The notes under the pieces were generated by a model, which searched no databases, was not told where the DNA came from, and was given only the letters and a program-made list of their open reading frames with translations. Made by a program: the position numbers and the translations under genes. A DNA stretch of 64,000 nucleotides. Source: Indolivaga macrotermitis. GTDB taxonomy: Bacteria > Bacteroidota > Bacteroidia > Bacteroidales > Dysgonomonadaceae. Location: assembly GCF_900128985.1 (NCBI RefSeq), contig NZ_FQUC01000002.1, positions 558,001 through 622,000 on the forward strand, in the 5' to 3' direction. Position 1 is the stretch's first letter. Every line of letters begins with the position of its first letter. Below, piece after piece: positions 1-64,000 of this stretch.

Positions 1-1318
1 TTTCGGGTTTCTCCTTATTCCATTTCACAAAGCAATCGACTAAAGACAGCTCATCTACTCCATAAAACAGGAATCCATTACGGGATCTTTTGTCGACAGC
101 ATTCTCCGGCTCCATAAATAGCTGAATATCACGAAGGCGTATATTTTTCATCCGGTTGCTGAACCCTTCCATGCGGATACCACTTTGCCCATGAGCAATA
201 ATATTGCTGAGTGTAATATTCTCTATATTTCCCGCAAATGGGATATCTCCACGCTTTTGTATTGTAAACCAGATTGGATCGCCATTTCCCCACCAGAATG
301 TTTCTTTCCGGACAGTATTAATAGTCAGATTCGAAAAAACTACATTACGGACAGTACCTCCGTCACGGACAATTATATTCAAACCTCGATTCGCTTGATT
401 GATAACACAATTGGATACCGTGATATGCTCAAAATCGTCATGCGATTCGGTTCCTATTTTAAGGGCAGCAGATGAAGAAGTCAATATGCAATTACTGATA
501 GTAATATACTGACAAGGTTGTGTTCTTCCATTCTGCCGGGTTGTTTTCAGACACAGAGCATCATCCCCTGTATCAATCCGACAATTGCTGACCATCACAT
601 TGCTGCATCCGTCGATGTCCAAACCATCAGCATTGACTCCGTTATGAGGGTCGGACATAATATATATACCGTCAACATACACTCTGTCACACCATTGCAG
701 GTGAACAGACCAAAAAGAGGATTCGATAATCTGTATGCCGCGAATTTGCACATTAGTACATCCGGTAAAATTAATTGCTCCGGGGTACGGAGGTACTTTC
801 CTGAATTTATTCTGATAGTCGACTCCATACTGGCCGGCATTTACAATTTCACGGGCAGTAATAGAATCTGTCACTACTGTCTTCGGTTCCCGGCGGTAGC
901 CGACACGTTCAGCCCGGCAATGTAATATACCTTGTCCCGTAATGGAAATATCACGGGCATCGACTGCACCTATCAGCATTTCGGCTTCGGCATTATCAGC
1001 CGCACCAATATTCCTGATAAAATTACTGAAATCTTCGCTCCTCCTGCTGGCATATATGGTAGCTCCGGCATCGAGATGGAGATTGACAAAACTTTTCAGC
1101 TGGATTGTACCAATCAGATAGTCCCCGGCCGGAACCCATACTACACCTCCCCCATGAGCCGAACAATCGTCTATAGCCTTCTGGATAGCACTTGTGGATA
1201 AGCGTGTAGTATCAGATACAGCACCATAATCCATTATGTTGTAAAAAGCCTGAGAGTATGTGGCAGAACAACACAGGAGAAATAAAAATAATATCGTATT
1301 TCTGAGATGTATCATCAT
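1..1318 (-). CDS. GH28 family glycoside hydrolase (polygalacturonase-like), C-terminus beyond the window
   Basis: I translated this reading frame by hand from ATG at 1318; 439 codons are present and the frame is still open at base 1. The N-terminus has a signal peptide (about residues 1-23, ending SATYSQA). The right-handed beta-helix family GH28 is shown by NADGLDIDG (Asp231), TGDDALCLK (Asp252/Asp253), ESHDD (His293) and RGLNI (Arg311), which match the catalytic NTD, DD, H and R positions of polygalacturonases and rhamnogalacturonan hydrolases. It is the last visible gene of the GH89-acyltransferase-GH92-GH28 operon, 21 bp after the GH92 stop. GH28 enzymes cleave alpha-1,4-galacturonide or related bonds; the exact substrate cannot be read here, and the GHG motif is altered to SHD. 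A short C-terminal part is missing only because of the window edge. Confidence 0.85.
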   Translation of the reverse strand, partial: MMIHLRNTILFLFLLCCSATYSQAFYNIMDYGAVSDTTRLSTSAIQKAIDDCSAHGGGVVWVPAGDYLIGTIQLKSFVNLHLDAGATIYASRRSEDFSNFIRNIGAADNAEAEMLIGAVDARDISITGQGILHCRAERVGYRREPKTVVTDSITAREIVNAGQYGVDYQNKFRKVPPYPGAINFTGCTNVQIRGIQIIESSFWSVHLQWCDRVYVDGIYIMSDPHNGVNADGLDIDGCSNVMVSNCRIDTGDDALCLKTTRQNGRTQPCQYITISNCILTSSSAALKIGTESHDDFEHITVSNCVINQANRGLNIIVRDGGTVRNVVFSNLTINTVRKETFWWGNGDPIWFTIQKRGDIPFAGNIENITLSNIIAHGQSGIRMEGFSNRMKNIRLRDIQLFMEPENAVDKRSRNGFLFYGVDELSLVDCFVKWNKEKPE

Positions 1319-1339
1319 GTCTTTCCTTTCTTTATATTT

Positions 1340-3667
1340 TTACATTATCATATCAGGCGGGCAATCCTCAGGTCTGGTTCCCCATCCGGTATTCGGTTTG
1401 TCACCCATTACAAATTCCATTGTACCTCCATTCATTATATCCTGATGGGTTATATAATTACGTGTATAAGGCTTCCCGTTTAATGTTGCCGATTGAATAT
1501 AGATGTTCTTTTCCGATGCCTTTAAAGCCTTCACTGTAAATGTCTTTTTATTTTCCAGATGTAGGGTAAGGCTTGGAAACGAAGGGCTGGCAAGCATATA
1601 ATAAGGTGTACCGGGACAAACAGGATAAAATCCCATCGCGGCAAACATATACCAAGCCGACATCTGTCCGGCATCGTCATTACCTGCAAGACCACCCGGT
1701 GTATTCAAATATTCCGTTTCCATAATATGGCGGACAGCCTGTTGGGTTTTCCAGGGTTCACCTGCATAATTGAACATAAAGGCGACCTGATGACAAGGTT
1801 CGTTTCCGTGCCAATATCGTTGTTCGCTGAACATGGAATCAAGTTTTGCAATATAATTAGCCTTTCCCCCCATAGATTCCATTAATCCATACGGATCCTG
1901 TGGAGCATACCATGTATAATGGCAAGGCGCTCCCTCAGTAATGAAACGAACAAAGCTGAAAGCGTTATTCTCATCCAGAAAAGTTCCGTCGGCATGCCGT
2001 CCCTGAGCATATCCGGTACGAGGATCAATTACATTCCGGTAATTAGTCGCCCGTAAGATCAACTTCTCGTAATCTGCCGTCTTACCCAGAGATTTTGCCA
2101 TCTGAGCAAGCACAAAGTCATCATAAGCGTATTCCATCGTGCGAGAAACCTGCTCTTGTGTATGAAATGCATCCGGCACAGCATCTTCAAGAGGGATATA
2201 GCCATATTTCAGATAGGAAGTCAGTGCCCGACGTCCCATGCCGTCTTTATATTCATCGATATCGGACGGGATTTCAAAAGCATTCTTTCTCATACCTTCA
2301 TAAGCCTTCTCTACATCAAAGTTGCGGATGCCTTTACTATAAGCATCACCAATAGCCGCAATACTATGGTCGCCTATCATAGCAGCTGTATAACTATTCC
2401 AACAAGGAAAAGCCGGAAGCCAACCTCCTTGTTCGTATTTATGTACCAACGACTGCATCATGTCTCCACCTTTGGTCGGATAGATCAGGTTGATAAGAGG
2501 GTGCAGGGCACGGTAAGTATCCCACATACTGAAATCTTCATAATACGTTTCACCTTCGGGCAACTGCCGTATTGGCTCACCTTTTGCAAAAGATGGATAG
2601 TGCCCGTCCACATCATTGAATGTGCGTGGAAGAAATGAAGCCCGGTAAAAAGCTCCGTAAAATTTTTCTTTATCCGTATGGTTTTCCGTTTCCACTTTTA
2701 TCGAGGAAAAGTGCAGTTCCCATATACGACTTAATTCTGTCCGAGTCCGGTCGAAATCCCAATGAGGAATTTCAGCTTCCAGGTTGCGGATTGCTCCTTC
2801 CCTGCTAACAAAGGAGGATGCCGCTTTTATCAAAACTTCTTCACCCGGTTCTACATCAAATTCTATGAATAAACCCATTCGTGGAGCCTTGTCAATCTGA
2901 GTAGCATGGGTAAATAAAGAGTCACCCCTATACGTACCATAGTTTGTTATCTTCTTATTGAATTGGATAACAAAATGTCCGCTATATCCTGCGGGTTTAC
3001 CCAACCCCTGATAGATACGATGGACGGGATTGTATCCATAGATTTGATTATTGATGGTATCAATAGAGATATACCCCTGCCCTTCATCACTATTCGGGTT
3101 TACAACAAGATATCCTTTGCCTGCTTTTTTGTATGTGAAACGGTAAATTGCCGAACGCGAACGGGCTGTCATTTCGGTATGAATATTCTCATCGGGTAAA
3201 AAGACCGAATAATATGAGGGGGTTGCCACTTCGTCCTGATGCGAAAAACGGGTTGCTCTTTGTAGAGGTTGACAACGCAGATTGTCGAAAAGAGGCATAA
3301 GTGTCATCGAACCATAATCCTGAGTACATCCGCCCACAATCCAATGCGAATTGCGAAAACCTTGCAGCAACGTATCTGTATAATAATACGGAGCTACACA
3401 TTTTAGTTCTGTATCACGGGTTTGAGGGGTCCAGAAATTCATACCGTTGGGTTCTAGCACCGCCGGAAGCGTTTGTCCGTATTCTTCCGTTTTTTTTCCG
3501 AATTTACCGGCTGTATGAGTTATGCTGGGAGCTGTCCCCACACGTGTATCGACGTATTTCAACAACGATTCCGCCTCACTATTACTTCCGCTCCTACAAG
3601 ACATCAGGCAATGTAGCAATATAGCTATCAGCAGTATAGGACAATATGTGCAGATTGTTTGTTTCAT
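1340..3667 (-). CDS. GH92 alpha-mannosidase, secreted lipoprotein
   Basis: This 775-residue protein has a lipoprotein-type leader: hydrophobic residues 8-22 followed by MSCRS, with Cys at about 24. It then shows the whole GH92 fold. Family marks are YVDTRVGT near the N-terminus, HGNEPCHQVAFMFNYAGEPW in the (alpha/alpha)6 domain, and GNDDAGQMSAWYMFAAMGFYP near the C-terminus. GH92 enzymes are calcium-dependent exo-alpha-mannosidases that invert configuration, mostly acting on alpha-1,2/1,3/1,4 mannosides of N-glycans or yeast mannan. The ATG at 3667 lies right next to the stop of the upstream acyltransferase gene, so the two are translationally coupled. A second GH92 of a different subgroup lies at 16883-19141. 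The family call is firm; the linkage is not deducible. Confidence 0.93.
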   Translation of the reverse strand: MKQTICTYCPILLIAILLHCLMSCRSGSNSEAESLLKYVDTRVGTAPSITHTAGKFGKKTEEYGQTLPAVLEPNGMNFWTPQTRDTELKCVAPYYYTDTLLQGFRNSHWIVGGCTQDYGSMTLMPLFDNLRCQPLQRATRFSHQDEVATPSYYSVFLPDENIHTEMTARSRSAIYRFTYKKAGKGYLVVNPNSDEGQGYISIDTINNQIYGYNPVHRIYQGLGKPAGYSGHFVIQFNKKITNYGTYRGDSLFTHATQIDKAPRMGLFIEFDVEPGEEVLIKAASSFVSREGAIRNLEAEIPHWDFDRTRTELSRIWELHFSSIKVETENHTDKEKFYGAFYRASFLPRTFNDVDGHYPSFAKGEPIRQLPEGETYYEDFSMWDTYRALHPLINLIYPTKGGDMMQSLVHKYEQGGWLPAFPCWNSYTAAMIGDHSIAAIGDAYSKGIRNFDVEKAYEGMRKNAFEIPSDIDEYKDGMGRRALTSYLKYGYIPLEDAVPDAFHTQEQVSRTMEYAYDDFVLAQMAKSLGKTADYEKLILRATNYRNVIDPRTGYAQGRHADGTFLDENNAFSFVRFITEGAPCHYTWYAPQDPYGLMESMGGKANYIAKLDSMFSEQRYWHGNEPCHQVAFMFNYAGEPWKTQQAVRHIMETEYLNTPGGLAGNDDAGQMSAWYMFAAMGFYPVCPGTPYYMLASPSFPSLTLHLENKKTFTVKALKASEKNIYIQSATLNGKPYTRNYITHQDIMNGGTMEFVMGDKPNTGWGTRPEDCPPDMIM

Positions 3668-4753
3668 TTATATTTTTATATAAATTTTTCTTTTGTATAA
3701 TATGTAGCCGAATGCACCCATTACCAACGTAAAAACAAGGGCATAAACAGCCGATGCCAGATAGGGGTCAGGTATCAATAGATACACAATTCCATAAATA
3801 CCAGGTTTAACACCTGTTGCTCCGATGACAATCGCAGTTACCTCACTTAGTACATAAAGGAATAGAGGGTTGACTCCAAAGACCTCAAAGAAGCGGCACC
3901 AACGTGTTTTCCCCTTCATGTCGATAAAATAGATCAGTACAGACTGAAGCATAGCAGCCAATCCACAGGTGACCAATACAAAAGAGGGCGACCAAATCCG
4001 CTTATTCAGAGGTATTGCTTCTGTAAGACAAAAGCCGAAGGCCATAAGTATGAAGCCTACAACAAACAGTTGCAGTGTTCTTTGTTCCAATGTATCTTTT
4101 TTCAGTATCAGCCTTCCGCAATAGAAACCAATCAGAGTATGGGCTATTGCCGGTAGAGTGCTGGTAAGCCCTTCGGGGTCTATGATACTTTTATAGTACA
4201 GGTGTCCGGATCCCAGCAGATTTCGGTCGATAATCCCCAATATATTTGTTTCATCCGGGTTATATCCGTTACCGATACAAAGCAGTACAGTATAGCCTAC
4301 CAATAATATCCCGATTATCCATCCGATGTATTTATGATTGACATACAATGCAATAAAAGAAGCCACACAATAGCATAAAGCGATACGCGGTAATACACCT
4401 GTTAGTCGTAAATGTCCGAAAGGGAAGAAATCTCCCTTACAGATGTATCCGAACCAATGTATAGCCCAGCCTATGCACAAAATAATAAGGGTGCGTTTCA
4501 AAACCTTCCTAACCAGTGAGGAAGATGACTGAAAGTTAAATTTATTGAGTGCAATATAAGTAGAGATACCCATAATGAATAGGAAGAACGGGAATACCAG
4601 ATCGCAAAACGTCAGTCCATTCCATTCCGCATGCTGCAAAGAATCATAAGATAATTTGCCCCCGGAATTATTGACGAGAATCATCCCGGCAACCGTAATC
4701 CCACGCAGTACATCAAGAGAGAGTAATCTCTTATTTAATGATGTGTCATTCAT
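3668..4753 (-). CDS. HGSNAT/NagX-like transmembrane acyltransferase (DUF5009 family)
   Basis: This is a 361-residue polytopic inner-membrane protein with about ten hydrophobic segments. It opens with RLLSLDVLRGITVAGMILVN and then FPFFLFIMGIS, the signature of the DUF5009/COG4299 family, which includes human heparan-alpha-glucosaminide N-acetyltransferase. Members are thought to move acetyl groups from cytosolic acetyl-CoA to sugar amines across a membrane. The gene overlaps the GH89 gene by 8 bp and abuts the GH92 gene. In human lysosomes the homologues of these neighbours, HGSNAT and NAGLU (GH89), act in consecutive steps: the amine must be acetylated before the GlcNAc is cut. The pairing therefore suggests that this protein conditions or uses GlcN/GlcNAc released in the periplasm. 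The family is clear; the function is inferred. Confidence 0.85.
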   Translation of the reverse strand: MNDTSLNKRLLSLDVLRGITVAGMILVNNSGGKLSYDSLQHAEWNGLTFCDLVFPFFLFIMGISTYIALNKFNFQSSSSLVRKVLKRTLIILCIGWAIHWFGYICKGDFFPFGHLRLTGVLPRIALCYCVASFIALYVNHKYIGWIIGILLVGYTVLLCIGNGYNPDETNILGIIDRNLLGSGHLYYKSIIDPEGLTSTLPAIAHTLIGFYCGRLILKKDTLEQRTLQLFVVGFILMAFGFCLTEAIPLNKRIWSPSFVLVTCGLAAMLQSVLIYFIDMKGKTRWCRFFEVFGVNPLFLYVLSEVTAIVIGATGVKPGIYGIVYLLIPDPYLASAVYALVFTLVMGAFGYILYKRKIYIKI

Positions 4754-6908
4754 GGTTGAATATTTTATTGAATACCTCTTTAGCTACATCAACACTATTT
4801 CCTTCGGGAGCAACTGTATACGGATTCTTAGCCAAAGTCCACGGTTCTTCCATCGCATAGTAATCCAATATCACTTCGGGTTCACCATCTAATTGATCTT
4901 GCAAGGTCTGCCAATAAGCCTCCCAACGCTTATAATAGAAATCGCGCAGAATACCATTCCACTCCTTATGGGCATAATCACGGAGTCCACCATCATCAGC
5001 ACAAATACGGTCGCCCCAAGTTGTAATTTGCACACGGGCATTCCATTCATACAAGTCTTTTTCTTCCGGTGTAGTACCCAGACTTCGCGCCTGTGCTGTC
5101 CAGCGACCTACACGAAACTCACTGCGTGTCCCTAATAGTTTGTCCTGCAACAAAAGCATATCCAAGAACTTTTGCGAATGACGGACGAAACTCCGTTTGT
5201 CGAAACTCTTGAAATCGGCAATAGTACGATTGTACGTAATACGCGCTTTGTCGGATATCGATTGGCGTACTATGTCTACCAGATCATATTCGAAGTTGTT
5301 ATTTCCACGGTATTTATCTGCCACCTCAAGCACAAGCCTTGCAGCTTCTTCTGTAACAGTAGGATCATAATAGTTTTGCATTTTCGACCAACTGGATGCC
5401 TGAAAGTTATTTAACGACGGGCGTCCGCAGAAGATAGACTCGTGAGGTCCCTGTTGGTTGTTGCCGAACGGACAGTTATAAATACTATTGGCGAGTAACA
5501 TCCATGCTTGTTCTATCTTTTCGTCTCTCACACCATAACGGGCAAAAGTGTAATTTTTTAACCACTCTTCCTTTGTAAACTTTTCGGGGCGCCAAGGCAA
5601 CTCACTCATCAGTTCGAACATAACCGGATTATTCTCTGTCCCCTCCATAGTCAACCCTATCCCTTTCAGGTGAGCAGCCAGCGGATTATTTTTGGTAAGA
5701 TAGAAATTGTCTAATAATTGATCCATCCGCCCGTGAAGTCCTACATTGCCTCCAAAATTCAGCAACATACAGAAAAGCCAATCGTGTTGTTCGTATCCTT
5801 TATCACGTTTCCAGATAGAAGGAATTCCCCACATGGGACGGCATTCACTGAACAAGTCCAATATCAACAGATCACCGGTTTTCATATTCTCAATCATTTC
5901 CGGCCGGGGATTTTCTGTCCATCCTTGTAACACCCATGTTGCTTTTGGATTCACCTGCTTCATAGCTTTCATTATAGCTTTGCCTGCTGCATCAAAATCT
6001 ACCGAACCGGCATCCTCCACTTCATGGAATGGATCCATAGAATAGAAATCAGCCTTACCGAATAATTTTTCTTGTTCCTGATAGTATAAACTTGCTATTT
6101 CAGCAAAACGTGGGTCGGTAGGTTGCAAAAAAGCAGGACGTGTGAAACCGTTCCATAAGTCGGACTTTGTCAGATTTAACCCTAATTTTTGATCAGCGTT
6201 ATGCGGAACCATTCCCGAGTAACCCGGAAAAACAGGCTTAATCCCATATTCGCGCATACGCCCCAATATTTTCTTTTGCAGTGCTTCCTGTTGTATATAC
6301 CACGAGTCGGGATTAGGTCCGCCCCACCCTTCCAGATTATTCATTGCCCACCATGCGAGGAAAGCAGGGCCGGAAATGAAACTGTTTATCTCTTCTTTAC
6401 TGTAACCTAGTTTTTGAAGCATATTAAACCAGATACACTCTTGTCCCACTACTGCCAGAGGCAGGTTGATACCATGTAGCGCCATCCAGTCTATTTCCTT
6501 TTCCCAACGCTCCCAATCCCAGAAAGCCATTGTATAGGAGTAAGTACAATAGTTGAAATCATAACGTAATGAGAGTGATGTCTCACGTCTCTCTCTGTGA
6601 GATACAGGCGGAAGTACCTGAGGAAGTTTTGCCTGCATCCCATTCCATGACAGATGCACTCCGGCATAATATTTCAGATACCAATTGATACCGGTCGCTA
6701 TATTAACATAGGTATTGCCACGGACAACAACTTTATCTCCTTTTTGGTCAAGTTCAAAAAAATCACTCGTATTCTCTTTGACTTCTATAATAAACTTTTT
6801 TGATGCTCCTTTATCAATTCTTTCAAGCAGGCCGTTTACCGGATTAGCTAATAAATGAACCGACCAACAGGTAGTAAACAGAATTAGTAGATAGTGCTTG
6901 ATTTTCAT
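4746..6908 (-). CDS. GH89 alpha-N-acetylglucosaminidase
   Basis: This 720-residue secreted enzyme has a signal peptide at residues 1-21 (SVHLLA). The order is an N-terminal small domain, the GH89 (beta/alpha)8 barrel and a C-terminal all-helical domain, the same as in human NAGLU and Clostridium CpGH89. Family marks are RYDFNYCTYSYTMAFWDWERW (about residues 115-135), GINLPLAVVGQE, FYSMDPFHE (Glu296, the expected acid/base) and GLTMEGTENNP (Glu422, the expected nucleophile). It removes terminal alpha-linked GlcNAc, known from mucin cores or heparan-type chains. It is the first gene of the leftward operon and overlaps the acyltransferase gene by 8 bp. A strong promoter/operator module lies just upstream at 6935-7000. 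Confidence 0.94.
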   Translation of the reverse strand: MKIKHYLLILFTTCWSVHLLANPVNGLLERIDKGASKKFIIEVKENTSDFFELDQKGDKVVVRGNTYVNIATGINWYLKYYAGVHLSWNGMQAKLPQVLPPVSHRERRETSLSLRYDFNYCTYSYTMAFWDWERWEKEIDWMALHGINLPLAVVGQECIWFNMLQKLGYSKEEINSFISGPAFLAWWAMNNLEGWGGPNPDSWYIQQEALQKKILGRMREYGIKPVFPGYSGMVPHNADQKLGLNLTKSDLWNGFTRPAFLQPTDPRFAEIASLYYQEQEKLFGKADFYSMDPFHEVEDAGSVDFDAAGKAIMKAMKQVNPKATWVLQGWTENPRPEMIENMKTGDLLILDLFSECRPMWGIPSIWKRDKGYEQHDWLFCMLLNFGGNVGLHGRMDQLLDNFYLTKNNPLAAHLKGIGLTMEGTENNPVMFELMSELPWRPEKFTKEEWLKNYTFARYGVRDEKIEQAWMLLANSIYNCPFGNNQQGPHESIFCGRPSLNNFQASSWSKMQNYYDPTVTEEAARLVLEVADKYRGNNNFEYDLVDIVRQSISDKARITYNRTIADFKSFDKRSFVRHSQKFLDMLLLQDKLLGTRSEFRVGRWTAQARSLGTTPEEKDLYEWNARVQITTWGDRICADDGGLRDYAHKEWNGILRDFYYKRWEAYWQTLQDQLDGEPEVILDYYAMEEPWTLAKNPYTVAPEGNSVDVAKEVFNKIFNHE

Positions 6909-6934
6909 GGTATTCCTCGGTTTAGTATGATAGG

Positions 6935-7000
6935 CAAAAATAGAGGATTACCTTATATGAGTGGGGGAAAATAGGAAAGATTGGGTAGAAAATAGGAAAG
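6935..7000 (-). promoter_or_regulatory. Promoter of the GH89 operon with a 21-bp-spaced direct repeat (candidate HTCS site)
   Basis: On the minus strand the motif CCTATTTTC occurs twice, with its AAAAT/ATTTT cores at 6968-6972 and 6989-6993, exactly 21 bp apart. From the end of the CCCCC run (6963) there are 20 bp to TATTTTTG (6942-6935), a perfect match to the Bacteroidetes -7 box TAnnTTTG. Transcription would start near 6928, giving a leader of about 20 nt before the GH89 ATG. The same module with the same two spacings and relative orientation lies before susC at 11386-11446. I infer that this is the binding site of the HTCS encoded at 7102-11277. Confidence 0.7.
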
Positions 7001-7101
7001 CTGAAAATCCTTTCCCCGTTTTTTAGCTATTGAATCTGTACGGGCTTTTTCTTGTAAAAAAACCCATAACATAACACTATCGTTCTATTAATTATCGAGG
7101 G

Positions 7102-10100
7102 TTACTTCTTATTAAGCTTAGAGCTAGGCAGATATCCAAAGAACTCTTTAAAGCATTTTGTAAAATATTTGGGATCATTAAAACCTACAGCATAGGCTAT
7201 CTCAGAAATATTGACATCTCCTGCCCTCTCCTGTAGTATTTTTTGTGCGACATTAAGCCGGTAATTCTTCATGAACTGCCCGATAGGCTGCCCTGTCAGA
7301 TCCTGCATTTTTTTGTTTACTAATGTTTTACTATATCCCATATCACGGACAAACCGCTCCAGATTATATTCGGATTCAGCATAATTTTCCTTCATCAGGT
7401 TAACGGCGTTTGTAATAAATGTCTTATCTCTGGATTCTTCCTGTATATGCAGTTCTTCGACATTACTGCTTGCCGAAAACATCTTTTTATATTTATTCCT
7501 CAGATTGAGAATATTACGGATACGAAGCCGTAACACTTCCTCATCGAAAGGCTTGCAAAGATATTCGTCGACACCGATCTCGAAACTTCTTTTTTCCTGA
7601 AGTTCGGAACGGACAGCAGTAAGCATGAGTACCGGAATATGAGACGTTGCCAGATTTTCTTTGATACGCTGCGATAGTTCCATACCATCCATTACAGGCA
7701 TCATAAGGTCACATATAATCAAATCAATGGCATGCTTCTGTACAATCTGAAGAGCTTCTTTTCCGTCTCCGGCCTCAAATATCCGATAATCCCTGACAAG
7801 TAGCATGCGGATATACGAGCGCATATCTTTATTATCTTCCACTATCAGAATAGTTGCTTTCTTAGTACTGTCTGCCGGTTGCTGTATATCCGGTATACAA
7901 CTGTCATCAGTCACTTCGGATATTTCTTTGTCAACCTGTTTTACATTTTCGGCATGGACCAACGGCATCAATATACGAAACGAAGCTCCCCGACCAGAGT
8001 TATTACGCGCCCAGATTTCTCCTCCATGCAATTCCACAATTTTCCAGCAAAGAAAAAGTCCGATACCGGTACCGCTCTGACCATAGACAGGATATTTCCG
8101 AACTTTGGGGGATTGGTAAAAACGATCGAATATCTTCACCATATCTTCTGTCTCAAGACCATGACCTGTATCGCGAACACTTATATAAAGCGAATTTTCG
8201 TTCTCCTTTCTTTTGACGGATGCTATAAAAATGCTGATACGTCCATTGTCCGGTGTGAATTTGATAGCATTGGATACCAGATTTATCATTACTTTACGCA
8301 TATATCCGGCATCGATAACAAGATAAGGATTATCAAGACGGAAATACAAATCAATACTAATCTGCCTTTCCTGAGCAAAAACCCTGAAAGGTAAAAGCAA
8401 ATCCGACAGGAAATTGACAAAATTCTCGGGATGCTTATCCAATACTACTTTATCCATTTCCAGTTTCCGGAAGTCCATCAGTTCATTTACCAGAGAAAGC
8501 AGGTAGCGTGAGTTCCGTTCGGCAATCTCCAACTGTGCTTTTACCTTTTGATCCTGTGTTTCTCTCATGGCATGTTCGATAGGACCATGTATAAGAGTGA
8601 CGGGAGTACGGAACTCATGGGTAATATTGGTAAAAAAGACTATCTTCTCTTCTGTTATTTCCCGCACATGTTTGGCCATTGCCTCCAGTTGCTTGTTTTG
8701 CACGGCCAGCTCTTGTGTTCGCTGTTCTACTTTTCTCTCAAGCCGTGCCTTTTGCTCCCTGTAAGTACGTATTTTTCTTTTATAGAACAGATAAATGATC
8801 AAACTGATAGCAACAATAAGTAATAGATAAAACCAGATAGTTTTATAAAAATAAGGAGTTATATGGACTTTTATTTCGGTAACCTCATCCGACCAACGCC
8901 CCGATCCATCTGTAGCGCGTACCTGCAATATATAATCTCCGGCAGGGACGGACGTATACCTAACCATATAGTTTCCGGGCTGGGTCTCAGTCCATTCTTC
9001 TTCATATCCTTTCAATCGATATGCAAAGCGGATACGGCTACTGTTGGCATAGTCTTGTATTGTAAAACCAACCGAAAACCGGCTCTCCCTTTCGTGCAGG
9101 AAAATATCCGAAGCTGTAGTGATGTTTTGTTTCAGGTAATCCCCACTGGACGGATAAATGATATTGCCCCCGATAACCAGTGAAGACAACTTCACCCGAG
9201 AAGCGGAAGGCAATAAAGTTTCATCCTGAGGATGGATAATAACTAACCCATCGATAGTTACCAAATAAATAAAGTCATGTATAGCCGAATAACGGATACC
9301 ATTCCAATAAAATTGAGTAGCAGGCAACCCATCGGCTTGCGTGTAATTACTGAATGTCATGGACTGTATATTCAACCGCGAGATACCATCATTTGTTGTC
9401 AGCCACAAGTTCCCCTGTGCATCTTCAGCCATACCGATAATAGTATTGTTAGACAATCCCTGCCTTGTGGTATAGTTCTTAAAGACGAAGTGGTTATTCT
9501 TATCGCTTGTCAGTTGATACAAACCATGCCCATTGCTTCCCAGCCAGATTGTGCCGTTCTTATCCTCCAATATACTATTTATCTTTTCTAATTGAGTAGA
9601 CTCCGGATTATCCAATTTATATCTAAGATATTTATAATCGAAGTGCCTATTAGACCTGGCAAAAGATGGTAAATCTACGATAAACACTCCTTGTGTGGTC
9701 CCTACCCACAAACGCTTTTTACGATCTATCAATAGTGCATGGATAGCTTCAAACTCATTATCGGATTGGTCGAATAATACTCTGGTGAAAGAGCCTTTGC
9801 GCTTATCATAAAAATGTATCCCTCGTGTAGAACCAAACCAGATTCCGTGATTGACCATATCTTCGCAGGCACTACTAATAAAGTCGCCTTCCAGTTCTGG
9901 GATGGTTTCACGGGTATAGCGCTTGAATGTACGATTATTAGAAATATTCAAGTCTATCCCATTAATACCTACACCCCACGTATATGCCCACAAATAATCG
10001 TCAGAGTCTATCAGTATACCATTGATAGTGTTATTGCTGATAGTAGTAATGTCATCTGGTGAAAAAAGAAATTGAGTGCAAGCCCGGGTTTCTTTATTCC

Positions 10101-11277
10101 ATTTCATCAATCCCCGTTCGACTAATCCCATCCAGAGATTACCATCCTTATCCTCAGCCACTGAATTTACAGGAGTGGGAGTATCTACATTCATAGAAGA
10201 AGTTCCGCATGTCCACAGTTCGGTTTGGAGACGCTTTGGAGTAAGAAGGTTAATTCCTCCTGTTTCAGTACCCAGCCAGATTGTTTCACCATCGGTGAAC
10301 AGACAATTAATAGCATTACAGTTAATTGTAGCATCATTCCGCTCACTCGTCTGCCGGATGAAAGAAAAGGTATCTGTAGCCCGGTCGTAAACATTCAATC
10401 CATTGAGGGTAGATACAATCAAATGTCCCCGATCGGTCAGTTTAATATCAGTTATATAGGCTTGACTCAACATTCCGGGACGATGCGTAGAGTAGCGGTA
10501 TCTTTTCAGTCTCCGTTCATTGTGGTTATACTTAAATATACCTCGGTTGGAGCCAATCCACAAAAACTCGCCATCGTCCTGCATACAGGAAATACGCCAG
10601 TCTGCGCTAAAAGGTGTCAGGTTACCGGATAAAGGTTCAACAATCAATTGGTTACCAGATTGTTTTTGAACACGGCAAACCTGATTATCTATACCAGCGC
10701 AAATAGCCCAACCTGTATCTATGATCGTATGTATAGGCGATGTCCCGGCATTCTTGAGGCAATAATATGCCTTCACTGCTCCCTTATCGTCCAATTCTAT
10801 ACACCATAAATCTTTGCTGCCCGAAATCCATAGATTACCCTGCTTATCCTTATATATTGTACGCACATATTCATTCATCAGTTGGTGTAACGGACTATCC
10901 ATTAGTAGAGGAAGTTCAACCAAAGAATAAGTATTGAGGTCGAGTATATCGATTCCTCCTTCCGAGACAATCCAGAGCCGTTTGTAATTGTCTTCGCATA
11001 TCTTATGTATAAAATCATTCTTTAGGCGTACAGGCTCAGATTGCATATCGTAATTCAAGAACTCATAGCCATCATACCGGCCTATCCCATGATGTGTTGC
11101 AACCCAAATGTACCCTTCGGAATCTTTAAAAATATCGCTCACAAAACTATATGGCAGTCCTTTACTCTCAGTTATAAATTTGAAATTGTACTGGTCGAAA
11201 AACCGGTTAGTATTCTGAGAGAAAAGCACCAATGCTTGGAGTAACCCTATCAGGGCCAGCAAGAAGAATCGTTTCAT
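7102..11277 (-). CDS. Hybrid two-component system regulator (HTCS), sensor kinase fused to response regulator and AraC domain
   Basis: This is a 1391-residue single-chain regulator. In order it has a signal peptide (residues 1-20), about 14 periplasmic two-component-propeller blades (residues 30-700, repeats of the type GNLWLGT), a Y_Y_Y domain (about 735-805) and one membrane segment (about 812-832). The cytoplasmic part has a HisKA domain with His887 in NITHEFRTP, a HATPase with DTGHG and GTGIGL boxes, a receiver with phospho-acceptor Asp1190 in ICDLMMP, and an AraC-type HTH (about 1290-1391, ending ...VGFNDPKYFTKCFKEFFGY). HTCS proteins bind an oligosaccharide in the periplasm and activate the neighbouring polysaccharide-utilisation locus. 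The gene lies between its two likely targets, the GH89 operon and the susC operon, which share a repeat module. Confidence 0.95.
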   Translation of the reverse strand: MKRFFLLALIGLLQALVLFSQNTNRFFDQYNFKFITESKGLPYSFVSDIFKDSEGYIWVATHHGIGRYDGYEFLNYDMQSEPVRLKNDFIHKICEDNYKRLWIVSEGGIDILDLNTYSLVELPLLMDSPLHQLMNEYVRTIYKDKQGNLWISGSKDLWCIELDDKGAVKAYYCLKNAGTSPIHTIIDTGWAICAGIDNQVCRVQKQSGNQLIVEPLSGNLTPFSADWRISCMQDDGEFLWIGSNRGIFKYNHNERRLKRYRYSTHRPGMLSQAYITDIKLTDRGHLIVSTLNGLNVYDRATDTFSFIRQTSERNDATINCNAINCLFTDGETIWLGTETGGINLLTPKRLQTELWTCGTSSMNVDTPTPVNSVAEDKDGNLWMGLVERGLMKWNKETRACTQFLFSPDDITTISNNTINGILIDSDDYLWAYTWGVGINGIDLNISNNRTFKRYTRETIPELEGDFISSACEDMVNHGIWFGSTRGIHFYDKRKGSFTRVLFDQSDNEFEAIHALLIDRKKRLWVGTTQGVFIVDLPSFARSNRHFDYKYLRYKLDNPESTQLEKINSILEDKNGTIWLGSNGHGLYQLTSDKNNHFVFKNYTTRQGLSNNTIIGMAEDAQGNLWLTTNDGISRLNIQSMTFSNYTQADGLPATQFYWNGIRYSAIHDFIYLVTIDGLVIIHPQDETLLPSASRVKLSSLVIGGNIIYPSSGDYLKQNITTASDIFLHERESRFSVGFTIQDYANSSRIRFAYRLKGYEEEWTETQPGNYMVRYTSVPAGDYILQVRATDGSGRWSDEVTEIKVHITPYFYKTIWFYLLLIVAISLIIYLFYKRKIRTYREQKARLERKVEQRTQELAVQNKQLEAMAKHVREITEEKIVFFTNITHEFRTPVTLIHGPIEHAMRETQDQKVKAQLEIAERNSRYLLSLVNELMDFRKLEMDKVVLDKHPENFVNFLSDLLLPFRVFAQERQISIDLYFRLDNPYLVIDAGYMRKVMINLVSNAIKFTPDNGRISIFIASVKRKENENSLYISVRDTGHGLETEDMVKIFDRFYQSPKVRKYPVYGQSGTGIGLFLCWKIVELHGGEIWARNNSGRGASFRILMPLVHAENVKQVDKEISEVTDDSCIPDIQQPADSTKKATILIVEDNKDMRSYIRMLLVRDYRIFEAGDGKEALQIVQKHAIDLIICDLMMPVMDGMELSQRIKENLATSHIPVLMLTAVRSELQEKRSFEIGVDEYLCKPFDEEVLRLRIRNILNLRNKYKKMFSASSNVEELHIQEESRDKTFITNAVNLMKENYAESEYNLERFVRDMGYSKTLVNKKMQDLTGQPIGQFMKNYRLNVAQKILQERAGDVNISEIAYAVGFNDPKYFTKCFKEFFGYLPSSKLNKK

Positions 11278-11385
11278 TGTAATCCCTGGCTTTTAAAATT
11301 CTCGTATAGGCTAATTTATGAAACAAAAGGTACAACTTTATTTTTAATTCCAAACTTCCCTTTCCATAACCAGAAGCCAACTATA

Positions 11386-11446
11386 CTATTTTCCCCTTCT
11401 TTTGCATCATTTTCCCCCTGCACCCAATATTATTGTTTTTAATTTG
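11386..11446 (+). promoter_or_regulatory. Promoter/operator module of the susC operon (21-bp direct repeat plus -7 box)
   Basis: CTATTTTCCCC (11386-11396) and TCATTTTCCCCC (11407-11418) form a direct repeat whose ATTTT cores start at 11388 and 11409, 21 bp apart. Exactly 20 bp after the last C (11418) lies TTAATTTG (11439-11446), one base off the Bacteroidetes -7 consensus. The arrangement copies the GH89 promoter module in spacing and orientation. If the call is right, transcription starts near 11453, leaving a leader of about 640 nt before susC. Confidence 0.6.
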
Positions 11447-11469
11447 CAGTAATCAAAACCTAAAATACC

Positions 11470-11517
11470 ATGAAAAAAAACCTTTTATTTTTTACCTTGA
11501 CCTACGCCTATTATTAA
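11470..11517 (+). CDS. Possible 15-residue leader peptide
   Basis: The ATG at 11470 opens MKKNLLFFTLTYAYY and stops at 11517. It begins about 17 nt after the predicted transcription start, the place where a leader peptide would sit. It looks like the first half of a signal peptide and is rich in Phe/Tyr. It may equally be chance or a remnant of a lost secreted-protein gene. A perfect palindrome covers its stop codon. Confidence 0.2.
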   Translation: MKKNLLFFTLTYAYY

Positions 11518-11523
11518 TAATAG
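11508..11523. repeat. Perfect 16-bp palindrome CTATTATTAATAATAG
   Basis: The sequence equals its own reverse complement over all 16 bases. It lies across the stop of the small leader ORF, about 55 nt into the predicted susC transcript. It could be a dimer-binding site or a weak RNA hairpin. At this AT content chance is not excluded. Confidence 0.4.
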
Positions 11524-11863
11524 TAAGGTACTACCTGAACGTGATGAAATTCATTTCATCTTTCCCCTTAAGCAATTAATAACTGATTAAAACAACTACG
11601 GCTTATGTAACAATATTTAACAATATATGATAACATTTGACAAAAGACCTGTAAACAGGTAATAGTACCTTGAGTCTGTCCAAACTCTAGTGAAATGATG
11701 TAAAACAGTTAAATAGAGATCGATTCCTTGAGTTTCACCTCACCAATAAACATAAAGTTTTCAGAGATTTAAACCAAACGAATAATATTCACCTAACAGT
11801 ATTAACTAATACCCGATATTAATGTGTAAAAAAAAACATTATAATAGAAGATTATTAAACACT

Positions 11864-11929
11864 ATGGATAGCCAACATGTAAAAAGGGATGATGAATTGG
11901 CTGCAAACATAAGAGAGATACTGAGGTAA
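11864..11929 (+). CDS. Possible 21-residue ORF in the susC leader
   Basis: The ATG at 11864 reads MDSQHVKRDDELAANIREILR, then TAA. It is hydrophilic and helix-prone but matches nothing I recognise. It could be a small regulatory peptide, the remains of an older gene, or chance. Confidence 0.12.
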   Translation: MDSQHVKRDDELAANIREILR

Positions 11930-12090
11930 CAGAATAAAGAATAATACTTTCTCTTGGTTTAGCTATAACAGAAGGCTTTAATGTCGCCCCGAAGTTATTA
12001 TTGAACAAAATCTAAACAGACTCTTATACTCCCGAAATAATTTATGAATACAGATAAAGAAAACTAAGTCTCTAATTAAATCTCAATTTT

Positions 12091-15000
12091 ATGCAGAATG
12101 TACATATAAGAAGAAAAAGAACATTTACCCGGAGGATACTCCTAATTGTGTTCTTGATAAGCAGTACCCTGGCATTTGCCCAAAACAGGGTTTCAGGTAC
12201 TGTTTCTGACCAGACAGGTGATCCCCTGCCGGGAGCCAACGTATCGGTGGCAGGTACTACAAACGGTGTTATGACCGATTATAACGGTAAATATTCAATA
12301 GAAGCAGAGAAAGGGCAAACCCTTGTCTTTTCTTTTCTTGGTTTTATTCAACAAGAAATAAAAGTAAGTCAGAATGTAATCAACATCACATTGGAAGAAG
12401 ACTCTAAAACTCTCGATGAAATCGTGGTAGTTGGTTATGGTGTCATGACCCGTAAAGATGTAACCAGTTCTATAACTACAGTAGGAGCAGAAAAACTGAA
12501 CGTAGGTGTTTACTCCGATCCGGCACAACTTCTGCAAGGTAAAGTTCCGGGACTGACTATAACGCAAAGTAGTAACCCCAACGCTTCGCCCACTGTCACT
12601 TTACGTGGGGCTTCGACCTTACGTACCGGAGCAGCTATGGAGCCATATTATGTAATAGACGGTATTCCGGGTATGTCACTATCGCTGATCGCACCGGATG
12701 ATATTGAGAGTATAGATGTATTGCGCGATGCAACTGCAACTGCCATCTATGGATCGAAAGCTGCCAATGGTGTGATCATAGTGACTACCAAGAAAGGCAA
12801 AGCCGGACATACAAGTATCAACTATAGTGCTTATGTGGCAATCGACAATGTCTTAAAGAATTACGATGTAATGAATGCCTCACAACTTCGCAAGTATGCT
12901 GAATCGGGAGGTATAGAACTGTTCAATGATCTGGGAGCCGATACCCGTTGGCAAGACGAGGTACAACGTACAGCATTCAGTCACAACCATAATTTATCAA
13001 TCAGTGGAGGTACAGACAAATCGGCCTATAATGCCAGCATTAACTATATGGAACGTCAGGGTGTTATCAAAGGTACAGACACAGATCGCATCATCGGACG
13101 GGCTTTTGTACAGACTACCGGATTGAAGGACCGTCTTACGCTCTCATTCAGTATCAATGGTAGTGTAACCAACAACAGCACTATCCCAACAGGCGACGAC
13201 GGAAGACAGGGAAAAAGCGTATTGGATGCCATGTATTATTATTCGCCGCTAGTTCCTGTCCGCAATGCAGATGGTAGTTGGTACGAAAACAGTAGTATTT
13301 CGCAAAACTATAACCCGGCAGCCTTGATTAATGAAAATATCTATGATACCGAAAGTAAGCGCCTACAAGGAAATGCCAAAGCTTCATTAAAAATCATAGA
13401 CGGGCTGCTTTACAATTTCAGCCTGGCTTATCAGAACGAAGAATATACTTACAGCAATTACAACACCACCAACTCTTTAATAGCCAGCGGCATGAACGGT
13501 AAGGCTCAACGCTCGTCCGTTACAAACAAAAAGAAAGTAATGGAAACCTACGTCAATTATGATAAAACATTTAACAAAGTTCATAAACTAGGTTTAATGG
13601 GCGGCTACTCGTGGGAAGAATCGAACGATAACGACGGTTTCCAAGTGACTACCTACGATTATTACAATGATGCTTTGACTTACCACAATATGGCCTTAGC
13701 TAATAAAATCGACAAGAACGGTTTAGGAGGCTGGGCTCTTTCTACTCTACGCATGATCTCGTTTTATGGTCGCGTCAACTACTCTTATGACAGCAAGTAC
13801 CTACTTCAGGCAACTGTTCGACGTGATGGCTCTTCTGCTTTCGGAGCAAACAACCGATGGGCTACATTCCCCTCTATATCCGGAGCATGGCGTCTTACTG
13901 AAGAAAACTTCATTAAAGACCTGAATATCTTTGATGATTTGAAATTACGTGTAGGCTATGGAGTAAGCGGTAACTCACTAGGCTTTGATGTATTTACAGC
14001 TACCCAACTTTATGGAGCGACAGGCTGGTACGAAAACCTGACCTCAACGGGCGAAACAGAACAAATACATATACTTGGTGCTACCCGCAATGCTAATCCC
14101 GATCTGAAATGGGAACGTACAGGCATGTTTAATATCGGTATAGACTTCGGATTCTTCAAGAACCGTTTGAACGGAACAATCGAATATTATGACAAACGTA
14201 CGAAAGACCTGATCGCCGATTATGCCGTTTCGACAACCAAATATCAGTACAACTGGCTGACAGCCAATGTGGGCGAAATCAGCAACAAGGGTATCGAACT
14301 TACGATCAATGCAATACCTGTAAAAACAAAAGACTTTATGTGGGAAACTTCAATAAACCTTTCGCACAACAAGAACAAGGTCGTTAAATTATCTAACAGT
14401 TCATATTCAGTCGACTATTTAGACAAAGGGAATGTCGATGCAGCAGGTTTTGCTACAGCAAATAACCAGCGTGTAATGGAAGGTTCTCCTATAGGCCAGT
14501 TCTATCTGTGGAAATGGGCAGGAGTAAAAGACGGTGTTTCGCACTTCTATGTATACGGCGAAAGCAGCCTCGAAGCGCTATATAAAGATCAGGGCGGATA
14601 TGATGGTAATGTGACCAAACAAGCCGACGGCCGTTATATCGATAATGCAACCGGAGAATATGTAACAACCAGCAGCCCATTGTATGACGACCGTGCAAAA
14701 GCAGGTTCGGCACAACCAAAACTGACTGCAGGATGGAACAACTCGATCACTTATAAGAACTGGACATTGACTGCATTCGTTCAGGGAGTATTCGGAAACA
14801 AGATACTGAATGCATCGCGTGCCTACTTGAATAATATAGGTAATGTGACTGCCGGTAAAAACGTATTGGCTTCTATCGCAGATGAAAATCCGGTAACCGA
14901 CTATAACTCTCATGCACCATCCGACCGCTATCTTGAAAGTGGTACTTATGTGCGCCTGTCATCTCTATCTTTGGGATACAACTTCGGGTATATGAACGAA

Positions 15001-15171
15001 TATATCAAAGGGCTCCGCTTATATGCTACGTGTAACAATGTTTTCACTATTACCGGTTACAAAGGCATCGACCCTGAAGTAAGTCTGGGTGGCATAGAAC
15101 CAGGTATCGACAACCGTCAGACTTATCCACGTACACGTACCTTTATGTTCGGTGTTAATGTCAACTTCTAA
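12091..15171 (+). CDS. susC: SusC-like TonB-dependent outer-membrane transporter
   Basis: This 1026-residue protein has a signal peptide with a long basic N-region (RRKRTFTRR) and cleavage after FAQ at about residue 31. A carboxypeptidase-regulatory-like domain follows (about 33-112, GTVSDQTGDPLPGANVSVAGT). Next are the TonB box region (EIVVVGYG), the plug (about 130-230, with YVIDGIPG and SIDVLRDATATAIYGSKAANGVI) and the beta-barrel, ending in an aromatic residue (FMFGVNVNF). SusC proteins import oligosaccharides across the outer membrane, working with a SusD lid. susD follows 6 bp after the stop. The first HTCS, read from the other strand, probably controls it. The substrate should match the locus enzymes (GH92, GH89, GH43), so a mannose- or GlcNAc-bearing glycan is the simplest guess. 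Confidence 0.96.
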   Translation: MQNVHIRRKRTFTRRILLIVFLISSTLAFAQNRVSGTVSDQTGDPLPGANVSVAGTTNGVMTDYNGKYSIEAEKGQTLVFSFLGFIQQEIKVSQNVINITLEEDSKTLDEIVVVGYGVMTRKDVTSSITTVGAEKLNVGVYSDPAQLLQGKVPGLTITQSSNPNASPTVTLRGASTLRTGAAMEPYYVIDGIPGMSLSLIAPDDIESIDVLRDATATAIYGSKAANGVIIVTTKKGKAGHTSINYSAYVAIDNVLKNYDVMNASQLRKYAESGGIELFNDLGADTRWQDEVQRTAFSHNHNLSISGGTDKSAYNASINYMERQGVIKGTDTDRIIGRAFVQTTGLKDRLTLSFSINGSVTNNSTIPTGDDGRQGKSVLDAMYYYSPLVPVRNADGSWYENSSISQNYNPAALINENIYDTESKRLQGNAKASLKIIDGLLYNFSLAYQNEEYTYSNYNTTNSLIASGMNGKAQRSSVTNKKKVMETYVNYDKTFNKVHKLGLMGGYSWEESNDNDGFQVTTYDYYNDALTYHNMALANKIDKNGLGGWALSTLRMISFYGRVNYSYDSKYLLQATVRRDGSSAFGANNRWATFPSISGAWRLTEENFIKDLNIFDDLKLRVGYGVSGNSLGFDVFTATQLYGATGWYENLTSTGETEQIHILGATRNANPDLKWERTGMFNIGIDFGFFKNRLNGTIEYYDKRTKDLIADYAVSTTKYQYNWLTANVGEISNKGIELTINAIPVKTKDFMWETSINLSHNKNKVVKLSNSSYSVDYLDKGNVDAAGFATANNQRVMEGSPIGQFYLWKWAGVKDGVSHFYVYGESSLEALYKDQGGYDGNVTKQADGRYIDNATGEYVTTSSPLYDDRAKAGSAQPKLTAGWNNSITYKNWTLTAFVQGVFGNKILNASRAYLNNIGNVTAGKNVLASIADENPVTDYNSHAPSDRYLESGTYVRLSSLSLGYNFGYMNEYIKGLRLYATCNNVFTITGYKGIDPEVSLGGIEPGIDNRQTYPRTRTFMFGVNVNF

Positions 15172-15177
15172 AATGCA

Positions 15178-16788
15178 ATGAATATGAAAACTAAATATTT
15201 GAAATTATTTATGTCGGCTGCACTGCTGACTCTCGTAGCCGGCTGTACGGATCTTGATGTAGATATTAAGTCTCAATACACGGAATTCCCCGATTCGGAA
15301 CTGGCGGCAGAAGCCAAAGCAGCTAATGCTTATTACGCTATGCGCGGACCGTTGGGTCGCGACTATAATCACGCCCAGACCTTGTCGTCGGACGAAACAA
15401 TGTCTTTCTCTTTCAATGGTTCAGACTATTACGACAATGGTCGTTACAACCATATGAGCTTGCATAGCTGGACTCCGGATGATGCAGCAATCGGCTACTG
15501 GGAGAATTTCACAGCAGGTATTACAACCTGTAATAACCTGATTGCAGAAATGGGAGGGGAAGAAGCCGACGTAACCGCTTCTATCCGGGCTGCCCGTGCC
15601 TTTTATTTCTGGGTATTGATGGATAGTTATGGTGATGTGCCGCTACTGGATCACGTGCTGGATGCAGATGAAGCAGTAGACCGCTCTCCACGCGCCGTGA
15701 TAGCTGAATATATAGAATCGGAATTATTAGCTATATTAGACCTGTTACCTACCGAAGTAGATGCTTCTACTTATGGCAAGCCTACCCGATGGATGGCTGA
15801 TGCTTTACTGGCAAAACTTTATCTGAACTGGGCGGTTTATACCAGTAGCGATGTAGCTACATATACTCCATCCGTAAGTAACAGCAAACTGAATGATCTG
15901 GTTAAAGTGTGTGACGACATTATTGCATCCGGCAAATTCGATTTGTCCGACGCTTACCTTACCAAGTTTTATCCCGAAAATGGTTCGCATATCAAGGATT
16001 TCATCTATGCTATGCCTTTCGACCGCGAAACACAACAAGGTATGACCTACGCCCGTTTCTGGACACACCGCAATGGAAATACCGAATTCTATGGTGTAAA
16101 CTTACCAAGCAGCGTAGGTGGATGTTTTGCGATCAACACCGAATTCGTAGACAAATTTAATCTGCCAGGGGATGCCCGTAACGATCAGATTATTGGCGGA
16201 CCACTATATATTCGTAATGCGAGTACTTACAAAGCGACCACCACTCCATGGATAGTTAGTGATCAGCAAGTAACGTTAACAAAAGTAATCACATTGAACA
16301 GTTTAGATGAAACTATGCCGGTTGACAATACAGCGCATGGCGGCCGTTCACAAGGCTACCGCTCCATCAAATTTTACATGGATCTGAATACAACAGCTTC
16401 ACAAAGCCGTAACCAAAGTAATGATGTGCCTATCTTCCGGTATGCCGATGTATTATTGATGAAAGCCGAGGCCATTCTGCGCGGCGCAACCAGTACCAAT
16501 GGCGATACCCCTATGTCACTGATGAACCAGATACGTAGTTATGTCAATGCACCACTAGTTACAGCTAATCCTACATTGGACGAGCTACTTGACGAACGTG
16601 CCCGCGAATTTGCTGACGAAAACTGGCGTCGTAACGACCTTATCCGTTATGGCAAATTTGAGAACGATTGGGGTTACAAACACGTTATCAATCCGGGTGC
16701 CAAAACAGAGCTTTATCGTCGTATTTTCCCTGTTCCGACATATATTCTGAATACTAATACCAATTGGTCACAAAATAAGGGATATTAA
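15178..16788 (+). CDS. susD: SusD/RagB-like surface glycan-binding lipoprotein
   Basis: This is a 536-residue lipoprotein. Residues 1-23 end in the lipobox LVAGC (Cys23), and the chain continues with the SusD helical TPR fold. Family marks are ARAFYFWVLMDSYGDVPLLD near residues 140-160, RWMADALLAKLYLNWA, FRYADVLLMKAEAILRG and the C-terminal LLDERAREFADENWRRNDLIRYG. It lids the SusC channel at the cell surface and captures glycan. The chosen ATG (15178) is 6 bp after the susC stop; ATG at 15184 is an equally possible start. A terminator-like hairpin follows at 16819. Confidence 0.96.
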   Translation: MNMKTKYLKLFMSAALLTLVAGCTDLDVDIKSQYTEFPDSELAAEAKAANAYYAMRGPLGRDYNHAQTLSSDETMSFSFNGSDYYDNGRYNHMSLHSWTPDDAAIGYWENFTAGITTCNNLIAEMGGEEADVTASIRAARAFYFWVLMDSYGDVPLLDHVLDADEAVDRSPRAVIAEYIESELLAILDLLPTEVDASTYGKPTRWMADALLAKLYLNWAVYTSSDVATYTPSVSNSKLNDLVKVCDDIIASGKFDLSDAYLTKFYPENGSHIKDFIYAMPFDRETQQGMTYARFWTHRNGNTEFYGVNLPSSVGGCFAINTEFVDKFNLPGDARNDQIIGGPLYIRNASTYKATTTPWIVSDQQVTLTKVITLNSLDETMPVDNTAHGGRSQGYRSIKFYMDLNTTASQSRNQSNDVPIFRYADVLLMKAEAILRGATSTNGDTPMSLMNQIRSYVNAPLVTANPTLDELLDERAREFADENWRRNDLIRYGKFENDWGYKHVINPGAKTELYRRIFPVPTYILNTNTNWSQNKGY

Positions 16789-16818
16789 AAAAATCGTTTT
16801 ATTTTAAAACTTATAGAG

Positions 16819-16869
16819 CCTTGTATTACATCTGACCATCATATCAACTGTAGTACAAGGTTTTCTTTT
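16819..16869 (+). terminator. Terminator-like hairpin between susD and GH92 (possible partial terminator)
   Basis: CCTTGTATTACA pairs with TGTAGTACAAGG (11 pairs, one mismatch) over a loop of about 18 nt, followed by TTTTCTTTT. It lies inside the operon, 14 bp before the GH92 ATG. It therefore probably lowers rather than stops transcription, keeping susCD messages more abundant than the enzyme messages. Confidence 0.65.
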
Positions 16870-16882
16870 AAAGACAAGACTG

Positions 16883-19141
16883 ATGAAAAAAAATATACTC
16901 GTACTATCCGTTTTACTACTTTCTTACATAAACAGCTTTGCACAAGAAACAGCTCTAAACCGTTATGTCGATCCTCGCATCGGTTCCGAAGGCTTAGGAC
17001 GGGTCTTTATTGGCCCGTCTTGCCCTTTCGGGATGGTAAAACCGTCACCGGACTGCACAGCCCGTCCGAATAGTGGCTGGTTACCCATGCCCGAACAAGT
17101 CGATGGCTTTTCGCAAGTACATGTCAGCGGAACGGGAGGTGGCCCTAAATATGGAAATATTCTGGTTATGCCTTTTGGAGAAGGGATGGATCGCATCCAG
17201 CATATTGACTACCGGAAGGATGAAACCATCAAATTAGGATATTACTCCACTCAATTCAAGGCTTCAGGCATACAAACCGAAATAACCACTGCCCCCAAGG
17301 CTTCGTTCTACCGATTTACTTATCCTGCCGATTCATTGAAATCACTCGCCATAGATGCAGGCTTCTTCCTTGGAGAAAGCTCTGTACCGGATGCCCGCGA
17401 AGCACAACAATTTGTAGGTTCAGAGATACAGATTATATCCGACAGGGAAGTTATGGGTTATACCCGCATACGCGGAGGATGGAATAATGGACGTGCATAT
17501 ACAGTCTACTTCTATGCCGAAACCGACAAGCCCTTCGTACGTACATCCACATGGAAAGGCAATAAAATCACAAATGACAAGTATCAATACGATTCCCAAC
17601 AGAAAACAGGAGCTTTGCTTCAATTCGAATCTTCCGACAATGTGATACAACTGAAAATTGGTATTTCCTTCCTCAGTTCGCTAAAAGCAAGAGAGAATGC
17701 ACATGCTGAGATATCTCACTGGTCGTTCGAGACAGTACATCAGCAATTACTGGATCAGTGGGAAGGGTTATTCCGGAAGATCGAAATATCACCCCGTACA
17801 CCCGATGCATACAAGCGCATGTTTTATACAGCCCTTTACCATACTATGCTGATGCCTGTGGATCGCAGCGGCGAAAATCCGCTCTGGACAGATAACGAAC
17901 CGTATTATGATGACTTCTACGCTATCTGGGATACTTACCGGACATCATCGCCCCTGATAACACTGATAGACCCCGAACGGGAAACAGACATTGTACGTTC
18001 GCTCATCAACATATACAAACGCGATGGCTATATGCCCGATGCACGTAGCGGAAACAGTAACGGACGTACACAAGGAGGCTCAAATGCTGAAATAGTGATA
18101 GCAGACGCTTTCGTAAAAGGACTGAAAGGGATAGATTATGAACTGGGACTGGAAGCCATGTTAAAAGATGCAACCGTACCTCCGGGAGGTAATGGGGAAG
18201 CAGAAGGACGTGGCGGACTCGTACCTTATCTGCAACTTGGTTACATTCCCTATGGTATCCCTCGTGCAGGAAACCGTACTGTCGAATATTCTTACTGCGA
18301 TTATGCAATTGCACTTGTCGCCAAAGGCTTGGGTAAAGAAGATTTATATGATCACTACCTGAAACAGTCGGGCAATTGGAAGAATTTGTGGCGCGATGGT
18401 TATGAGCACGCCGGAGCAAAAGGCTTTATTATGCCACGTGACGAAAAAGGCAACTGGCTGGACAATATACCTTTCGGCAAGTCTAAGATACAAAAACCGA
18501 CCTTTACCTATACTCCGGTAACATTCGAAGGGCCGTGGTATACCCCCTGGTGGGATATGTTCTTCTACGAAGCCTCTTCGTGGGAATATTCGTTGAGTAT
18601 TCCACACGACGTTCCCGGATTGATTGAGAAATGTGGCGGTGCAGAAAAGTTTGAAGAACGTTTGGATATCTTTTTCGACAAAGAGTTCTTTAATGTTAAC
18701 AACGAGCCGTCTTTCCTTTCACCGTGCCTCTATCATTGGATAGGGAAGCCGCATCGAAGCAGTGACCGGGTTCATGAAATCATCCGTAAAAACTATAACG
18801 ATGGATCTATCGGATTGCCGGGTAACGACGATTCGGGAGCTATGTCCTCATGGCTTGCTTTCCACATGACAGGACTTTATCCTAATGCCGGACAAGACTA
18901 TTATCTTATTAATACACCCTTACTGGAAGAAACTTCGTTCAAATTGGAAGATGGAAAAATGTTCAAAATATCAACCAAAGGTCTTTCAAATAAAAATAAG
19001 TATATACAGACTGTTACTCTAAATGGGAACACATACCCATACTCGGCCATACGTCACAAGGACATAACTGATGGTGGCGAACTTATATTGATTATGGGTG
19101 AAAAGCCAAGCGAATGGGGCAAACAGTTATTGTCTAATTAA
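16883..19141 (+). CDS. GH92 family alpha-mannosidase, secreted
   Basis: This 752-residue enzyme has a signal peptide (residues 1-20, ending SFAQ) and no lipobox Cys. GH92 marks are NRYVDPRIGSEGLGRVFIG, DARSGNSNGRTQGGSNAEIV, NNEPSFLSPCLYHWIGKPH and GNDDSGAMSSWLAFHMTGLYP. The segments around the metal site differ clearly from the first GH92 (for example SFLSPCLYHWIG where that one has CHQVAFMFNYAG), so the two belong to different subgroups and probably cut different linkages. It is the third gene of the susC operon. Confidence 0.93.
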   Translation: MKKNILVLSVLLLSYINSFAQETALNRYVDPRIGSEGLGRVFIGPSCPFGMVKPSPDCTARPNSGWLPMPEQVDGFSQVHVSGTGGGPKYGNILVMPFGEGMDRIQHIDYRKDETIKLGYYSTQFKASGIQTEITTAPKASFYRFTYPADSLKSLAIDAGFFLGESSVPDAREAQQFVGSEIQIISDREVMGYTRIRGGWNNGRAYTVYFYAETDKPFVRTSTWKGNKITNDKYQYDSQQKTGALLQFESSDNVIQLKIGISFLSSLKARENAHAEISHWSFETVHQQLLDQWEGLFRKIEISPRTPDAYKRMFYTALYHTMLMPVDRSGENPLWTDNEPYYDDFYAIWDTYRTSSPLITLIDPERETDIVRSLINIYKRDGYMPDARSGNSNGRTQGGSNAEIVIADAFVKGLKGIDYELGLEAMLKDATVPPGGNGEAEGRGGLVPYLQLGYIPYGIPRAGNRTVEYSYCDYAIALVAKGLGKEDLYDHYLKQSGNWKNLWRDGYEHAGAKGFIMPRDEKGNWLDNIPFGKSKIQKPTFTYTPVTFEGPWYTPWWDMFFYEASSWEYSLSIPHDVPGLIEKCGGAEKFEERLDIFFDKEFFNVNNEPSFLSPCLYHWIGKPHRSSDRVHEIIRKNYNDGSIGLPGNDDSGAMSSWLAFHMTGLYPNAGQDYYLINTPLLEETSFKLEDGKMFKISTKGLSNKNKYIQTVTLNGNTYPYSAIRHKDITDGGELILIMGEKPSEWGKQLLSN

Positions 19142-19155
19142 GGAATCAAGAAGAG

Positions 19156-19710
19156 ATGAAAAAATATATTATATTATTATTTGTGTTGTGTATAAGTCCT
19201 GTAGGAAACCTGTTGGCGAAGAATATCATTGCTGATTCCCTTGTATTTGTGTATAGCCTTCACGGACAGACGAGAAGATATGAAACCACTTTCGAAGAGA
19301 AAGGAGACACATTGTATATGAATTGGGGAATAGAGCGTAATCTTAAATGGCAATCAGGCAGTTATGGTATGGGAAAGAAATCGGTAGCAGAAGCTATCCG
19401 TCTTAGCTTTCTTCAACCGGAAGATGGTAAACATGTACAGCTCCCATCCGAAGAAACTGTAGCTATACTCTCGCAGGCGGCATACAAACAGTTGAAAGAG
19501 CATAACTCATTTGTTTATAACCAAACCAAATACTCAGTTTTAGATACAAATGAGAAAACAATGGGCCATAATCTGATCCATGTAATAGATAATGTGGAAG
19601 GATGTGAGATATGGATACTAGACAATCCCCGCATCCCTATAGTATGGAGAATGCGTAACAATCCTTTGGGTATTAACTGGGAAGTACAACAGATTTCGTC
19701 GCATAAATGA
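19156..19710 (+). CDS. Secreted protein of unknown function
   Basis: This 184-residue protein has a clear signal peptide (residues 1-21, ending NLLA). It starts 14 bp after the GH92 stop, so it belongs to the susC operon. I do not recognise a family. The mature part is mixed alpha/beta, with short beta-rich stretches such as DTLYMNWGIERNLKWQSG and a C-terminal segment GCEIWILDNPRIPIVWRMR. No catalytic motif stands out. The position suggests an accessory periplasmic role in glycan use. It is not an ORF by chance: it uses the same codons as its neighbours and has a proper export signal. Confidence 0.75.
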   Translation: MKKYIILLFVLCISPVGNLLAKNIIADSLVFVYSLHGQTRRYETTFEEKGDTLYMNWGIERNLKWQSGSYGMGKKSVAEAIRLSFLQPEDGKHVQLPSEETVAILSQAAYKQLKEHNSFVYNQTKYSVLDTNEKTMGHNLIHVIDNVEGCEIWILDNPRIPIVWRMRNNPLGINWEVQQISSHK

Positions 19711-19778
19711 ATATAGATCCATTTTTACTATATTTGTGATAGCCTAAACAGAATGTCATACCAACCCTATGCATATTC

Positions 19779-19816
19779 TCAATGGAGATTAAACAAAGTT
19801 GTTTAATCTCCATTGA
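19779..19816. repeat. Perfect 16-bp inverted repeat with 6-nt loop
   Basis: TCAATGGAGATTAAAC and GTTTAATCTCCATTGA pair without mismatch around AAAGTT. There is no T-run on either side, so it is not a standard terminator. It lies in the 159-bp gap between the unknown secreted gene and GH43. It could be an RNA-stabilising or processing hairpin that separates the last gene's message. Confidence 0.7.
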
Positions 19817-19869
19817 ATTCATATCCCATAGTTTGTACAAATTTATTCTATTAAACAGAACTATATACA

Positions 19870-21795
19870 ATGAGAACATCTGTAAAACTTATTCTTTTAA
19901 CCTTTTTCGGGCTGTATTGTATTAAAACAAGCGCACAGCAGATCAAATCTAATATTGCCGAAAAAGACTATGCCGGTTATTTGTTTGCTTACTTCAAAGG
20001 CAATGCTGTAGAAGATGAAGCTGTATGCTATGCGGTGAGCCGTGACGGGTATAACTATCTGGCATTAAACAACAATACTCCTATATTGGATTCAAAACAA
20101 ATCAGCTCTACTGGAGGTGTACGCGATCCTCACATTTTGAGAACAGAGGATGGCAAAGCATTCTATATGGTAGTTACCGATATGACCTCATCCAAAGGTT
20201 GGGACTCAAACCGTGCTATGGTGCTGTTGAAATCTTCCGACCTGATAAATTGGACATCGTCGGTTGTCAACATACAGCAGAAATATTCCGGACAGGAAGA
20301 CCTGAAACGGGTATGGGCTCCACAAACCATCTATGATCCCAGTGCCGAAAAGTATATGGTTTATTGGTCGATGCAGCATGGCTCCGGTCCTGATATTATT
20401 TATTATGCTTATGCAAATGAAGATTTCACCGACCTGATAGGAGAACCCAAGCAATTATTCTTCCCTAAAAACGGGAAATCATGCATTGATGGTGACATAA
20501 TCAATAAAAATGACCTTTTCTATATGTTCTACAAAACCGAAGGTCATGGTAACGGCATCAGATTAGCCATCACCGACTCTCTTGCATCGGGCAAGTGGTT
20601 AGAACAACCCGGTTATAAACAACAGACACGCGAAGCTGTGGAAGGTTCGGGAGTGTTCAAGCTAATTAACAGCGACACCTACATATTGATGTATGATGTT
20701 TATATGAAAGGTAAATACCAGTTCTGCGAGAGTAAGGATTTAGATGTATTCAAGCCGATAGATAAAGAGATTTCGATGAATTTTCATCCTCGCCATGGCT
20801 CCGTGATACCTGTAACCCGGCGAGAATTGAAAGCCTTAACCGACAAATGGGGTATTCCCGAAGACTTCGAAATGCCTACTGACAAAAACCCAGTACTAGA
20901 AGGTTATTTCGCCGATCCCGAAATACTCTATTCTAATAAAACCAATAAATATTACATCTACCCCACCAGTGACGGTTTCGACGGTTGGGGAGGATATTAT
21001 TTCAAGACGTTCTCGTCAGATAATCTGAAAGACTGGAAAGACGAAGGTGTAATTTTGAATTTACGAAAAGATGTATCGTGGGCGAATGGTAATTCTTGGG
21101 CACCTTGCATTATAGAAAAGAAGGTAGGAAAGAATGATTACAAATACTATTACTATTTCAGTGGCGGACAAGACGGTGGGCGTAAGATGATTGGGGTTGC
21201 CGTTTCGGATAATCCGACAGGGCCTTTTGTCGATTCAGGGAAACCACTTATCGATTTTAAACCCGATGGTATAAATCGTGGACAGGAAATAGACCCTGAT
21301 GTCTTTAGCGATCCTCAAACAGGGAAGAGCTATATTTATTGGGGCAATGGTTATATGGCAGCAGCTGAACTAAACAAGGATATGATATCAATCAAGAAAA
21401 ACACTCTTAAAGTATTGACTCCCGACAAAACATTCCGTGAAGCCGTTTATGTGTTTTACCGAAATGGCATCTATTATTTCCTTTGGTCTGAAGATGACAC
21501 CGGTAGCCCTAATTATAAAGTAAGGTATGCAACCGCTAAAACACCTTTGGGCCCGTTGACAATACCCGAGAATAATATTGTTATCAAGAAAGATGAAGCG
21601 AGAGGTATATTTGGAACTGGGCATAATTCAGTATTACAGATACCTGATAAAGACGAGTTCTATATTGTTTATCACCGGATTTCACGTCCTGATGGAATGA
21701 AGAAACCTTATCCGGGAACTTTTAGAGAAGTATGTATAGACAAAATGGAATTTAATGAAGACGGAAGTATTAAAGAAGTGATACCTTCTCTATAA
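19870..21795 (+). CDS. Tandem GH43 glycoside hydrolase (two five-bladed propeller modules)
   Basis: This 641-residue secreted protein (signal peptide 1-23, KTSAQ) carries two GH43-like modules. The first runs over about residues 33-320, with base Asp86 in GGVRDPHI and the blade motif RVWAPQTIYDPS. The second runs over about 340-641, with Asp349 in YFADPEI, ANGNSWAPCI and the DPDVF box. GH43 enzymes are inverting arabinofuranosidases, xylosidases or galactosidases. The usual single-module length is about 320 residues, so this is a fused pair. It ends the susC operon after a gap of 159 bp that holds a long hairpin. The substrate is not deducible. Confidence 0.87.
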   Translation: MRTSVKLILLTFFGLYCIKTSAQQIKSNIAEKDYAGYLFAYFKGNAVEDEAVCYAVSRDGYNYLALNNNTPILDSKQISSTGGVRDPHILRTEDGKAFYMVVTDMTSSKGWDSNRAMVLLKSSDLINWTSSVVNIQQKYSGQEDLKRVWAPQTIYDPSAEKYMVYWSMQHGSGPDIIYYAYANEDFTDLIGEPKQLFFPKNGKSCIDGDIINKNDLFYMFYKTEGHGNGIRLAITDSLASGKWLEQPGYKQQTREAVEGSGVFKLINSDTYILMYDVYMKGKYQFCESKDLDVFKPIDKEISMNFHPRHGSVIPVTRRELKALTDKWGIPEDFEMPTDKNPVLEGYFADPEILYSNKTNKYYIYPTSDGFDGWGGYYFKTFSSDNLKDWKDEGVILNLRKDVSWANGNSWAPCIIEKKVGKNDYKYYYYFSGGQDGGRKMIGVAVSDNPTGPFVDSGKPLIDFKPDGINRGQEIDPDVFSDPQTGKSYIYWGNGYMAAAELNKDMISIKKNTLKVLTPDKTFREAVYVFYRNGIYYFLWSEDDTGSPNYKVRYATAKTPLGPLTIPENNIVIKKDEARGIFGTGHNSVLQIPDKDEFYIVYHRISRPDGMKKPYPGTFREVCIDKMEFNEDGSIKEVIPSL

Positions 21796-21812
21796 GCAGA
21801 AACGAGAGTATT

Positions 21813-22284
21813 ATGAATTTCCCCATTGTTTCTGACACAGCAGGTGCGCATGCTGGCGAACTAGCATCTGAATTGAGAGATATCTTAGAAGACAAAATAA
21901 ATACTAAATATAGCAATACCAGTACGAATATTGGTATTGCTATCCGTTGTTTACCTGATTCATACAATAGAATTTTTTTACCCGCTATTCGAATAAAGAC
22001 AATTATTTAACAATAGATTTCTGCGTTTCGGTAGAAGAATATGAGAAATTGTACAAAATCGAACAAAATATGAATTAGGGAAAATATTCTTGGAATGGTT
22101 AGAGAAAGGATTAGTAAACAAAAACTTCGTAAAAAACAACCAAGAATTGTGCAAAGAAAACTTTATTAACGATATCATAAATTGGGGAAAAGACACAGAT
22201 TGGTTTACTGAGGAGGTAGATTATAGTCAAGAATTAGATTATTCGGTTGAATATTGGGAGTGGAAGTGGATAAAGAGTGAATAA
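21813..22284 (+). pseudogene. Frameshifted small gene remnant (two shifts), unknown family
   Basis: Three reading frames join into one plausible chain of about 155 residues. From ATG 21813, MNFPIVSDTAGAHAGELASE runs to LPAIR near 21990. Then comes a different frame reading RYSNKDNYLTIDFCVSVEEYEKLYK (21987 to about 22063). Then a third frame reads TKYELGKIFLEWLEKGL and ends EYWEWKWIKSE at 22284. Each junction lies near an A/T-rich run, as expected for slippage. The acidic, Trp-rich tail resembles small immunity-type proteins, but I cannot name a family. Sequencing error is an alternative explanation for the shifts. Confidence 0.5.
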
Positions 22285-22339
22285 CACACAATCAGACAAA
22301 AACGATAAAGATCGAAGCCGTCTCCTATAATATATAGAT

Positions 22340-25300
22340 TCATTTAAACTGAGAGGGAAGCATTCCGAATTCTTTTTTGAATGCTTGAGTAAAGTAAGCA
22401 GGAGTGCTGAATCCGACATTATAGGCAACTTCTGCAATTGTCAGCTCTTGTCGTTTTAAAAGCTCTGCAGCTTTTTTCAGGCGTATATTCCGGACAAAAT
22501 CAGTAGGAGTAAGCCCTGTTATGGAATTAATTTTCCTATAAAACGTTGTACGGCTCATAGCCATATCGTTACTTAAATCTTCTATGGAATATTCTGAATT
22601 ACTTATATTTTCTTCTATTAATATAAGAGCCTGTTGTAACAGTTTATCATCTGCAGATGAAATAGTAATCTGATCGGTATTTATTTTGATTGACCGTCCG
22701 AAACTTTCTTGTCGTTCCCGTCTCTGTTCAAGCAAATTCCGGATACGGAATAATAGAATATCCCAATGGAACGGCTTCCCGATATAAGCATCAGCCCCCT
22801 CTTTGTAGCCCATTCGTTCATTTTCAAGATTATCATTGGCTGTTAACAGCATAACCGGAATATGTGATATATTTATATTGTTTTTAACCCTGCGGCATAA
22901 TTCCATTCCATCCATTTCGGGCATCATAAGATCTGTAATAATAATATCCGGATTCTGTTCTATCGCAGTCTTTTCGCCTTCTATCCCATTTGCTGCTTCG
23001 TAAACTGTATAATAGTGACTTAATTCTTCACTCATATATGAACGAAACTCTTCGTTATCATCTACAACTAAAATTACATTCCCTGACTTATCTAAATCTT
23101 CTGACGTTATTTCGGCTTCATCAATTTCATGTATGAGTTTATTCTCTGACATCAGGTCCGCCGGCATACAGACGGTAAAAACTGATCCTTTACCAACTTC
23201 ACTTTGTACACTAATCCTTCCTTGGTGCATGACTGTATATTCTTTAGCAATATGTAACCCTATACCACTTCCCGTATTACTTTGTTCTGCACCCACTTGA
23301 TGGAAGCGTTCGAAGATTTGATATTGTTCATCAGCCGGAATTCCTATTCCTGTATCCGCTACACTGATGATAACGTATTTTTTGTTTCCTTCCTGTTTCT
23401 CACTCAGTCTCAAACTTATTTCACCTGATTCAGGAGTGAATTTTATAGCATTGGAAAGCAGATTATTTACTATCTTCCTCAACTTATCATGATCGAAGAA
23501 AATAAATAATGAATTGATATCTGAGTGATATTCGAAATGCAGTTTTTTTTCGCTTATTGTCAGCAAGAAATTCTCATAAACAGAAACAAGAAATGCATTT
23601 ATATCCCCTTTAGTCAAAGATAAAGTTTCTCCACCCATTTCTACTTTTCTGAAATCCAGTAATTGGTTTACTAAGATCAGTAGATTGTAAGCATTTCTGT
23701 TTATAGATTCCAATTGCTTCCTGATTACCGGATCGGATACCTTACGGATAAGTGCTCCCAAAGGAGTAATAATCAGAGTTAACGGAGTACGTAATTCGTG
23801 GCTGACATTAGTAAAGAAACGATATTTTATTTGAGCAATATGCTCTTTCATTGCAGTCTCTTGTTTTTTCTTTTGAAATTCGACATACCTCCGGATCATA
23901 ATTATAAGAATTACAAGAAAAACAACAGTATAAAGCATATAAGCCCACCAAGTTTCGTACCAGGCAGGCAGACGTTCGATCTGTAGAATCAGGGTATGAT
24001 TATTCCAGAGACCGTTCTCATCTGTTGCTTTTATCTCGAGGTCGTATCTTCCTTTGGGTAATTCGGTCAGATAAATATTGTTTTGTCCTACCGGTAAATA
24101 GTTCCAATATGATTCTTGCCCTCTGCGCCTGAAAGCAAATCGAACTTTACCGCTGTTCACCGGATTAAATGTAGAAAAGAATAATTCTATATTTTGCTCA
24201 TGAGGTTCTAATATAATAGAATTGCTATCCGGATATATATTAACGCCATTTACCTTTATATCAGTCAACCCGATATGTGTTTTATCATTGATTTTTTCGG
24301 GTGGATCAAGAGAGGGGAATACACATATACCACCACTTCCTCCGACATGCATTTTTCCCTCATCATCTTTATACATAGACAAGAAATTATCCAGATGAAT
24401 CTGAGGATCGGTTGCACGGATCAGACGATAACTGTCCTCTCCCGGATTATATACAATAATTTTCTGGTCGGTTAATATCCATAAATTATTTCGACTATCA
24501 CATTCCATTTCATATATAACTTCATTGGTCAAGTCATATTCAAATGTCTTTTGATCGAAACTATTGTCCTTCGAATTATAAAAATATATGCGGTTTTGTT
24601 CCGTTCTTGCCCAAATACTTTGATCATCTGTAATACTTAAGCTTACATAATTGTCTTCGTCATGCGGATGGTATTGTTGCTTATTCCCATCCGGAGCAAG
24701 TTTAAGAAAACCATTTGATTCAGTTGCAACATATACATTACCGTTTATGGAAGAAACAATATCATTAACGATTCCCGTATTCTCCCATACAACTTCCGTT
24801 TCTTTGGTTTTTAGTTTATACCGAAACAGATTATCACCGGTTCCTATCCAAAGGTTTCCCGAATTATCTTCATGCAATGTGCGAATGCTCTCATGTTGCT
24901 TCAAAGGCAAAATACAAACAGTTGATTCCGTTATCTTATTCCCTTTATTTTGAATCAATACTACGGAAGCTGCACCTTTAATTGCATAAATGCCATCCAT
25001 ACTTTCGGATTTTTCGAGATACAGCAATAGATTTTCAGCATAGTAAGGCAGAAAATTACCATTTGAAGTCTGATAGTTGCATATGCCGATACGCATTTGC
25101 CACATCCAATATTGTCCCTTATCGTATATTATTTTTACCGGAGTAGCAGGAATTCCCGTTTCCTCTTTTATCCGCGGTATTTTATAAACAACAGGAGCTT
25201 CGGACTGAAAAGATATTATAAATGAACGTGGATAGTAGCCCGATACCCATAAATAGCCTGAACGGTCACTTCTTATGTCGTGCATTATTTTTTTTCCGGA

Positions 25301-26218
25301 AGATTTGATCGCTGAGACTTCAACCGGTTGCAAACTGTAGTTATCCGTAACTTTGTATGTATGCAGATCATCCATAGCTGTAGTCCAAATGTAATTGTAT
25401 ACACTGTCCTGCGCCATACTATTTATTTGTCTTTCATCTATACTGCATCCGTTTTCCATAATATCCTGCAAAACAAACACTTTCTGCGGTACTTTTTCGT
25501 TCGGATCAAACCGGACAACTCCTTTACCCCAAGTGCCTACCCAATAATAAGGAGACGAAACATCTTTCAGAATACAAGTCGGACTTTCGGGAAAATTCCA
25601 TGGATAAGAAATAAAGCTATCTTTTTCAGGATCGTATCGAAAAATCCCTCCGTTCCATTGAGTAACCCAGATTATCCTGTTGGGGTCTTCATAAAAACTA
25701 TATATGCGTACAGAGCGAAAAGTGTCTTTTTTTCCTAAGATGTAAGTTCCCACTATTTCTTTCTGCATGTTATATTTATACAAGGTGTTTTCGGTAGATA
25801 CCCAGACCAAACCATCGGAAGTCGCGTTAATTGTATTAATTACCCTGCTCTTTATTCTATCGTCCGTCAGCGGAGTAATTTTATAGTCTTTTTTATCAAG
25901 AATATAAGCACCTCGTTTTGTCCCGAACCAAATGCGGTGTTCTTTATCTTCAGTAATATATGTTATACTATTGCTCTCAAGCAGATCAGGAGTTACGAGG
26001 CTCGAACGAAATACTTTCACCGTATATCCGTCGTCGCGGTAAAGCCCCCCTCTTGCAGTGCCATACCACATATAACCTTCAGAATCCTGATAGGTACGTA
26101 TAATATCTCCAGTCGGTATTTGATCCTGAGTCGGAATACCGGACATGGTTATATTTTGCGACGGAACCTGTACCGAGGCTAATAAAATAATGGCTAATAA
26201 TAGGAAAGACTTTATCAT
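22340..26218 (-). CDS. Hybrid two-component system regulator (HTCS) for the GH31-GH78 operon
   Basis: This 1292-residue protein is built like the first HTCS. It has a signal peptide (1-20), propeller blades (about 25-670), a Y_Y_Y domain (about 680-745), a membrane segment (about 756-776), a HisKA domain with His807 in NVSHELRTP, a HATPase with DTGIGI and GSGIGL, a receiver with Asp1096 in ITDLMMP, and an AraC-type HTH at the end (IAEVAYNVGFSTPAYFTQAFK). It is read away from the GH31 gene, and the two starts are 160 bp apart. A direct repeat in that gap (26287-26317) differs from the one used by the first locus, fitting a separate regulon. Confidence 0.95.
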   Translation of the reverse strand: MIKSFLLLAIILLASVQVPSQNITMSGIPTQDQIPTGDIIRTYQDSEGYMWYGTARGGLYRDDGYTVKVFRSSLVTPDLLESNSITYITEDKEHRIWFGTKRGAYILDKKDYKITPLTDDRIKSRVINTINATSDGLVWVSTENTLYKYNMQKEIVGTYILGKKDTFRSVRIYSFYEDPNRIIWVTQWNGGIFRYDPEKDSFISYPWNFPESPTCILKDVSSPYYWVGTWGKGVVRFDPNEKVPQKVFVLQDIMENGCSIDERQINSMAQDSVYNYIWTTAMDDLHTYKVTDNYSLQPVEVSAIKSSGKKIMHDIRSDRSGYLWVSGYYPRSFIISFQSEAPVVYKIPRIKEETGIPATPVKIIYDKGQYWMWQMRIGICNYQTSNGNFLPYYAENLLLYLEKSESMDGIYAIKGAASVVLIQNKGNKITESTVCILPLKQHESIRTLHEDNSGNLWIGTGDNLFRYKLKTKETEVVWENTGIVNDIVSSINGNVYVATESNGFLKLAPDGNKQQYHPHDEDNYVSLSITDDQSIWARTEQNRIYFYNSKDNSFDQKTFEYDLTNEVIYEMECDSRNNLWILTDQKIIVYNPGEDSYRLIRATDPQIHLDNFLSMYKDDEGKMHVGGSGGICVFPSLDPPEKINDKTHIGLTDIKVNGVNIYPDSNSIILEPHEQNIELFFSTFNPVNSGKVRFAFRRRGQESYWNYLPVGQNNIYLTELPKGRYDLEIKATDENGLWNNHTLILQIERLPAWYETWWAYMLYTVVFLVILIIMIRRYVEFQKKKQETAMKEHIAQIKYRFFTNVSHELRTPLTLIITPLGALIRKVSDPVIRKQLESINRNAYNLLILVNQLLDFRKVEMGGETLSLTKGDINAFLVSVYENFLLTISEKKLHFEYHSDINSLFIFFDHDKLRKIVNNLLSNAIKFTPESGEISLRLSEKQEGNKKYVIISVADTGIGIPADEQYQIFERFHQVGAEQSNTGSGIGLHIAKEYTVMHQGRISVQSEVGKGSVFTVCMPADLMSENKLIHEIDEAEITSEDLDKSGNVILVVDDNEEFRSYMSEELSHYYTVYEAANGIEGEKTAIEQNPDIIITDLMMPEMDGMELCRRVKNNINISHIPVMLLTANDNLENERMGYKEGADAYIGKPFHWDILLFRIRNLLEQRRERQESFGRSIKINTDQITISSADDKLLQQALILIEENISNSEYSIEDLSNDMAMSRTTFYRKINSITGLTPTDFVRNIRLKKAAELLKRQELTIAEVAYNVGFSTPAYFTQAFKKEFGMLPSQFK

Positions 26219-26286
26219 CTAGTCGATTGGATAACTACACAAATATAAAAATTAAAAGTAGAAAAAAATGACCTGAACTTCTCTTC

Positions 26287-26352
26287 TGCAACATGATTCA
26301 TATCTTTTGCAACATGAGAGATACCCCTTTCCGGAAAGCTTATACATCTTTG
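26287..26352 (+). promoter_or_regulatory. GH31 operon promoter with 21-bp-spaced TGCAACATGA repeats
   Basis: TGCAACATGA occurs at 26287-26296 and again at 26308-26317, identical and 21 bp apart. CATCTTTG (26345-26352) lies where a -7 box is expected and is one base off TAnnTTTG. Transcription would start near 26359, 20 nt before the ATG at 26379. This excludes the longer frame opening at 26307. I infer that the repeat is the binding site of the divergent HTCS. Confidence 0.65.
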
Positions 26353-26378
26353 TCTTTTATTCCGAAAACCCAATATCC

Positions 26379-27962
26379 ATGAAAAAAGCACTATTTCTTC
26401 CTCTTATTTTAATCTGCAATATTATTGCCGCGCAGCATATAACAACAATTTCATTTCCTTCGGATGAGTACTGGTGGGGAGGTGTTGTTGCCTATGGTGA
26501 GCGTATGCCTTATATTCAGCCATTGAACGAATATAATTTAGAGACACAAAATAATAACAATCAGGTTGTACCTCTATTATTATCCAATAAAGGAAGATAC
26601 GTCTGGAGCGACAAGCCGTTCCGATTTTCTGTTTCTGCTGGCAAAATAACCATTAAATCCGATTTCGAAAACATTTCTGTCCTAAAAGCCGGAGCTACAT
26701 TGAGAGATGCCTATTTAGCGGCTTGCCAAAAACATTTTAACCCCGGAGGGCAATTACCTGAGGAACTCTTTTTCACTATGCCCCAATATAACACATGGAT
26801 TGAGTTGATGTACAACCAGAATCAGGAGGATATTCTCAAATATGCACATGGTATTATTGAGAACGGGCTTCCTCCCGGTGTACTAATGATTGACGATAAC
26901 TGGCAGCGGTATTATGGCAATTTTGATTTCAGAGGAGAAAAATTCCCCGACCCGAAAGGAATGATAAAACAATTGCATGATATGGGCTTTAAAGTCATGC
27001 TTTGGATATGTCCTTTTGTATCTGCCGATAGTCAGGAATATAGAGAGCTAAATACCAAAGGCTACCTATTAAAAAATAAAAACGGAAAACCGGCTATCAT
27101 CAACTGGTGGAATGGTCAAAGCGCCTGTTACGATTTTACCAATCCCGAAGCAAAGAAGCATTTTATATCCGTATTGAAGAATATGCAAGAAGAATACGGA
27201 ATCGATGGATTCAAGTTCGATGCAGGCGACAACAATTTCTACACAAACAAAGACTTGGTAAGTTATAGAAAAGACGCTGTATCGGTCGATCATACTGAAG
27301 AGTGGTTAAAAATCGGATTAGAGTTTCCTGTTAACGAATACCGCGCAGGATGGAAAATGGGCGGACAACCATTGGTGCAACGTCTGGGTGATAAGAGCTA
27401 TTCGTGGAATGCCGTACAATCGCTGATTCCACAAATGATAGCGGCAGGATTAATGGGATATGCTTATACATGTCCTGATATGATAGGAGGCGGGCAGATA
27501 AAAAATTTCATCAATCTGAAAGCAGATAAGTTTGACCAAACCTTAATAGTACGTTCCGCACAAGTACATGCGATGATGCCGATGATGCAATTTTCTGTTG
27601 CTCCATGGAGAGTACTTAATGCCGAGAATCTTGCGACAGTACGTAATATGGCACATCTGCACGAACAAATGGGAGCATATATCCTCCAATGTGCACAAGA
27701 ATCGGCACAGACAGGCGAGCCGATTGTCAGACACATGGAATATTCGTACCCGGACGAAGGGTTTGCCGAATGCAAAGACCAGTTTATGCTGGGTGATAAA
27801 TATATGGTAGCTCCCGTTGTTACCAAAGAAAACAAAAGGAGTGTTAAGTTGCCGAAAGGACAATGGAAAGACGATTTGGGTAAAATACATAAGGGCGAGC
27901 AAATAATAACAATCGATGTTCCTTTGAGTAGATTACCATATTTTGAAAAAATTAATAACTAA
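26379..27962 (+). CDS. GH31 family alpha-glycosidase, secreted
   Basis: I place the start at ATG 26379, which gives a signal peptide (MKKALFLPLILICNIIAAQ) and 527 residues. The open frame reaches back to 26307, but that part overlaps the operator. The enzyme has a short N-terminal beta-sandwich and the GH31 barrel: PPGVLMIDDNWQRYYGNFDF, GFKVMLWICPFVS and DGFKFDAGDNNF with the nucleophile Asp281. GH31 covers alpha-glucosidases, alpha-xylosidases and alpha-galactosidases. The EYWWGGVVAYGE opening resembles the MYORG-like branch, but the substrate remains open. It starts a three-gene operon with two GH78 genes. Confidence 0.9.
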   Translation: MKKALFLPLILICNIIAAQHITTISFPSDEYWWGGVVAYGERMPYIQPLNEYNLETQNNNNQVVPLLLSNKGRYVWSDKPFRFSVSAGKITIKSDFENISVLKAGATLRDAYLAACQKHFNPGGQLPEELFFTMPQYNTWIELMYNQNQEDILKYAHGIIENGLPPGVLMIDDNWQRYYGNFDFRGEKFPDPKGMIKQLHDMGFKVMLWICPFVSADSQEYRELNTKGYLLKNKNGKPAIINWWNGQSACYDFTNPEAKKHFISVLKNMQEEYGIDGFKFDAGDNNFYTNKDLVSYRKDAVSVDHTEEWLKIGLEFPVNEYRAGWKMGGQPLVQRLGDKSYSWNAVQSLIPQMIAAGLMGYAYTCPDMIGGGQIKNFINLKADKFDQTLIVRSAQVHAMMPMMQFSVAPWRVLNAENLATVRNMAHLHEQMGAYILQCAQESAQTGEPIVRHMEYSYPDEGFAECKDQFMLGDKYMVAPVVTKENKRSVKLPKGQWKDDLGKIHKGEQIITIDVPLSRLPYFEKINN

Positions 27963-27966
27963 TACG

Positions 27967-30168
27967 ATGAGACCTAAAACAATAGTCTTTTGCATATACT
28001 TTCTTTTGATGGGATTATCACTGCAATCGCAAAGTATACAATATGATCCCTTGCTTGATCCTAATGTTGTGATAGCCGAAAAGACACAAAAAGCAAGAAA
28101 AGGAGAATATATCTGGTATCCCGGACAATTAAGCGCACACTTACAACAGAAACGGATAAAAGAATCCGCAGAAAGGTGTGTCAATGTCGGTTATCCGGGT
28201 AAATTTTATGAGCCTGTAAATAAGACTTGGTTTCGTAAAGAGATAAATCTACCGTTGGAAGCCATTATACAATGGGAATCTACTGGTAAGGTAAGAGCTT
28301 CCATAAAACAAAAGGAATTAACAGGCAATACTAATTCTATAAAATTACCGAAAGGAAAATCCATCTTATTATTGGAAGTAATTGCTGAAAACAATTTACC
28401 ATCAGTAAAAGTATCTGTTAACGGACAGATAACTTCTGACGGTTGGCAGGCAAGCCTCGATAGTATAAACTGGAATCTTGCCGAATCTTCACCCGTTTTT
28501 GGAACATCTGGAAGAAGACCGATGGAAGAACCCAAAACAGATGTGGTAATAAAACCAGCATCCATACTCCCCATACGAAATGCTTCTGTAAATGACGGTA
28601 ACATCATCATCCATAAAAACGGGTTTGTATTGATTGACTTTTTCCATCTTGAAGTCGGAAAAGTTACATTTACGGCGAAAGGTCGCGGAACAGTCTCAGT
28701 ATATGTCGGTGAAAGCCCCGAAGAAACATTATGTGAAGACACCAAATTATTTGAGCAAAAGCCTATTGAACCATTCGTTCTTACAGGCAACAGGCAACAA
28801 ATTATGCTTCCCGAGCGGGCAATCCGATATGTAAAGATATCCAGTGATGAAGAATGCGAAGTTTCGGCCGTTTCGTTTGTAGCAAAAATGTGGCCTGTCG
28901 AATTTCAAATGACATTCGAATGTGACGATGAACGGATAAATAATATATGGAAGGCATCAGTAGCCACACTTCACACAAGCACTCACGGATTTTATCTGGA
29001 TGGTATCAAGCGCGATTATCTTCCGTGGTCTATGGATGCTGTTCTGAGTACATTCGGTGGTGACTATATCTTTGCAGACAAGCAGGTATCGCTAAATAGT
29101 TTGTCCGTAGCACTTATGCCTTTAAATCCGACAAAGGATGACATGGGAATTCCTGATTATCCGTTGCATGCCCTTATTGGCTTCAACCAATATTACAAGA
29201 GGTATGGTGATTTCAATACTATCCTTTCATATCGTGACCGCATAGAACAGTTATTACAATTCTATGAAACACTGCAAGACGAACGGGGATTTATTTCCGC
29301 CAGTGTAGGTGGTGTGAGCTGGGGATTTGTACCCGGATGGGCGACAAGGCGTAGACCCGACAGAAAAGGTACACCTACCTATGCCCAGATAATGCTTTAT
29401 TATAATTATAAAATTGGAGCTGACTTTTGCGAAAAATGGGGCGATAAAAAATTAGCAAAGCATTACCGTGCTAAAGCTATATCATTAAAAGATAGTATCT
29501 TTAAGCATTTCTGGGATGAACGACAGGGAGTATTTATCAACGGATATACAAAAAATGGAGAACTGGACAAGATAATTTCGCACCATGCGCAATACTGGGC
29601 TATACTGGCAGATATATTTCCGGAAGACAAGTATGAAAACCTGTTTGCCATGTTTGCCATGCTTCCCACGATACCATACTATAAAGATTACGTAAGCTTT
29701 GAAAAAGGGTATGAATTCATTGCTTATTCAAAGGCACGAAAAGTAGAGCAAATGTGGAATTTTCTTCTTGATGTTTTCGGAGACTGGCTCGATCAGGGGC
29801 ATACACGTTTCCCTGAAAATTTCTCGTACAGAAAATCAAAAAACGAGCAGCTGGTTTTCTACAGCCGTCCTTACGGTTTGAGTCTTTGCCATGGTGCCAA
29901 TGGAGTTCCCGGGATAGTAGCAGTACTTAATGGCATAGCCGGGTTCAGTCAGTCAGACAAAGACTTTAACCATTATACTATTCATCCTGATTTGATGAAT
30001 CTCCGCTGGGCAAACATTGAGTTTCCGGTGAAAGAGGGAAAAATAAAACTCAAGCTTACGAAAGACGGAACCAATCAGATTGAGATTCCTGCCGGATACA
30101 AGGTCGATTTTATCATCAAAGACGGCATAAAAGCCACTTTTACAAAGGCAGGAACATATAACCTATAA
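27967..30168 (+). CDS. GH78-like alpha-L-rhamnosidase family protein with altered catalytic motif
   Basis: The best start is ATG 27967, 4 bp after the GH31 stop (an in-frame TTG at 27943 is possible but lies inside GH31). The 733-residue chain has a signal peptide (to LQSQ), N-terminal beta-sandwich modules and an (alpha/alpha)6 barrel from about residue 320 to 650, then a C-terminal beta domain. The barrel opens with FYLDGIKRDYLPWSMDA, the place where GH78 enzymes carry their acid residues (for example DCPQRDERxGWTGD). Here the RDE Glu is Tyr and the GD is absent. It may use a different acid or a different sugar. It is followed after 20 bp by a more typical GH78 paralogue. Confidence 0.75.
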   Translation: MRPKTIVFCIYFLLMGLSLQSQSIQYDPLLDPNVVIAEKTQKARKGEYIWYPGQLSAHLQQKRIKESAERCVNVGYPGKFYEPVNKTWFRKEINLPLEAIIQWESTGKVRASIKQKELTGNTNSIKLPKGKSILLLEVIAENNLPSVKVSVNGQITSDGWQASLDSINWNLAESSPVFGTSGRRPMEEPKTDVVIKPASILPIRNASVNDGNIIIHKNGFVLIDFFHLEVGKVTFTAKGRGTVSVYVGESPEETLCEDTKLFEQKPIEPFVLTGNRQQIMLPERAIRYVKISSDEECEVSAVSFVAKMWPVEFQMTFECDDERINNIWKASVATLHTSTHGFYLDGIKRDYLPWSMDAVLSTFGGDYIFADKQVSLNSLSVALMPLNPTKDDMGIPDYPLHALIGFNQYYKRYGDFNTILSYRDRIEQLLQFYETLQDERGFISASVGGVSWGFVPGWATRRRPDRKGTPTYAQIMLYYNYKIGADFCEKWGDKKLAKHYRAKAISLKDSIFKHFWDERQGVFINGYTKNGELDKIISHHAQYWAILADIFPEDKYENLFAMFAMLPTIPYYKDYVSFEKGYEFIAYSKARKVEQMWNFLLDVFGDWLDQGHTRFPENFSYRKSKNEQLVFYSRPYGLSLCHGANGVPGIVAVLNGIAGFSQSDKDFNHYTIHPDLMNLRWANIEFPVKEGKIKLKLTKDGTNQIEIPAGYKVDFIIKDGIKATFTKAGTYNL

Positions 30169-30188
30169 TAGAATAATATAAATCACCC

Positions 30189-31979
30189 ATGAATATACCG
30201 ATGAAAATTATACGATTAGTCCTTTTAACATTCATATTCAGTGGATTTTCCTTAATGTCAAAAGCCGACATTCCTCCCGTATTTGGTAGTGAATACCGAG
30301 GTAAGACCCAAAAAGATGAATTGACACGGGTATATATTTCTCCTTTGCGGATTATATGGAAAAATGATGCAGACGGGAAAATGATAAGTAACGAAGAGGT
30401 TTTAGTGTTACCGGGGAACAGTCAGCCCGAAATGGGAAAACGCAATATGTGCGTGATGACAAGTACTGAAAACGATACGGCATCTATAATGTTCGATTAC
30501 GGAAAGGAGCTTCACGGAGGGTTGCAATTATTAATGGGAGGTTCTTCTCGCCGTGAACCATCACTGGTACGCATCCGCTTCGGTGAATCAGTTGGAGAGT
30601 GCAACAGCCAAACGTCAAATAGCGAATGGAAAGTCGGTTATTCTACCGATGACCATGCCAAACGGGACATTTTCATGGAGATACCCCGTGACGGAATGAT
30701 CGAGATTGGTAACACAGGCTTTCGCTTTGTCCGTATCGACTTGCTACAGAAAAACACTACCATACGTCTGAAAGAAGCCCGTGCTATACTTCGCTATCGT
30801 GACATTCCCTACCTTGGTTCATTCAACAGTAGTGATGAGCGGTTGAACCAGATCTGGCTGACAGGCGCCTATACCGTGCATCTAAATATGCAGGAGTTTT
30901 TATGGGACGGGGTTAAGCGCGACCGTGTTATCTGGTTGGGAGATATGCATCCCGAAGTAGCAACTATTATGTCGGTGTTCGGGTATAATGATGTAGTTCC
31001 CAATACCCTTGATCTGGCCTGTCAACAATATCCTTTACCCGGATGGATGAACGGGATGAGCGCTTATTCCTTGTGGTATCTGATAATTCATAATGATTGG
31101 TATACACACAACGGTGACTTAGATTTTTTGAAGAAACACAAAGATTACATCTTAGGATTAATTGACCAGATAGACAGTAAAATCGAAACAGGCGGTAAAG
31201 AAGAACTGGCTAAAAACCGTTTCCTTGACTGGCCGTCTTCCCCTAATAAAGAAGGGGTTGAAGCCGGCTACCGTGCCCTTATTGTTTGGGCGATGAAGGA
31301 CGCCGAGAATTTATGCTATATATTGAATGAGCCTGCTTATGCAAAAAAAGCCAAAGATTGTACCGACAAAATGAGCCGCTACATAAAAGGCCATAACAAC
31401 CTGAAACAGGCAGCCTCATTAATGGCAATAGCCGGAATAATGGATGCAAAAAAAGCATGCGAAGAGGTAGTGTCGGTCGGAGGCGCTAAAGATTTTTCCA
31501 CTTTCTATGGATATTATATGCTGCAAGCACAGGCAAAAGCAGGAGAATACCAGGAAGCCATCGACATTATCCGCCAGTTTTGGGGAGGAATGCTGGATAT
31601 GGGTGCAACAACTTTCTGGGAAGATTTCAATATGGATTGGTTGGAAAATGCTGCACGGTTGGATGAGCTGACTCCTCCGGGAAAGAAAGATATTCACGGG
31701 GACTTCGGTGCATATTGTTATCCCGGATTCCGACATAGTTTTTGTCACGGCTGGGCATCAGGACCCACCGCTTGGATGACCGAACACATATTAGGTGTGA
31801 AGATAGTTGAACCGGGATGTAAAGTAATTAAAATAGAACCGCATCTGGGCGATCTCAAATGGGTCGAAGGGACATTTCCGACACCACACGGAGTGTTAAC
31901 AATCAAGCATACAAAAGACGGTAATGGGAAAATAGTATCGGAAATAAATGCACCTAAAGGCGTAAAGATCATAAGGTAA
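30189..31979 (+). CDS. GH78 family alpha-L-rhamnosidase-like enzyme
   Basis: This 596-residue protein has a signal peptide (to SKA; starts at ATG 30189 or 30201). A beta domain (about 30-210) precedes the (alpha/alpha)6 barrel, which begins with FLWDGVKRDRVIWLGDMHPE, the variant catalytic box common in Bacteroidetes GH78. The C-terminal GFRHSFCHGWASGPTAWM and VEPGCKVIKIEPHLGDLKWVEG are typical of the rhamnosidase C-terminal domain. It would release alpha-linked rhamnose or a similar deoxysugar in the periplasm. It is the last gene of the GH31 operon; no clear terminator is seen after it. Confidence 0.87.
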   Translation: MNIPMKIIRLVLLTFIFSGFSLMSKADIPPVFGSEYRGKTQKDELTRVYISPLRIIWKNDADGKMISNEEVLVLPGNSQPEMGKRNMCVMTSTENDTASIMFDYGKELHGGLQLLMGGSSRREPSLVRIRFGESVGECNSQTSNSEWKVGYSTDDHAKRDIFMEIPRDGMIEIGNTGFRFVRIDLLQKNTTIRLKEARAILRYRDIPYLGSFNSSDERLNQIWLTGAYTVHLNMQEFLWDGVKRDRVIWLGDMHPEVATIMSVFGYNDVVPNTLDLACQQYPLPGWMNGMSAYSLWYLIIHNDWYTHNGDLDFLKKHKDYILGLIDQIDSKIETGGKEELAKNRFLDWPSSPNKEGVEAGYRALIVWAMKDAENLCYILNEPAYAKKAKDCTDKMSRYIKGHNNLKQAASLMAIAGIMDAKKACEEVVSVGGAKDFSTFYGYYMLQAQAKAGEYQEAIDIIRQFWGGMLDMGATTFWEDFNMDWLENAARLDELTPPGKKDIHGDFGAYCYPGFRHSFCHGWASGPTAWMTEHILGVKIVEPGCKVIKIEPHLGDLKWVEGTFPTPHGVLTIKHTKDGNGKIVSEINAPKGVKIIR

Positions 31980-32133
31980 TTTTAGTTATTCTGAAAGTAT
32001 TCTATATTCAATGACAGGAAAATCGGTATCACTAAGATGCACAGACCATTTCTAGTCAACATAAAAGACTAACTTCGGAGAATTTACAAGTAACTTATCA
32101 TTAGATAAATCGACATATTCGTTAGCTTTATTT

Positions 32134-32523
32134 TCAGAAACCATTCGATTGTATAATAGACCAATGAGTATGTATAATTTTCCACTGATCAGATGCATCT
32201 GATTTATAAACCTCGGTACAGTTCACTCTGAATACCTTTCCGTCTCTGTGTGCTTCATAGTTATATATCAAAACAGCAACTTCCGAAACCAATTGTACAC
32301 TTGGATTTATCATTTTAAACAAATCGATCTTAATCTTCCCTCTTATGGTATTGTAATAATCCTCCAGAGCTTTTTTCCCTTCAAGTTTATTTTCAAAAGC
32401 TGGGTCTACATATATTATATCCTCAGAAGATAAATCAATAAATCCATCAGGGTTACCATTATTCCATTGCTCCAAAGCTTGTTTTTCAAGAGCAATAATC
32501 TTTGCTTTTATATATTCCTCCAT
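32134..32523 (-). CDS. NTF2-like (SnoaL/DUF4440) small protein
   Basis: This 129-residue protein has the cone-shaped NTF2 fold pattern: an N-terminal helix pair (EEYIKAKIIALEKQALEQWNNGNPDGFIDL), then SSEDIIYVDPAFENKLEGKKALEDYYN, then beta strands ending QWKIIHTHWSIIQ. DUF4440 members include SgcJ-like and steroid-isomerase-like proteins, mostly of unknown role. It stands alone at the left border of the island and is probably core sequence. No partner is apparent. Confidence 0.8.
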   Translation of the reverse strand: MEEYIKAKIIALEKQALEQWNNGNPDGFIDLSSEDIIYVDPAFENKLEGKKALEDYYNTIRGKIKIDLFKMINPSVQLVSEVAVLIYNYEAHRDGKVFRVNCTEVYKSDASDQWKIIHTHWSIIQSNGF

Positions 32524-32617
32524 ATCAAACTATTTATCTATTTAAGTTAAGGGTTTCATATCAGTCGGGACTTACTATAAATAAGGAAAAGCCAATCTTT
32601 ACTTCCTATCTAAATCA

Positions 32618-32653
32618 TAAAAAAAAGTCCTGAAAGCATAAACTTTCAGGACT
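32618..32653 (-). terminator. Intrinsic terminator at the left island border
   Basis: Read on the minus strand, AGTCCTGAAAG pairs perfectly with CTTTCAGGACT over a 6-nt loop and is followed by eight T. The terminator after the intact tRNA-Asp gene (62146-62177) has nearly the same stem (CCTGAAAG...CTTTCAG). I read it as the original tRNA-Asp terminator, displaced by insertion of the island. Confidence 0.85.
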
Positions 32654-32678
32654 CTACGATGTTTTACCTCTTATTTTG

Positions 32679-32706
32679 GCGGTATGGATGGAAGATGAAC
32701 CAACTG
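32679..32706 (-). other. Degenerate tRNA-Asp 3' end (distal attachment site of the island)
   Basis: GCGGTATGGATGG (32679-32691) matches the tRNA-Asp 3' end at 62201-62213 in 12 of 13 bases. The match continues imperfectly (18 of 23), and AACCAACTG (32698-32706) equals a D-arm segment of the same tRNA. The rest of the tRNA is missing. A terminator lies in the same relative place as behind the intact tRNA. It is the likely direct-repeat end left when the element entered tRNA-Asp. Confidence 0.65.
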
Positions 32707-32740
32707 GTTATTTGCCATCCAATCAATATCTTAGCTAGGT

Positions 32741-32792
32741 CTGAAAATCTATGCCCACGAATTGGCATTGTGCACATTTCTGTGATTTTCAG
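32741..32792. repeat. Integrase arm-type repeats near the left end
   Basis: GCCCACGAATTG (32753-32764) is identical to 62080-62091 beside the integrase end. CTGAAAATC occurs at 32741-32749 and inverted at 32784-32792, and again at 62025-62033. Shared short repeats at both ends of an element are typical of tyrosine-integrase arm sites. The rest of the gap 32524-32843 holds nothing else that I can recognise. Confidence 0.6.
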
Positions 32793-32843
32793 CTTGATGC
32801 ATTCTGTCAATGAACTATGTCGTAAAGATAATGAAATATTTAT

Positions 32844-34331
32844 CTACTTTGTTACTAACTTTAAAAAGATTCTTCCGCGTTTAGTTATTCTAAATTTTTG
32901 TTCGGGATGATTCTTATTATCTGGAATTGTATGTTCGATCAACTTATCTTCTACCAGTTTTGATAATATTTTATTTAGCTGTCCGGAAACTTGTTTCTGC
33001 CCTAATCCTTCTGATATTTCTTTGCGGGAAAGAGGTGTTTCCATTATTTTACTAAGGACATCAGAATACATAGTCTGGTTAGACAACTCTTGCTGTAACT
33101 CTTGCTGTAACTCTTGCTGTAACTCTTGCTGTAACTCTTGCTGTAACTCTTGCTGTAACTCTTGCTCCGCAACATAGTCCAGTTTTACAAACTGCACTTG
33201 GAAAGATAATCCTGTTTCTTTCCAACGAAACTCTATCTGAGGATATTCTTTTAGTTCGTCAGCCATGAGTTTTAATCCATTACCCCATTGGTCGATGATT
33301 CCCATCCGCTTGAAAACGGGAGCTATGATTTTGTTTCGGGCATCACTTTGACGACTCTCCATTGCTGCATAATCAATCGAAGGAGGTAAAAGTCCCGGAC
33401 TGGTGATCTCTACCATATCATCATAGATGGCTACTTTTACATCTTTTCCGGTGAGTGAATAATCCCGATGTACAATGGCATTTCTAATTGCTTCTCTGAT
33501 TGCTTTGACGGGATATTCCCAACGTGAAATTGTATAAACACCTTCGACTACTGCTCCTTTATTTATATGGCGGAGGACAAAGTTATAAGCCTCTTCTGCT
33601 TGCGTAGCGATATTGGTTAAAATACTTTTTTGGTCAATAAATTCTTCGGTCTTAATACCCTTAAATCTTGCGCACTCAACTTTGGCAAAAGGAAATAGTG
33701 ATCTGCGAAGGTCATCATCAGAAAACAATATTAAAGCGTTGGTTGGATACTCTGTACCATTTATAGATTTAATAAGTTCGAGTTTTCGAAGAGTCTGTAT
33801 ATCTAAAGCCTCGCCTGTCTTGTCTTGATACTCTTGCTTAAAGAATTCAAGATTCAACTCACTCACAGCTTTGTCCATAATCAATTCACTATCGAATGAG
33901 ATGTTTCGTTTTCTACGTTCCAATTCAGCGATGATTTCTTCATCGGCCAAGCGATTGGAAGAACCGACTCGAATGTATGTTCCTTTTAGTTTACCCTTAT
34001 CCTTTAAATAATATGGTGGAGTACTACCTCGAAATATAGTTACTCGTATGATATGTTTTTCCTCTTCTGTCAGAAAAGTAATGTCAGGCATAATAGCAGG
34101 ATAGCAACGATCAAATATGATATTGCTTACTTGCTCTTCTATTTTCATAAGTTCTTCCTCTGGTAGCCCGATGATTTCTCTCGGATTATTTCGGACTCCA
34201 ATATATAATTCACCTCCTGCATCGTTAGCAAAAGCTATGATTGTATTTGCTAATTCAGCATTTTCGGGGAGAACTTCTTTGAATTCCAAACGTCTTCCTT
34301 CTGGCTGTTTTATGATTTCTTTAATTGTCAT
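32844..34331 (-). CDS. AlbA_2 (Schlafen-like) domain ATP-binding protein with QELQ repeat
   Basis: This 495-residue protein has an N-terminal AlbA_2 domain (about 5-125, EGRRLEFKE...FANDAGGELYIGV) and a GHKL-type HATPase_c_4 domain (about 240-380, AIREAIRNAIVHRDYS and KRMGIIDQWGNGLKLM). A low-complexity QELQ repeat (about 389-416) and a winged-helix C-terminus (LSRKEISEGLGQKQVSGQLNKIL) follow. COG2865 proteins of this kind are often found with type I restriction genes and act as putative DNA-binding regulators; biochemical data are few. It is the last gene of the leftward hsd operon, 52 bp after the HAD gene, and lies next to the island border. Confidence 0.85.
   Translation of the reverse strand: MTIKEIIKQPEGRRLEFKEVLPENAELANTIIAFANDAGGELYIGVRNNPREIIGLPEEELMKIEEQVSNIIFDRCYPAIMPDITFLTEEEKHIIRVTIFRGSTPPYYLKDKGKLKGTYIRVGSSNRLADEEIIAELERRKRNISFDSELIMDKAVSELNLEFFKQEYQDKTGEALDIQTLRKLELIKSINGTEYPTNALILFSDDDLRRSLFPFAKVECARFKGIKTEEFIDQKSILTNIATQAEEAYNFVLRHINKGAVVEGVYTISRWEYPVKAIREAIRNAIVHRDYSLTGKDVKVAIYDDMVEITSPGLLPPSIDYAAMESRQSDARNKIIAPVFKRMGIIDQWGNGLKLMADELKEYPQIEFRWKETGLSFQVQFVKLDYVAEQELQQELQQELQQELQQELQQELQQELSNQTMYSDVLSKIMETPLSRKEISEGLGQKQVSGQLNKILSKLVEDKLIEHTIPDNKNHPEQKFRITKRGRIFLKLVTK
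33085..33166 (-). repeat. 12-bp in-frame tandem repeat (six perfect copies plus a partial)
   Basis: AACTCTTGCTGT repeats without change from 33085 to 33156, followed by 10 of 12 bases. Since 12 bp keeps the frame, gain or loss of copies changes the number of QELQ tetrapeptides without disrupting the gene. The purity of the array suggests recent slippage. Confidence 0.95.
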
Positions 34332-34383
34332 AAGATGAAATATTTATTTCATTTACATTGTCAGATATTTCTATGAGTTTTAT

Positions 34384-35241
34384 TTACGATTGCATATACC
34401 TTTTCAATTCCTGATCCAAAGCTATTTTATCTATTATACTCGTTAATAGATTGTATAGTTCACTACCCTCACTATAGTCAGCAGGAGCTATATAGGTAGC
34501 TCTTTTATGAACGAGAAGTTCTTGACATATTTGTTTGGGGCTAAGTTTTCCTTTCTTTGCTCTAATATTCGGATTATAAACAGCAATGGATGCTCCATTT
34601 TGATAATTAATCATTTTCATTGCAGGAATATCTGTTTCTCCATCGCCAATGTAAATCATGCGAGAGAAAGGCATTGAGCGTTCTTCCTCTTTTATATATT
34701 TATTAATTTTCGAATTATCCCAGGAATTTTTTATCCCTTTATTGATCCGAAACAAAAATTGCGTTTTATTTGTGTAATCAACAGCTAGAGCTGGCCATAC
34801 AGCGACTCCATTTACGTCGAATTCGTATGCGGAAGCATAAACAGCCTCAAAATTCTTATGTATTTTAGTTCCTTTTAATATGTCTCGAAGTCCTGAAGAG
34901 ATAATATAATGCTCTATCTCTAATCCTTTCGTCCTTGCATAAGCATTAATTTTTCCAAAATATTCTTCTACACCTTTAAAGAAAACGATATCCTTTCCAT
35001 AGTCCTCAAAAGCTTTTTGAGTGATTTGTATTTGCTTTTCATTTGCTTTTTTCAACATTAAATGCATATAAGCTAGAATTTCATTCATGTCATGTTGTTC
35101 AGCTTTTTCTTTTACTTCACTCCAAAAAGCTCCTTTATTAATTCCCAATTTAGGAATAAAAGAATGTTCTTGCATATTCCCGGGAGCTAATGTGCCATCA
35201 AAATCGTATGCAATTGCTATTTTCGTGTGTTTTTTAGCCAT
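34384..35241 (-). CDS. HAD-superfamily hydrolase
   Basis: This 285-residue cytosolic protein has the HAD motif I AYDFDGTLAP (Asp13 nucleophile, Asp15 acid/base), motif II ISSG at about residue 115, and motif IV IYIGDGETDIPAM at about 205. Between them is a helical cap (about 25-100). The substrate cannot be deduced; phosphoserine-phosphatase-like members are nearest in layout. It starts 4 bp after the hsdR stop and is thus part of the restriction operon, which hints at a role tied to the system, such as nucleotide or signal phosphate removal. Confidence 0.85.
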   Translation of the reverse strand: MAKKHTKIAIAYDFDGTLAPGNMQEHSFIPKLGINKGAFWSEVKEKAEQHDMNEILAYMHLMLKKANEKQIQITQKAFEDYGKDIVFFKGVEEYFGKINAYARTKGLEIEHYIISSGLRDILKGTKIHKNFEAVYASAYEFDVNGVAVWPALAVDYTNKTQFLFRINKGIKNSWDNSKINKYIKEEERSMPFSRMIYIGDGETDIPAMKMINYQNGASIAVYNPNIRAKKGKLSPKQICQELLVHKRATYIAPADYSEGSELYNLLTSIIDKIALDQELKRYMQS

Positions 35242-35245
35242 TTAT

Positions 35246-38200
35246 TTATTCATTTTCATTTTTATACTTAATTGGAGGTTCTGCAACCCGTTGTAAATAC
35301 TTGTTCTTGTCTGTTATTGCATAATGAGGTGTATCTTCATATATTATTGAATTATTTATTTCGGAAGCATTATCTGTCCATTCTTCGCATTGCTTGAGAA
35401 CAATTTCCATTGCGTTTTCAGACTCTTCTGGCGGATATTTATATTTCCTTAGTAAGCGTTTTACAAGTCTGCGCATTCCAGCTCTTGCTGATTCTTTTTT
35501 TCTCCAATCAATAGTTCTATTTTTACGAAGCATATCAGTCAGCTCCTTTGTCATCTGTACCAATATATCATTTGTATAAAAATCCTGTATCGCCCTAGGC
35601 TTAGTTAGTGCATCATAAAATGCTTTTTCTTCAGCGTTAAGACCAAGCTTATTCTTTTCAGATTCTGTTTCTGCTATATCTTTTGCTAATTTCAACAACT
35701 CTTGTATAACCTCCTCATTCGTGAGCATACCTTTCAGGTAGTTAGACAATGCTTGATTTAATAGCTCTGAAAATTTCTCAGATTGAACAAGGTTTGTTCG
35801 TTTATACATTGCCACTCTTTCTGCTAATAGACGCTTCAGTAATTCAATAGCAATATTTTTTTCTTTCATTTTGGAAATTTCATCCAAAAAGGCAGTATCA
35901 AATAATGAGAACTCAGCTTTTATGTCTGAAAACAGATTGATAACACCTTGGCTCTTTACACTATGCTTTAGCAATTCACTGATTCGTTCATTGACCTCTC
36001 TCTTTGAAACCTTATCTTTTCCTATCATTCGAGAAAGTAAAGTACGAACTGTTTCAAAAAACGCAGCTTCAAATCGTAATTTCTCATTTAATAAACTGCG
36101 ACACAAAGTAATTGCATCATGCAGCAGTTTAGATTCTTTTAAGAATATTTCTTTTTTTTCTTCTTTATCAGGCGCTATAATAAAGTTTACCCCACCTTTT
36201 ATAAGCTGTGCTCTGCTATGATCGGTTCCTCTTTGAAAATTGCTATAATCATAACCGTGAAAAATGTCACGACATATTTCGAGCTTCTCCTTAAATTTAA
36301 CAAATGCAGTATCTTTTATATCTTGATTCCCATAGTTAGCTCTATCCCGTCTGGTATAATCACGCATTGCATCTTTCAACGCTTTTGCTATACCAATATA
36401 ATCCACAACCAAGCCACCGGATTTATCTCCAAAAACTCTATTTACCCGTGCTATAGCCTGCATAAGGTTATGTCCTCTCATGGGTTTATAGACGTACATA
36501 GTGGCAAGTGAAGGAACATCAAAACCGGTTAACCACATATCAACTACGATGGCAATTTTTAAAGGATCATTATTATCTTTAAACTTCTTGGCGAGTTCTT
36601 TTTTGTAATATTTATTACCAATAATTGCGTTCCATTCTTCCGGGTCTTTATTTCCTCCAGTCATGACAACTTTAACTTTTTCTGCCCAGGTTGGCCTTAT
36701 TTCTAATATTTTATGATAAATATCAAGTGCGATAGGCCGGGAATAAGCAACAATCATAGCCTTTCCTGTTAATTCATATTGCCGATTTTCCTCATAGTGT
36801 TTGATGATATCCCGGCATAGAGAATCTATGGTTTCAGGAGCTCCTAATATGGCTTCTATATGTGATAATTCGCGCTTGCTTTTTTCGATTAATTCTTCTT
36901 CGGCACCTTCCTTTGCCAATAATTCGTATTCTTCATCAATTAATCTGAGAGTCTTTTCATCCAGATTAAGGTTTATTACTCGCGATTCGTAGAAAACCGG
37001 ACGCGTAGCACCATCTTCTACAGCTTGAGTCATATCGTAGATATCAATATAATTACCAAAAACTTCTTGAGTATCTTTATCTTTAGTGGAAATTGGAGTT
37101 CCTGTAAATCCGATAAATGATGCGTTAGGAAGAGAGTCGTGAATAATACGAGCCGTTCCGATAGAAATTTTACCTGTTTTAGGATCAATTTTTTCTTCGA
37201 AGCCATATTGTCCCCTATGAGCCTCATCGGTCATTACAATAATATTCTTTCTTAAAGATAAAGGCTCACTTGACTCCTCGAACTTCTGCATAGTAGTAAA
37301 AATGATCCCGTTCGCCTCTCTTCCTAAAAGCAATTGCTTTAAGTGCTCTCTATTTCGAGCCTGAATAGGTGTTTGTCGTAGAAAATATTTGCATTTAGAG
37401 AATTGAGTATAAAGTTGATCATCTAAATCATTTCTGTCTGTAATTACAACTATGGTTGGCTGAGACAAAGAATATTGAAGTAAATGAGCATAAAAAACCA
37501 TAGAAAGAGATTTTCCGCTACCTTGTGTGTGCCAAAATACTCCGATTTTACCATCACTCTCTACAGCTTTTTTTGTTCTTTCTATAGCCTTATTCACTGC
37601 AAAATACTGATGATATCCAGACAAGATCTTAAATGCTTCCCCCTTATCATCTTTAGAGAAACAAATAAAGTTTTTTATAATATCAAGTAATCGATCTTTT
37701 ACAAAAATACCCTCAAAAAAAGTATCGTAGTCAGCATATTCTGTACTCTCATAACTACCGTCTTTTGTTTTCCACTCCATGTAACGGTCTTCTTTGCTTG
37801 TAATGGTTCCAGCTTTAGTGCAACTCATATCACTCATTACACAAAAAGCATTATATACAAATAAAGAAGGTATTTCTTGCATATAATTTCTCAGTTGTCT
37901 ATAACCTTCGGAAGCATTCGTATTTTCTCGAGATGGGGATTTTATCTCAATAATTACTAAAGGAAGTCCATTGACAAAAATAATAATGTCAGCACGTTTT
38001 TCAGATTTCTCAACATACGTCCATTGATTTATTATCTGAAAAGTATTACGATCTGCATTATTATAATCTATCAGATAAACGATCTCGTTTTTTTGCTCTT
38101 TACCATTATAATAAGAAACCTCTATGCCATGTTGTAGATAGTCTGTAAAAAGCTCATTCCTTTTGGCAAGATTTCCTGTATCTATATTTTTTAATTTTGA

Positions 38201-38386
38201 AACAGCTTCTTCAATTGCTATAAGAGATTTCGATGGATTTACATCTGTAAGGCTCTGAAACAATTGATTTTCCCAAAATGGGACACAATAATCCCTCTCT
38301 ATGTGAGGAGCATATAGATACTCATATCCCAGTTGCTGGAATAACTCTATAAGCGCTTGCTCGTAACTGTTTTCTGTGAATGACAT
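35246..38386 (-). CDS. hsdR: Type I restriction endonuclease subunit R (HsdR)
   Basis: This 1046-residue motor/nuclease subunit has an N-terminal PD-(D/E)XK nuclease (Asp in ADIIIF, Glu147-x-Lys149 in VIIEIKSPSR) and SF2 translocase motifs: WHTQGSGKSLSM (Lys292), VITDRNDLDDQL, MTDEAHRGQYG, FIGFTGTPI and MQAIARVNRVFGD. The C-terminal helical part (about 700-1046) contacts HsdM/HsdS. It cuts unmodified DNA far from the target after ATP-driven translocation. The gene follows the Abi_C-like gene by 11 bp in the operon. All motifs are intact, so the restriction function should be live if a full HsdS is made. Confidence 0.96.
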   Translation of the reverse strand: MSFTENSYEQALIELFQQLGYEYLYAPHIERDYCVPFWENQLFQSLTDVNPSKSLIAIEEAVSKLKNIDTGNLAKRNELFTDYLQHGIEVSYYNGKEQKNEIVYLIDYNNADRNTFQIINQWTYVEKSEKRADIIIFVNGLPLVIIEIKSPSRENTNASEGYRQLRNYMQEIPSLFVYNAFCVMSDMSCTKAGTITSKEDRYMEWKTKDGSYESTEYADYDTFFEGIFVKDRLLDIIKNFICFSKDDKGEAFKILSGYHQYFAVNKAIERTKKAVESDGKIGVFWHTQGSGKSLSMVFYAHLLQYSLSQPTIVVITDRNDLDDQLYTQFSKCKYFLRQTPIQARNREHLKQLLLGREANGIIFTTMQKFEESSEPLSLRKNIIVMTDEAHRGQYGFEEKIDPKTGKISIGTARIIHDSLPNASFIGFTGTPISTKDKDTQEVFGNYIDIYDMTQAVEDGATRPVFYESRVINLNLDEKTLRLIDEEYELLAKEGAEEELIEKSKRELSHIEAILGAPETIDSLCRDIIKHYEENRQYELTGKAMIVAYSRPIALDIYHKILEIRPTWAEKVKVVMTGGNKDPEEWNAIIGNKYYKKELAKKFKDNNDPLKIAIVVDMWLTGFDVPSLATMYVYKPMRGHNLMQAIARVNRVFGDKSGGLVVDYIGIAKALKDAMRDYTRRDRANYGNQDIKDTAFVKFKEKLEICRDIFHGYDYSNFQRGTDHSRAQLIKGGVNFIIAPDKEEKKEIFLKESKLLHDAITLCRSLLNEKLRFEAAFFETVRTLLSRMIGKDKVSKREVNERISELLKHSVKSQGVINLFSDIKAEFSLFDTAFLDEISKMKEKNIAIELLKRLLAERVAMYKRTNLVQSEKFSELLNQALSNYLKGMLTNEEVIQELLKLAKDIAETESEKNKLGLNAEEKAFYDALTKPRAIQDFYTNDILVQMTKELTDMLRKNRTIDWRKKESARAGMRRLVKRLLRKYKYPPEESENAMEIVLKQCEEWTDNASEINNSIIYEDTPHYAITDKNKYLQRVAEPPIKYKNENE

Positions 38387-38397
38387 ATTCTTATTGC

Positions 38398-39027
38398 TTA
38401 ATTTTTGTCCTTTGTTTCCAGATAATACAAATATTCTTCTTTATAAGCCTCATAATCTTGTCGATATAGAGCTTCGGAAGAAGATAGTGTTAGCAAACCT
38501 ATTGCAAAAGGATTCTCCTCATCGAAGTATTCATTGAACTCTTGGCAATCTTCGAAATGAATCCGGTTATCTTTTTTCGGATTATTATGTGTGATGTAAT
38601 AGTGTAAAATGAAACCTCCTATTACATCTGTGATTTTATAAATAAAAAGAGAGAGAGTCAAGTTTACAGAAATCGCTTTTATGTCTTGGCTATGTGAGGC
38701 GAACCCCGAATTATTTCTGATTTCTGCAATCTTTTGGGCAACGGATGCAATTCGTCTCGCTAATTCACATAGTTCGTCTTTGTAGCAATCTGACGAAATC
38801 ACCATGGAATTCATCGTTTGCTTTACAAGTTCCTGAAATTTACCATCTTCTTTATATGTAAGGGCTTTGTTTGTCAGAATCGTTTTACATATTCCTTCTA
38901 TTAAACTTTTGCAGGTTTCAATGCACAATGAAGGATTGGCCTCAATATTATTCTCTATTGTCGCTATATGCATTTCAAATGTATTGAAACTTGGCATTTT
39001 ATGAATATATTCTTTTATCCAAAACAT
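38398..39027 (-). CDS. Abi_C-domain (abortive infection family) protein inside the hsd operon
   Basis: This 209-residue helical protein has CIETCKSLIEGICKTIL (about 37-53) and ASVAQKIAEIRNNSGFASHSQD (about 93-114), the pattern of the Abi_C family C-terminal domain (helix, then RNxxGxxSH). It is placed between the hsdS array and hsdR, 11 bp before hsdR, so it is expressed with the restriction system. Its role is not known; members occur as phage-defence add-ons. An alternative start is the Met of MPSFNTFEMHI (residue 11). Similar proteins may work as HEPN-type RNases, but no clear RxxxxH is visible beyond the RNNSGFASH segment. Confidence 0.7.
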   Translation of the reverse strand: MFWIKEYIHKMPSFNTFEMHIATIENNIEANPSLCIETCKSLIEGICKTILTNKALTYKEDGKFQELVKQTMNSMVISSDCYKDELCELARRIASVAQKIAEIRNNSGFASHSQDIKAISVNLTLSLFIYKITDVIGGFILHYYITHNNPKKDNRIHFEDCQEFNEYFDEENPFAIGLLTLSSSEALYRQDYEAYKEEYLYYLETKDKN

Positions 39028-39042
39028 TTCGAATTCATTAAA

Positions 39043-39633
39043 TCAAGAAGCCAGACGGTATTGAGGTTCTTTTTTTAGCATTGTTATTTTATTCGTTTCC
39101 TCGCTCTTTTTATCATAATCCATAAACGGCTGAACTTCAGCTAATTTAATCAACGGCAAGATTATAGTAAAGAATAAATTATCATTTATCCGCTTGTTGA
39201 GGGCTATTTTATCGTCAAGGGATTTAAGTATGCGTACAATCTCCTTTTGGATACATAAGGGAGGCAGATTTAATTCTATAGCTTCAATAACAGGAACTGT
39301 TAATGAAGGCACAGCAGACCCGACATTCATTCCTGCAAAATCAAATCTGCATAGATTATAATATAAATACCTACTATTAACTATGTTCTCATTTACAACT
39401 GTCCAAAACATTGTATCTACTGTCCAAAAAGACGTGTCTGAATAAATAATATTATTCAAACTGCCTTTTCTAGGTATTAGTACTGATGGTTTGTCATAAA
39501 TTGCTTGATTTACATATCTCATTATCCCTCCACTACCAAAAACAGGAATGTTTCCATCAGATAAAGCCTTGTGATCTTTACCATATTTTATTGAAACTAA
39601 TTCTCTTAATCTATATATTTTATATTCGTCCAT
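39043..39633 (-). CDS. hsdS: Half HsdS (N-terminal target-recognition cassette with unrelated tail)
   Basis: This 196-residue protein has one target recognition domain (about 1-125, YKIYRLRELVSIKYGKD and PSLTVPVIEAIELNLPPL) and the central conserved helix IVRILKSLDDKIALNKRINDNL. Homology to other HsdS proteins stops at RINDNL, exactly at the 14-bp core AAATTATCATTTAT (39176-39189). The following 44 residues match nothing in HsdS. It is best read as a stored N-half that can be joined to a C-half by recombination. Half-length HsdS can also work as dimers, so function on its own is possible. Confidence 0.8.
   Translation of the reverse strand: MDEYKIYRLRELVSIKYGKDHKALSDGNIPVFGSGGIMRYVNQAIYDKPSVLIPRKGSLNNIIYSDTSFWTVDTMFWTVVNENIVNSRYLYYNLCRFDFAGMNVGSAVPSLTVPVIEAIELNLPPLCIQKEIVRILKSLDDKIALNKRINDNLFFTIILPLIKLAEVQPFMDYDKKSEETNKITMLKKEPQYRLAS
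39176..39189 (-). repeat. hsdS recombination core, copy 3 (AAATTATCATTTAT)
   Basis: These 14 bases are identical to the sequence ending the 77-bp repeats at 40621-40634 and 41831-41844, and all three lie in the same orientation. It marks the point where this half hsdS stops resembling the others. Confidence 0.75.
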
Positions 39634-39636
39634 TTA

Positions 39637-39903
39637 TTAAATAAAATTTACTTCTTTGATTTTGTTTATAATATTTTCAGGACTCCAAAATATACCTCCT
39701 GTTTTTGGATTATATTTAAAGTATATAGAATCTTTATCAGGTAGATTATTGACTGGAATAACAAAATACCTTTTCTTATCTTGAACTGTAAAGCTTATAG
39801 CAAGAATATCGAAATCTTTCTGATTATATCTTACTCTGAAAGGAGAGTCACTTTGCCGACCTTCGTGATATACTCGATTAACCCTTTTTATAATTTTTTC
39901 CAT
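39637..39903 (-). CDS. Small protein of unknown function within the hsdS array
   Basis: This 88-residue protein lies 3 bp before the half hsdS and 17 bp after the full hsdS. It is basic at the N-terminus (KIIKRVNRVYHEGRQ), then DFDILAISFTVQDKKRYFVIPVNNLPDK and a C-terminal GGIFWSPENIINKI. The strand pattern ...ILAISF...RYFVIP is like the core of small PD-(D/E)XK or group-I-intron-type nucleases, but a catalytic set is not complete. I do not assign a function. Tight packing with neighbours makes it likely to be translated. Confidence 0.6.
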   Translation of the reverse strand: MEKIIKRVNRVYHEGRQSDSPFRVRYNQKDFDILAISFTVQDKKRYFVIPVNNLPDKDSIYFKYNPKTGGIFWSPENIINKIKEVNFI

Positions 39904-39920
39904 ATTAGATAAATGAGAAT

Positions 39921-41150
39921 TTAGCTGTTTAAATCAGTAATTTTTAGCTCCCCTGACATTAATTTGGGTAAAAGTGTGTCACGCAATTTGGATAATTTTT
40001 CATTTTCTCCTTCATTTTTTTCTTGCTGAAAAAAAATTGGGGTCATTATTTCGTTAAAATTATGAATGACTTTTAATGGAGGGCGAATTATTGACAATGA
40101 ATTGATTAATGTACCAGAAGCTTCTTTGAATGTAGAACCAGAAGCTTGTGATTCTATTTTTGAAGTATTAGCCTTCAAATAATAGAAAATAAAGGCAGTT
40201 CCTATTTCCCTATTAGGCACAATGGACTTAAACCCTTGATTAGTACAAATTTCATTTAGAGCAATACTTATATATCCAATAGGAGCACGAGAACTAAATA
40301 ATACAGAACCTCTAGGTAATAATTTAGTACTACAACTTTTATATCCAATCTCTGTTATGTCTATTTCTCCTCGTGAAGTAAACTTAGCTTGAGTCATCGA
40401 AAGATCTTTAGGTGTTAACCAGGGAATTCCATTAGTAGTATAATATTCTGAATGACTTTTTGAAGGAGTACTTCCTCCAACTATTCTTCCAACGTCAGAC
40501 AATCTTCCGACTCCCCATCCTTCTGGAATTTCCCCCAACTCTGAATCAATAAATTCTCCACCTTTAAACGGCTCAAAGTCAACAAACCAAGACCTGTATA
40601 TGGCCAGTGCCTGCTGCTCTAAATTATCATTTATCCGTTTGTTCAAAGCAATTTTGTCGTCGAAGGAAGAGAGAATATTTGATATCTTTTGTTGGATATT
40701 AAATGCAGGAAGCGAACAGTTTATATTTCCAAATGTATCTCTTGTTATTGTATCAAACACACTACCATGTGTTTTAGACTTAATTTCAGCAAGTTTAAAT
40801 TTCATCAAATAGTATAAATAGTCTTGATCTATTATATCCAAATCACCTCTTATGCCATAACAAGATTGATTAAAAGCCATGGGAAAAGGTAGCATGGCTA
40901 TTTCTCCAACTGTCCCTCTAGCTGAAATTATAATATCGTTTTTTTGAAGTAGTCTAGTCGTGCTTTTTTCTAATCCAAGTTTAGAGATACTTTTTTCTGT
41001 TTGATATACATATTTCTCACTATTATTGAAATCTTTGACAGATAGCCAAGGAATATCTCCATTCCAAAAAGAATCAATTGTTGTCTTTGGAGTGCCTCCT
41101 CCAATTAGATGTATAATATCTCCTAATTTATACTTTTTCCACTCTTCCAT
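39921..41150 (-). CDS. hsdS: Full-length HsdS specificity subunit
   Basis: This 409-residue protein has two target-recognition domains. The first covers about 1-150 (EWKKYKLGDIIHLIGGGTPKT...) and the second about 205-370 (GWGVGRLSDVGRIVGGSTPSK...). The conserved central helix KISNILSSFDDKIALNKRINDNLEQQALAIYRSWF and the C-terminal helix LRDTLLPKLMSGELKITDL hold HsdM. It sets the DNA sequence that the system recognises. It is the only complete HsdS in the cluster. Its middle region (40558-40634) is 76/77 identical to one in the next gene upstream, giving a site for cassette exchange. Confidence 0.93.
   Translation of the reverse strand: MEEWKKYKLGDIIHLIGGGTPKTTIDSFWNGDIPWLSVKDFNNSEKYVYQTEKSISKLGLEKSTTRLLQKNDIIISARGTVGEIAMLPFPMAFNQSCYGIRGDLDIIDQDYLYYLMKFKLAEIKSKTHGSVFDTITRDTFGNINCSLPAFNIQQKISNILSSFDDKIALNKRINDNLEQQALAIYRSWFVDFEPFKGGEFIDSELGEIPEGWGVGRLSDVGRIVGGSTPSKSHSEYYTTNGIPWLTPKDLSMTQAKFTSRGEIDITEIGYKSCSTKLLPRGSVLFSSRAPIGYISIALNEICTNQGFKSIVPNREIGTAFIFYYLKANTSKIESQASGSTFKEASGTLINSLSIIRPPLKVIHNFNEIMTPIFFQQEKNEGENEKLSKLRDTLLPKLMSGELKITDLNS
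40558..40634 (-). repeat. 77-bp hsdS direct repeat, copy 2
   Basis: It is identical to 41768-41844 except for one base, in the same orientation and 1210 bp away. It encodes the central joint INDNLEQQALAIYRSWFVDF of HsdS. Similarity falls abruptly after the AAATTATCATTTAT end. Confidence 0.9.
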
Positions 41151-41160
41151 AAATGAGAAT

Positions 41161-41901
41161 TTAGCTGTGTAAATCGTTAATTTTTAACTCGCCGGATATC
41201 AATTTGGGTAGTAAAATATCTCTTTGCTCTTTTAGATTATTCGATTCATTAAAAGAATTAAGAATTTTCATGTCGATTTTCTGTGTAATCCTTTCAAATC
41301 TTTCAATAATATCATTCGGTGGAATAACTATCGTCATATTTTCTATCGAACTACGATTAATCGAGCCAAAAACAGTTCCTTCTCCATTAAATTTATCTAA
41401 AAGAGGTTTTAGTGACTGCATAGTATAAAATATGAAAGAGTAATGGGCATTGTTACTCTTAATTGAAGCCAATCCTCTGCCAATACAACATTTTCTATGA
41501 GCAATATTTATATCGCCAACAGGAGCTCTTACACTCAACAAAACACTGAGAGGTTCTGCAAACCGATTTGGTTCAGTGGTGTATAACCTAATCGAAGGAA
41601 ACCTATCTCCGAATTCTGTTCGTCCTTGATAAAAGACAATTCCATCTCCAACCTCATTGAAACTTCTACCTTGGGGAGATTGTCCCATTATTATATCAGC
41701 TATTTCTATTAATTTTCCAACTCTCCACCCTTCCGGAATTTCTCCCAGCTCTGAACCAACGAATTTTCCACCTTTAAACGGCTCAAAATCAACAAACCAA
41801 GACCTGTATATGGCCAGTGCCTGCTGCTCTAAATTATCATTTATATGCTGAAATTTAGAAAAATATATAGAATGTTTATATGTTGAGCTATAAGTCCACA
41901 T
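41161..41901 (-). CDS. hsdS: Half HsdS (C-terminal cassette lacking the first recognition domain)
   Basis: The 246-residue frame begins with 18 residues of non-HsdS sequence (MWTYSSTYKHSIYFSKFQ) and then enters the HsdS centre at HINDNLEQQALAIYRSWF. One recognition domain (about 55-210, GWRVGKLIEIADIIMGQSPQGRS) and the C-terminal helix LLPKLISGELKINDLHS follow. Its ATG lies 2 bp after the recombinase stop, so it may be translated by coupling. The missing N-half and the sharp join at 41844 make it a stored C-half cassette. Confidence 0.82.
   Translation of the reverse strand: MWTYSSTYKHSIYFSKFQHINDNLEQQALAIYRSWFVDFEPFKGGKFVGSELGEIPEGWRVGKLIEIADIIMGQSPQGRSFNEVGDGIVFYQGRTEFGDRFPSIRLYTTEPNRFAEPLSVLLSVRAPVGDINIAHRKCCIGRGLASIKSNNAHYSFIFYTMQSLKPLLDKFNGEGTVFGSINRSSIENMTIVIPPNDIIERFERITQKIDMKILNSFNESNNLKEQRDILLPKLISGELKINDLHS
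41768..41844 (-). repeat. 77-bp hsdS direct repeat, copy 1
   Basis: It is the partner of 40558-40634 (76/77 identical). It lies 60 bp from the end of the recombinase gene, so the recombinase is adjacent to its probable substrate. Confidence 0.9.
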
Positions 41902-41903
41902 AA

Positions 41904-42896
41904 TCAGTTGATAAATTTACGGTGAGATAGTTTTACATTGGTTTGGTTTACCATGGCATAGTGCATGGTAGTATCTATTTTCACATGACCAAGCAATCGC
42001 TGAACTTGCTCTACAGGCATTCCTTTGTCAATAGCCATTGTTGCAAGTGTTCGTCGGAATTTATGGGGATGTACTCTATTGATTTTAAGTTTCCTCCCAA
42101 TATTGCGAAGACGCATTTCCACTCCTGATATTTGTAGTCGATCGTGAGGTTTAGCTAATGAAACGAATAATGCCGGATTTTTGTCTTTTCGTGATTTAAG
42201 ATATTGTTGTAAGTGAATCTTAGTCCGAGCATTGAAATAGACCATTCGTTCTTTGCTCCCTTTTCCAAAGACAATACATTCTCTTTCTTGAAAGTTGACA
42301 TCGTTTCGGTTAAGTTTTACAAGCTCACCAACACGCATTCCTGTCGAAGACAGTAAATCCAAGATTGCTAAATCGCGAATATGTTTACAATTATCACGAA
42401 GCATTTCCAATGCTTCGTCGCTCAGCACTTCTTTTACTTGTGTGCCCGTTTTTACTTTGTGAATACGCCTTACAGGGCTTTTTAAAATATAATCTTCTTC
42501 TTCTAACCATGCAAAAAAGGAGGAAAAGATACGACGTATATTATCTATTGTAACTTTACTGGATTTACGTTTGCTTTGAAAAACGGCTAAATAAGCTCGA
42601 ATATCTTCTGTTGTATAATCAGCGACATTTTTCGGCATGCCATTAAATAAATGACGAATGGTTGACTCATAGTACCTAATTGTTTTGATAGAGCACCCTT
42701 CAACCTGTTTCGCCGATAAGAAAATTTCAAGGAGTCTCGCATTTGAGGCAAAATCTTCATGTACAGTTTCCCCATCCACAACTACATCATACTTACTAAG
42801 GATTTGTAATAACGAGGTGCTGAGTTGCGCTGTTTGCTCAAATGTTAAAACTCCAGACATTGCATTTTCAATTTCGTTGATTAGTTTTTCTTTCAT
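41904..42896 (-). CDS. Tyrosine recombinase, probable hsdS cassette shuffler
   Basis: This 330-residue protein has a SAM-like core-binding domain (about 55-150, FLSAKQVEGCSIKTIRYYESTIR) and a catalytic domain with all motifs: Arg in SSTGMRVGEL, Lys in GKGSKER, HPHKFRR, LLGHVKIDTTMHY. It belongs to the XerD/phage-integrase group and not to the IntDOT type seen in the two element integrases, since Arg I is present. Its place between hsdM and the hsdS cassettes, in the same operon, is the standard layout for recombinases that invert or exchange hsdS parts in Bacteroidetes, Mycoplasma and streptococci. It is therefore likely to switch restriction specificity. Confidence 0.9.
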   Translation of the reverse strand: MKEKLINEIENAMSGVLTFEQTAQLSTSLLQILSKYDVVVDGETVHEDFASNARLLEIFLSAKQVEGCSIKTIRYYESTIRHLFNGMPKNVADYTTEDIRAYLAVFQSKRKSSKVTIDNIRRIFSSFFAWLEEEDYILKSPVRRIHKVKTGTQVKEVLSDEALEMLRDNCKHIRDLAILDLLSSTGMRVGELVKLNRNDVNFQERECIVFGKGSKERMVYFNARTKIHLQQYLKSRKDKNPALFVSLAKPHDRLQISGVEMRLRNIGRKLKINRVHPHKFRRTLATMAIDKGMPVEQVQRLLGHVKIDTTMHYAMVNQTNVKLSHRKFIN

Positions 42897-42950
42897 ATTT
42901 CTTCAATTTTAGAGTGATTATGTAAAACCGAAGAGAATATGAATCTTTTA

Positions 42951-44480
42951 TTATATAGTAAACCCAATACTCTTCAGTTGTTTTCGAATTTCATCTTCCA
43001 GTTCATGGGATTTACCAAAAAGCTCAGATAATTCACTTGTTAAACGTATCATTTTTTCCTCAAATGGTTCACCGTCATCCTCAGGATCTGCAATACCAAC
43101 ATATCGACCTGGAGTAAGAATATAATCCTGCTTTGCAACATCGTCTAAGGTAACAACAGCACAATATCCTTTTTCGTTTTCCAATTTACCTTCATCAAAT
43201 AATGTGAATGTATCAGCTATTTTTTGAATATCTCCTTTTTCTCCATTTTCTGTTTCGTCAAAGTCGGAAAGTTCTCGGAGTTTACGGGTTACCATTATCC
43301 CCATATGACGAGCATCAACAAAAAGAATTTTTCCTTTTTGTTTTTTATCTCGATTTAGAAACCATAGAGATACTGGAATTCCTGTCGTATAAAATAATTG
43401 AGACGGTAAAGCAACTATTCCTTCAATTAAATCAGCTTTAACAATGTTTTCGCGAATAGTGCCTTCACCTCCTGTTTGTGAAGATAAAGAACCATTCGCT
43501 AATACCATTCCGATTTTCCCTTTTGGTGACAGATGGTGAATCATATGTTGTAGCCATGCGAAATTGGCATTCCCTGCAGGAGGAATACCAAATTTCCAGC
43601 GAACATCATCTTGCAGTTTATCGGCCCCCCAATCACTAAGATTAAATGGAGGATTTGCTAAAATGAAGTCAGCTTTTAATGTTGAATGCTGATCATCAAA
43701 AAAAGTATCGGCATTGAATTTACCCAAATCAGCTTCAATGCCACGAATAGCCAAATTCATATGAGCCATTTTCCATGTAGTTGGATTACTGTCTTGTCCA
43801 AATACAGAAATGTCGTTGATATTTCCTTGGTGCTTTTCGATAAACTTTGCCGATTGAACAAACATTCCTCCAGAGCCACATGCAGGGTCATATACTCGAC
43901 CACTGTAAGGTTTAAGAACTTCAACCAACGTTTGAACAATGCATGCAGGGGTATAAAACTCTCCTGCTAATTTACCTTCTGCTTCCGCAAACTTTGAAAG
44001 ACAATACTCATAAGCTCTTCCAAGTATATCTTTACTACTCCCATGTTCTTTCATTTGGATATTAGTAAATAAATCAACGACGTTTCCGAGTCTCCTCTTA
44101 TCCAGTTCTGGTCGTGCAAAATTTTTAGGAAGTATTCCTTTTAATCGACTATTTTCTTTTTCAATTAAACGCATTGCATTGTCAATTACTGTGCCTATTT
44201 CTGGAGTATGCGCAGCTTCTGAAATAACATTCCATCTTGCTTCTTGAGGAACAAAGAAAATATTTTCAGAAGTATACTCATCTTTATCCTCTTGAAAGCC
44301 ATCTCCTTCTTCTTTCAATTCTTGGTATCTACCTTCAAAACGATCTGAAATATATTTTAAAAAAATCAGTCCAAGCACAACAGATTTATATTCAGAAGCA
44401 TCAAGATTTCCTCTTAATAAGTCTGCTGCTTTCCAAATTTCTTTTTCAAAGCCAATTTCCACAGTATTATTTTTTGCCAT
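42951..44480 (-). CDS. hsdM: Type I DNA methyltransferase subunit M (HsdM)
   Basis: This 509-residue N6-adenine methylase has a helical N-terminal domain (about 10-150, FEKEIWKAADLLRGNLDASEYK). The AdoMet fold has LAGEFYTPACIVQTLVEVL, motif I DPACGSGGM (Asp198) and motif IV NPPF (Asn276-Phe279). The C-terminus contacts HsdS. It methylates the site set by HsdS and protects self DNA. The gene starts 8 bp after the XRE regulator stop and is followed by the recombinase after 54 bp. Confidence 0.96.
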   Translation of the reverse strand: MAKNNTVEIGFEKEIWKAADLLRGNLDASEYKSVVLGLIFLKYISDRFEGRYQELKEEGDGFQEDKDEYTSENIFFVPQEARWNVISEAAHTPEIGTVIDNAMRLIEKENSRLKGILPKNFARPELDKRRLGNVVDLFTNIQMKEHGSSKDILGRAYEYCLSKFAEAEGKLAGEFYTPACIVQTLVEVLKPYSGRVYDPACGSGGMFVQSAKFIEKHQGNINDISVFGQDSNPTTWKMAHMNLAIRGIEADLGKFNADTFFDDQHSTLKADFILANPPFNLSDWGADKLQDDVRWKFGIPPAGNANFAWLQHMIHHLSPKGKIGMVLANGSLSSQTGGEGTIRENIVKADLIEGIVALPSQLFYTTGIPVSLWFLNRDKKQKGKILFVDARHMGIMVTRKLRELSDFDETENGEKGDIQKIADTFTLFDEGKLENEKGYCAVVTLDDVAKQDYILTPGRYVGIADPEDDGEPFEEKMIRLTSELSELFGKSHELEDEIRKQLKSIGFTI

Positions 44481-44488
44481 AATCCAAT

Positions 44489-44689
44489 CTATTTTTCTTC
44501 TTTATTATCAACAATCAAATCCTTCACACTTACTTGTAGTATCTCCGCAATCTGATATAAAGTTTCCAATGGAGGTTGAATCCGATTACAAGCGTAACTA
44601 TTCACAATTTTAAAACTCTTGCCGAGCTTCTCTGCAAGCCATGTTTGCTTGATTCCTCTTTCTTGTAATACTTCCTTTATCCGATTCAT
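44489..44689 (-). CDS. XRE-family regulator leading the hsd operon
   Basis: This 66-residue protein is almost only a Cro/C1 HTH: IKQTWLAEKLGKSFKIVNSYACNRIQPPLETLYQIAEIL (about 13-51). It is the first gene of the operon and ends 8 bp before hsdM. Small XRE proteins in this position act as controller proteins that time methylase and nuclease expression. ATAGGAAAT occurs near 44717 and again near 44796 upstream and could be its operator. Confidence 0.88.
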   Translation of the reverse strand: MNRIKEVLQERGIKQTWLAEKLGKSFKIVNSYACNRIQPPLETLYQIAEILQVSVKDLIVDNKEEK

Positions 44690-44711
44690 TTTATAGTTAT
44701 ATTATGAAGAA

Positions 44712-44719
44712 CAAATATA
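44712..44719 (-). promoter_or_regulatory. -7 promoter box of the XRE-hsd operon
   Basis: On the minus strand TATATTTG matches the Bacteroidetes -7 consensus TAnnTTTG fully and lies 23 bp before the XRE ATG. A clear -33 TTTG is not visible. The rest of the 236-bp gap 44690-44925 shows nothing more than A/T-rich sequence. Confidence 0.55.
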
Positions 44720-44925
44720 GGAAATCTAACTGGACAATTATAAGAAAATATTGTTTTCAAATTAAACCTGATTTTTTATTTCCCGGATAGGAAATGACAC
44801 AATTTGATTTATCAATTATCTTCTCACCATCTTCTTTTGGTTATTCATCTATTGTATAGCCTCTGTTGAATTCTTGACTTCAAGTTGAGCAAATATTCTT
44901 TATGATATTTCACTGTACAGGCAAA

Positions 44926-45225
44926 TTACTCCCATGCTTGATAGAAGTTATTATCTAAAAGTTTTTGTACATCAGACATCTTATACAAAAGTTTTCCTCC
45001 AATTTTATAGAATGGCAAAATCCCCCTGTCTCTGTAATTTTGTAGAGAGCGAGAGCAAATATGAAGTAAATCACAAACCTGCTTTTTATTCAGGAATTGT
45101 TCATCCTTCAATGTTGATTTATAATTTTTAGTTGCAATCTCAATATTTTCATTTATCTCTTTTATAGCCAGAAGTATATCATTTATTTCTGGTGATGATT
45201 CTTTTAGTATATCATTATTATTCAT
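44926..45225 (-). CDS. HTH_17-type DNA-binding protein
   Basis: This 99-residue protein has a MerR/excisionase-like HTH: LNKKQVCDLLHICSRSLQNYRDRGILPFYKIGGKLLYKMSDVQKLL (about 46-92). The N-terminal 40 residues are acidic and helical (INDILLAIKEINENIEI), probably for dimerisation. It lies 10 bp after the next HTH gene on the same strand. Such paired HTH_17 genes are very common on Bacteroidetes mobile elements, where they regulate excision or transfer genes. Confidence 0.85.
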   Translation of the reverse strand: MNNNDILKESSPEINDILLAIKEINENIEIATKNYKSTLKDEQFLNKKQVCDLLHICSRSLQNYRDRGILPFYKIGGKLLYKMSDVQKLLDNNFYQAWE

Positions 45226-45235
45226 AATTCATCTT

Positions 45236-45520
45236 TTATTTAGTAACACTCATGTTTTTTTCAATAAATAGATTTACATCCTCAAGCTTATAATAACACT
45301 TTCTATCTATTTGAATATATGGCAAAATCCTTTTATCTCTATAAGTTTGAAGAGTCCGAGGTGAAATGTTTAGTAATAAACATACATCTTGGTTATCCAA
45401 ATACTTATTCTCCTTTTGAGATGATCTTAATTTCCGACTTTTCTCTAATAACTGCTTAATCTCATCTGAGATTTTATTTAAAGTGCATTCTCCAATAATT
45501 TTTAATTCCATAACTATCAA
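45236..45520 (-). CDS. HTH_17-type DNA-binding protein (paralogue)
   Basis: This 94-residue protein has the same fold as its downstream neighbour: DNQDVCLLLNISPRTLQTYRDKRILPYIQIDRKCYYKLEDVNLFI (about 43-88). The gene faces the transposase N-region gene across 199 bp. It forms a two-gene unit with 44926-45225. Confidence 0.85.
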   Translation of the reverse strand: MIVMELKIIGECTLNKISDEIKQLLEKSRKLRSSQKENKYLDNQDVCLLLNISPRTLQTYRDKRILPYIQIDRKCYYKLEDVNLFIEKNMSVTK

Positions 45521-45683
45521 TATTAAAATTTACTACAAATAAAAATAATCATGAAGGATCCAGAAACAGTATATCTTTATCTGGTAGGGAGTGGCTTTGA
45601 TTTGGCCTCGAATTGCTTCGATAAAGTATATTACGGCTCGAAATCAATTTGAGGTGTTATACCAATTTTCTTATTGAATAATG

Positions 45684-45691
45684 TATCTTTG
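45684..45691 (+). promoter_or_regulatory. -7 promoter box before the transposase-like genes
   Basis: TATCTTTG matches TAnnTTTG fully and stands 28 bp before ATG 45720. This supports 45720 as the start and not the upstream in-frame ATG at 45681, which would overlap the box. Confidence 0.5.
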
Positions 45692-45719
45692 CTTGCTACC
45701 TCTTCTAAAATATTTTGTA

Positions 45720-46076
45720 ATGAAAGACTTAATTGATAAACTATTAAGCGTGTGTTTTCCTAGTGATATTCTGACATATTTCGAATTATCAGCAATTGAA
45801 GAGTATAAAGACAGGATAGATATCCGCTTTGATGAAAAAAAGGAAATGATCCCTCAATGCCTACGAAGAATACCAAACATTGTTTTAGATGGTTTTTGTA
45901 ATCCGATAGGACTACTAAGCTTTCCACTAAAAGATAAACCTACTTATTTAAAAATATATCGGCGTCGATGGAAGCAATCCGGTATCAATAAATACTATTC
46001 CAACACATACCAATTACACCCCAGAGGTATAAAGACAACGCATCATTTTGCGTCTTTTTTAAAAGAAGCACATTGA
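45720..46076 (+). CDS. ISAon1-type transposase N-region protein
   Basis: This 118-residue protein matches the N-region (first ORF) of ISAon1-family insertion sequences. The order of motifs is ILTYFELSAIEEYKDRIDIRFDEKKEMIP, then LSFPLKDKPTYLKIYRRRW and finally YQLHPRGIKTTHHFASFLKE. In that family this part holds the DNA-end-binding region and is followed by a second ORF in another frame. The second ORF here is open from at least 46063 in the +1 frame, overlapping the end of this gene, so a frameshift product is possible across the T6A4 run at 46056-46065. No clean terminal inverted repeats were found around it. Confidence 0.8.
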   Translation: MKDLIDKLLSVCFPSDILTYFELSAIEEYKDRIDIRFDEKKEMIPQCLRRIPNIVLDGFCNPIGLLSFPLKDKPTYLKIYRRRWKQSGINKYYSNTYQLHPRGIKTTHHFASFLKEAH

Positions 46077-46158
46077 TACTTTTTATTGTAATCTGCCAAC
46101 ACTTTCTATATTATTCCAAATAAATACTCAATCCCTATATCGCTGGTATCAGAATCAT

Positions 46159-47058
46159 TTGAGTGATTATCCTGAATGGAGATCCAGTAAGGATCAAACA
46201 TCTATCCGAAACTTGTTACCAGAAAGTAAAAAAGATATAAAGAATATATTCATTTTTAAATCCGAGAATCTAGGAAAATCAATAGGAATCAATGAAACAA
46301 GAATTAAAGATGAGCATCATTTGATTATCAGCAATCAAGAAACAGGGAAAATAGTGTTAATGCTTCATGGTTGCCGCTATTCAGATATACGAAATTTACT
46401 TTTATCTGAAGAAGATGCTTGTAGTGCTGTTGAAACTGTAACCTGTAGCCTGTCTATATCTAATAAATATTCAAAATTATGTAATGATATTTTTGTTAAT
46501 GCTTGCTTTATCATAGATAAATTCAGTATTATTCGATATCTCTTGTGGTGTTGCCAAGAGGTCCGTATCCGGCAACAGACACATCCAAAAGAAGCATACA
46601 TATATTGTAAGAAAAGCCTTAGAAACGGCGAAACATCTCTACAAGTATTAGCCTGGAGTCGTTCCTTATTATGTAAGTTTCCTCAAAGTTGGACAGCAAT
46701 CCAGTCTGATCGGGCAAAAGCTTTATTTGAAGAATTTCCTGTTATAGAAAAAGCATATATGAAATGCCTGTCTTTCAGAAATATTATGGAAAGAGGTAGA
46801 AGTTGTGATATTCTCAAAATAAAGAAAGAGTTACAGGTGTGGTTGAAAGCTGTGGAGGATGATAAGATTAATGAAATGCTAATGTTTAAAACAATGGTGT
46901 ATAACAATATGGCTTTCATCTTAAATTACTTCAGATATGGTGCCACTAATTCAGCTTCCTATAACCTCAATAAGAAAATACAACACTTAGCTAATAAGCA
47001 TAACACAAAAAATAATAAATATTTTCTGTACTTCTTAATCGAAAGGGAACTATCCTAA
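46159..47058 (+). CDS. ISAon1/ISL3-like DDE transposase homologue lacking catalytic residues
   Basis: This 299-residue frame (TTG 46159; the same frame is open further upstream) follows the shape of the transposase ORF. It has LPESKKDIKNIFIFKSENLGKSIGINETRI, then VTCSLSISNKY, IIDKFSIIRYL, EEFPVIEKAYMKCLSFRNIM, and ILNYFRYGATNSASYNLNKKIQ. As I recall the family, these places hold the catalytic Asp (SIDE), Asp (VTxD) and Glu (SAESFN). Here they are Asn45, Ser97 and Tyr268. The gene is uninterrupted, so it may be kept for DNA binding without transposition; decay is the other reading. Confidence 0.7.
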   Translation: MSDYPEWRSSKDQTSIRNLLPESKKDIKNIFIFKSENLGKSIGINETRIKDEHHLIISNQETGKIVLMLHGCRYSDIRNLLLSEEDACSAVETVTCSLSISNKYSKLCNDIFVNACFIIDKFSIIRYLLWCCQEVRIRQQTHPKEAYIYCKKSLRNGETSLQVLAWSRSLLCKFPQSWTAIQSDRAKALFEEFPVIEKAYMKCLSFRNIMERGRSCDILKIKKELQVWLKAVEDDKINEMLMFKTMVYNNMAFILNYFRYGATNSASYNLNKKIQHLANKHNTKNNKYFLYFLIERELS

Positions 47059-47159
47059 CACCTCAATAGAATAATCGACCCACTATAAAGAAAAAGCCTA
47101 TAACAAATCTATTTCATTTTTCTTTGTATTAAGAGACTTATCAATAAAAATATAGTCAA

Positions 47160-47426
47160 ATGGAATCTAACACTCATGATAATCACTTTTCAGATAGAGC
47201 CAGAAAAATATCCGATAAACCTCCATGTAATACACTTCCAAATGAAGATGCTTTTGATCTTGAAGAATGGTGGAATAACTGCGAAGTATGTGAGTTCTTA
47301 GAAATATCTTTCCGTACACTTCAAAGGTATAGAGGAAAGAATATTATTCCTTATATCCGGGTGAGAGATAAATATTATTATCGATCAGAAGATGTCAAAT
47401 TATTAAAAAACAATAACTTAAAGTAA
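47160..47426 (+). CDS. HTH_17-type DNA-binding protein
   Basis: This 88-residue protein has an acidic N-terminus and then CEVCEFLEISFRTLQRYRGKNIIPYIRVRDKYYYRSEDVKLL (about 41-82). It pairs with the next gene (7 bp gap). With the leftward pair at 44926-45520 it makes a near-symmetric frame around the transposase-like genes. Confidence 0.83.
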   Translation: MESNTHDNHFSDRARKISDKPPCNTLPNEDAFDLEEWWNNCEVCEFLEISFRTLQRYRGKNIIPYIRVRDKYYYRSEDVKLLKNNNLK

Positions 47427-47433
47427 TAATAAT

Positions 47434-47778
47434 ATGGAGGTTATAACGATAGAGAGTAAAGCATTCAAAAGTTTAGTTGATAAAATTGAAATATTAACTG
47501 ATTATATCCTAAAACGCCAAGTGTCAGATAAGAACAAAGAAGATATTTGGTTAGATAGTCAGGAGGTTGCTGATTTACTTAGAATAAGTACAAGAACGTT
47601 GCAGCGCTTACGTACAGAAAATGCTATATCCTATCATAAACTCCGTGGCCGCTGCCTATACAAGCTTTCCGAAATAGAAGATAAACTCAACAATAGGGTT
47701 ATTAAATCAGATCCTAAAACAATAGATGATTTCTACAAAAATTATATAAATCTCTATTCGAAGAAACACTCTAAATAG
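47434..47778 (+). CDS. HTH_17-type DNA-binding protein
   Basis: This 114-residue protein has an N-terminal helix (ESKAFKSLVDKIEILTDYIL) and then the HTH SQEVADLLRISTRTLQRLRTENAISYHKLRGRCLYKLSEIEDKL (about 47-91). It is followed by a good terminator at 47795. The helix-plus-HTH layout is the one usual for the larger partner of such pairs in Bacteroidetes elements. Confidence 0.83.
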   Translation: MEVITIESKAFKSLVDKIEILTDYILKRQVSDKNKEDIWLDSQEVADLLRISTRTLQRLRTENAISYHKLRGRCLYKLSEIEDKLNNRVIKSDPKTIDDFYKNYINLYSKKHSK

Positions 47779-47794
47779 TTCTTAGACAAAAGAG

Positions 47795-47826
47795 AAAAGT
47801 CACAAATTTACTTTGTGGCTTTTTAT
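47795..47826 (+). terminator. Intrinsic terminator after the rightward HTH pair
   Basis: GTCACAAA pairs with TTTGTGGC across a 5-nt loop (one G-T pair) and is followed by TTTTTATT. It closes the rightward transcript that starts before 45720 or 47160. Confidence 0.85.
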
Positions 47827-48148
47827 TACAATAGGATGTACCTGTTGAAACAACAACAACTTTTACATAGCCAAAATAAGACATGAGGCATCCTATTTAC
47901 AGACAGAAAAGTAATAGGTTCAAATCCAACTCTTCGCATCATTTCCTCTTTTATAATTCACTCTTTTTCCTCAAATTGCTTAGCTAAATAAATTATAATA
48001 CTATCTATCGTGAGTTTTTATACAGAAACTCTCAATATGTTGATGTATTGATATTTACAATAATAAAATAAGGGGAAAGACGGGATGAGGAAAAATGCGA
48101 GAGTGAAAGATGAGTTGTAATTGCTTTGTTTTGCTCTATTTTGCATAA

Positions 48149-48177
48149 GCGAAAGACGGGATTCGAACCCACGCGCC
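48149..48177 (-). other. Orphan tRNA 3' fragment (Leu/Ser-type), probable attachment site
   Basis: On the minus strand GTGGGTTCGAATCCCGT forms a T-arm, followed by the 7-nt acceptor half CTTTCGC. Upstream there is no D-arm, anticodon arm or matching GCGAAAG 5' strand, so only the last 29 or so bases of a tRNA are present. It lies 119 bp from the stop of the integrase at 48296-49516. The likely origin is the attachment site of an element that used a different tRNA. The rest of the gap 47827-48295 holds nothing I recognise. Confidence 0.6.
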
Positions 48178-48295
48178 AAGCCTTTATTTTATAAATATCT
48201 GTATGCTATATTATTAGCGAAGTTAATTTTGAGCCGATTTATATTTGTTTCTAAGGTTCAAAATCCTAAATTATAGCTTGCATTAGCGACTTCAG

Positions 48296-49516
48296 TTATT
48301 TCAAAGAACTAGCTATATTCAGTTTTTTTGCTAATTTATCCATTTCATTACTCAATTTCTGATCAGTTATCTGAGCATATATCTGAGTTGTTTTAATTTT
48401 CGTATGCCCTAATAATTTAGAGACACTCTCTATTGACATTCCCTCTGTAAGACAAAGGGTTCCAAAAGTATGTCTGGCACAATGGCTCGTTATTCTTTTG
48501 TTAATACCGCAAATATTAGTGATTTCGGATAAATACTCATTCATTTTTTGATTACTGATTATGGGTAATAATTCCCCATATTCCTGTAAATATTCATATT
48601 TCTTAAGAATAGCTATAGGTATATCTAACAAACGTACCTTATATGGAATTCCGGTTTTATTCCTGGTAGCCATAATCCATAGATGGCCATCAATATTTGT
48701 TCTAATTTTTTCTTTAGTCAGGTTCTGGAGATCAGAATACGATAAACCAGTAAAGGAGCAAAAAAGAAAAATATCTCTAACTCTTTCCAGCCGTTCTGAG
48801 GGCAATTTTTTATTATACAATGCGATCAATTCTGCTTTTGTTAGAAATGACCGTTCCTTTTTTTCAAAACTAATTTTAAAATTAGCAAATGGATCAGGAA
48901 AATACTCTCCGCTATTTTTTATGTAAAAGAATATAGCTCTCAAATGTTGGATGGTTTTCATCGCATTATTGTTTCCTGATTTATATTTACTTCGCAGAAA
49001 CTGATAAAAATTTTGAATAAAAACGGTGGTTATTTCTCGATAAGGCATATCTTTTACCTTATATGTTTTTTCCATAAATTCTGATAATCGTTTTTTTACT
49101 AATTCATATCTTAAGTAAGTAGTTCTCCTAACTGTCACTCCAACTTTTGATCTGTATTGTTCATTGAATTTATCGAAGTAATAGATGATAGTTTTACCCT
49201 TTTCTTCGAAACCCAATAGAATATTTTTGATTTTATCGGGACTGGCATACCCATCTATATCCATTAATTTATAATAGTACGTGACTATCTTTCCACGGAT
49301 CTTATCTAACATAGAGTTAATAGCGATTGCTTCTGCATTATTACCAATTGATTTTCCCCATTCATTATTCCACTCATCGGGATAAATTTCAAGCTTTGTG
49401 CTAAATTGAGAACGTTTTCCATCTATGGTAATTCTGCCCATTATGGCTACTTTCCCATTTTTCTTAGGGTTACTTCTCTTAATATAAAAAAGAATTTTAA
49501 AAGTACTTCGTCTCAT
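48296..49516 (-). CDS. IntDOT-type tyrosine integrase
   Basis: This 406-residue protein has an arm-binding N-terminal domain (about 1-95, FKILFYIKRSNPKKNGKVAIMGRITIDGKRSQFSTK), a SAM-like core-binding domain (about 110-205) and a catalytic domain. It shows SHCARHTFGTLCL and LLGHTKIKTTQIYAQI with the Tyr nucleophile. The first catalytic Arg is replaced: FTGLSYSDLQNL has Ser where most have Arg, as described for IntDOT of CTnDOT. The gene is read toward the orphan tRNA fragment 119 bp away. It probably belongs to an element nested in, or fused with, the tRNA-Asp island. Confidence 0.92.
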   Translation of the reverse strand: MRRSTFKILFYIKRSNPKKNGKVAIMGRITIDGKRSQFSTKLEIYPDEWNNEWGKSIGNNAEAIAINSMLDKIRGKIVTYYYKLMDIDGYASPDKIKNILLGFEEKGKTIIYYFDKFNEQYRSKVGVTVRRTTYLRYELVKKRLSEFMEKTYKVKDMPYREITTVFIQNFYQFLRSKYKSGNNNAMKTIQHLRAIFFYIKNSGEYFPDPFANFKISFEKKERSFLTKAELIALYNKKLPSERLERVRDIFLFCSFTGLSYSDLQNLTKEKIRTNIDGHLWIMATRNKTGIPYKVRLLDIPIAILKKYEYLQEYGELLPIISNQKMNEYLSEITNICGINKRITSHCARHTFGTLCLTEGMSIESVSKLLGHTKIKTTQIYAQITDQKLSNEMDKLAKKLNIASSLK

Positions 49517-49773
49517 ATTAATGAATTTAGACTACAAAAATAGTTCTAAATACAGTCATGAAAAGAATTATCACAGAGACAAAATGCGACAAATCAAAGA
49601 CTTAACTCGGAAGTTGAAAAAGTAACATTCAATCTATTGAAGCTAATTTTATTTATTAGGCGCTCTTTTGAAGATGCACAAGTTAACTGCTTATTTTCAG
49701 TCACTTAGGAAATAATCATCTTCATTTCATCTTTATTATATTGTAAGACTTAAGAGGGAGGTATAGTATATAG

Positions 49774-49932
49774 ATGCTAACCAGAATCGTAAAGAAACAA
49801 ATAAAGACAATTATAGCAAAAAAGAGCAATATGACTTTTGGTAAAGCATTGATATTCTCTCTTGTAAAAAGATCAAATATTGAAGTCGATTTTTTGACAT
49901 GGAAGCCCCGACTTATTCATAATGCTCCTTAA
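49774..49932 (+). CDS. Possible 52-residue basic protein
   Basis: ATG 49774 opens MLTRIVKKQIKTIIAKKSNM and ends KPRLIHNAP at 49932. A purine-rich GAGGGAGG stretch lies 13-20 bp upstream. It is very basic at the start and has a short hydrophobic middle (FGKALIFSLV). It is the only frame of note in the 448-bp gap between the integrase and the STAND gene and faces the latter tail-to-tail. No family is recognised and chance is quite possible. Confidence 0.2.
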   Translation: MLTRIVKKQIKTIIAKKSNMTFGKALIFSLVKRSNIEVDFLTWKPRLIHNAP

Positions 49933-49964
49933 GAAGACAAACATATCTAGTTTATATCTAACTG

Positions 49965-52900
49965 CTATTCTTCCTCAACTGCTATTCTTCCTCTAATCTT
50001 TTCATCTTTATCAAGAGTATATAATCCTGATATATTAAGTCTTCCAATGTGATCTTCTTTACGAGAATAATTCCCAATAATTTGCTTTTCGCCGTATACA
50101 TTCCAAATAAGTACAAGGCTATTTTTATCAAGCCATTCTAATAGGGGCTGTTTCTTTATTAAAAGTCCCGAGATACCCTTATTATTAACAGAAGGGTCAA
50201 AGCAAATGAGTTCTCCTATATCATTAATAAATTCAGCATCGTTAGAAGAATAATTTAGATTTAATCCATCCGCTATAATTTGTGAAGGATAATAATATTG
50301 TATAGCCATTTCTTTTGAACAATCGAATTCTTCTTCCCAATTAAAGAATTCTGTTGTTCTCCGCACTTTAGTTATTGCATTTTTATATCTGTTTTTAGTT
50401 ATTTCACTCCAATCTTCTCCTTCATAATATGGTTTATTAAAGAACTTGAATGCTGGTGACCAATAATATTCTCTACTAAATATTTGATATAAACTTCTTG
50501 TACTAGGGAATCTATCAATTTCAGTATAATTGCGTTTAAGCTTATTAATATCGCTCTTTGGAAGGAGATAACTTTGAATCTCCATCCATAAACGTTTATA
50601 TGATATATCATATTTATTTTCCCCAATAGGCGTTTCTTCATTCCATTCAGGATGAATTTCTAACCATATCCAATTTTCTCCTAGCTGATCAATAACCTCA
50701 ATAATATTTTCAGGTTTAGGAATATCGTTCCTGTCTTTTATCCATTCTTTTTTAGATGATGTACCAAAAACGAGTTCACGGTTAAACCACCATTGAGGTG
50801 GATATTTTTCATACTTGTCAGACTTCTTTTCTCTAATAATTATTGTAGGATCAATATCTCTAATATAGGGATACCATGGTCCATCATACAATATTGTTGA
50901 CTTTGGATTATCCCAATCAGATTCATCTGTTAAAGGGAATTGATCTGACACCCTTGCTAATAGTTCATAGAATACAATCCATTGATATTTTTTCCCTATT
51001 CGTTCATTATGTCCAGCATGCCTACCGGAACCTTGTCTTTTATCAAAATCTGTAAAAAGTTTAGGATCGTAGCCTAATTCAAAGATTCGCTGTATAGCGT
51101 AATTGCTTAATCCATTATAATTTACCTGCCAATCATCAAGTGCTCTCTGAAATACATAGCGTCCGAAATCTCCATATCCCCCTGTTCCTCGTCCATATTC
51201 TGTTGTCATCGAACGGAGAATCGCTGTTGAACCCCAAAGTTTTCCTGTATAATTACCAGTATCATCTTTAGGTTCATATTTATTATCTATAGCTTTATTT
51301 GAGGGAAAGCGAGATGGTAATTTTTTGCTTTTATATGGAGGTCTAACTTTTTTTGTATCGATTTTAATTTCTATATTGAAATATAATGCATATTCTATAA
51401 TTCCTCTGGCATAATCACGAAGTAAAATATGAGGGTATACTATCTTCGGCATGAAGATCTGATTATATACATATTCGGCTAAATTCTTTATACTATTTTT
51501 ATCTACTGAATGTAGAGTGCATCCGTAAGAGACTGCATATAATCGCTCTAGCACATAAGGATCATTTACATCTTTAAAATTGTCCAATAATACAAGAAGT
51601 AAATGCATTCTATCTTTTAAAATACATACTAGTGCCTTAGTTGCAGCATCTCTCAAATATCGATTTGCACTTACAAGAAACCAACTGAGCGTCGTACTTG
51701 TCAGAAGAATAGAATCATCACTTAAATATGATAACTCTTCTTCATCCCAAGCCCAATCAATTAGTCGTTGAATAGAACTGATATTATACTTTTCATTTTT
51801 ATATTTATTTTGGAGCCAGATTGTCCATGTTAAATCTCTTTCACTAAGTGAAAATTGCATTAAGTATGAATGGATTCTTTCAGCATTAAAATAAAAATTA
51901 GGTTTTACGGAAACCGAAAGAGTTGTTTCAAAGAAATCATCAAAGAGATGGTCATTATAAAGAATGACATCATTAACATAAGAACTAACTTCGTCACTAA
52001 TTCTCTCAACCTTACGCCATATTAAAGATTGGATAAAAGCTTTAGCTATTAAATCATATTGTTTTAGGCTTGGTATAAGTTCAAATAGCTCTTTGTTAAT
52101 TTTTTCTGGTAATTGAATAGATAATGCTTCAATCAAATTTTGGTTACGATACAATGATCTAGAATCTTTCACTATCTCAAATAGTCGCCCTGATTTAAAA
52201 GAAGATTCGGGATGATCTAGATTTAAATATTTCTCTAATAAGGAAGAAACAGTAAAATGGTCTTGAAAGCGTTGATAAGCTAAATATATAACATCGAAAT
52301 ATTTACCTTTTTCATCCCAATGTAAATTTTTATTAAATACTCCTTCTGATATCAGTCTATTTAAATAAGGCTCTCTTTTAGAACATTGGTCCTTAAATAA
52401 CTCATTAATAATCTTATTTGCTTCTTGATAGGGTACATAGTCGACTTCATTATCTATCGTATATAGTATGATATCATTAACAGCCTGTTTAACCAAATTT
52501 AGATTTTCATCAAAAAATAAATTTTCAGGTTTAGAAAGTTTATAATTAATGCTAGATAAAAAAGTGTCTATAATATTTGTTATCCCTTCATATCCTAAAG
52601 GTACTTCGTGTAAACCTTGTTCATGAAGAGAAAGACAATATAACTTTAGGAATAAGGGATTATGAAATTCGGGATTCAATAATGGTGTAGATGGAAGAGT
52701 TATATCATAATACTTAAAGAACAATTTTACTGCTTCATATTCATTATCTGCAAAACCATCATGCTGAATCTTTTGAATTAAATCTAAGTTTATTTCTTTC
52801 TCTGGGGCTATTAGTTTGAAGTAAGAATCTCTTATGCTAACAACTAATCCTAACCAAGGGTATCTTTTTATAGATTTAATAAAGCTCTTTAAATTTTTAG

Positions 52901-54218
52901 GCCATATATCTCGTCCTTCTCCTTCATTTAAAGCATCAATAAATATTATAATTCTACTCTGGTTACTTCCTGCTTTTGCATTTAATGCACCTAAAAATGT
53001 TAACTCGTCAATATTTTGCTTCCGTAGAAAATTATTTAAGATTTGTGTCCATGGAAGCTCTTTTGTAGAGAAATGTTCTCCTAAAATGAGTAAGCTTTGT
53101 TGTCCTTTTTCTTTTCTTTTGTTGATAATATCGGCTAGCAAATGAGATTTTCCACATCCGGCCTCACCCCATATCATAAGAAAAGGATTATTGGATAAAC
53201 TACAAGTTATTCCATTATAAAAGGATTGCAATTCATGTAATTCATATCCAAAATTTCGGATTCCACTAATTTCGTGATTATAAGCGCGATTATAATAGTC
53301 TGTTTTCTCTTTTCCTTTTTCCTGTTTATCCCTAAGTTCTTCCAGTTGATCTTCAATGTTAGAAGATATAGTGGAGAGCTCCTCTAACAGACAGTTTAAC
53401 TTGTCGTATGATATTAAGTCGTTATTCAGAAATTCAATACTTTCATAGAGAATACGGATTTTTTTAATTTCTTCATCTAATTGTTTTACTAATGTTTTGA
53501 TAGTATCATTATCAATTGCTATACGAATTTTTCTGTAATTTTCTAATAGCTTATTGTATTTAGTATCATGTTGTGTCTTAAAATCTTTGTCTCTTGATAG
53601 CCCATCAAATATTTTAGCTATAGGTAATTCAAAATTTAATTCTTTAGAATATCTTGCTCCCAAAGCATTAATACTCTCTTCATTTTTATAATCAAACCAG
53701 TCATCTGAAAATTCCTCTTGATTAAACCAAAAATATTTGAGGCCTTCATGTTCTTTTTTTGATAATCTTTCGACTAACTCAAAATTTCCCCAATATATAA
53801 TTTCAATCTCTTTTCCAAGCACCGTTTGTGAGTGTATTTTCCATTCTTTGACCTTTGACATCCATTTTTCTAACATCGATTTCTGACCTTTTACTTTAGC
53901 ATCAGGTCTATCTATGGGTAAACATATATAATATTTAGATAAAAAAGGGTGGCTATCGATCGCTGTTTTTATAGATTTTTCAATTTGAGACCATTGGGTA
54001 GTAGATAAACTGGCTGTAAAATATTTTGCTTGCCACATTATAAGTGATCCATCTTCTAATTCCCAATAACATTCTTTTCCGCCATCAGGTTTACCTATTC
54101 TAAAAAAATGTTTCTTGGTTTTTAGATCCTCTTGTTCCGCTAACTGGCATATTAACTCTTCAAATCCATCATTGAGACTATTGTTTAAGGGTCTTATATT
54201 ATTCCAATTTATAGACAT
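49965..54218 (-). CDS. Avs-like antiviral STAND NTPase with N-terminal PD-(D/E)XK nuclease
   Basis: This is a 1417-residue protein. Residues 1-150 carry a restriction-endonuclease-like fold of the Cap4/Mrr kind: FEELICQL (Glu20/21), RIGKPDGGKEC (Asp45) and WQAKYF (Gln63-x-Lys65). A coiled-coil linker follows (about 215-320). The P-loop NTPase has Walker A WGEAGCGKSHL (Lys357), Walker B RIIIFIDALNEGEG (Asp428) and VVSIRDSYF as sensor, and then a very long helical C-terminus (about 620-1417). Avs proteins are prokaryotic NLR-like sensors: the C-terminus binds a phage protein such as terminase or portal, the NTPase assembles and the nuclease cuts DNA. The ligand here is unknown. It is the last gene of the Gabija operon, 27 bp after the 613-residue nuclease gene. 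Confidence 0.82.
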   Translation of the reverse strand: MSINWNNIRPLNNSLNDGFEELICQLAEQEDLKTKKHFFRIGKPDGGKECYWELEDGSLIMWQAKYFTASLSTTQWSQIEKSIKTAIDSHPFLSKYYICLPIDRPDAKVKGQKSMLEKWMSKVKEWKIHSQTVLGKEIEIIYWGNFELVERLSKKEHEGLKYFWFNQEEFSDDWFDYKNEESINALGARYSKELNFELPIAKIFDGLSRDKDFKTQHDTKYNKLLENYRKIRIAIDNDTIKTLVKQLDEEIKKIRILYESIEFLNNDLISYDKLNCLLEELSTISSNIEDQLEELRDKQEKGKEKTDYYNRAYNHEISGIRNFGYELHELQSFYNGITCSLSNNPFLMIWGEAGCGKSHLLADIINKRKEKGQQSLLILGEHFSTKELPWTQILNNFLRKQNIDELTFLGALNAKAGSNQSRIIIFIDALNEGEGRDIWPKNLKSFIKSIKRYPWLGLVVSIRDSYFKLIAPEKEINLDLIQKIQHDGFADNEYEAVKLFFKYYDITLPSTPLLNPEFHNPLFLKLYCLSLHEQGLHEVPLGYEGITNIIDTFLSSINYKLSKPENLFFDENLNLVKQAVNDIILYTIDNEVDYVPYQEANKIINELFKDQCSKREPYLNRLISEGVFNKNLHWDEKGKYFDVIYLAYQRFQDHFTVSSLLEKYLNLDHPESSFKSGRLFEIVKDSRSLYRNQNLIEALSIQLPEKINKELFELIPSLKQYDLIAKAFIQSLIWRKVERISDEVSSYVNDVILYNDHLFDDFFETTLSVSVKPNFYFNAERIHSYLMQFSLSERDLTWTIWLQNKYKNEKYNISSIQRLIDWAWDEEELSYLSDDSILLTSTTLSWFLVSANRYLRDAATKALVCILKDRMHLLLVLLDNFKDVNDPYVLERLYAVSYGCTLHSVDKNSIKNLAEYVYNQIFMPKIVYPHILLRDYARGIIEYALYFNIEIKIDTKKVRPPYKSKKLPSRFPSNKAIDNKYEPKDDTGNYTGKLWGSTAILRSMTTEYGRGTGGYGDFGRYVFQRALDDWQVNYNGLSNYAIQRIFELGYDPKLFTDFDKRQGSGRHAGHNERIGKKYQWIVFYELLARVSDQFPLTDESDWDNPKSTILYDGPWYPYIRDIDPTIIIREKKSDKYEKYPPQWWFNRELVFGTSSKKEWIKDRNDIPKPENIIEVIDQLGENWIWLEIHPEWNEETPIGENKYDISYKRLWMEIQSYLLPKSDINKLKRNYTEIDRFPSTRSLYQIFSREYYWSPAFKFFNKPYYEGEDWSEITKNRYKNAITKVRRTTEFFNWEEEFDCSKEMAIQYYYPSQIIADGLNLNYSSNDAEFINDIGELICFDPSVNNKGISGLLIKKQPLLEWLDKNSLVLIWNVYGEKQIIGNYSRKEDHIGRLNISGLYTLDKDEKIRGRIAVEEE

Positions 54219-54245
54219 GTTTCAAAGTAATTATATAATAGAAAA

Positions 54246-56087
54246 TTATATTCCTAGTATTTGTTTTAATAAATCTTTCTTTTCAGGATATTTTTCAAGA
54301 ATTTCTGTAGTGTCGTAGAATTCTTTCCTGAACTCATTCATTCGCTCATTATCAATATTATTCTCCTTTTTAAATTTTTGGATGTTTTTAGGAGTTCTTA
54401 GTTTAAGTTTCTTACATAATTCAGAAGTTACAAAAGCTGGTATTGAAACTTCAAATTTAGAATCCAAATACAACTCATTCTTAAAACCAAATCCTCCATG
54501 ATAATAAAGGTCATCAAAAAGATGACAAACATCGGGAGAAGTGATATATATTTCGTCTCTATTACAATGTTGAATAAAAACCTGTCGTTGCATTATGAAA
54601 TAACCTACAATATCCAATTCATCTGAGCATATTAATCTTTCATGCAACTTTTCACGATTGATCAAATATGTTATTAACTCTCCGACTGCATTTTCTTTTC
54701 TTGATATTGTTAATAAAATTGATTCTAAATCATCGATTGAAACAGACCATGGGTAAAATGCATTTCCTTCCTTCTCCAATAGCAAACCAAGATCGCATTG
54801 TATTTGACCAAAACGCTCCTGTGTTACTAGGATGATAAAAGCGTTTTCAATCTTATTAGTTTTTATACATTCTATTTCATTTTTATTTTTATCTGAAATA
54901 GTTAATTCTTTTCCATTGTAAATTGCAGATTGGACTTCCAACGCTTGGTCATATGCCTTTTGAATAGATGTTTTAAATTCCCGCTCTGTTCTTTTATACG
55001 ATTTTTCTACATCCCGAAAAGGCTCTTTGTATAGATCAGCTTTGCATTCTATTATAAATGCGGTTCTCCGATAAAAGATTAAAATATCCTTTTCATTATC
55101 TTTTCCATTAATATAATAATTCGTAAATATTTTAATTTCATCTTGAGGTAGAAAATCCGTGAAAACATCTATAGTCTTTTCCTCTAAATATATTGCTCTT
55201 GATCTATCACTATTTTTACCAGACTTATCTTTACATACATTATATAGAAGATTATAAATGGATATGATCAATTGATTATTAAAAAACAAAACATATCGAT
55301 TATTTGGAAGCTGTATTATTGGTTTATTCAACAGTTCACATGAGTCAGTATAATATAAATAATCCAAATTAGAAGTTTGTTTAAGTGATAATAAGGATAA
55401 GATTTTTTTTACTTTAGATTTATCTAGTCTTTTATAATCATCAATCGAAAATGTCTGTTGATTTACAAGATCGAAAGATATAAATTTGGTATCACTTTCA
55501 TTTTCAAAACTAGGATAGCAATATGTGCCATCGGCATTTTTATCTACATCTTGACTGATAAAATTGGAATAACATTCCATGAATTTTAGAGTTGATATTT
55601 GTGTCGTTTCAAAATAAAATGTTATTAAATCATTTATGCTAATGTTTATAGATTCAGAAATAAAATCTTCAAGAGATGAGAAGGTTCCTTGAATTCGTTC
55701 TATTACCTGTTCAACATATACTAAAGAAGCGTTGAGAAAGTAGTTAAGGTAGGTCGTTTGTGCCACTAAATTCTTTCTATAAGTTTCTCCGTAATAATCT
55801 ACAACTTCTTTGAAATCATATTGTTCTTTATAGTATTTTTCAATATTATCCAGCATCTCTACGATCTCAGAAAAACTATAAATAGAGTCCTTTCCCTTTC
55901 TAGAATTGGATAAACTCAAATTTATTAAATATGTCATTTGTCTGACTATAGAGGGTAATCGAATAAACTTACTCTCTGTTTTCATTTGACAATTGAAAAA
56001 GAATATCCACAATGGAATAGCTTTATTTATATCAAATTGGGATATATATACTTTCAGATTGCTTGATTGCTGTTCTATATTTTGCAT
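54246..56087 (-). CDS. PD-(D/E)XK nuclease-fold protein of unfamiliar type, third gene of the Gabija operon
   Basis: This is a 613-residue protein. The N-terminal 280 residues are helical and unlike anything I can name. A nuclease core follows with LEEKTIDVF (Glu302/303), NEKDILIFYRRTAFIIECKADL (Asp334, Glu347-x-Lys349) and conserved-looking strands to about 480. The last 100 residues are basic and helical (CKKLKLRTPKNIQKFKKENNI). The D...ExK set is complete, so DNA cleavage is likely. It lies 9 bp after gajB and 27 bp before the STAND gene, so it is co-transcribed with both. Gabija normally has two genes only; this one is an extra subunit, or with the STAND gene a separate system. Confidence 0.72.
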   Translation of the reverse strand: MQNIEQQSSNLKVYISQFDINKAIPLWIFFFNCQMKTESKFIRLPSIVRQMTYLINLSLSNSRKGKDSIYSFSEIVEMLDNIEKYYKEQYDFKEVVDYYGETYRKNLVAQTTYLNYFLNASLVYVEQVIERIQGTFSSLEDFISESINISINDLITFYFETTQISTLKFMECYSNFISQDVDKNADGTYCYPSFENESDTKFISFDLVNQQTFSIDDYKRLDKSKVKKILSLLSLKQTSNLDYLYYTDSCELLNKPIIQLPNNRYVLFFNNQLIISIYNLLYNVCKDKSGKNSDRSRAIYLEEKTIDVFTDFLPQDEIKIFTNYYINGKDNEKDILIFYRRTAFIIECKADLYKEPFRDVEKSYKRTEREFKTSIQKAYDQALEVQSAIYNGKELTISDKNKNEIECIKTNKIENAFIILVTQERFGQIQCDLGLLLEKEGNAFYPWSVSIDDLESILLTISRKENAVGELITYLINREKLHERLICSDELDIVGYFIMQRQVFIQHCNRDEIYITSPDVCHLFDDLYYHGGFGFKNELYLDSKFEVSIPAFVTSELCKKLKLRTPKNIQKFKKENNIDNERMNEFRKEFYDTTEILEKYPEKKDLLKQILGI

Positions 56088-56096
56088 ACTATTATA

Positions 56097-58088
56097 TTAT
56101 TGAACATTAATTATTTCCCATTTATCATTTTGATTATTTAATTCGCCAAACAAACGATTAAACCGATCTTCATGAATCGCAATACACAATAAATGAGTAG
56201 GTCTTGATAATCCAACATATGCCATTCTTGCCGATTCCTTTATCCTAACTCCTAGATTATTATTAACGACTATTGGATTTCCTAAAAATTGGGGTGATAA
56301 TCTTTCGGATTCATAAGATCTATAATAATATGACTCTAAATATAATGTTGCAGAATGAGTTTGTCCCTTCGATGCATGCACATTTGATATTTCGATTTCA
56401 ACATCTTCATCTTTAATAGTATTAGGAGTTTCCGTTTCTAAATCTATAACTTCTCCTAAATCTTCCGATTCAATAAAGTTCTTTGAATTAACTATCTGAG
56501 TATTGAATACTTTTAAAAAAGTTGGAATATATGTCTTTATATTTTCCAATACAGTTGACGTTCTACCTTTGACAATATCAATAGACCAATTGTATAGATT
56601 AAGAGAAAATTGTTCTTGAAATTGAATGTTATTTACTTCACTATATTCTTTTATCTTATTTATCAGTGTATTTCGCGTATAATTTCGACTTTTAGAATCT
56701 GTAGAATTTTCAAGCCTTAGTATTCTTAGTAAAGCATTCAATATAGATGTTCTTATAACATTCAGAGTGTGTTTTTTTCTGTCATAAAATACGAGATATG
56801 ATTTCAAATTAGGATAATCAATGTTTATTTTATGAATTTGACTACTAAAATCAATATAATCAGCTAATCTTATTTTATCTACGTCATTATTATCTTCTTC
56901 TGTTTTCCAAATAGTATTCCATGCTATGACCTTAATTGGATATTTATATTTGCCATTATCATTCTTTTCTTTTATAATATTTGCAAAATCTATATTTTGA
57001 TCTTTTATTCTTTTAATTAAATTAATAAACTCAGGTATCACATTCTTTATCGTTTCGTTTGAATATTTTAATATATAGAGCTTAATGTTACAACGATTTA
57101 AACCTATAACATTGAATCCATCAGGTCTGTGTAATGCAAAACAATTAACCAAATCTGAAATATTAGCACTCAACCTGTGACTACCATTCAATGTTAAAAG
57201 CTTGGTCCTATCAACCCATATATTATGAAATCGGATATCGCCATTAAAGATTGCTTGATTTTTATCTCCAATACGTTGGTATCTCGACTTACTATTTGCA
57301 TTGTCATAAAATATATTTTCGAGAATATTATATTGATGAATATCCATATCTTGCATTTCATCAATAAACACATAGGAAAATCTTCTTTGTAGTAAATTTT
57401 TTAATTGAGGGTGTTTTTCCAAATAAGATTTTGCAAATGTATACGCATCATTAAAGTTCAAAATTCCAGTGTTTAATAATTCCTTTTTCGTTTTTACTAG
57501 ATTAACATATGTTGGTGTTGTCACTCCTAAATTCGGAATAATTATTGGCTCCTTTGTGTAGAAATGGCTAATCGTTTGATCTACTATAGTAAATTCTTCA
57601 ATGAAAGAAGAATATCTATTTCCAAAACGATGTTCTAATCCTGATCTATATTTTATTGGATATTTATGATTAAATTGCTCATTAAAAATATCATTATCTA
57701 TTCTAACTGGTTTATGTTTTTTCCATTGAGCATAATAGGGTATTGCTAAAAATCCATCAACGAAACTTTGTATTGTTCCGATAAAATTAGGATATGAAAA
57801 TAACTTAGGGCAATATTTCTGAATTCTTATTTTTATTTCATCTACTGCTGCATTTGTATGAGAAATAACTAAAATGCCACAACCATTGTCTAAAGGTAAT
57901 TTCCTTTCTAATATAAGTAATTTTGCTAGAAGAACTGTCGTTTTCCCACTTCCATGAACTGCCTGCAGATCTAGAGTGCCCAGATCTTTTATGAACAGCC
58001 TTCTTTCATCGTCAAAGTTAGAGCCATTCAAAAGAATCTTTTCGGCATATAATATATCATCATCAGTGATACTAATTTCCTGTGGCAT
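56097..58088 (-). CDS. gajB: GajB-like UvrD/SF1 helicase (Gabija)
   Basis: This 663-residue SF1 helicase has Walker A LQAVHGSGKTTVL (Lys49), motif Ia ISHTNAAVDEI, motif II FIDEMQDMD (Asp243/Glu244), motif III IGDKNQAIF, motif V NVHASKGQTHSATL and motif VI AYVGLSRPTHLL. In Gabija, GajB binds the GajA nuclease tetramer, senses DNA ends and hydrolyses NTPs. The gene overlaps the 3' end of the GajA frame by 17 bp, typical of gajAB. It is longer than the best-known GajB (about 490 residues), mainly in the region between motifs III and V. All helicase motifs are intact. Confidence 0.88.
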   Translation of the reverse strand: MPQEISITDDDILYAEKILLNGSNFDDERRLFIKDLGTLDLQAVHGSGKTTVLLAKLLILERKLPLDNGCGILVISHTNAAVDEIKIRIQKYCPKLFSYPNFIGTIQSFVDGFLAIPYYAQWKKHKPVRIDNDIFNEQFNHKYPIKYRSGLEHRFGNRYSSFIEEFTIVDQTISHFYTKEPIIIPNLGVTTPTYVNLVKTKKELLNTGILNFNDAYTFAKSYLEKHPQLKNLLQRRFSYVFIDEMQDMDIHQYNILENIFYDNANSKSRYQRIGDKNQAIFNGDIRFHNIWVDRTKLLTLNGSHRLSANISDLVNCFALHRPDGFNVIGLNRCNIKLYILKYSNETIKNVIPEFINLIKRIKDQNIDFANIIKEKNDNGKYKYPIKVIAWNTIWKTEEDNNDVDKIRLADYIDFSSQIHKINIDYPNLKSYLVFYDRKKHTLNVIRTSILNALLRILRLENSTDSKSRNYTRNTLINKIKEYSEVNNIQFQEQFSLNLYNWSIDIVKGRTSTVLENIKTYIPTFLKVFNTQIVNSKNFIESEDLGEVIDLETETPNTIKDEDVEIEISNVHASKGQTHSATLYLESYYYRSYESERLSPQFLGNPIVVNNNLGVRIKESARMAYVGLSRPTHLLCIAIHEDRFNRLFGELNNQNDKWEIINVQ

Positions 58089-59913
58089 ATTTTATCGCAT
58101 CAAGTAAATATTTAATTGAAGTTTCTCTTTCCAGCATATCCTTTGTTATACATTCTTTCTCTATAAAACATGCTAAATATTGGGCTATAATAGCTTTAGA
58201 TATCTTCTTCCCATCGCCGATGAAATCATTATAAAGAGATTTACTAATTTCAATATCGTCAGCTTTCCCATCAGTATACTCTTTCCATGTTTGAGTTATT
58301 AATTTCCCTGTATAACCAGCTTCTGTCATTTCTCTCCCAGCTTTTTTTATAGCTACAAATAAAATAAGGTTAAGTTTTTGTGCTATTCCCAGACAATACT
58401 CCAACGTCTTGTGAGGGGAAACGAATGTATGAACAGTATCTCCATTATATTTCTGTTCCTTTACATCTTTCTTATATATTTTTTTTGTTTTTCCAGGAAT
58501 AGGACTTGGCAGATTTTCTTCATCTATATCTACATCAAGATCAGTTATAATCGCAACTGGAATTTTGAATTTTGGATAAACACCATCCTTTCTTTGGAAT
58601 ATTCTGGAATAACGAAGAAATGATGTGTTTTACACATTAATTACAGACACTTTTCTTTCTGTGAGATTCAACCCTATCTTTTTGGCTAAAGCTGGAATAA
58701 GTATTTCTTCAGACCATCCCTCTACAAAAATAATACCCTTAGCAAAAAACAAATTAGCCTTTGTCGTATCTAAAAATCTTTCCAAAAAAGAATAATCTGT
58801 TTTCTCTAATTTTGTATAATCAGCTCCTAAAGGATAAGCCTGCCCTTGATCACAAACAATTAAATTTTCAAGTTTTACTTTTGATGCGAGATTAGGACTA
58901 TGTGTAGTCAGAATTAATTGTATATTTTTTTCTTCTTGTAATGTTTCTATTACTTGCATTTGTGCCTGAGGATGCAAATGTGCTTCAAGTTCTTCTATAA
59001 GCCCTAATCTTAAGCCTGTCCATTTAGCTTTATTTAAATGTAATAATTCCGCAGCCATGAACAATCGGTTGAGGGTACCAAGACCAGGATGAGAATCGTT
59101 TGCCAGTGATAGTGTTAATTTCTCCAAAACACTTTTCATATCATTAGATGTTGCTTCAAAGAGAGTATTGTAAATATCACTTCCATAAAACAAACGAATA
59201 TAATTGTCTATTTTTTGTTTAATATCTTTGCCTTCTTGCGGACAATGGATGACTTGTCCATCACCATTTGTGATTTCAAATTCCCCTTTAAAATATTTCT
59301 CTAACTGAATTTTTAAATCATTGAATATTCTAACCAATTCATGATCTTTATTTTTACCTTTAAAAGCCTCATCTCCCAATAATATCTGTGATAGTCTAGA
59401 GTTCTTCTTCGCAATTAATTCGTTCTCAGCATCTCTTAAAGGCTTAAGATATGTAGTTTTTAAATATTCTCTAGCTTCTGCAGTCAACACACTGCCTTCA
59501 TCATCTACTCCGGCCTTAATATCCCCAACTAATACTCTTTGATCTTTCATTTTACCTTCATAAACAAGTCTAAGGTATGGTTCTGCAGATTCATTATTAC
59601 CAATCCATCCTAACCATTCGGTAAAATTTTTTGCTTCACTTGGTGTTAAATCACTAAATAGAAGCTCAATTCTCAAGTGTTTTCGATCCTGATAAAAATC
59701 TCTCTCTTCTACTTTTATATATTCAAAACTATGAGTTCTTAAAACTAATTTTATTGCATCTATTATTGCTGTTTTACCCGAATCATTTTCTCCAACTATG
59801 ACGTTCAGCCCCTTAGAGAAGTTTAAATCTAAATTAGGTTGACTTAGGTCAATAAATATTTCATTTGATCCAAATTTTCTAAAATTCCAGAGTTTTATAT
59901 TTGAAAGATACAT
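58072..59913 (-). pseudogene. gajA: gajA (OLD-family ATPase/TOPRIM nuclease) broken by one in-frame TAA
   Basis: The same frame runs from ATG 59913 to the stop at 58072 (613 sense codons) with a single internal stop at codon 428 (58632-58630). Downstream of it the frame continues NTSFLRYSRIF, ITDLDVDIDEE (Asp457, Asp459), VSPHKTLEYCLGIAQ and the C-terminal helices of GajA. The stop falls between the first TOPRIM motif (FVEGWSE, Glu398) and the DxD motif, splitting the nuclease active site. The stop sits where family members usually have Gly in VxNVGxT. No slippery or known read-through context is seen. Without suppression the Gabija nuclease would be lost. A base-call error is an alternative. 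Confidence 0.8.
58630..59913 (-). CDS. gajA: GajA N-terminal part: OLD-type ABC ATPase with truncated TOPRIM
   Basis: This 427-residue frame is the product expected if the internal stop is respected. It has a complete ABC-type ATPase: Walker A IVGENDSGKTAI (Lys47), a long insertion (about 90-290), Walker B LGLIEELEAHLHPQAQ and the His switch LILTTHSPNLAS. It ends just after the first TOPRIM element FVEGWSEEILIPAL. The ATPase could still fold and bind GajB, but not cut DNA. It starts the operon of gajA, gajB, the 613-residue nuclease gene and the STAND gene. Confidence 0.8.
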   Translation of the reverse strand: MYLSNIKLWNFRKFGSNEIFIDLSQPNLDLNFSKGLNVIVGENDSGKTAIIDAIKLVLRTHSFEYIKVEERDFYQDRKHLRIELLFSDLTPSEAKNFTEWLGWIGNNESAEPYLRLVYEGKMKDQRVLVGDIKAGVDDEGSVLTAEAREYLKTTYLKPLRDAENELIAKKNSRLSQILLGDEAFKGKNKDHELVRIFNDLKIQLEKYFKGEFEITNGDGQVIHCPQEGKDIKQKIDNYIRLFYGSDIYNTLFEATSNDMKSVLEKLTLSLANDSHPGLGTLNRLFMAAELLHLNKAKWTGLRLGLIEELEAHLHPQAQMQVIETLQEEKNIQLILTTHSPNLASKVKLENLIVCDQGQAYPLGADYTKLEKTDYSFLERFLDTTKANLFFAKGIIFVEGWSEEILIPALAKKIGLNLTERKVSVINV

Positions 59914-59941
59914 GATTTTTCAGTTTACTTTGATGTAAGAT

Positions 59942-59949
59942 CAAAGATA
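59942..59949 (-). promoter_or_regulatory. -7 box of the Gabija operon promoter
   Basis: TATCTTTG on the minus strand is a full match to TAnnTTTG, 29 bp before the gajA ATG. No other promoter-like box is obvious before gajB, the nuclease gene or the STAND gene, whose spacing leaves no room, so this promoter likely serves all four. Confidence 0.55.
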
Positions 59950-60350
59950 CTAAAAGCTAAAAAGTTAAACATGTTTTTTTCTGAAAATATAATGAAGGTA
60001 GACGTTGTTTAAATTTCATAAAAACATGTTTTCAAATCTTCCTCTTTGTGAACCTTCAATTATTATACAAAGGGTCAAATTTAAGCGGTATTATATCAAA
60101 TAATTAAATTTATAAGAAAACAGAAGAGAGCTATTAATTTTACAAATTATCAACCATCTTGTTATAACTCTTTATATACTTAGTCAATTGTCAGAAAATT
60201 AATATTATCGCATTGATTAGCTAGTTTGATCTAACACTTTGGCATAAGGTACGTTATTTTAGAATCCGAATATCTAAACATTTTAGCTAAACTTAAAATC
60301 AAACACTTCATTTGAAATAACCATCATTACACTGTGTCTGATTTGAATTG
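59950..60350. other. 401-bp AT-rich gap without a recognisable gene
   Basis: There is no frame of note on either strand and no RNA gene is visible. It is very A/T-rich with several short T and A runs. It separates the defence operon from the integrase module and probably only holds the gajA promoter region at its left end. Confidence 0.4.
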
Positions 60351-60713
60351 TCAGTTAAGAGAAAAACAGTTACCAGTCATTAGAAAAGGAATCCTGATCC
60401 TTTCTGCGATAATCGTATCATATATCCACTTACGAAATATCTCCGAATTATGGGATTTAATTTTGAAAGACAGAGCAATAATAATTTCCAGATTATATAG
60501 CTCTACGGAATTTCCATTTTTATAATAATAAGTTTGGCATACTTTTGTATTATCAAGTACCTGGCTTTTAAGTATCGCGCGGATATTAGCGTTTACCTTC
60601 GAAATAAAGCATTCAAATAGATTGGCTATTTGATTAGCTGTCATCCATATCTCATTAAGCCCGGAAGGAATAATGACTTTGTTATTGACAATTGATATTG
60701 ATTCGGTCTTCAT
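60351..60713 (-). CDS. RhuM-like N-terminal domain protein next to the integrase
   Basis: This 120-residue protein resembles the start of RhuM-family proteins. The pattern is MTANQIANLFECFISKVNANIRAIL (HTH-like), then LDNTKVCQTYYYKNGNSVELYNLEIIIALSFKIKSHNSEIFRKWI, where RhuM has ...YNLDxIIxVGYRVxSxRxxxFRxW. RhuM proteins are much longer, so this is a short domain version or a 3'-truncated copy. It lies 15 bp after the integrase gene and is probably co-transcribed. Short RhuM-like genes often accompany Bacteroidetes element integrases; a role in DNA binding is inferred. Confidence 0.65.
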   Translation of the reverse strand: MKTESISIVNNKVIIPSGLNEIWMTANQIANLFECFISKVNANIRAILKSQVLDNTKVCQTYYYKNGNSVELYNLEIIIALSFKIKSHNSEIFRKWIYDTIIAERIRIPFLMTGNCFSLN

Positions 60714-60728
60714 CGCTTCTATGTTTTG

Positions 60729-61961
60729 TTATTGTTCCGAATGTGCGAAACATTTTTCTACTGTTGCCATATCACGCATGATAGAGCTATCTAGTACTTT
60801 CGCATAATGTTGTGTCATTTTTGTACTGGAATGCCCCAATATTTTAGCCACATTTTCCATAGAAACATTATTGGCTAAAAATACAATTGTGGCCGCTGTA
60901 TGCCGGGCGACGTGTGTTGTAAGCTTCTTCTTAATCCCACATAGATCAGCGATTTCCTTCAAATAACTATTGAGCTTTTGGTTACTCAATACAGGTAATA
61001 GCACACCTTTTTTTATGCACTCTGGATGATCTTTATATTTGTCTATCAGTTTTTTAGTAACCGAAAGTACAGGAATGTTACTCATATTACCTGTTTTCTG
61101 ACGAGGTTTGCGTATCCACAATGCACCATTATTGTCTTTCATCAAATGGTCTGGAGTCAGATTTTTGACATCTATGAACGTCAATGCTGTGAAGGAGCAG
61201 AAAACAAAAATATCCCGCACAAGTTCAAGTCGGGGTAGTTCGAATTCTTTATTCATAATTCTTTCGAGTTCTTCCTGCGTCAGAAATTCAACATGAGTTT
61301 CTTCGTGTTTGAACTGAATACCGAAGAAGGGATCTTTCTTGATCCAATCATTAGCCAAAGCTATCCGGACAACCTTTTTCAGATTCTTTAGATGTTTGAT
61401 ACTGGAATTATTCTGGCATTTGCGAACTGTCTTTAGATAAAAGTCAAAATCCGTTACAAACTGACCACTGAGCTCAGAGAGCAAAATATCATCTTTACCA
61501 TATTGATATTGTATGTATTCAATAAGGTGTGAAAGAGATATATCGAATTTTTCTACTGTAGAACGAGAATAATCGATCCCTATTAATGCTCTACATTTTT
61601 TATTATGCTCCCGATAAACATCACCAAGAGTCTTGCTGTCTTCGTCTTTTCCGTAAAAACTATCCCGTAAAGCTCTTGCCGTGATTCTCTTACCGTCAAT
61701 TTCAAACTCCCGATGAATTTGATACAGACGAGTTTTGATAGTTTCCAGATAATGGTTTAACTCTTTGTCCCGATGAAGTTTTCCGAGACTGCATTCCCGT
61801 CGCTGATCCCACATCTCAGGACGGACACTACGTTTAGTGGTGATGTCGGCGACTTCGCCATTTACTGTAATACGTAAATAAATAGAGGCTTCTCCGTTTT
61901 TAAGAAGCCGATGCTTTCTGATAACATAAAGCAAACTGAACGTTGTTTGAATTGCATGCAT
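60729..61961 (-). CDS. Tyrosine integrase of the tRNA-Asp island
   Basis: This 410-residue protein has an arm-binding domain (about 1-100, FSLLYVIRKHRLLKNGEASIYLRITVNGEVADITTKRSV), a SAM-like domain (about 110-210) and a catalytic domain with THVARHTAATIVF and ILGHSSTKMTQHYAKV. The first catalytic Arg is missing (FTALTFIDVKNL), as in IntDOT-type enzymes. Its start lies 241 bp from the tRNA-Asp 3' end, and the gap is full of repeats of CGTGGGCA type. This is the classical order tRNA-att-integrase, so it is the enzyme most likely to have inserted the island. Confidence 0.93.
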   Translation of the reverse strand: MHAIQTTFSLLYVIRKHRLLKNGEASIYLRITVNGEVADITTKRSVRPEMWDQRRECSLGKLHRDKELNHYLETIKTRLYQIHREFEIDGKRITARALRDSFYGKDEDSKTLGDVYREHNKKCRALIGIDYSRSTVEKFDISLSHLIEYIQYQYGKDDILLSELSGQFVTDFDFYLKTVRKCQNNSSIKHLKNLKKVVRIALANDWIKKDPFFGIQFKHEETHVEFLTQEELERIMNKEFELPRLELVRDIFVFCSFTALTFIDVKNLTPDHLMKDNNGALWIRKPRQKTGNMSNIPVLSVTKKLIDKYKDHPECIKKGVLLPVLSNQKLNSYLKEIADLCGIKKKLTTHVARHTAATIVFLANNVSMENVAKILGHSSTKMTQHYAKVLDSSIMRDMATVEKCFAHSEQ

Positions 61962-62024
61962 GGGCTTGAAATTTTACTGTTACAAAATTACTTGTTACAG
62001 TTCATTTGAAAGCTATGCAAAATT

Positions 62025-62132
62025 CTGAAAATCAACGAATAGAAACCCTAATCGTGGGCAAAAACAGGATATTTAAAAAGCCCACGAATTGTACCGTGAA
62101 TAGTGCGTTAATTTGCTGTTTTTCGTGGGCAA
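62025..62132. repeat. Arm-type repeats between integrase and tRNA-Asp
   Basis: CGTGGGCA occurs at 62053-62060, inverted at 62080-62087 (as GCCCACGAATTG, 62080-62091) and again at 62124-62131. CTGAAAATC is at 62025-62033. GCCCACGAATTG and CTGAAAATC both recur near 32.75 kb at the far end of the island. These fit integrase arm sites. Confidence 0.65.
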
Positions 62133-62145
62133 CGGGTAAAAAGAA

Positions 62146-62177
62146 AAAGGCCTGAAAGTATTGACTTTCAGACCTTT
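62146..62177 (-). terminator. Terminator behind tRNA-Asp
   Basis: On the minus strand AAAGGTCTGAAAG pairs with CTTTCAGGCCTTT across TCAATA, followed by TTCTTTTT. It lies 24 bp after the tRNA 3' end. It is the counterpart of the hairpin at 32626-32653. Confidence 0.88.
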
Positions 62178-62201
62178 GCTTTGATTTTCGACTTGCGTCT
62201 G

Positions 62202-62275
62202 CGGTATGGACGGGACTCGAACCCGCGACCCCCTGCGTGACAGGCAGGTATTCTAACCAACTGAACTACCACACC
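62202..62275 (-). tRNA. tRNA-Asp (anticodon GTC)
   Basis: The minus strand folds fully as a cloverleaf. The acceptor is GGTGTGG with CCATACC (one G-T pair), and the anticodon stem is CCTGC/GCAGG with loop CTGTCAC, giving anticodon GTC. The T-arm is GCGGG TTCGAGT CCCGT, and the discriminator base is G73, as usual for tRNA-Asp. CCA is not encoded. Its 3' end is the insertion point of the 29.5-kb island. Confidence 0.96.
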
Positions 62276-62484
62276 ATTTTTTCAGATTACACTTTCTCTC
62301 AAATGCGTTGCAAAGATAAGATAAGAATTTGAATCCTACAATAGCTTTGCAAATATTTTTTGCATCTCAAAAATTAAGACTTTGTATCTTAAGTCATTAA
62401 AAAGAACGCAGAATAAGAAAAAACAATTTTATAATATAAAGAGATAAAGCATGCCCTATTTTTCAATACCAAAACGATACAATA

Positions 62485-62527
62485 TACAAAAAACTACCCC
62501 CGAAAGCTATTTTGGCTCCCGGAGGTA
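62485..62527 (-). terminator. Intrinsic terminator after the susD-like gene
   Basis: On the minus strand TACCTCCGGGAGC pairs over 13 positions (with G-T pairs) with GCTTTCGGGGGTA, followed by a T-run (AGTTTTTTG). It lies 38 bp after the stop at 62565. The remaining sequence up to the tRNA (62281-62484) shows nothing recognisable. Confidence 0.88.
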
Positions 62528-62564
62528 ATCATCCTTTTTTTTAATACCTTTCTCTCTCTTAAAC

Positions 62565-64000
62565 TTATTGTTCTACATTTTCATTCTTTGGCAAGAACCA
62601 ATTACTGGAAGATAATGTCGGTGCTGATTTTCCGGCAGCTTGAAACTTTTCATTCAGCGTTTTATTCAAGAAAGCCGTACCGTTCTCACCCGTTTTATCT
62701 CTTCTCATCGCTATCCGCAATAAAGTTCCCCATCTGTTACCTTCAAAACCACATTCAAGGGCATTTTCGGTCACAATAGCATCTTCCATCCATTTAATAG
62801 AGTCTGTTTTGGTCATTACCCAATCGGGTTTCTCTACATTTTTTAAACTTGCCCGACCTCTTAATCCTGCATTCTGATACCAAGGAGACCTGTAAGTCAC
62901 AAATGGACTACTGTTATTACGCGCATCCAAATAAAATGGTTCCGGATAAGGTACAGATGCATCTGTATCATTCAATGGCTTATAGCCTGTATATTGAACA
63001 CCTTCTTTATCCGAACGAAGAGTACCATCCTCTTTCGCCCAATCGTAATTAGTAATAATACCATTATTGATAATAGCATATGCAATATCAGGGTACCCTG
63101 CCCTATTTGCAGCTTCCGCATAGCGCAGGTGTAAAAGCCCGGCCCTATATATAAACCATTTCCCGCTTTTCGAATACTGATCTGTTGAATATTGATTATA
63201 TGACAAATGGATTGTCTTATTATCATCGGTAGTTTGAGCATAATAATCATACAGATATTTCAGAACAACTGGTTCTCCATTCACATAGTCAAAAGAAGAC
63301 TCACGTCCACGACCGTCAAAAACGAAATCATTGCTCTGTACCTGAGCTTCCCAAAGACCATTTATAGCCCATGAAGAAGGCTTAAGATAATATTTACCCT
63401 GACCTGTATTTGCAAACAACTCTATCAATGGATACGTCGGCGCAAATTTGGTATCATAACTTACCATATTGATCATTTCCCTATTCAATTCGGTGTCCGT
63501 AGAAGATCTCGAGAATATTTCTTTCCATTTATTTCTAAATGCATTTAGATCAGCACCTTTAAAACGCTGGTAGCAAACCTGGAAACGAGGTTCATTTGAT
63601 GCATCCCAAACCCAGGTATCCAATTTATAGGCATAATATGGGGTACTGCTATACTCTTTTGTCTCTGCCTCTTTAAAGAAATTATTATACTGGGTAGCAG
63701 CCTGTACGTAGTCATTTGCCCAAAGGTAAAGATCGCCCAATAACAGTTTCTTATTTAGGAAAAACAACTTCAATAAGTATCCATCAGATGTTTGGTTATA
63801 CAATGGCGAATCTGTAGATAAGTCCAATGTAGGCACACTAGTCATACATTTAATCAACTCCTGTACCAACTGGTCAAACTGATATACAGGCACCTTATCT
63901 GCTGTCAGATCTTTTATAGTTACCAGAGGATCAGTCACATAATACACATCACCAAAATGTGTAGCCATCTCCAGATAGACCCAGCAACGTACAGTCATTA
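62565..64000 (-). CDS. SusD/RagB family lipoprotein, N-terminus beyond the window
   Basis: The 477 residues to the window edge cover the middle and C-terminus of a SusD-like protein. Marks are RCWVYLEMATHFGDVYYVTDPL near the visible start, KLFFLNKKLLLGDLYLWANDYVQAATQYNNF (TPR-like), FIYRAGLLHLRYAEAANRAGYPDIAYAIIN and the C-terminal GFEGNRWGTLLRIAMRRD. The open frame runs off at base 64000; the ATG at 63998 is internal, and about 150 residues with the lipobox are missing. A susC partner is expected further right. It is a different subgroup from the SusD at 15178 and has no enzyme gene beside it in the window. Confidence 0.9.
   Translation of the reverse strand, partial: MTVRCWVYLEMATHFGDVYYVTDPLVTIKDLTADKVPVYQFDQLVQELIKCMTSVPTLDLSTDSPLYNQTSDGYLLKLFFLNKKLLLGDLYLWANDYVQAATQYNNFFKEAETKEYSSTPYYAYKLDTWVWDASNEPRFQVCYQRFKGADLNAFRNKWKEIFSRSSTDTELNREMINMVSYDTKFAPTYPLIELFANTGQGKYYLKPSSWAINGLWEAQVQSNDFVFDGRGRESSFDYVNGEPVVLKYLYDYYAQTTDDNKTIHLSYNQYSTDQYSKSGKWFIYRAGLLHLRYAEAANRAGYPDIAYAIINNGIITNYDWAKEDGTLRSDKEGVQYTGYKPLNDTDASVPYPEPFYLDARNNSSPFVTYRSPWYQNAGLRGRASLKNVEKPDWVMTKTDSIKWMEDAIVTENALECGFEGNRWGTLLRIAMRRDKTGENGTAFLNKTLNEKFQAAGKSAPTLSSSNWFLPKNENVEQ

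What the first reader, a model, noticed from the sequence alone, without database searches (positions are those of the whole stretch)
49965..59913. Four-gene operon joining Gabija with a new nuclease and an Avs-like STAND protein
Seen: four leftward genes with overlaps or gaps of 17 bp overlap, 9 bp and 27 bp and only one good promoter box (59942). They are gajA, gajB, a 613-residue PD-(D/E)XK protein and a 1417-residue STAND NTPase with its own nuclease. Known: Gabija is a two-gene system and Avs proteins usually act alone or with one helper. Inference: either two systems share one transcript, or the extra pair makes a composite system in which a STAND sensor and a second nuclease back up Gabija. 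The broken gajA makes backup plausible.
Basis: partly seen in the sequence, partly recalled or inferred. Interest (0 to 1): 0.78.

Follow-up and report, generated by a model that had tools for sequence, protein, structure and literature searches.

The report
Gabija locus with an add-on nuclease
Beside a bacterial anti-virus system called Gabija, whose first gene is interrupted here, sits a likely DNA-cutting enzyme whose relatives recur behind several unrelated bacterial immune systems, so it looks like a portable add-on rather than part of one four-gene machine.

Summary
The four leftward genes are real and tightly packed (17-nt overlap, 9-nt and 27-nt gaps): gajA (cut by one in-frame stop), gajB, a 613-aa NERD-type PD-(D/E)XK protein, and an intact Avs2. 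The four-gene composite is not supported. No other locus examined has all four; 9 of 9 other Avs2 or Avs2-like loci examined lack the 613-aa gene; and the nearest copy of that gene (88%, Parabacteroides sp. PH5-46) lies behind a hipA-like gene and before only the first 29 codons of avs2. Of 29 full-length relatives, 10 have a PADLOC-recognised defence protein directly upstream on the same strand within 100 nt, and all 10 fall in one clade of 11. The systems differ: Gabija (5 loci, 4 GajA subtypes, one with an OLD-like ATPase in between), Wadjet (2), IetAS, SIR2-HerA, OLD-like ATPase. The 18 relatives outside the clade do not pass the rule (one unknown at a contig end), though a few have defence genes nearby. 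The window protein matches no PADLOC or NCBIfam model; its predicted fold matches only Upx significantly, and partially. Best reading: a portable accessory nuclease that joins defence operons; Avs2 is a separate system. No function was tested.

The parts
58630..59913 (-). gajA, first piece (427 aa): OLD-type ABC ATPase plus the start of the TOPRIM domain, ended by an in-frame TAA
   Evidence: PADLOC GajA PDLC00080 616.8 bits, profile 1-421 of 622; Pfam AAA_15 and OLD-like TOPRIM positions 1-40 of 67
58072..58629 (-). gajA, piece after the stop: frame open for 185 codons; the listed ORF in it starts only at 58404
   Evidence: PADLOC GajA PDLC00099 82.8 bits, profile 430-620 of 626; translation of the piece on its own
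56097..58088 (-). gajB, UvrD-like helicase (663 aa), intact
   Evidence: PADLOC GajB PDLC00146 709 bits, profile 2-663 of 663; Pfam UvrD-helicase
54246..56087 (-). 613-aa NERD-type PD-(D/E)XK protein: helical N-terminal half, nuclease core about residues 290-425 with E302, D334, E347-x-K349 and Q381, then a C-terminal helical part
   Evidence: Pfam NERD; AlphaFold model, mean pLDDT 76.8, helix-three-strand-helix core; these positions invariant in 26 aligned rows except one alanine at 347
49965..54218 (-). avs2, STAND NTPase (1417 aa), intact
   Evidence: NCBIfam NF041813 Avs2 1376 bits, cut-off 1000; PADLOC Avs2 PDLC02162 covers residues 1-1415; solved Avs2 9o4e E 1.2e-248
59942..59949 (-).
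   Evidence: one of 12 TAnnTTTG copies on this strand in 10.3 kb, no -33 match
60729..61961 (-). tyrosine recombinase beside tRNA-Asp; likely part of the carrying element
   Evidence: Pfam Arm-DNA-bind_5, Phage_int_SAM_5, Phage_integrase; tRNA-Asp 62201-62275
48296..49516 (-). second tyrosine recombinase, on the other side of the four genes
   Evidence: Pfam Phage_integrase, Arm-DNA-bind_5

Best explanation
Two defence systems and a portable accessory gene share one tightly packed array on a likely mobile island. Directly behind Gabija (gajA gajB) sits a NERD-type PD-(D/E)XK nuclease from a clade whose members repeatedly attach behind unrelated defence operons (Gabija, Wadjet, IetAS, SIR2-HerA, OLD-like ATPase). 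An intact, separate Avs2 follows it. Shown: anatomy, clade, recurrent upstream partner, conserved active site. Inferred: the nuclease adds a second DNA-cutting step to whichever system it is transcribed with, acting on DNA which that system has engaged (for Gabija, free DNA ends) rather than through one dedicated partner, since the partners share no common protein. Inferred for this window: because the gajA stop removes most of the TOPRIM nuclease domain from the first product, Gabija itself is probably impaired here, and the NERD protein and Avs2 are the likely remaining working nucleases.
For: Ten of 29 full-length relatives have a PADLOC-recognised defence protein as the immediate upstream same-strand gene within 100 nt. 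All 10 fall in an 11-member clade (94/93 support; inner 9-member clade 100/98, 9 of 9 linked); the label needs 2 changes on the tree against a shuffled mean of 8.4, reached by 0 of 500 shuffles. Gabija: window, L017, L020 and L021, L072, with four different best GajA models. JetD of Wadjet: L023 and L081. HerA behind a SIR2-domain gene: L032. IetAS: L073. OLD-like ATPase: L026, and in L020 between gajB and the nuclease. L026, L032 and L023 are 66, 62 and 54% identical to L021, yet these four sit behind four different systems. Active-site positions are conserved in 25 of 26 rows. The 60 nt before the nuclease start codon are not visibly alike in window and L015, while the genes are 88.7% identical in DNA.
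Against: No phage, biochemical or transcript data. The label looks upstream only; downstream genes were scanned for some loci, and L017, L023 and L032 have further same-strand genes behind the nuclease, so it is not simply the last gene of an operon. The clade was recognised after labelling. The window and L015 join it on a long branch (1.38, 94/93). Outside the clade some relatives also have defence genes close by: L022 lies in one run of genes with a type I restriction subunit three genes upstream, L086 lies before SIR2-HerA, L024 before a STAND gene. The few other Gabija loci examined lack the gene: 0 of 4 GajB-like hits in 199 genomes, about 1.5 kb looked at on each side, and 0 of 2 plasmid loci. 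Defence genes cluster anyway and no matched control gene was run. In L026 the 347 position is alanine.
Confidence: 0.55

Rival explanations
1. The 613-aa protein is a self-sufficient single-gene defence (Upx-like) that merely sits behind other operons and is expressed with them; it has no functional link to Gabija.
For: Nineteen of 29 relatives do not pass the link rule (one of them unknown at a contig end), including conjugative-element copies L018, L019, L030 and plasmid copy L005. The only match below E 0.001 of two models in the PDB is Upx (9wuf, E 4.6e-5 and 2.1e-4), which I recall as a single-gene defence.
Against: The directly linked position is confined to one clade.
Confidence: 0.3
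2. The nuclease and avs2 form a two-gene unit (nuclease plus STAND sensor) that came to lie behind Gabija.
For: In L015 the nuclease gene (88% identical protein) is followed after 28 nt (27 in the window) by the first 29 codons of avs2, with no Gabija upstream. In L024 a relative is followed 60 nt on by a 1318-aa nSTAND protein with an LmuA-like N-terminus.
Against: Nine other Avs2 or Avs2-like loci examined have no such nuclease. The L024 STAND protein shows no significant similarity to the window Avs2 (best E 0.034). In L015 avs2 is cut off while the nuclease frame stays open.
Confidence: 0.12
3. All four genes are one composite system in which the STAND sensor and second nuclease back up Gabija.
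For: Tight packing on one strand.
Against: No other locus with all four among those examined; the nuclease and Avs2 occur separately elsewhere.
Confidence: 0.03

Closest known systems
Gabija (GajA-GajB)
   Same: gajA and gajB are adjacent and match PADLOC GajA and GajB strongly
   Different: gajA is interrupted by a stop, and a NERD-type nuclease gene follows; published Gabija is described as GajA and GajB (PMC10822852 and PMC10681800, starts of abstracts seen in a search listing)
Avs2 (AVAST type 2)
   Same: match above the NCBIfam equivalog cut-off and to a solved Avs2
   Different: nothing unusual seen in the protein itself; only its place behind Gabija and the nuclease
Upx (PDB 9wuf)
   Same: only Foldseek match below E 0.001 for two family models
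   Different: Upx chain is 1212 aa against 613; TM-score by query 0.34 and 0.41 with rmsd above 10, so only parts superpose; no sequence-profile match in the PDB set
Auxiliary or backup nucleases beside BREX and OLD-ABC ATPases (PMC12839542, section 35 part 1 of 2 read)
   Same: idea of extra PD-(D/E)XK nucleases attached to defence operons, including OLD-ABC ATPases paired with PD-(D/E)XK nucleases
   Different: that section treats BREX and related systems; here one nuclease clade is found behind Gabija, Wadjet, IetAS and SIR2-HerA

Membership tests
Gabija | GajA: OLD-type ABC ATPase with TOPRIM nuclease domain in one protein | tested here: not met
   ATPase present, but a stop codon leaves only positions 1-40 of 67 of the Pfam TOPRIM domain on the first piece
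Gabija | GajB UvrD-like helicase directly downstream | tested here: met
   709 bits over the whole profile, 17-nt overlap with the gajA frame
Gabija | defence against phage or plasmids | not testable with these tools
   no experiment
Avs2 | match above the curated equivalog cut-off | tested here: met
   NF041813 1376 against 1000; PDLC02162 covers residues 1-1415 of 1417
Avs2 | N-terminal nuclease effector | tested here: inconclusive
   PADLOC Avs2 models cover the N-terminus, but no Pfam nuclease domain reached 0.001
Avs2 | recognition of phage large terminase | not testable with these tools
   reported for Avs families 1-3 (passage of PMC12724215 seen)
NERD / PD-(D/E)XK nuclease | Pfam NERD above gathering score | tested here: met
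   25.2 against 22.1 for the window protein; 10 of 21 members match at E 0.01
NERD / PD-(D/E)XK nuclease | conserved D...ExK site on the predicted core | tested here: met
   E302, D334, K349, Q381 in 26 of 26 rows, E347 in 25 of 26
NERD / PD-(D/E)XK nuclease | nuclease activity | not testable with these tools
   no experiment
Upx | sequence match to a known defence profile | tested here: not met
   no PADLOC match for the window protein at 0.1, and no Upx-named family among the 6 families that single members matched; no PDB sequence match of note. That PADLOC holds an Upx model is recalled, not checked
Upx | same overall fold | tested here: inconclusive
   E 4.6e-5 and 2.1e-4 but TM 0.34 and 0.41 by query, rmsd 12.8 and 10.8

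The most novel reading that the evidence does not exclude
The nuclease is a shared, interchangeable extra component of Gabija, Wadjet, IetAS and SIR2-HerA: a common 'finisher' that unrelated ATPase-driven defences recruit, an exchangeable effector layer that I did not see described for Gabija or Wadjet in the searches made.
Probability: 0.3. Interest if true: 0.72.

Novelty: new variant of a known kind. Interest (0 to 1): 0.5.

Why it matters
Gabija and Wadjet are usually treated as fixed gene sets. A nuclease clade that repeatedly lies directly behind both, and behind IetAS and SIR2-HerA, would mean that effector layers can be exchanged between systems, would give a gene to add to defence annotation, and makes it testable whether these systems hand DNA on to a common nuclease. 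In the window it also warns against reading one packed array as one machine.

Tried and rejected
Four-gene composite: rejected on the neighbour survey. Nuclease as the strict last gene of its operon: rejected on re-reading, since L017, L023 and L032 have further same-strand genes behind it; my confidence was lowered from 0.60 to 0.55 for this and for L022. Promoter argument: the TAnnTTTG box is not distinctive and the sigma-70 scan shows no excess. Island ends: a search for a direct repeat of the tRNA-Asp region found only 12-base matches; the flank search in 6 genomes of the genus gave no usable empty site. A pattern scan of viral contigs (146 stretches, none confirmed) and the phage records gave no relatives. 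Sequence searches of the PDB with the protein and with the profile gave nothing of note (one hit at E 0.95). The L024 STAND protein is not a detectable relative of the window Avs2.

Rows dropped before the tree of 29: L006 (archaeal, distant), L012/L014/L065 (truncated, G439), L027 (contig end, like L018), L028, L035 and L037 (interrupted), L039 (partial), and distant or partial hits L004, L066-L070, L074, L075, L078-L080, L082. Same loci fetched more than once: L002/L007/L018, L003/L009/L030, L011/L013/L023/L076, L063/L072, L064/L073, L062/L071, L077/L081, L083/L087, L084-L085/L086. L071 was labelled unlinked although its upstream side lies beyond the contig end. Outside the clade the upstream genes of 10 loci and of L034 were scanned with PADLOC at 1e-6; L005, L036, L038, L086a, L086b and L087 fail by strand or by a gap over 100 nt. 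The hipA-like gene upstream of L015 was scanned with Pfam only and counted as unlinked. For Wadjet only JetD of both loci and JetC of L023 were scanned; the other Jet genes were named by eye. The Fisher p value printed rests on a clade chosen after seeing the labels and is not used.
Full report
What is there. Four genes run leftward from 59913 to 49965 with a 17-nt overlap and gaps of 9 and 27 nt. The first is gajA, the second gajB (PADLOC 617 and 709 bits). The third encodes 613 residues with a Pfam NERD domain just above the gathering score (25.2 against 22.1) and no PADLOC or NCBIfam match. The fourth is an intact Avs2 (1376 bits against an equivalog cut-off of 1000; solved relative 9o4e at E 1.2e-248). 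gajA is interrupted by one TAA codon at 58632-58630. The first piece carries the ATPase and positions 1-40 of the 67 of the Pfam TOPRIM domain; the frame stays open after the stop, and that 185-residue piece alone matches the rest of the GajA profile (82.8 bits). This looks like one recent nonsense change or a sequencing error; the data cannot tell which. Two tyrosine recombinases (48296-49516, 60729-61961) and a tRNA-Asp (62201-62275) flank the genes, and G+C per kb is 0.27-0.33 from 44 to 61 kb against 0.376-0.384 on either side, so the array sits in a likely mobile island whose ends I could not fix.

The 613-aa protein is most likely a nuclease. A model of the window protein (mean pLDDT 76.8) and one of its relative in L021 (88.7) show a helical N-terminal half, a helix-strand-strand-strand-helix core and a helical C-terminal part. 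E302, E332, D334, K349 and Q381 are invariant in 26 aligned rows and E347 in 25 (one alanine, L026). Foldseek against the PDB gave one match below 0.001 for each model, Upx (9wuf; E 4.6e-5 and 2.1e-4), with low TM-scores (0.34 and 0.41 by query length), so the relation is partial. I recall Upx as a single-gene anti-phage protein; two searches showed no paper on its structure (15 of 145 listed, none with the word Upx; 2 papers, one mention each).

Where its relatives live. The family is rare: 4 of 101 relatives of the source genome (own included, one weak), 3 of 395 phylum genomes (own included), 8 of 299, 5 of 248, and, at E 1e-30, 4 of 346 in further draws that overlap in part; 2 of 72,556 plasmid records and 0 of 50,697 phage records at 1e-5; 25 loci from a pattern scan of a collection of 84,980 genomes. 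Twenty-nine full-length proteins went into a tree. I called a protein 'linked' if the gene directly upstream, on the same strand and within 100 nt, is recognised by PADLOC as a defence protein. Ten are linked: window (GajB, 9 nt), L017 (GajB, about 28 nt, start codon unsure), L021 (GajB, 24 nt), L072 (GajB, 60 nt), L020 (OLD-like ATPase at 99 nt, itself behind gajA-gajB), L026 (the same kind of OLD-like ATPase, 86 nt), L023 and L081 (JetD of Wadjet, 10 nt and an 11-nt overlap), L032 (HerA behind a SIR2-domain gene, 8 nt) and L073 (IetS, 67 nt). The best GajA models differ: PDLC00080 in the window, PDLC00086 in L017, PDLC00079 in L020 and L021, PDLC00072 in L072. All 10 lie in one clade with L015 as the only other member; the label needs 2 changes on the tree against 8.4 for shuffled labels, and no shuffle of 500 was as low. 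Of the 18 proteins outside the clade 17 fail the rule and one (L071) cannot be judged at its contig end.

Against this: the clade was noticed after labelling; the rule looks upstream only; and the window-L015 pair joins the rest on a long branch with 94/93 support, while the inner nine (9 of 9 linked) have 100/98. Outside the clade defence genes are sometimes near without passing the rule: L022 lies in one run of same-strand genes with a type I restriction subunit three genes before it, one of the two L086 copies lies before SIR2-HerA, L024 before a STAND gene, and L034 before a gene with weak AbiO and Nhi matches. The nuclease is not always the last gene of its run: L017, L023 and L032 have further same-strand genes behind it. 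No matched control gene was run.

Within the clade the upstream position recurs while the partner changes. L026 (OLD-like ATPase), L032 (SIR2-HerA) and L023 (Wadjet) are 66, 62 and 54% identical to L021 (Gabija) yet sit behind four different systems. That is what a portable gene would look like. The partners share no protein; all contain an ATPase, and Gabija and Wadjet are known to act on DNA (recalled for Wadjet). The simplest mechanism is a second DNA-cutting step on DNA already engaged by the upstream system, with co-expression as the link; this is inference. For Gabija, a preprint proposes that it acts on linear DNA not occupied by RecBCD and blocks its circularisation (PMC12407980, abstract read), which would leave ends for such a nuclease.

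Avs2 is a separate matter. In six plasmid loci (of 76 plasmid records with a match) and three chromosomal loci (G622, G495 and G184, the last a weak match), 0 of 9 had the nuclease in the stretch fetched. Yet the nuclease-avs2 junction of the window is old enough to be seen twice: in Parabacteroides sp. PH5-46 (L015) the nuclease is 88% identical, the spacing is 28 instead of 27 nt, and avs2 breaks off after 29 codons. There the gene upstream is hipA-like (Pfam HipA_C), and the 60 nt before the nuclease start codon do not resemble the window's. So the nuclease and avs2 were neighbours at least once without Gabija, and one copy lost avs2 while its nuclease frame stayed open. A nuclease-STAND neighbour pair also occurs in L024, outside the clade, with a STAND protein that is not detectably related.

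The few other Gabija loci examined do without it: 0 of 4 GajB-like hits in 199 genomes of the family of G439 (about 1.5 kb looked at on each side, two of the four partial matches) and 0 of 2 plasmid loci had it nearby.

Novelty. In PADLOC-DB 2.0.0 the window protein has no match at 0.1, and in 20 relatives six families were matched by one member each, best E 0.0004; only the window protein was run against NCBIfam. Full-text searches for Gabija with NERD, with Avs2, with a third gene, with Wadjet and an accessory nuclease domain, and for a gene downstream of gajB showed no title or abstract start that describes it (5 of 5, 15 of 121, 4 of 4, 15 of 27, 0, 7 of 7 and 10 of 11 papers listed). The library holds open-licence papers only and most bodies were not read. 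The nearest idea seen in print is the set of auxiliary and backup nucleases reported beside BREX and OLD-ABC ATPases (PMC12839542, section 35 part 1 of 2 read). A review table lists NERD in Mokosh type I and Nhi-like systems (PMC10952713, passages seen). I therefore rate this a new variant of a known kind: known systems with a recurrent accessory gene that appears undescribed.

Noticed in passing
window 60351-60713: A 120-aa ORF upstream of gajA, on the same strand, matches part of RhuM/Bro-N-like families and PADLOC candidate PDC-S05 and looks truncated.
   Followed up: no
L024 4768-10494: A relative of the nuclease is followed 60 nt on by a 1318-aa nSTAND protein with an LmuA-like N-terminus, a second nuclease-STAND neighbour pair not detectably related to Avs2.
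   Followed up: partly
L086 5869-12897: Two copies of the nuclease family lie about 3.4 kb apart in one genome; one is followed by a SIR2-HerA pair (HerA 600 bits, SIR2 327 bits).
   Followed up: partly
L088 and L089: Two loci with an L021-like gajB carry a different gene of several hundred residues directly behind it instead of the nuclease, so the slot behind gajB may be used by other add-ons.
   Followed up: no
L098 (Segatella copri plasmid) 4240-14010: The best plasmid match to the window GajB is followed by a DUF2971 gene and then a NACHT-domain gene, another Gabija-like locus with a STAND-type gene nearby.
   Followed up: no
L026 nuclease: The otherwise conserved E347 position is alanine in this one relative, which sits behind an OLD-like ATPase; it may be a dead copy.
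   Followed up: no
L014 8135-8881: G439 holds only the C-terminal part of the nuclease gene as an open frame, a likely remnant.
   Followed up: no
L020 9388-11166: A dCTPase-type defence gene (545 bits) lies convergent to the Gabija-ATPase-nuclease array.
   Followed up: no
G000:C23:202708-203847, outside the window: The source genome has another strong AAA_15 (OLD-type) match, 287 bits, with a TAG stop inside the frame, so a second gene of this kind may be interrupted.
   Followed up: no
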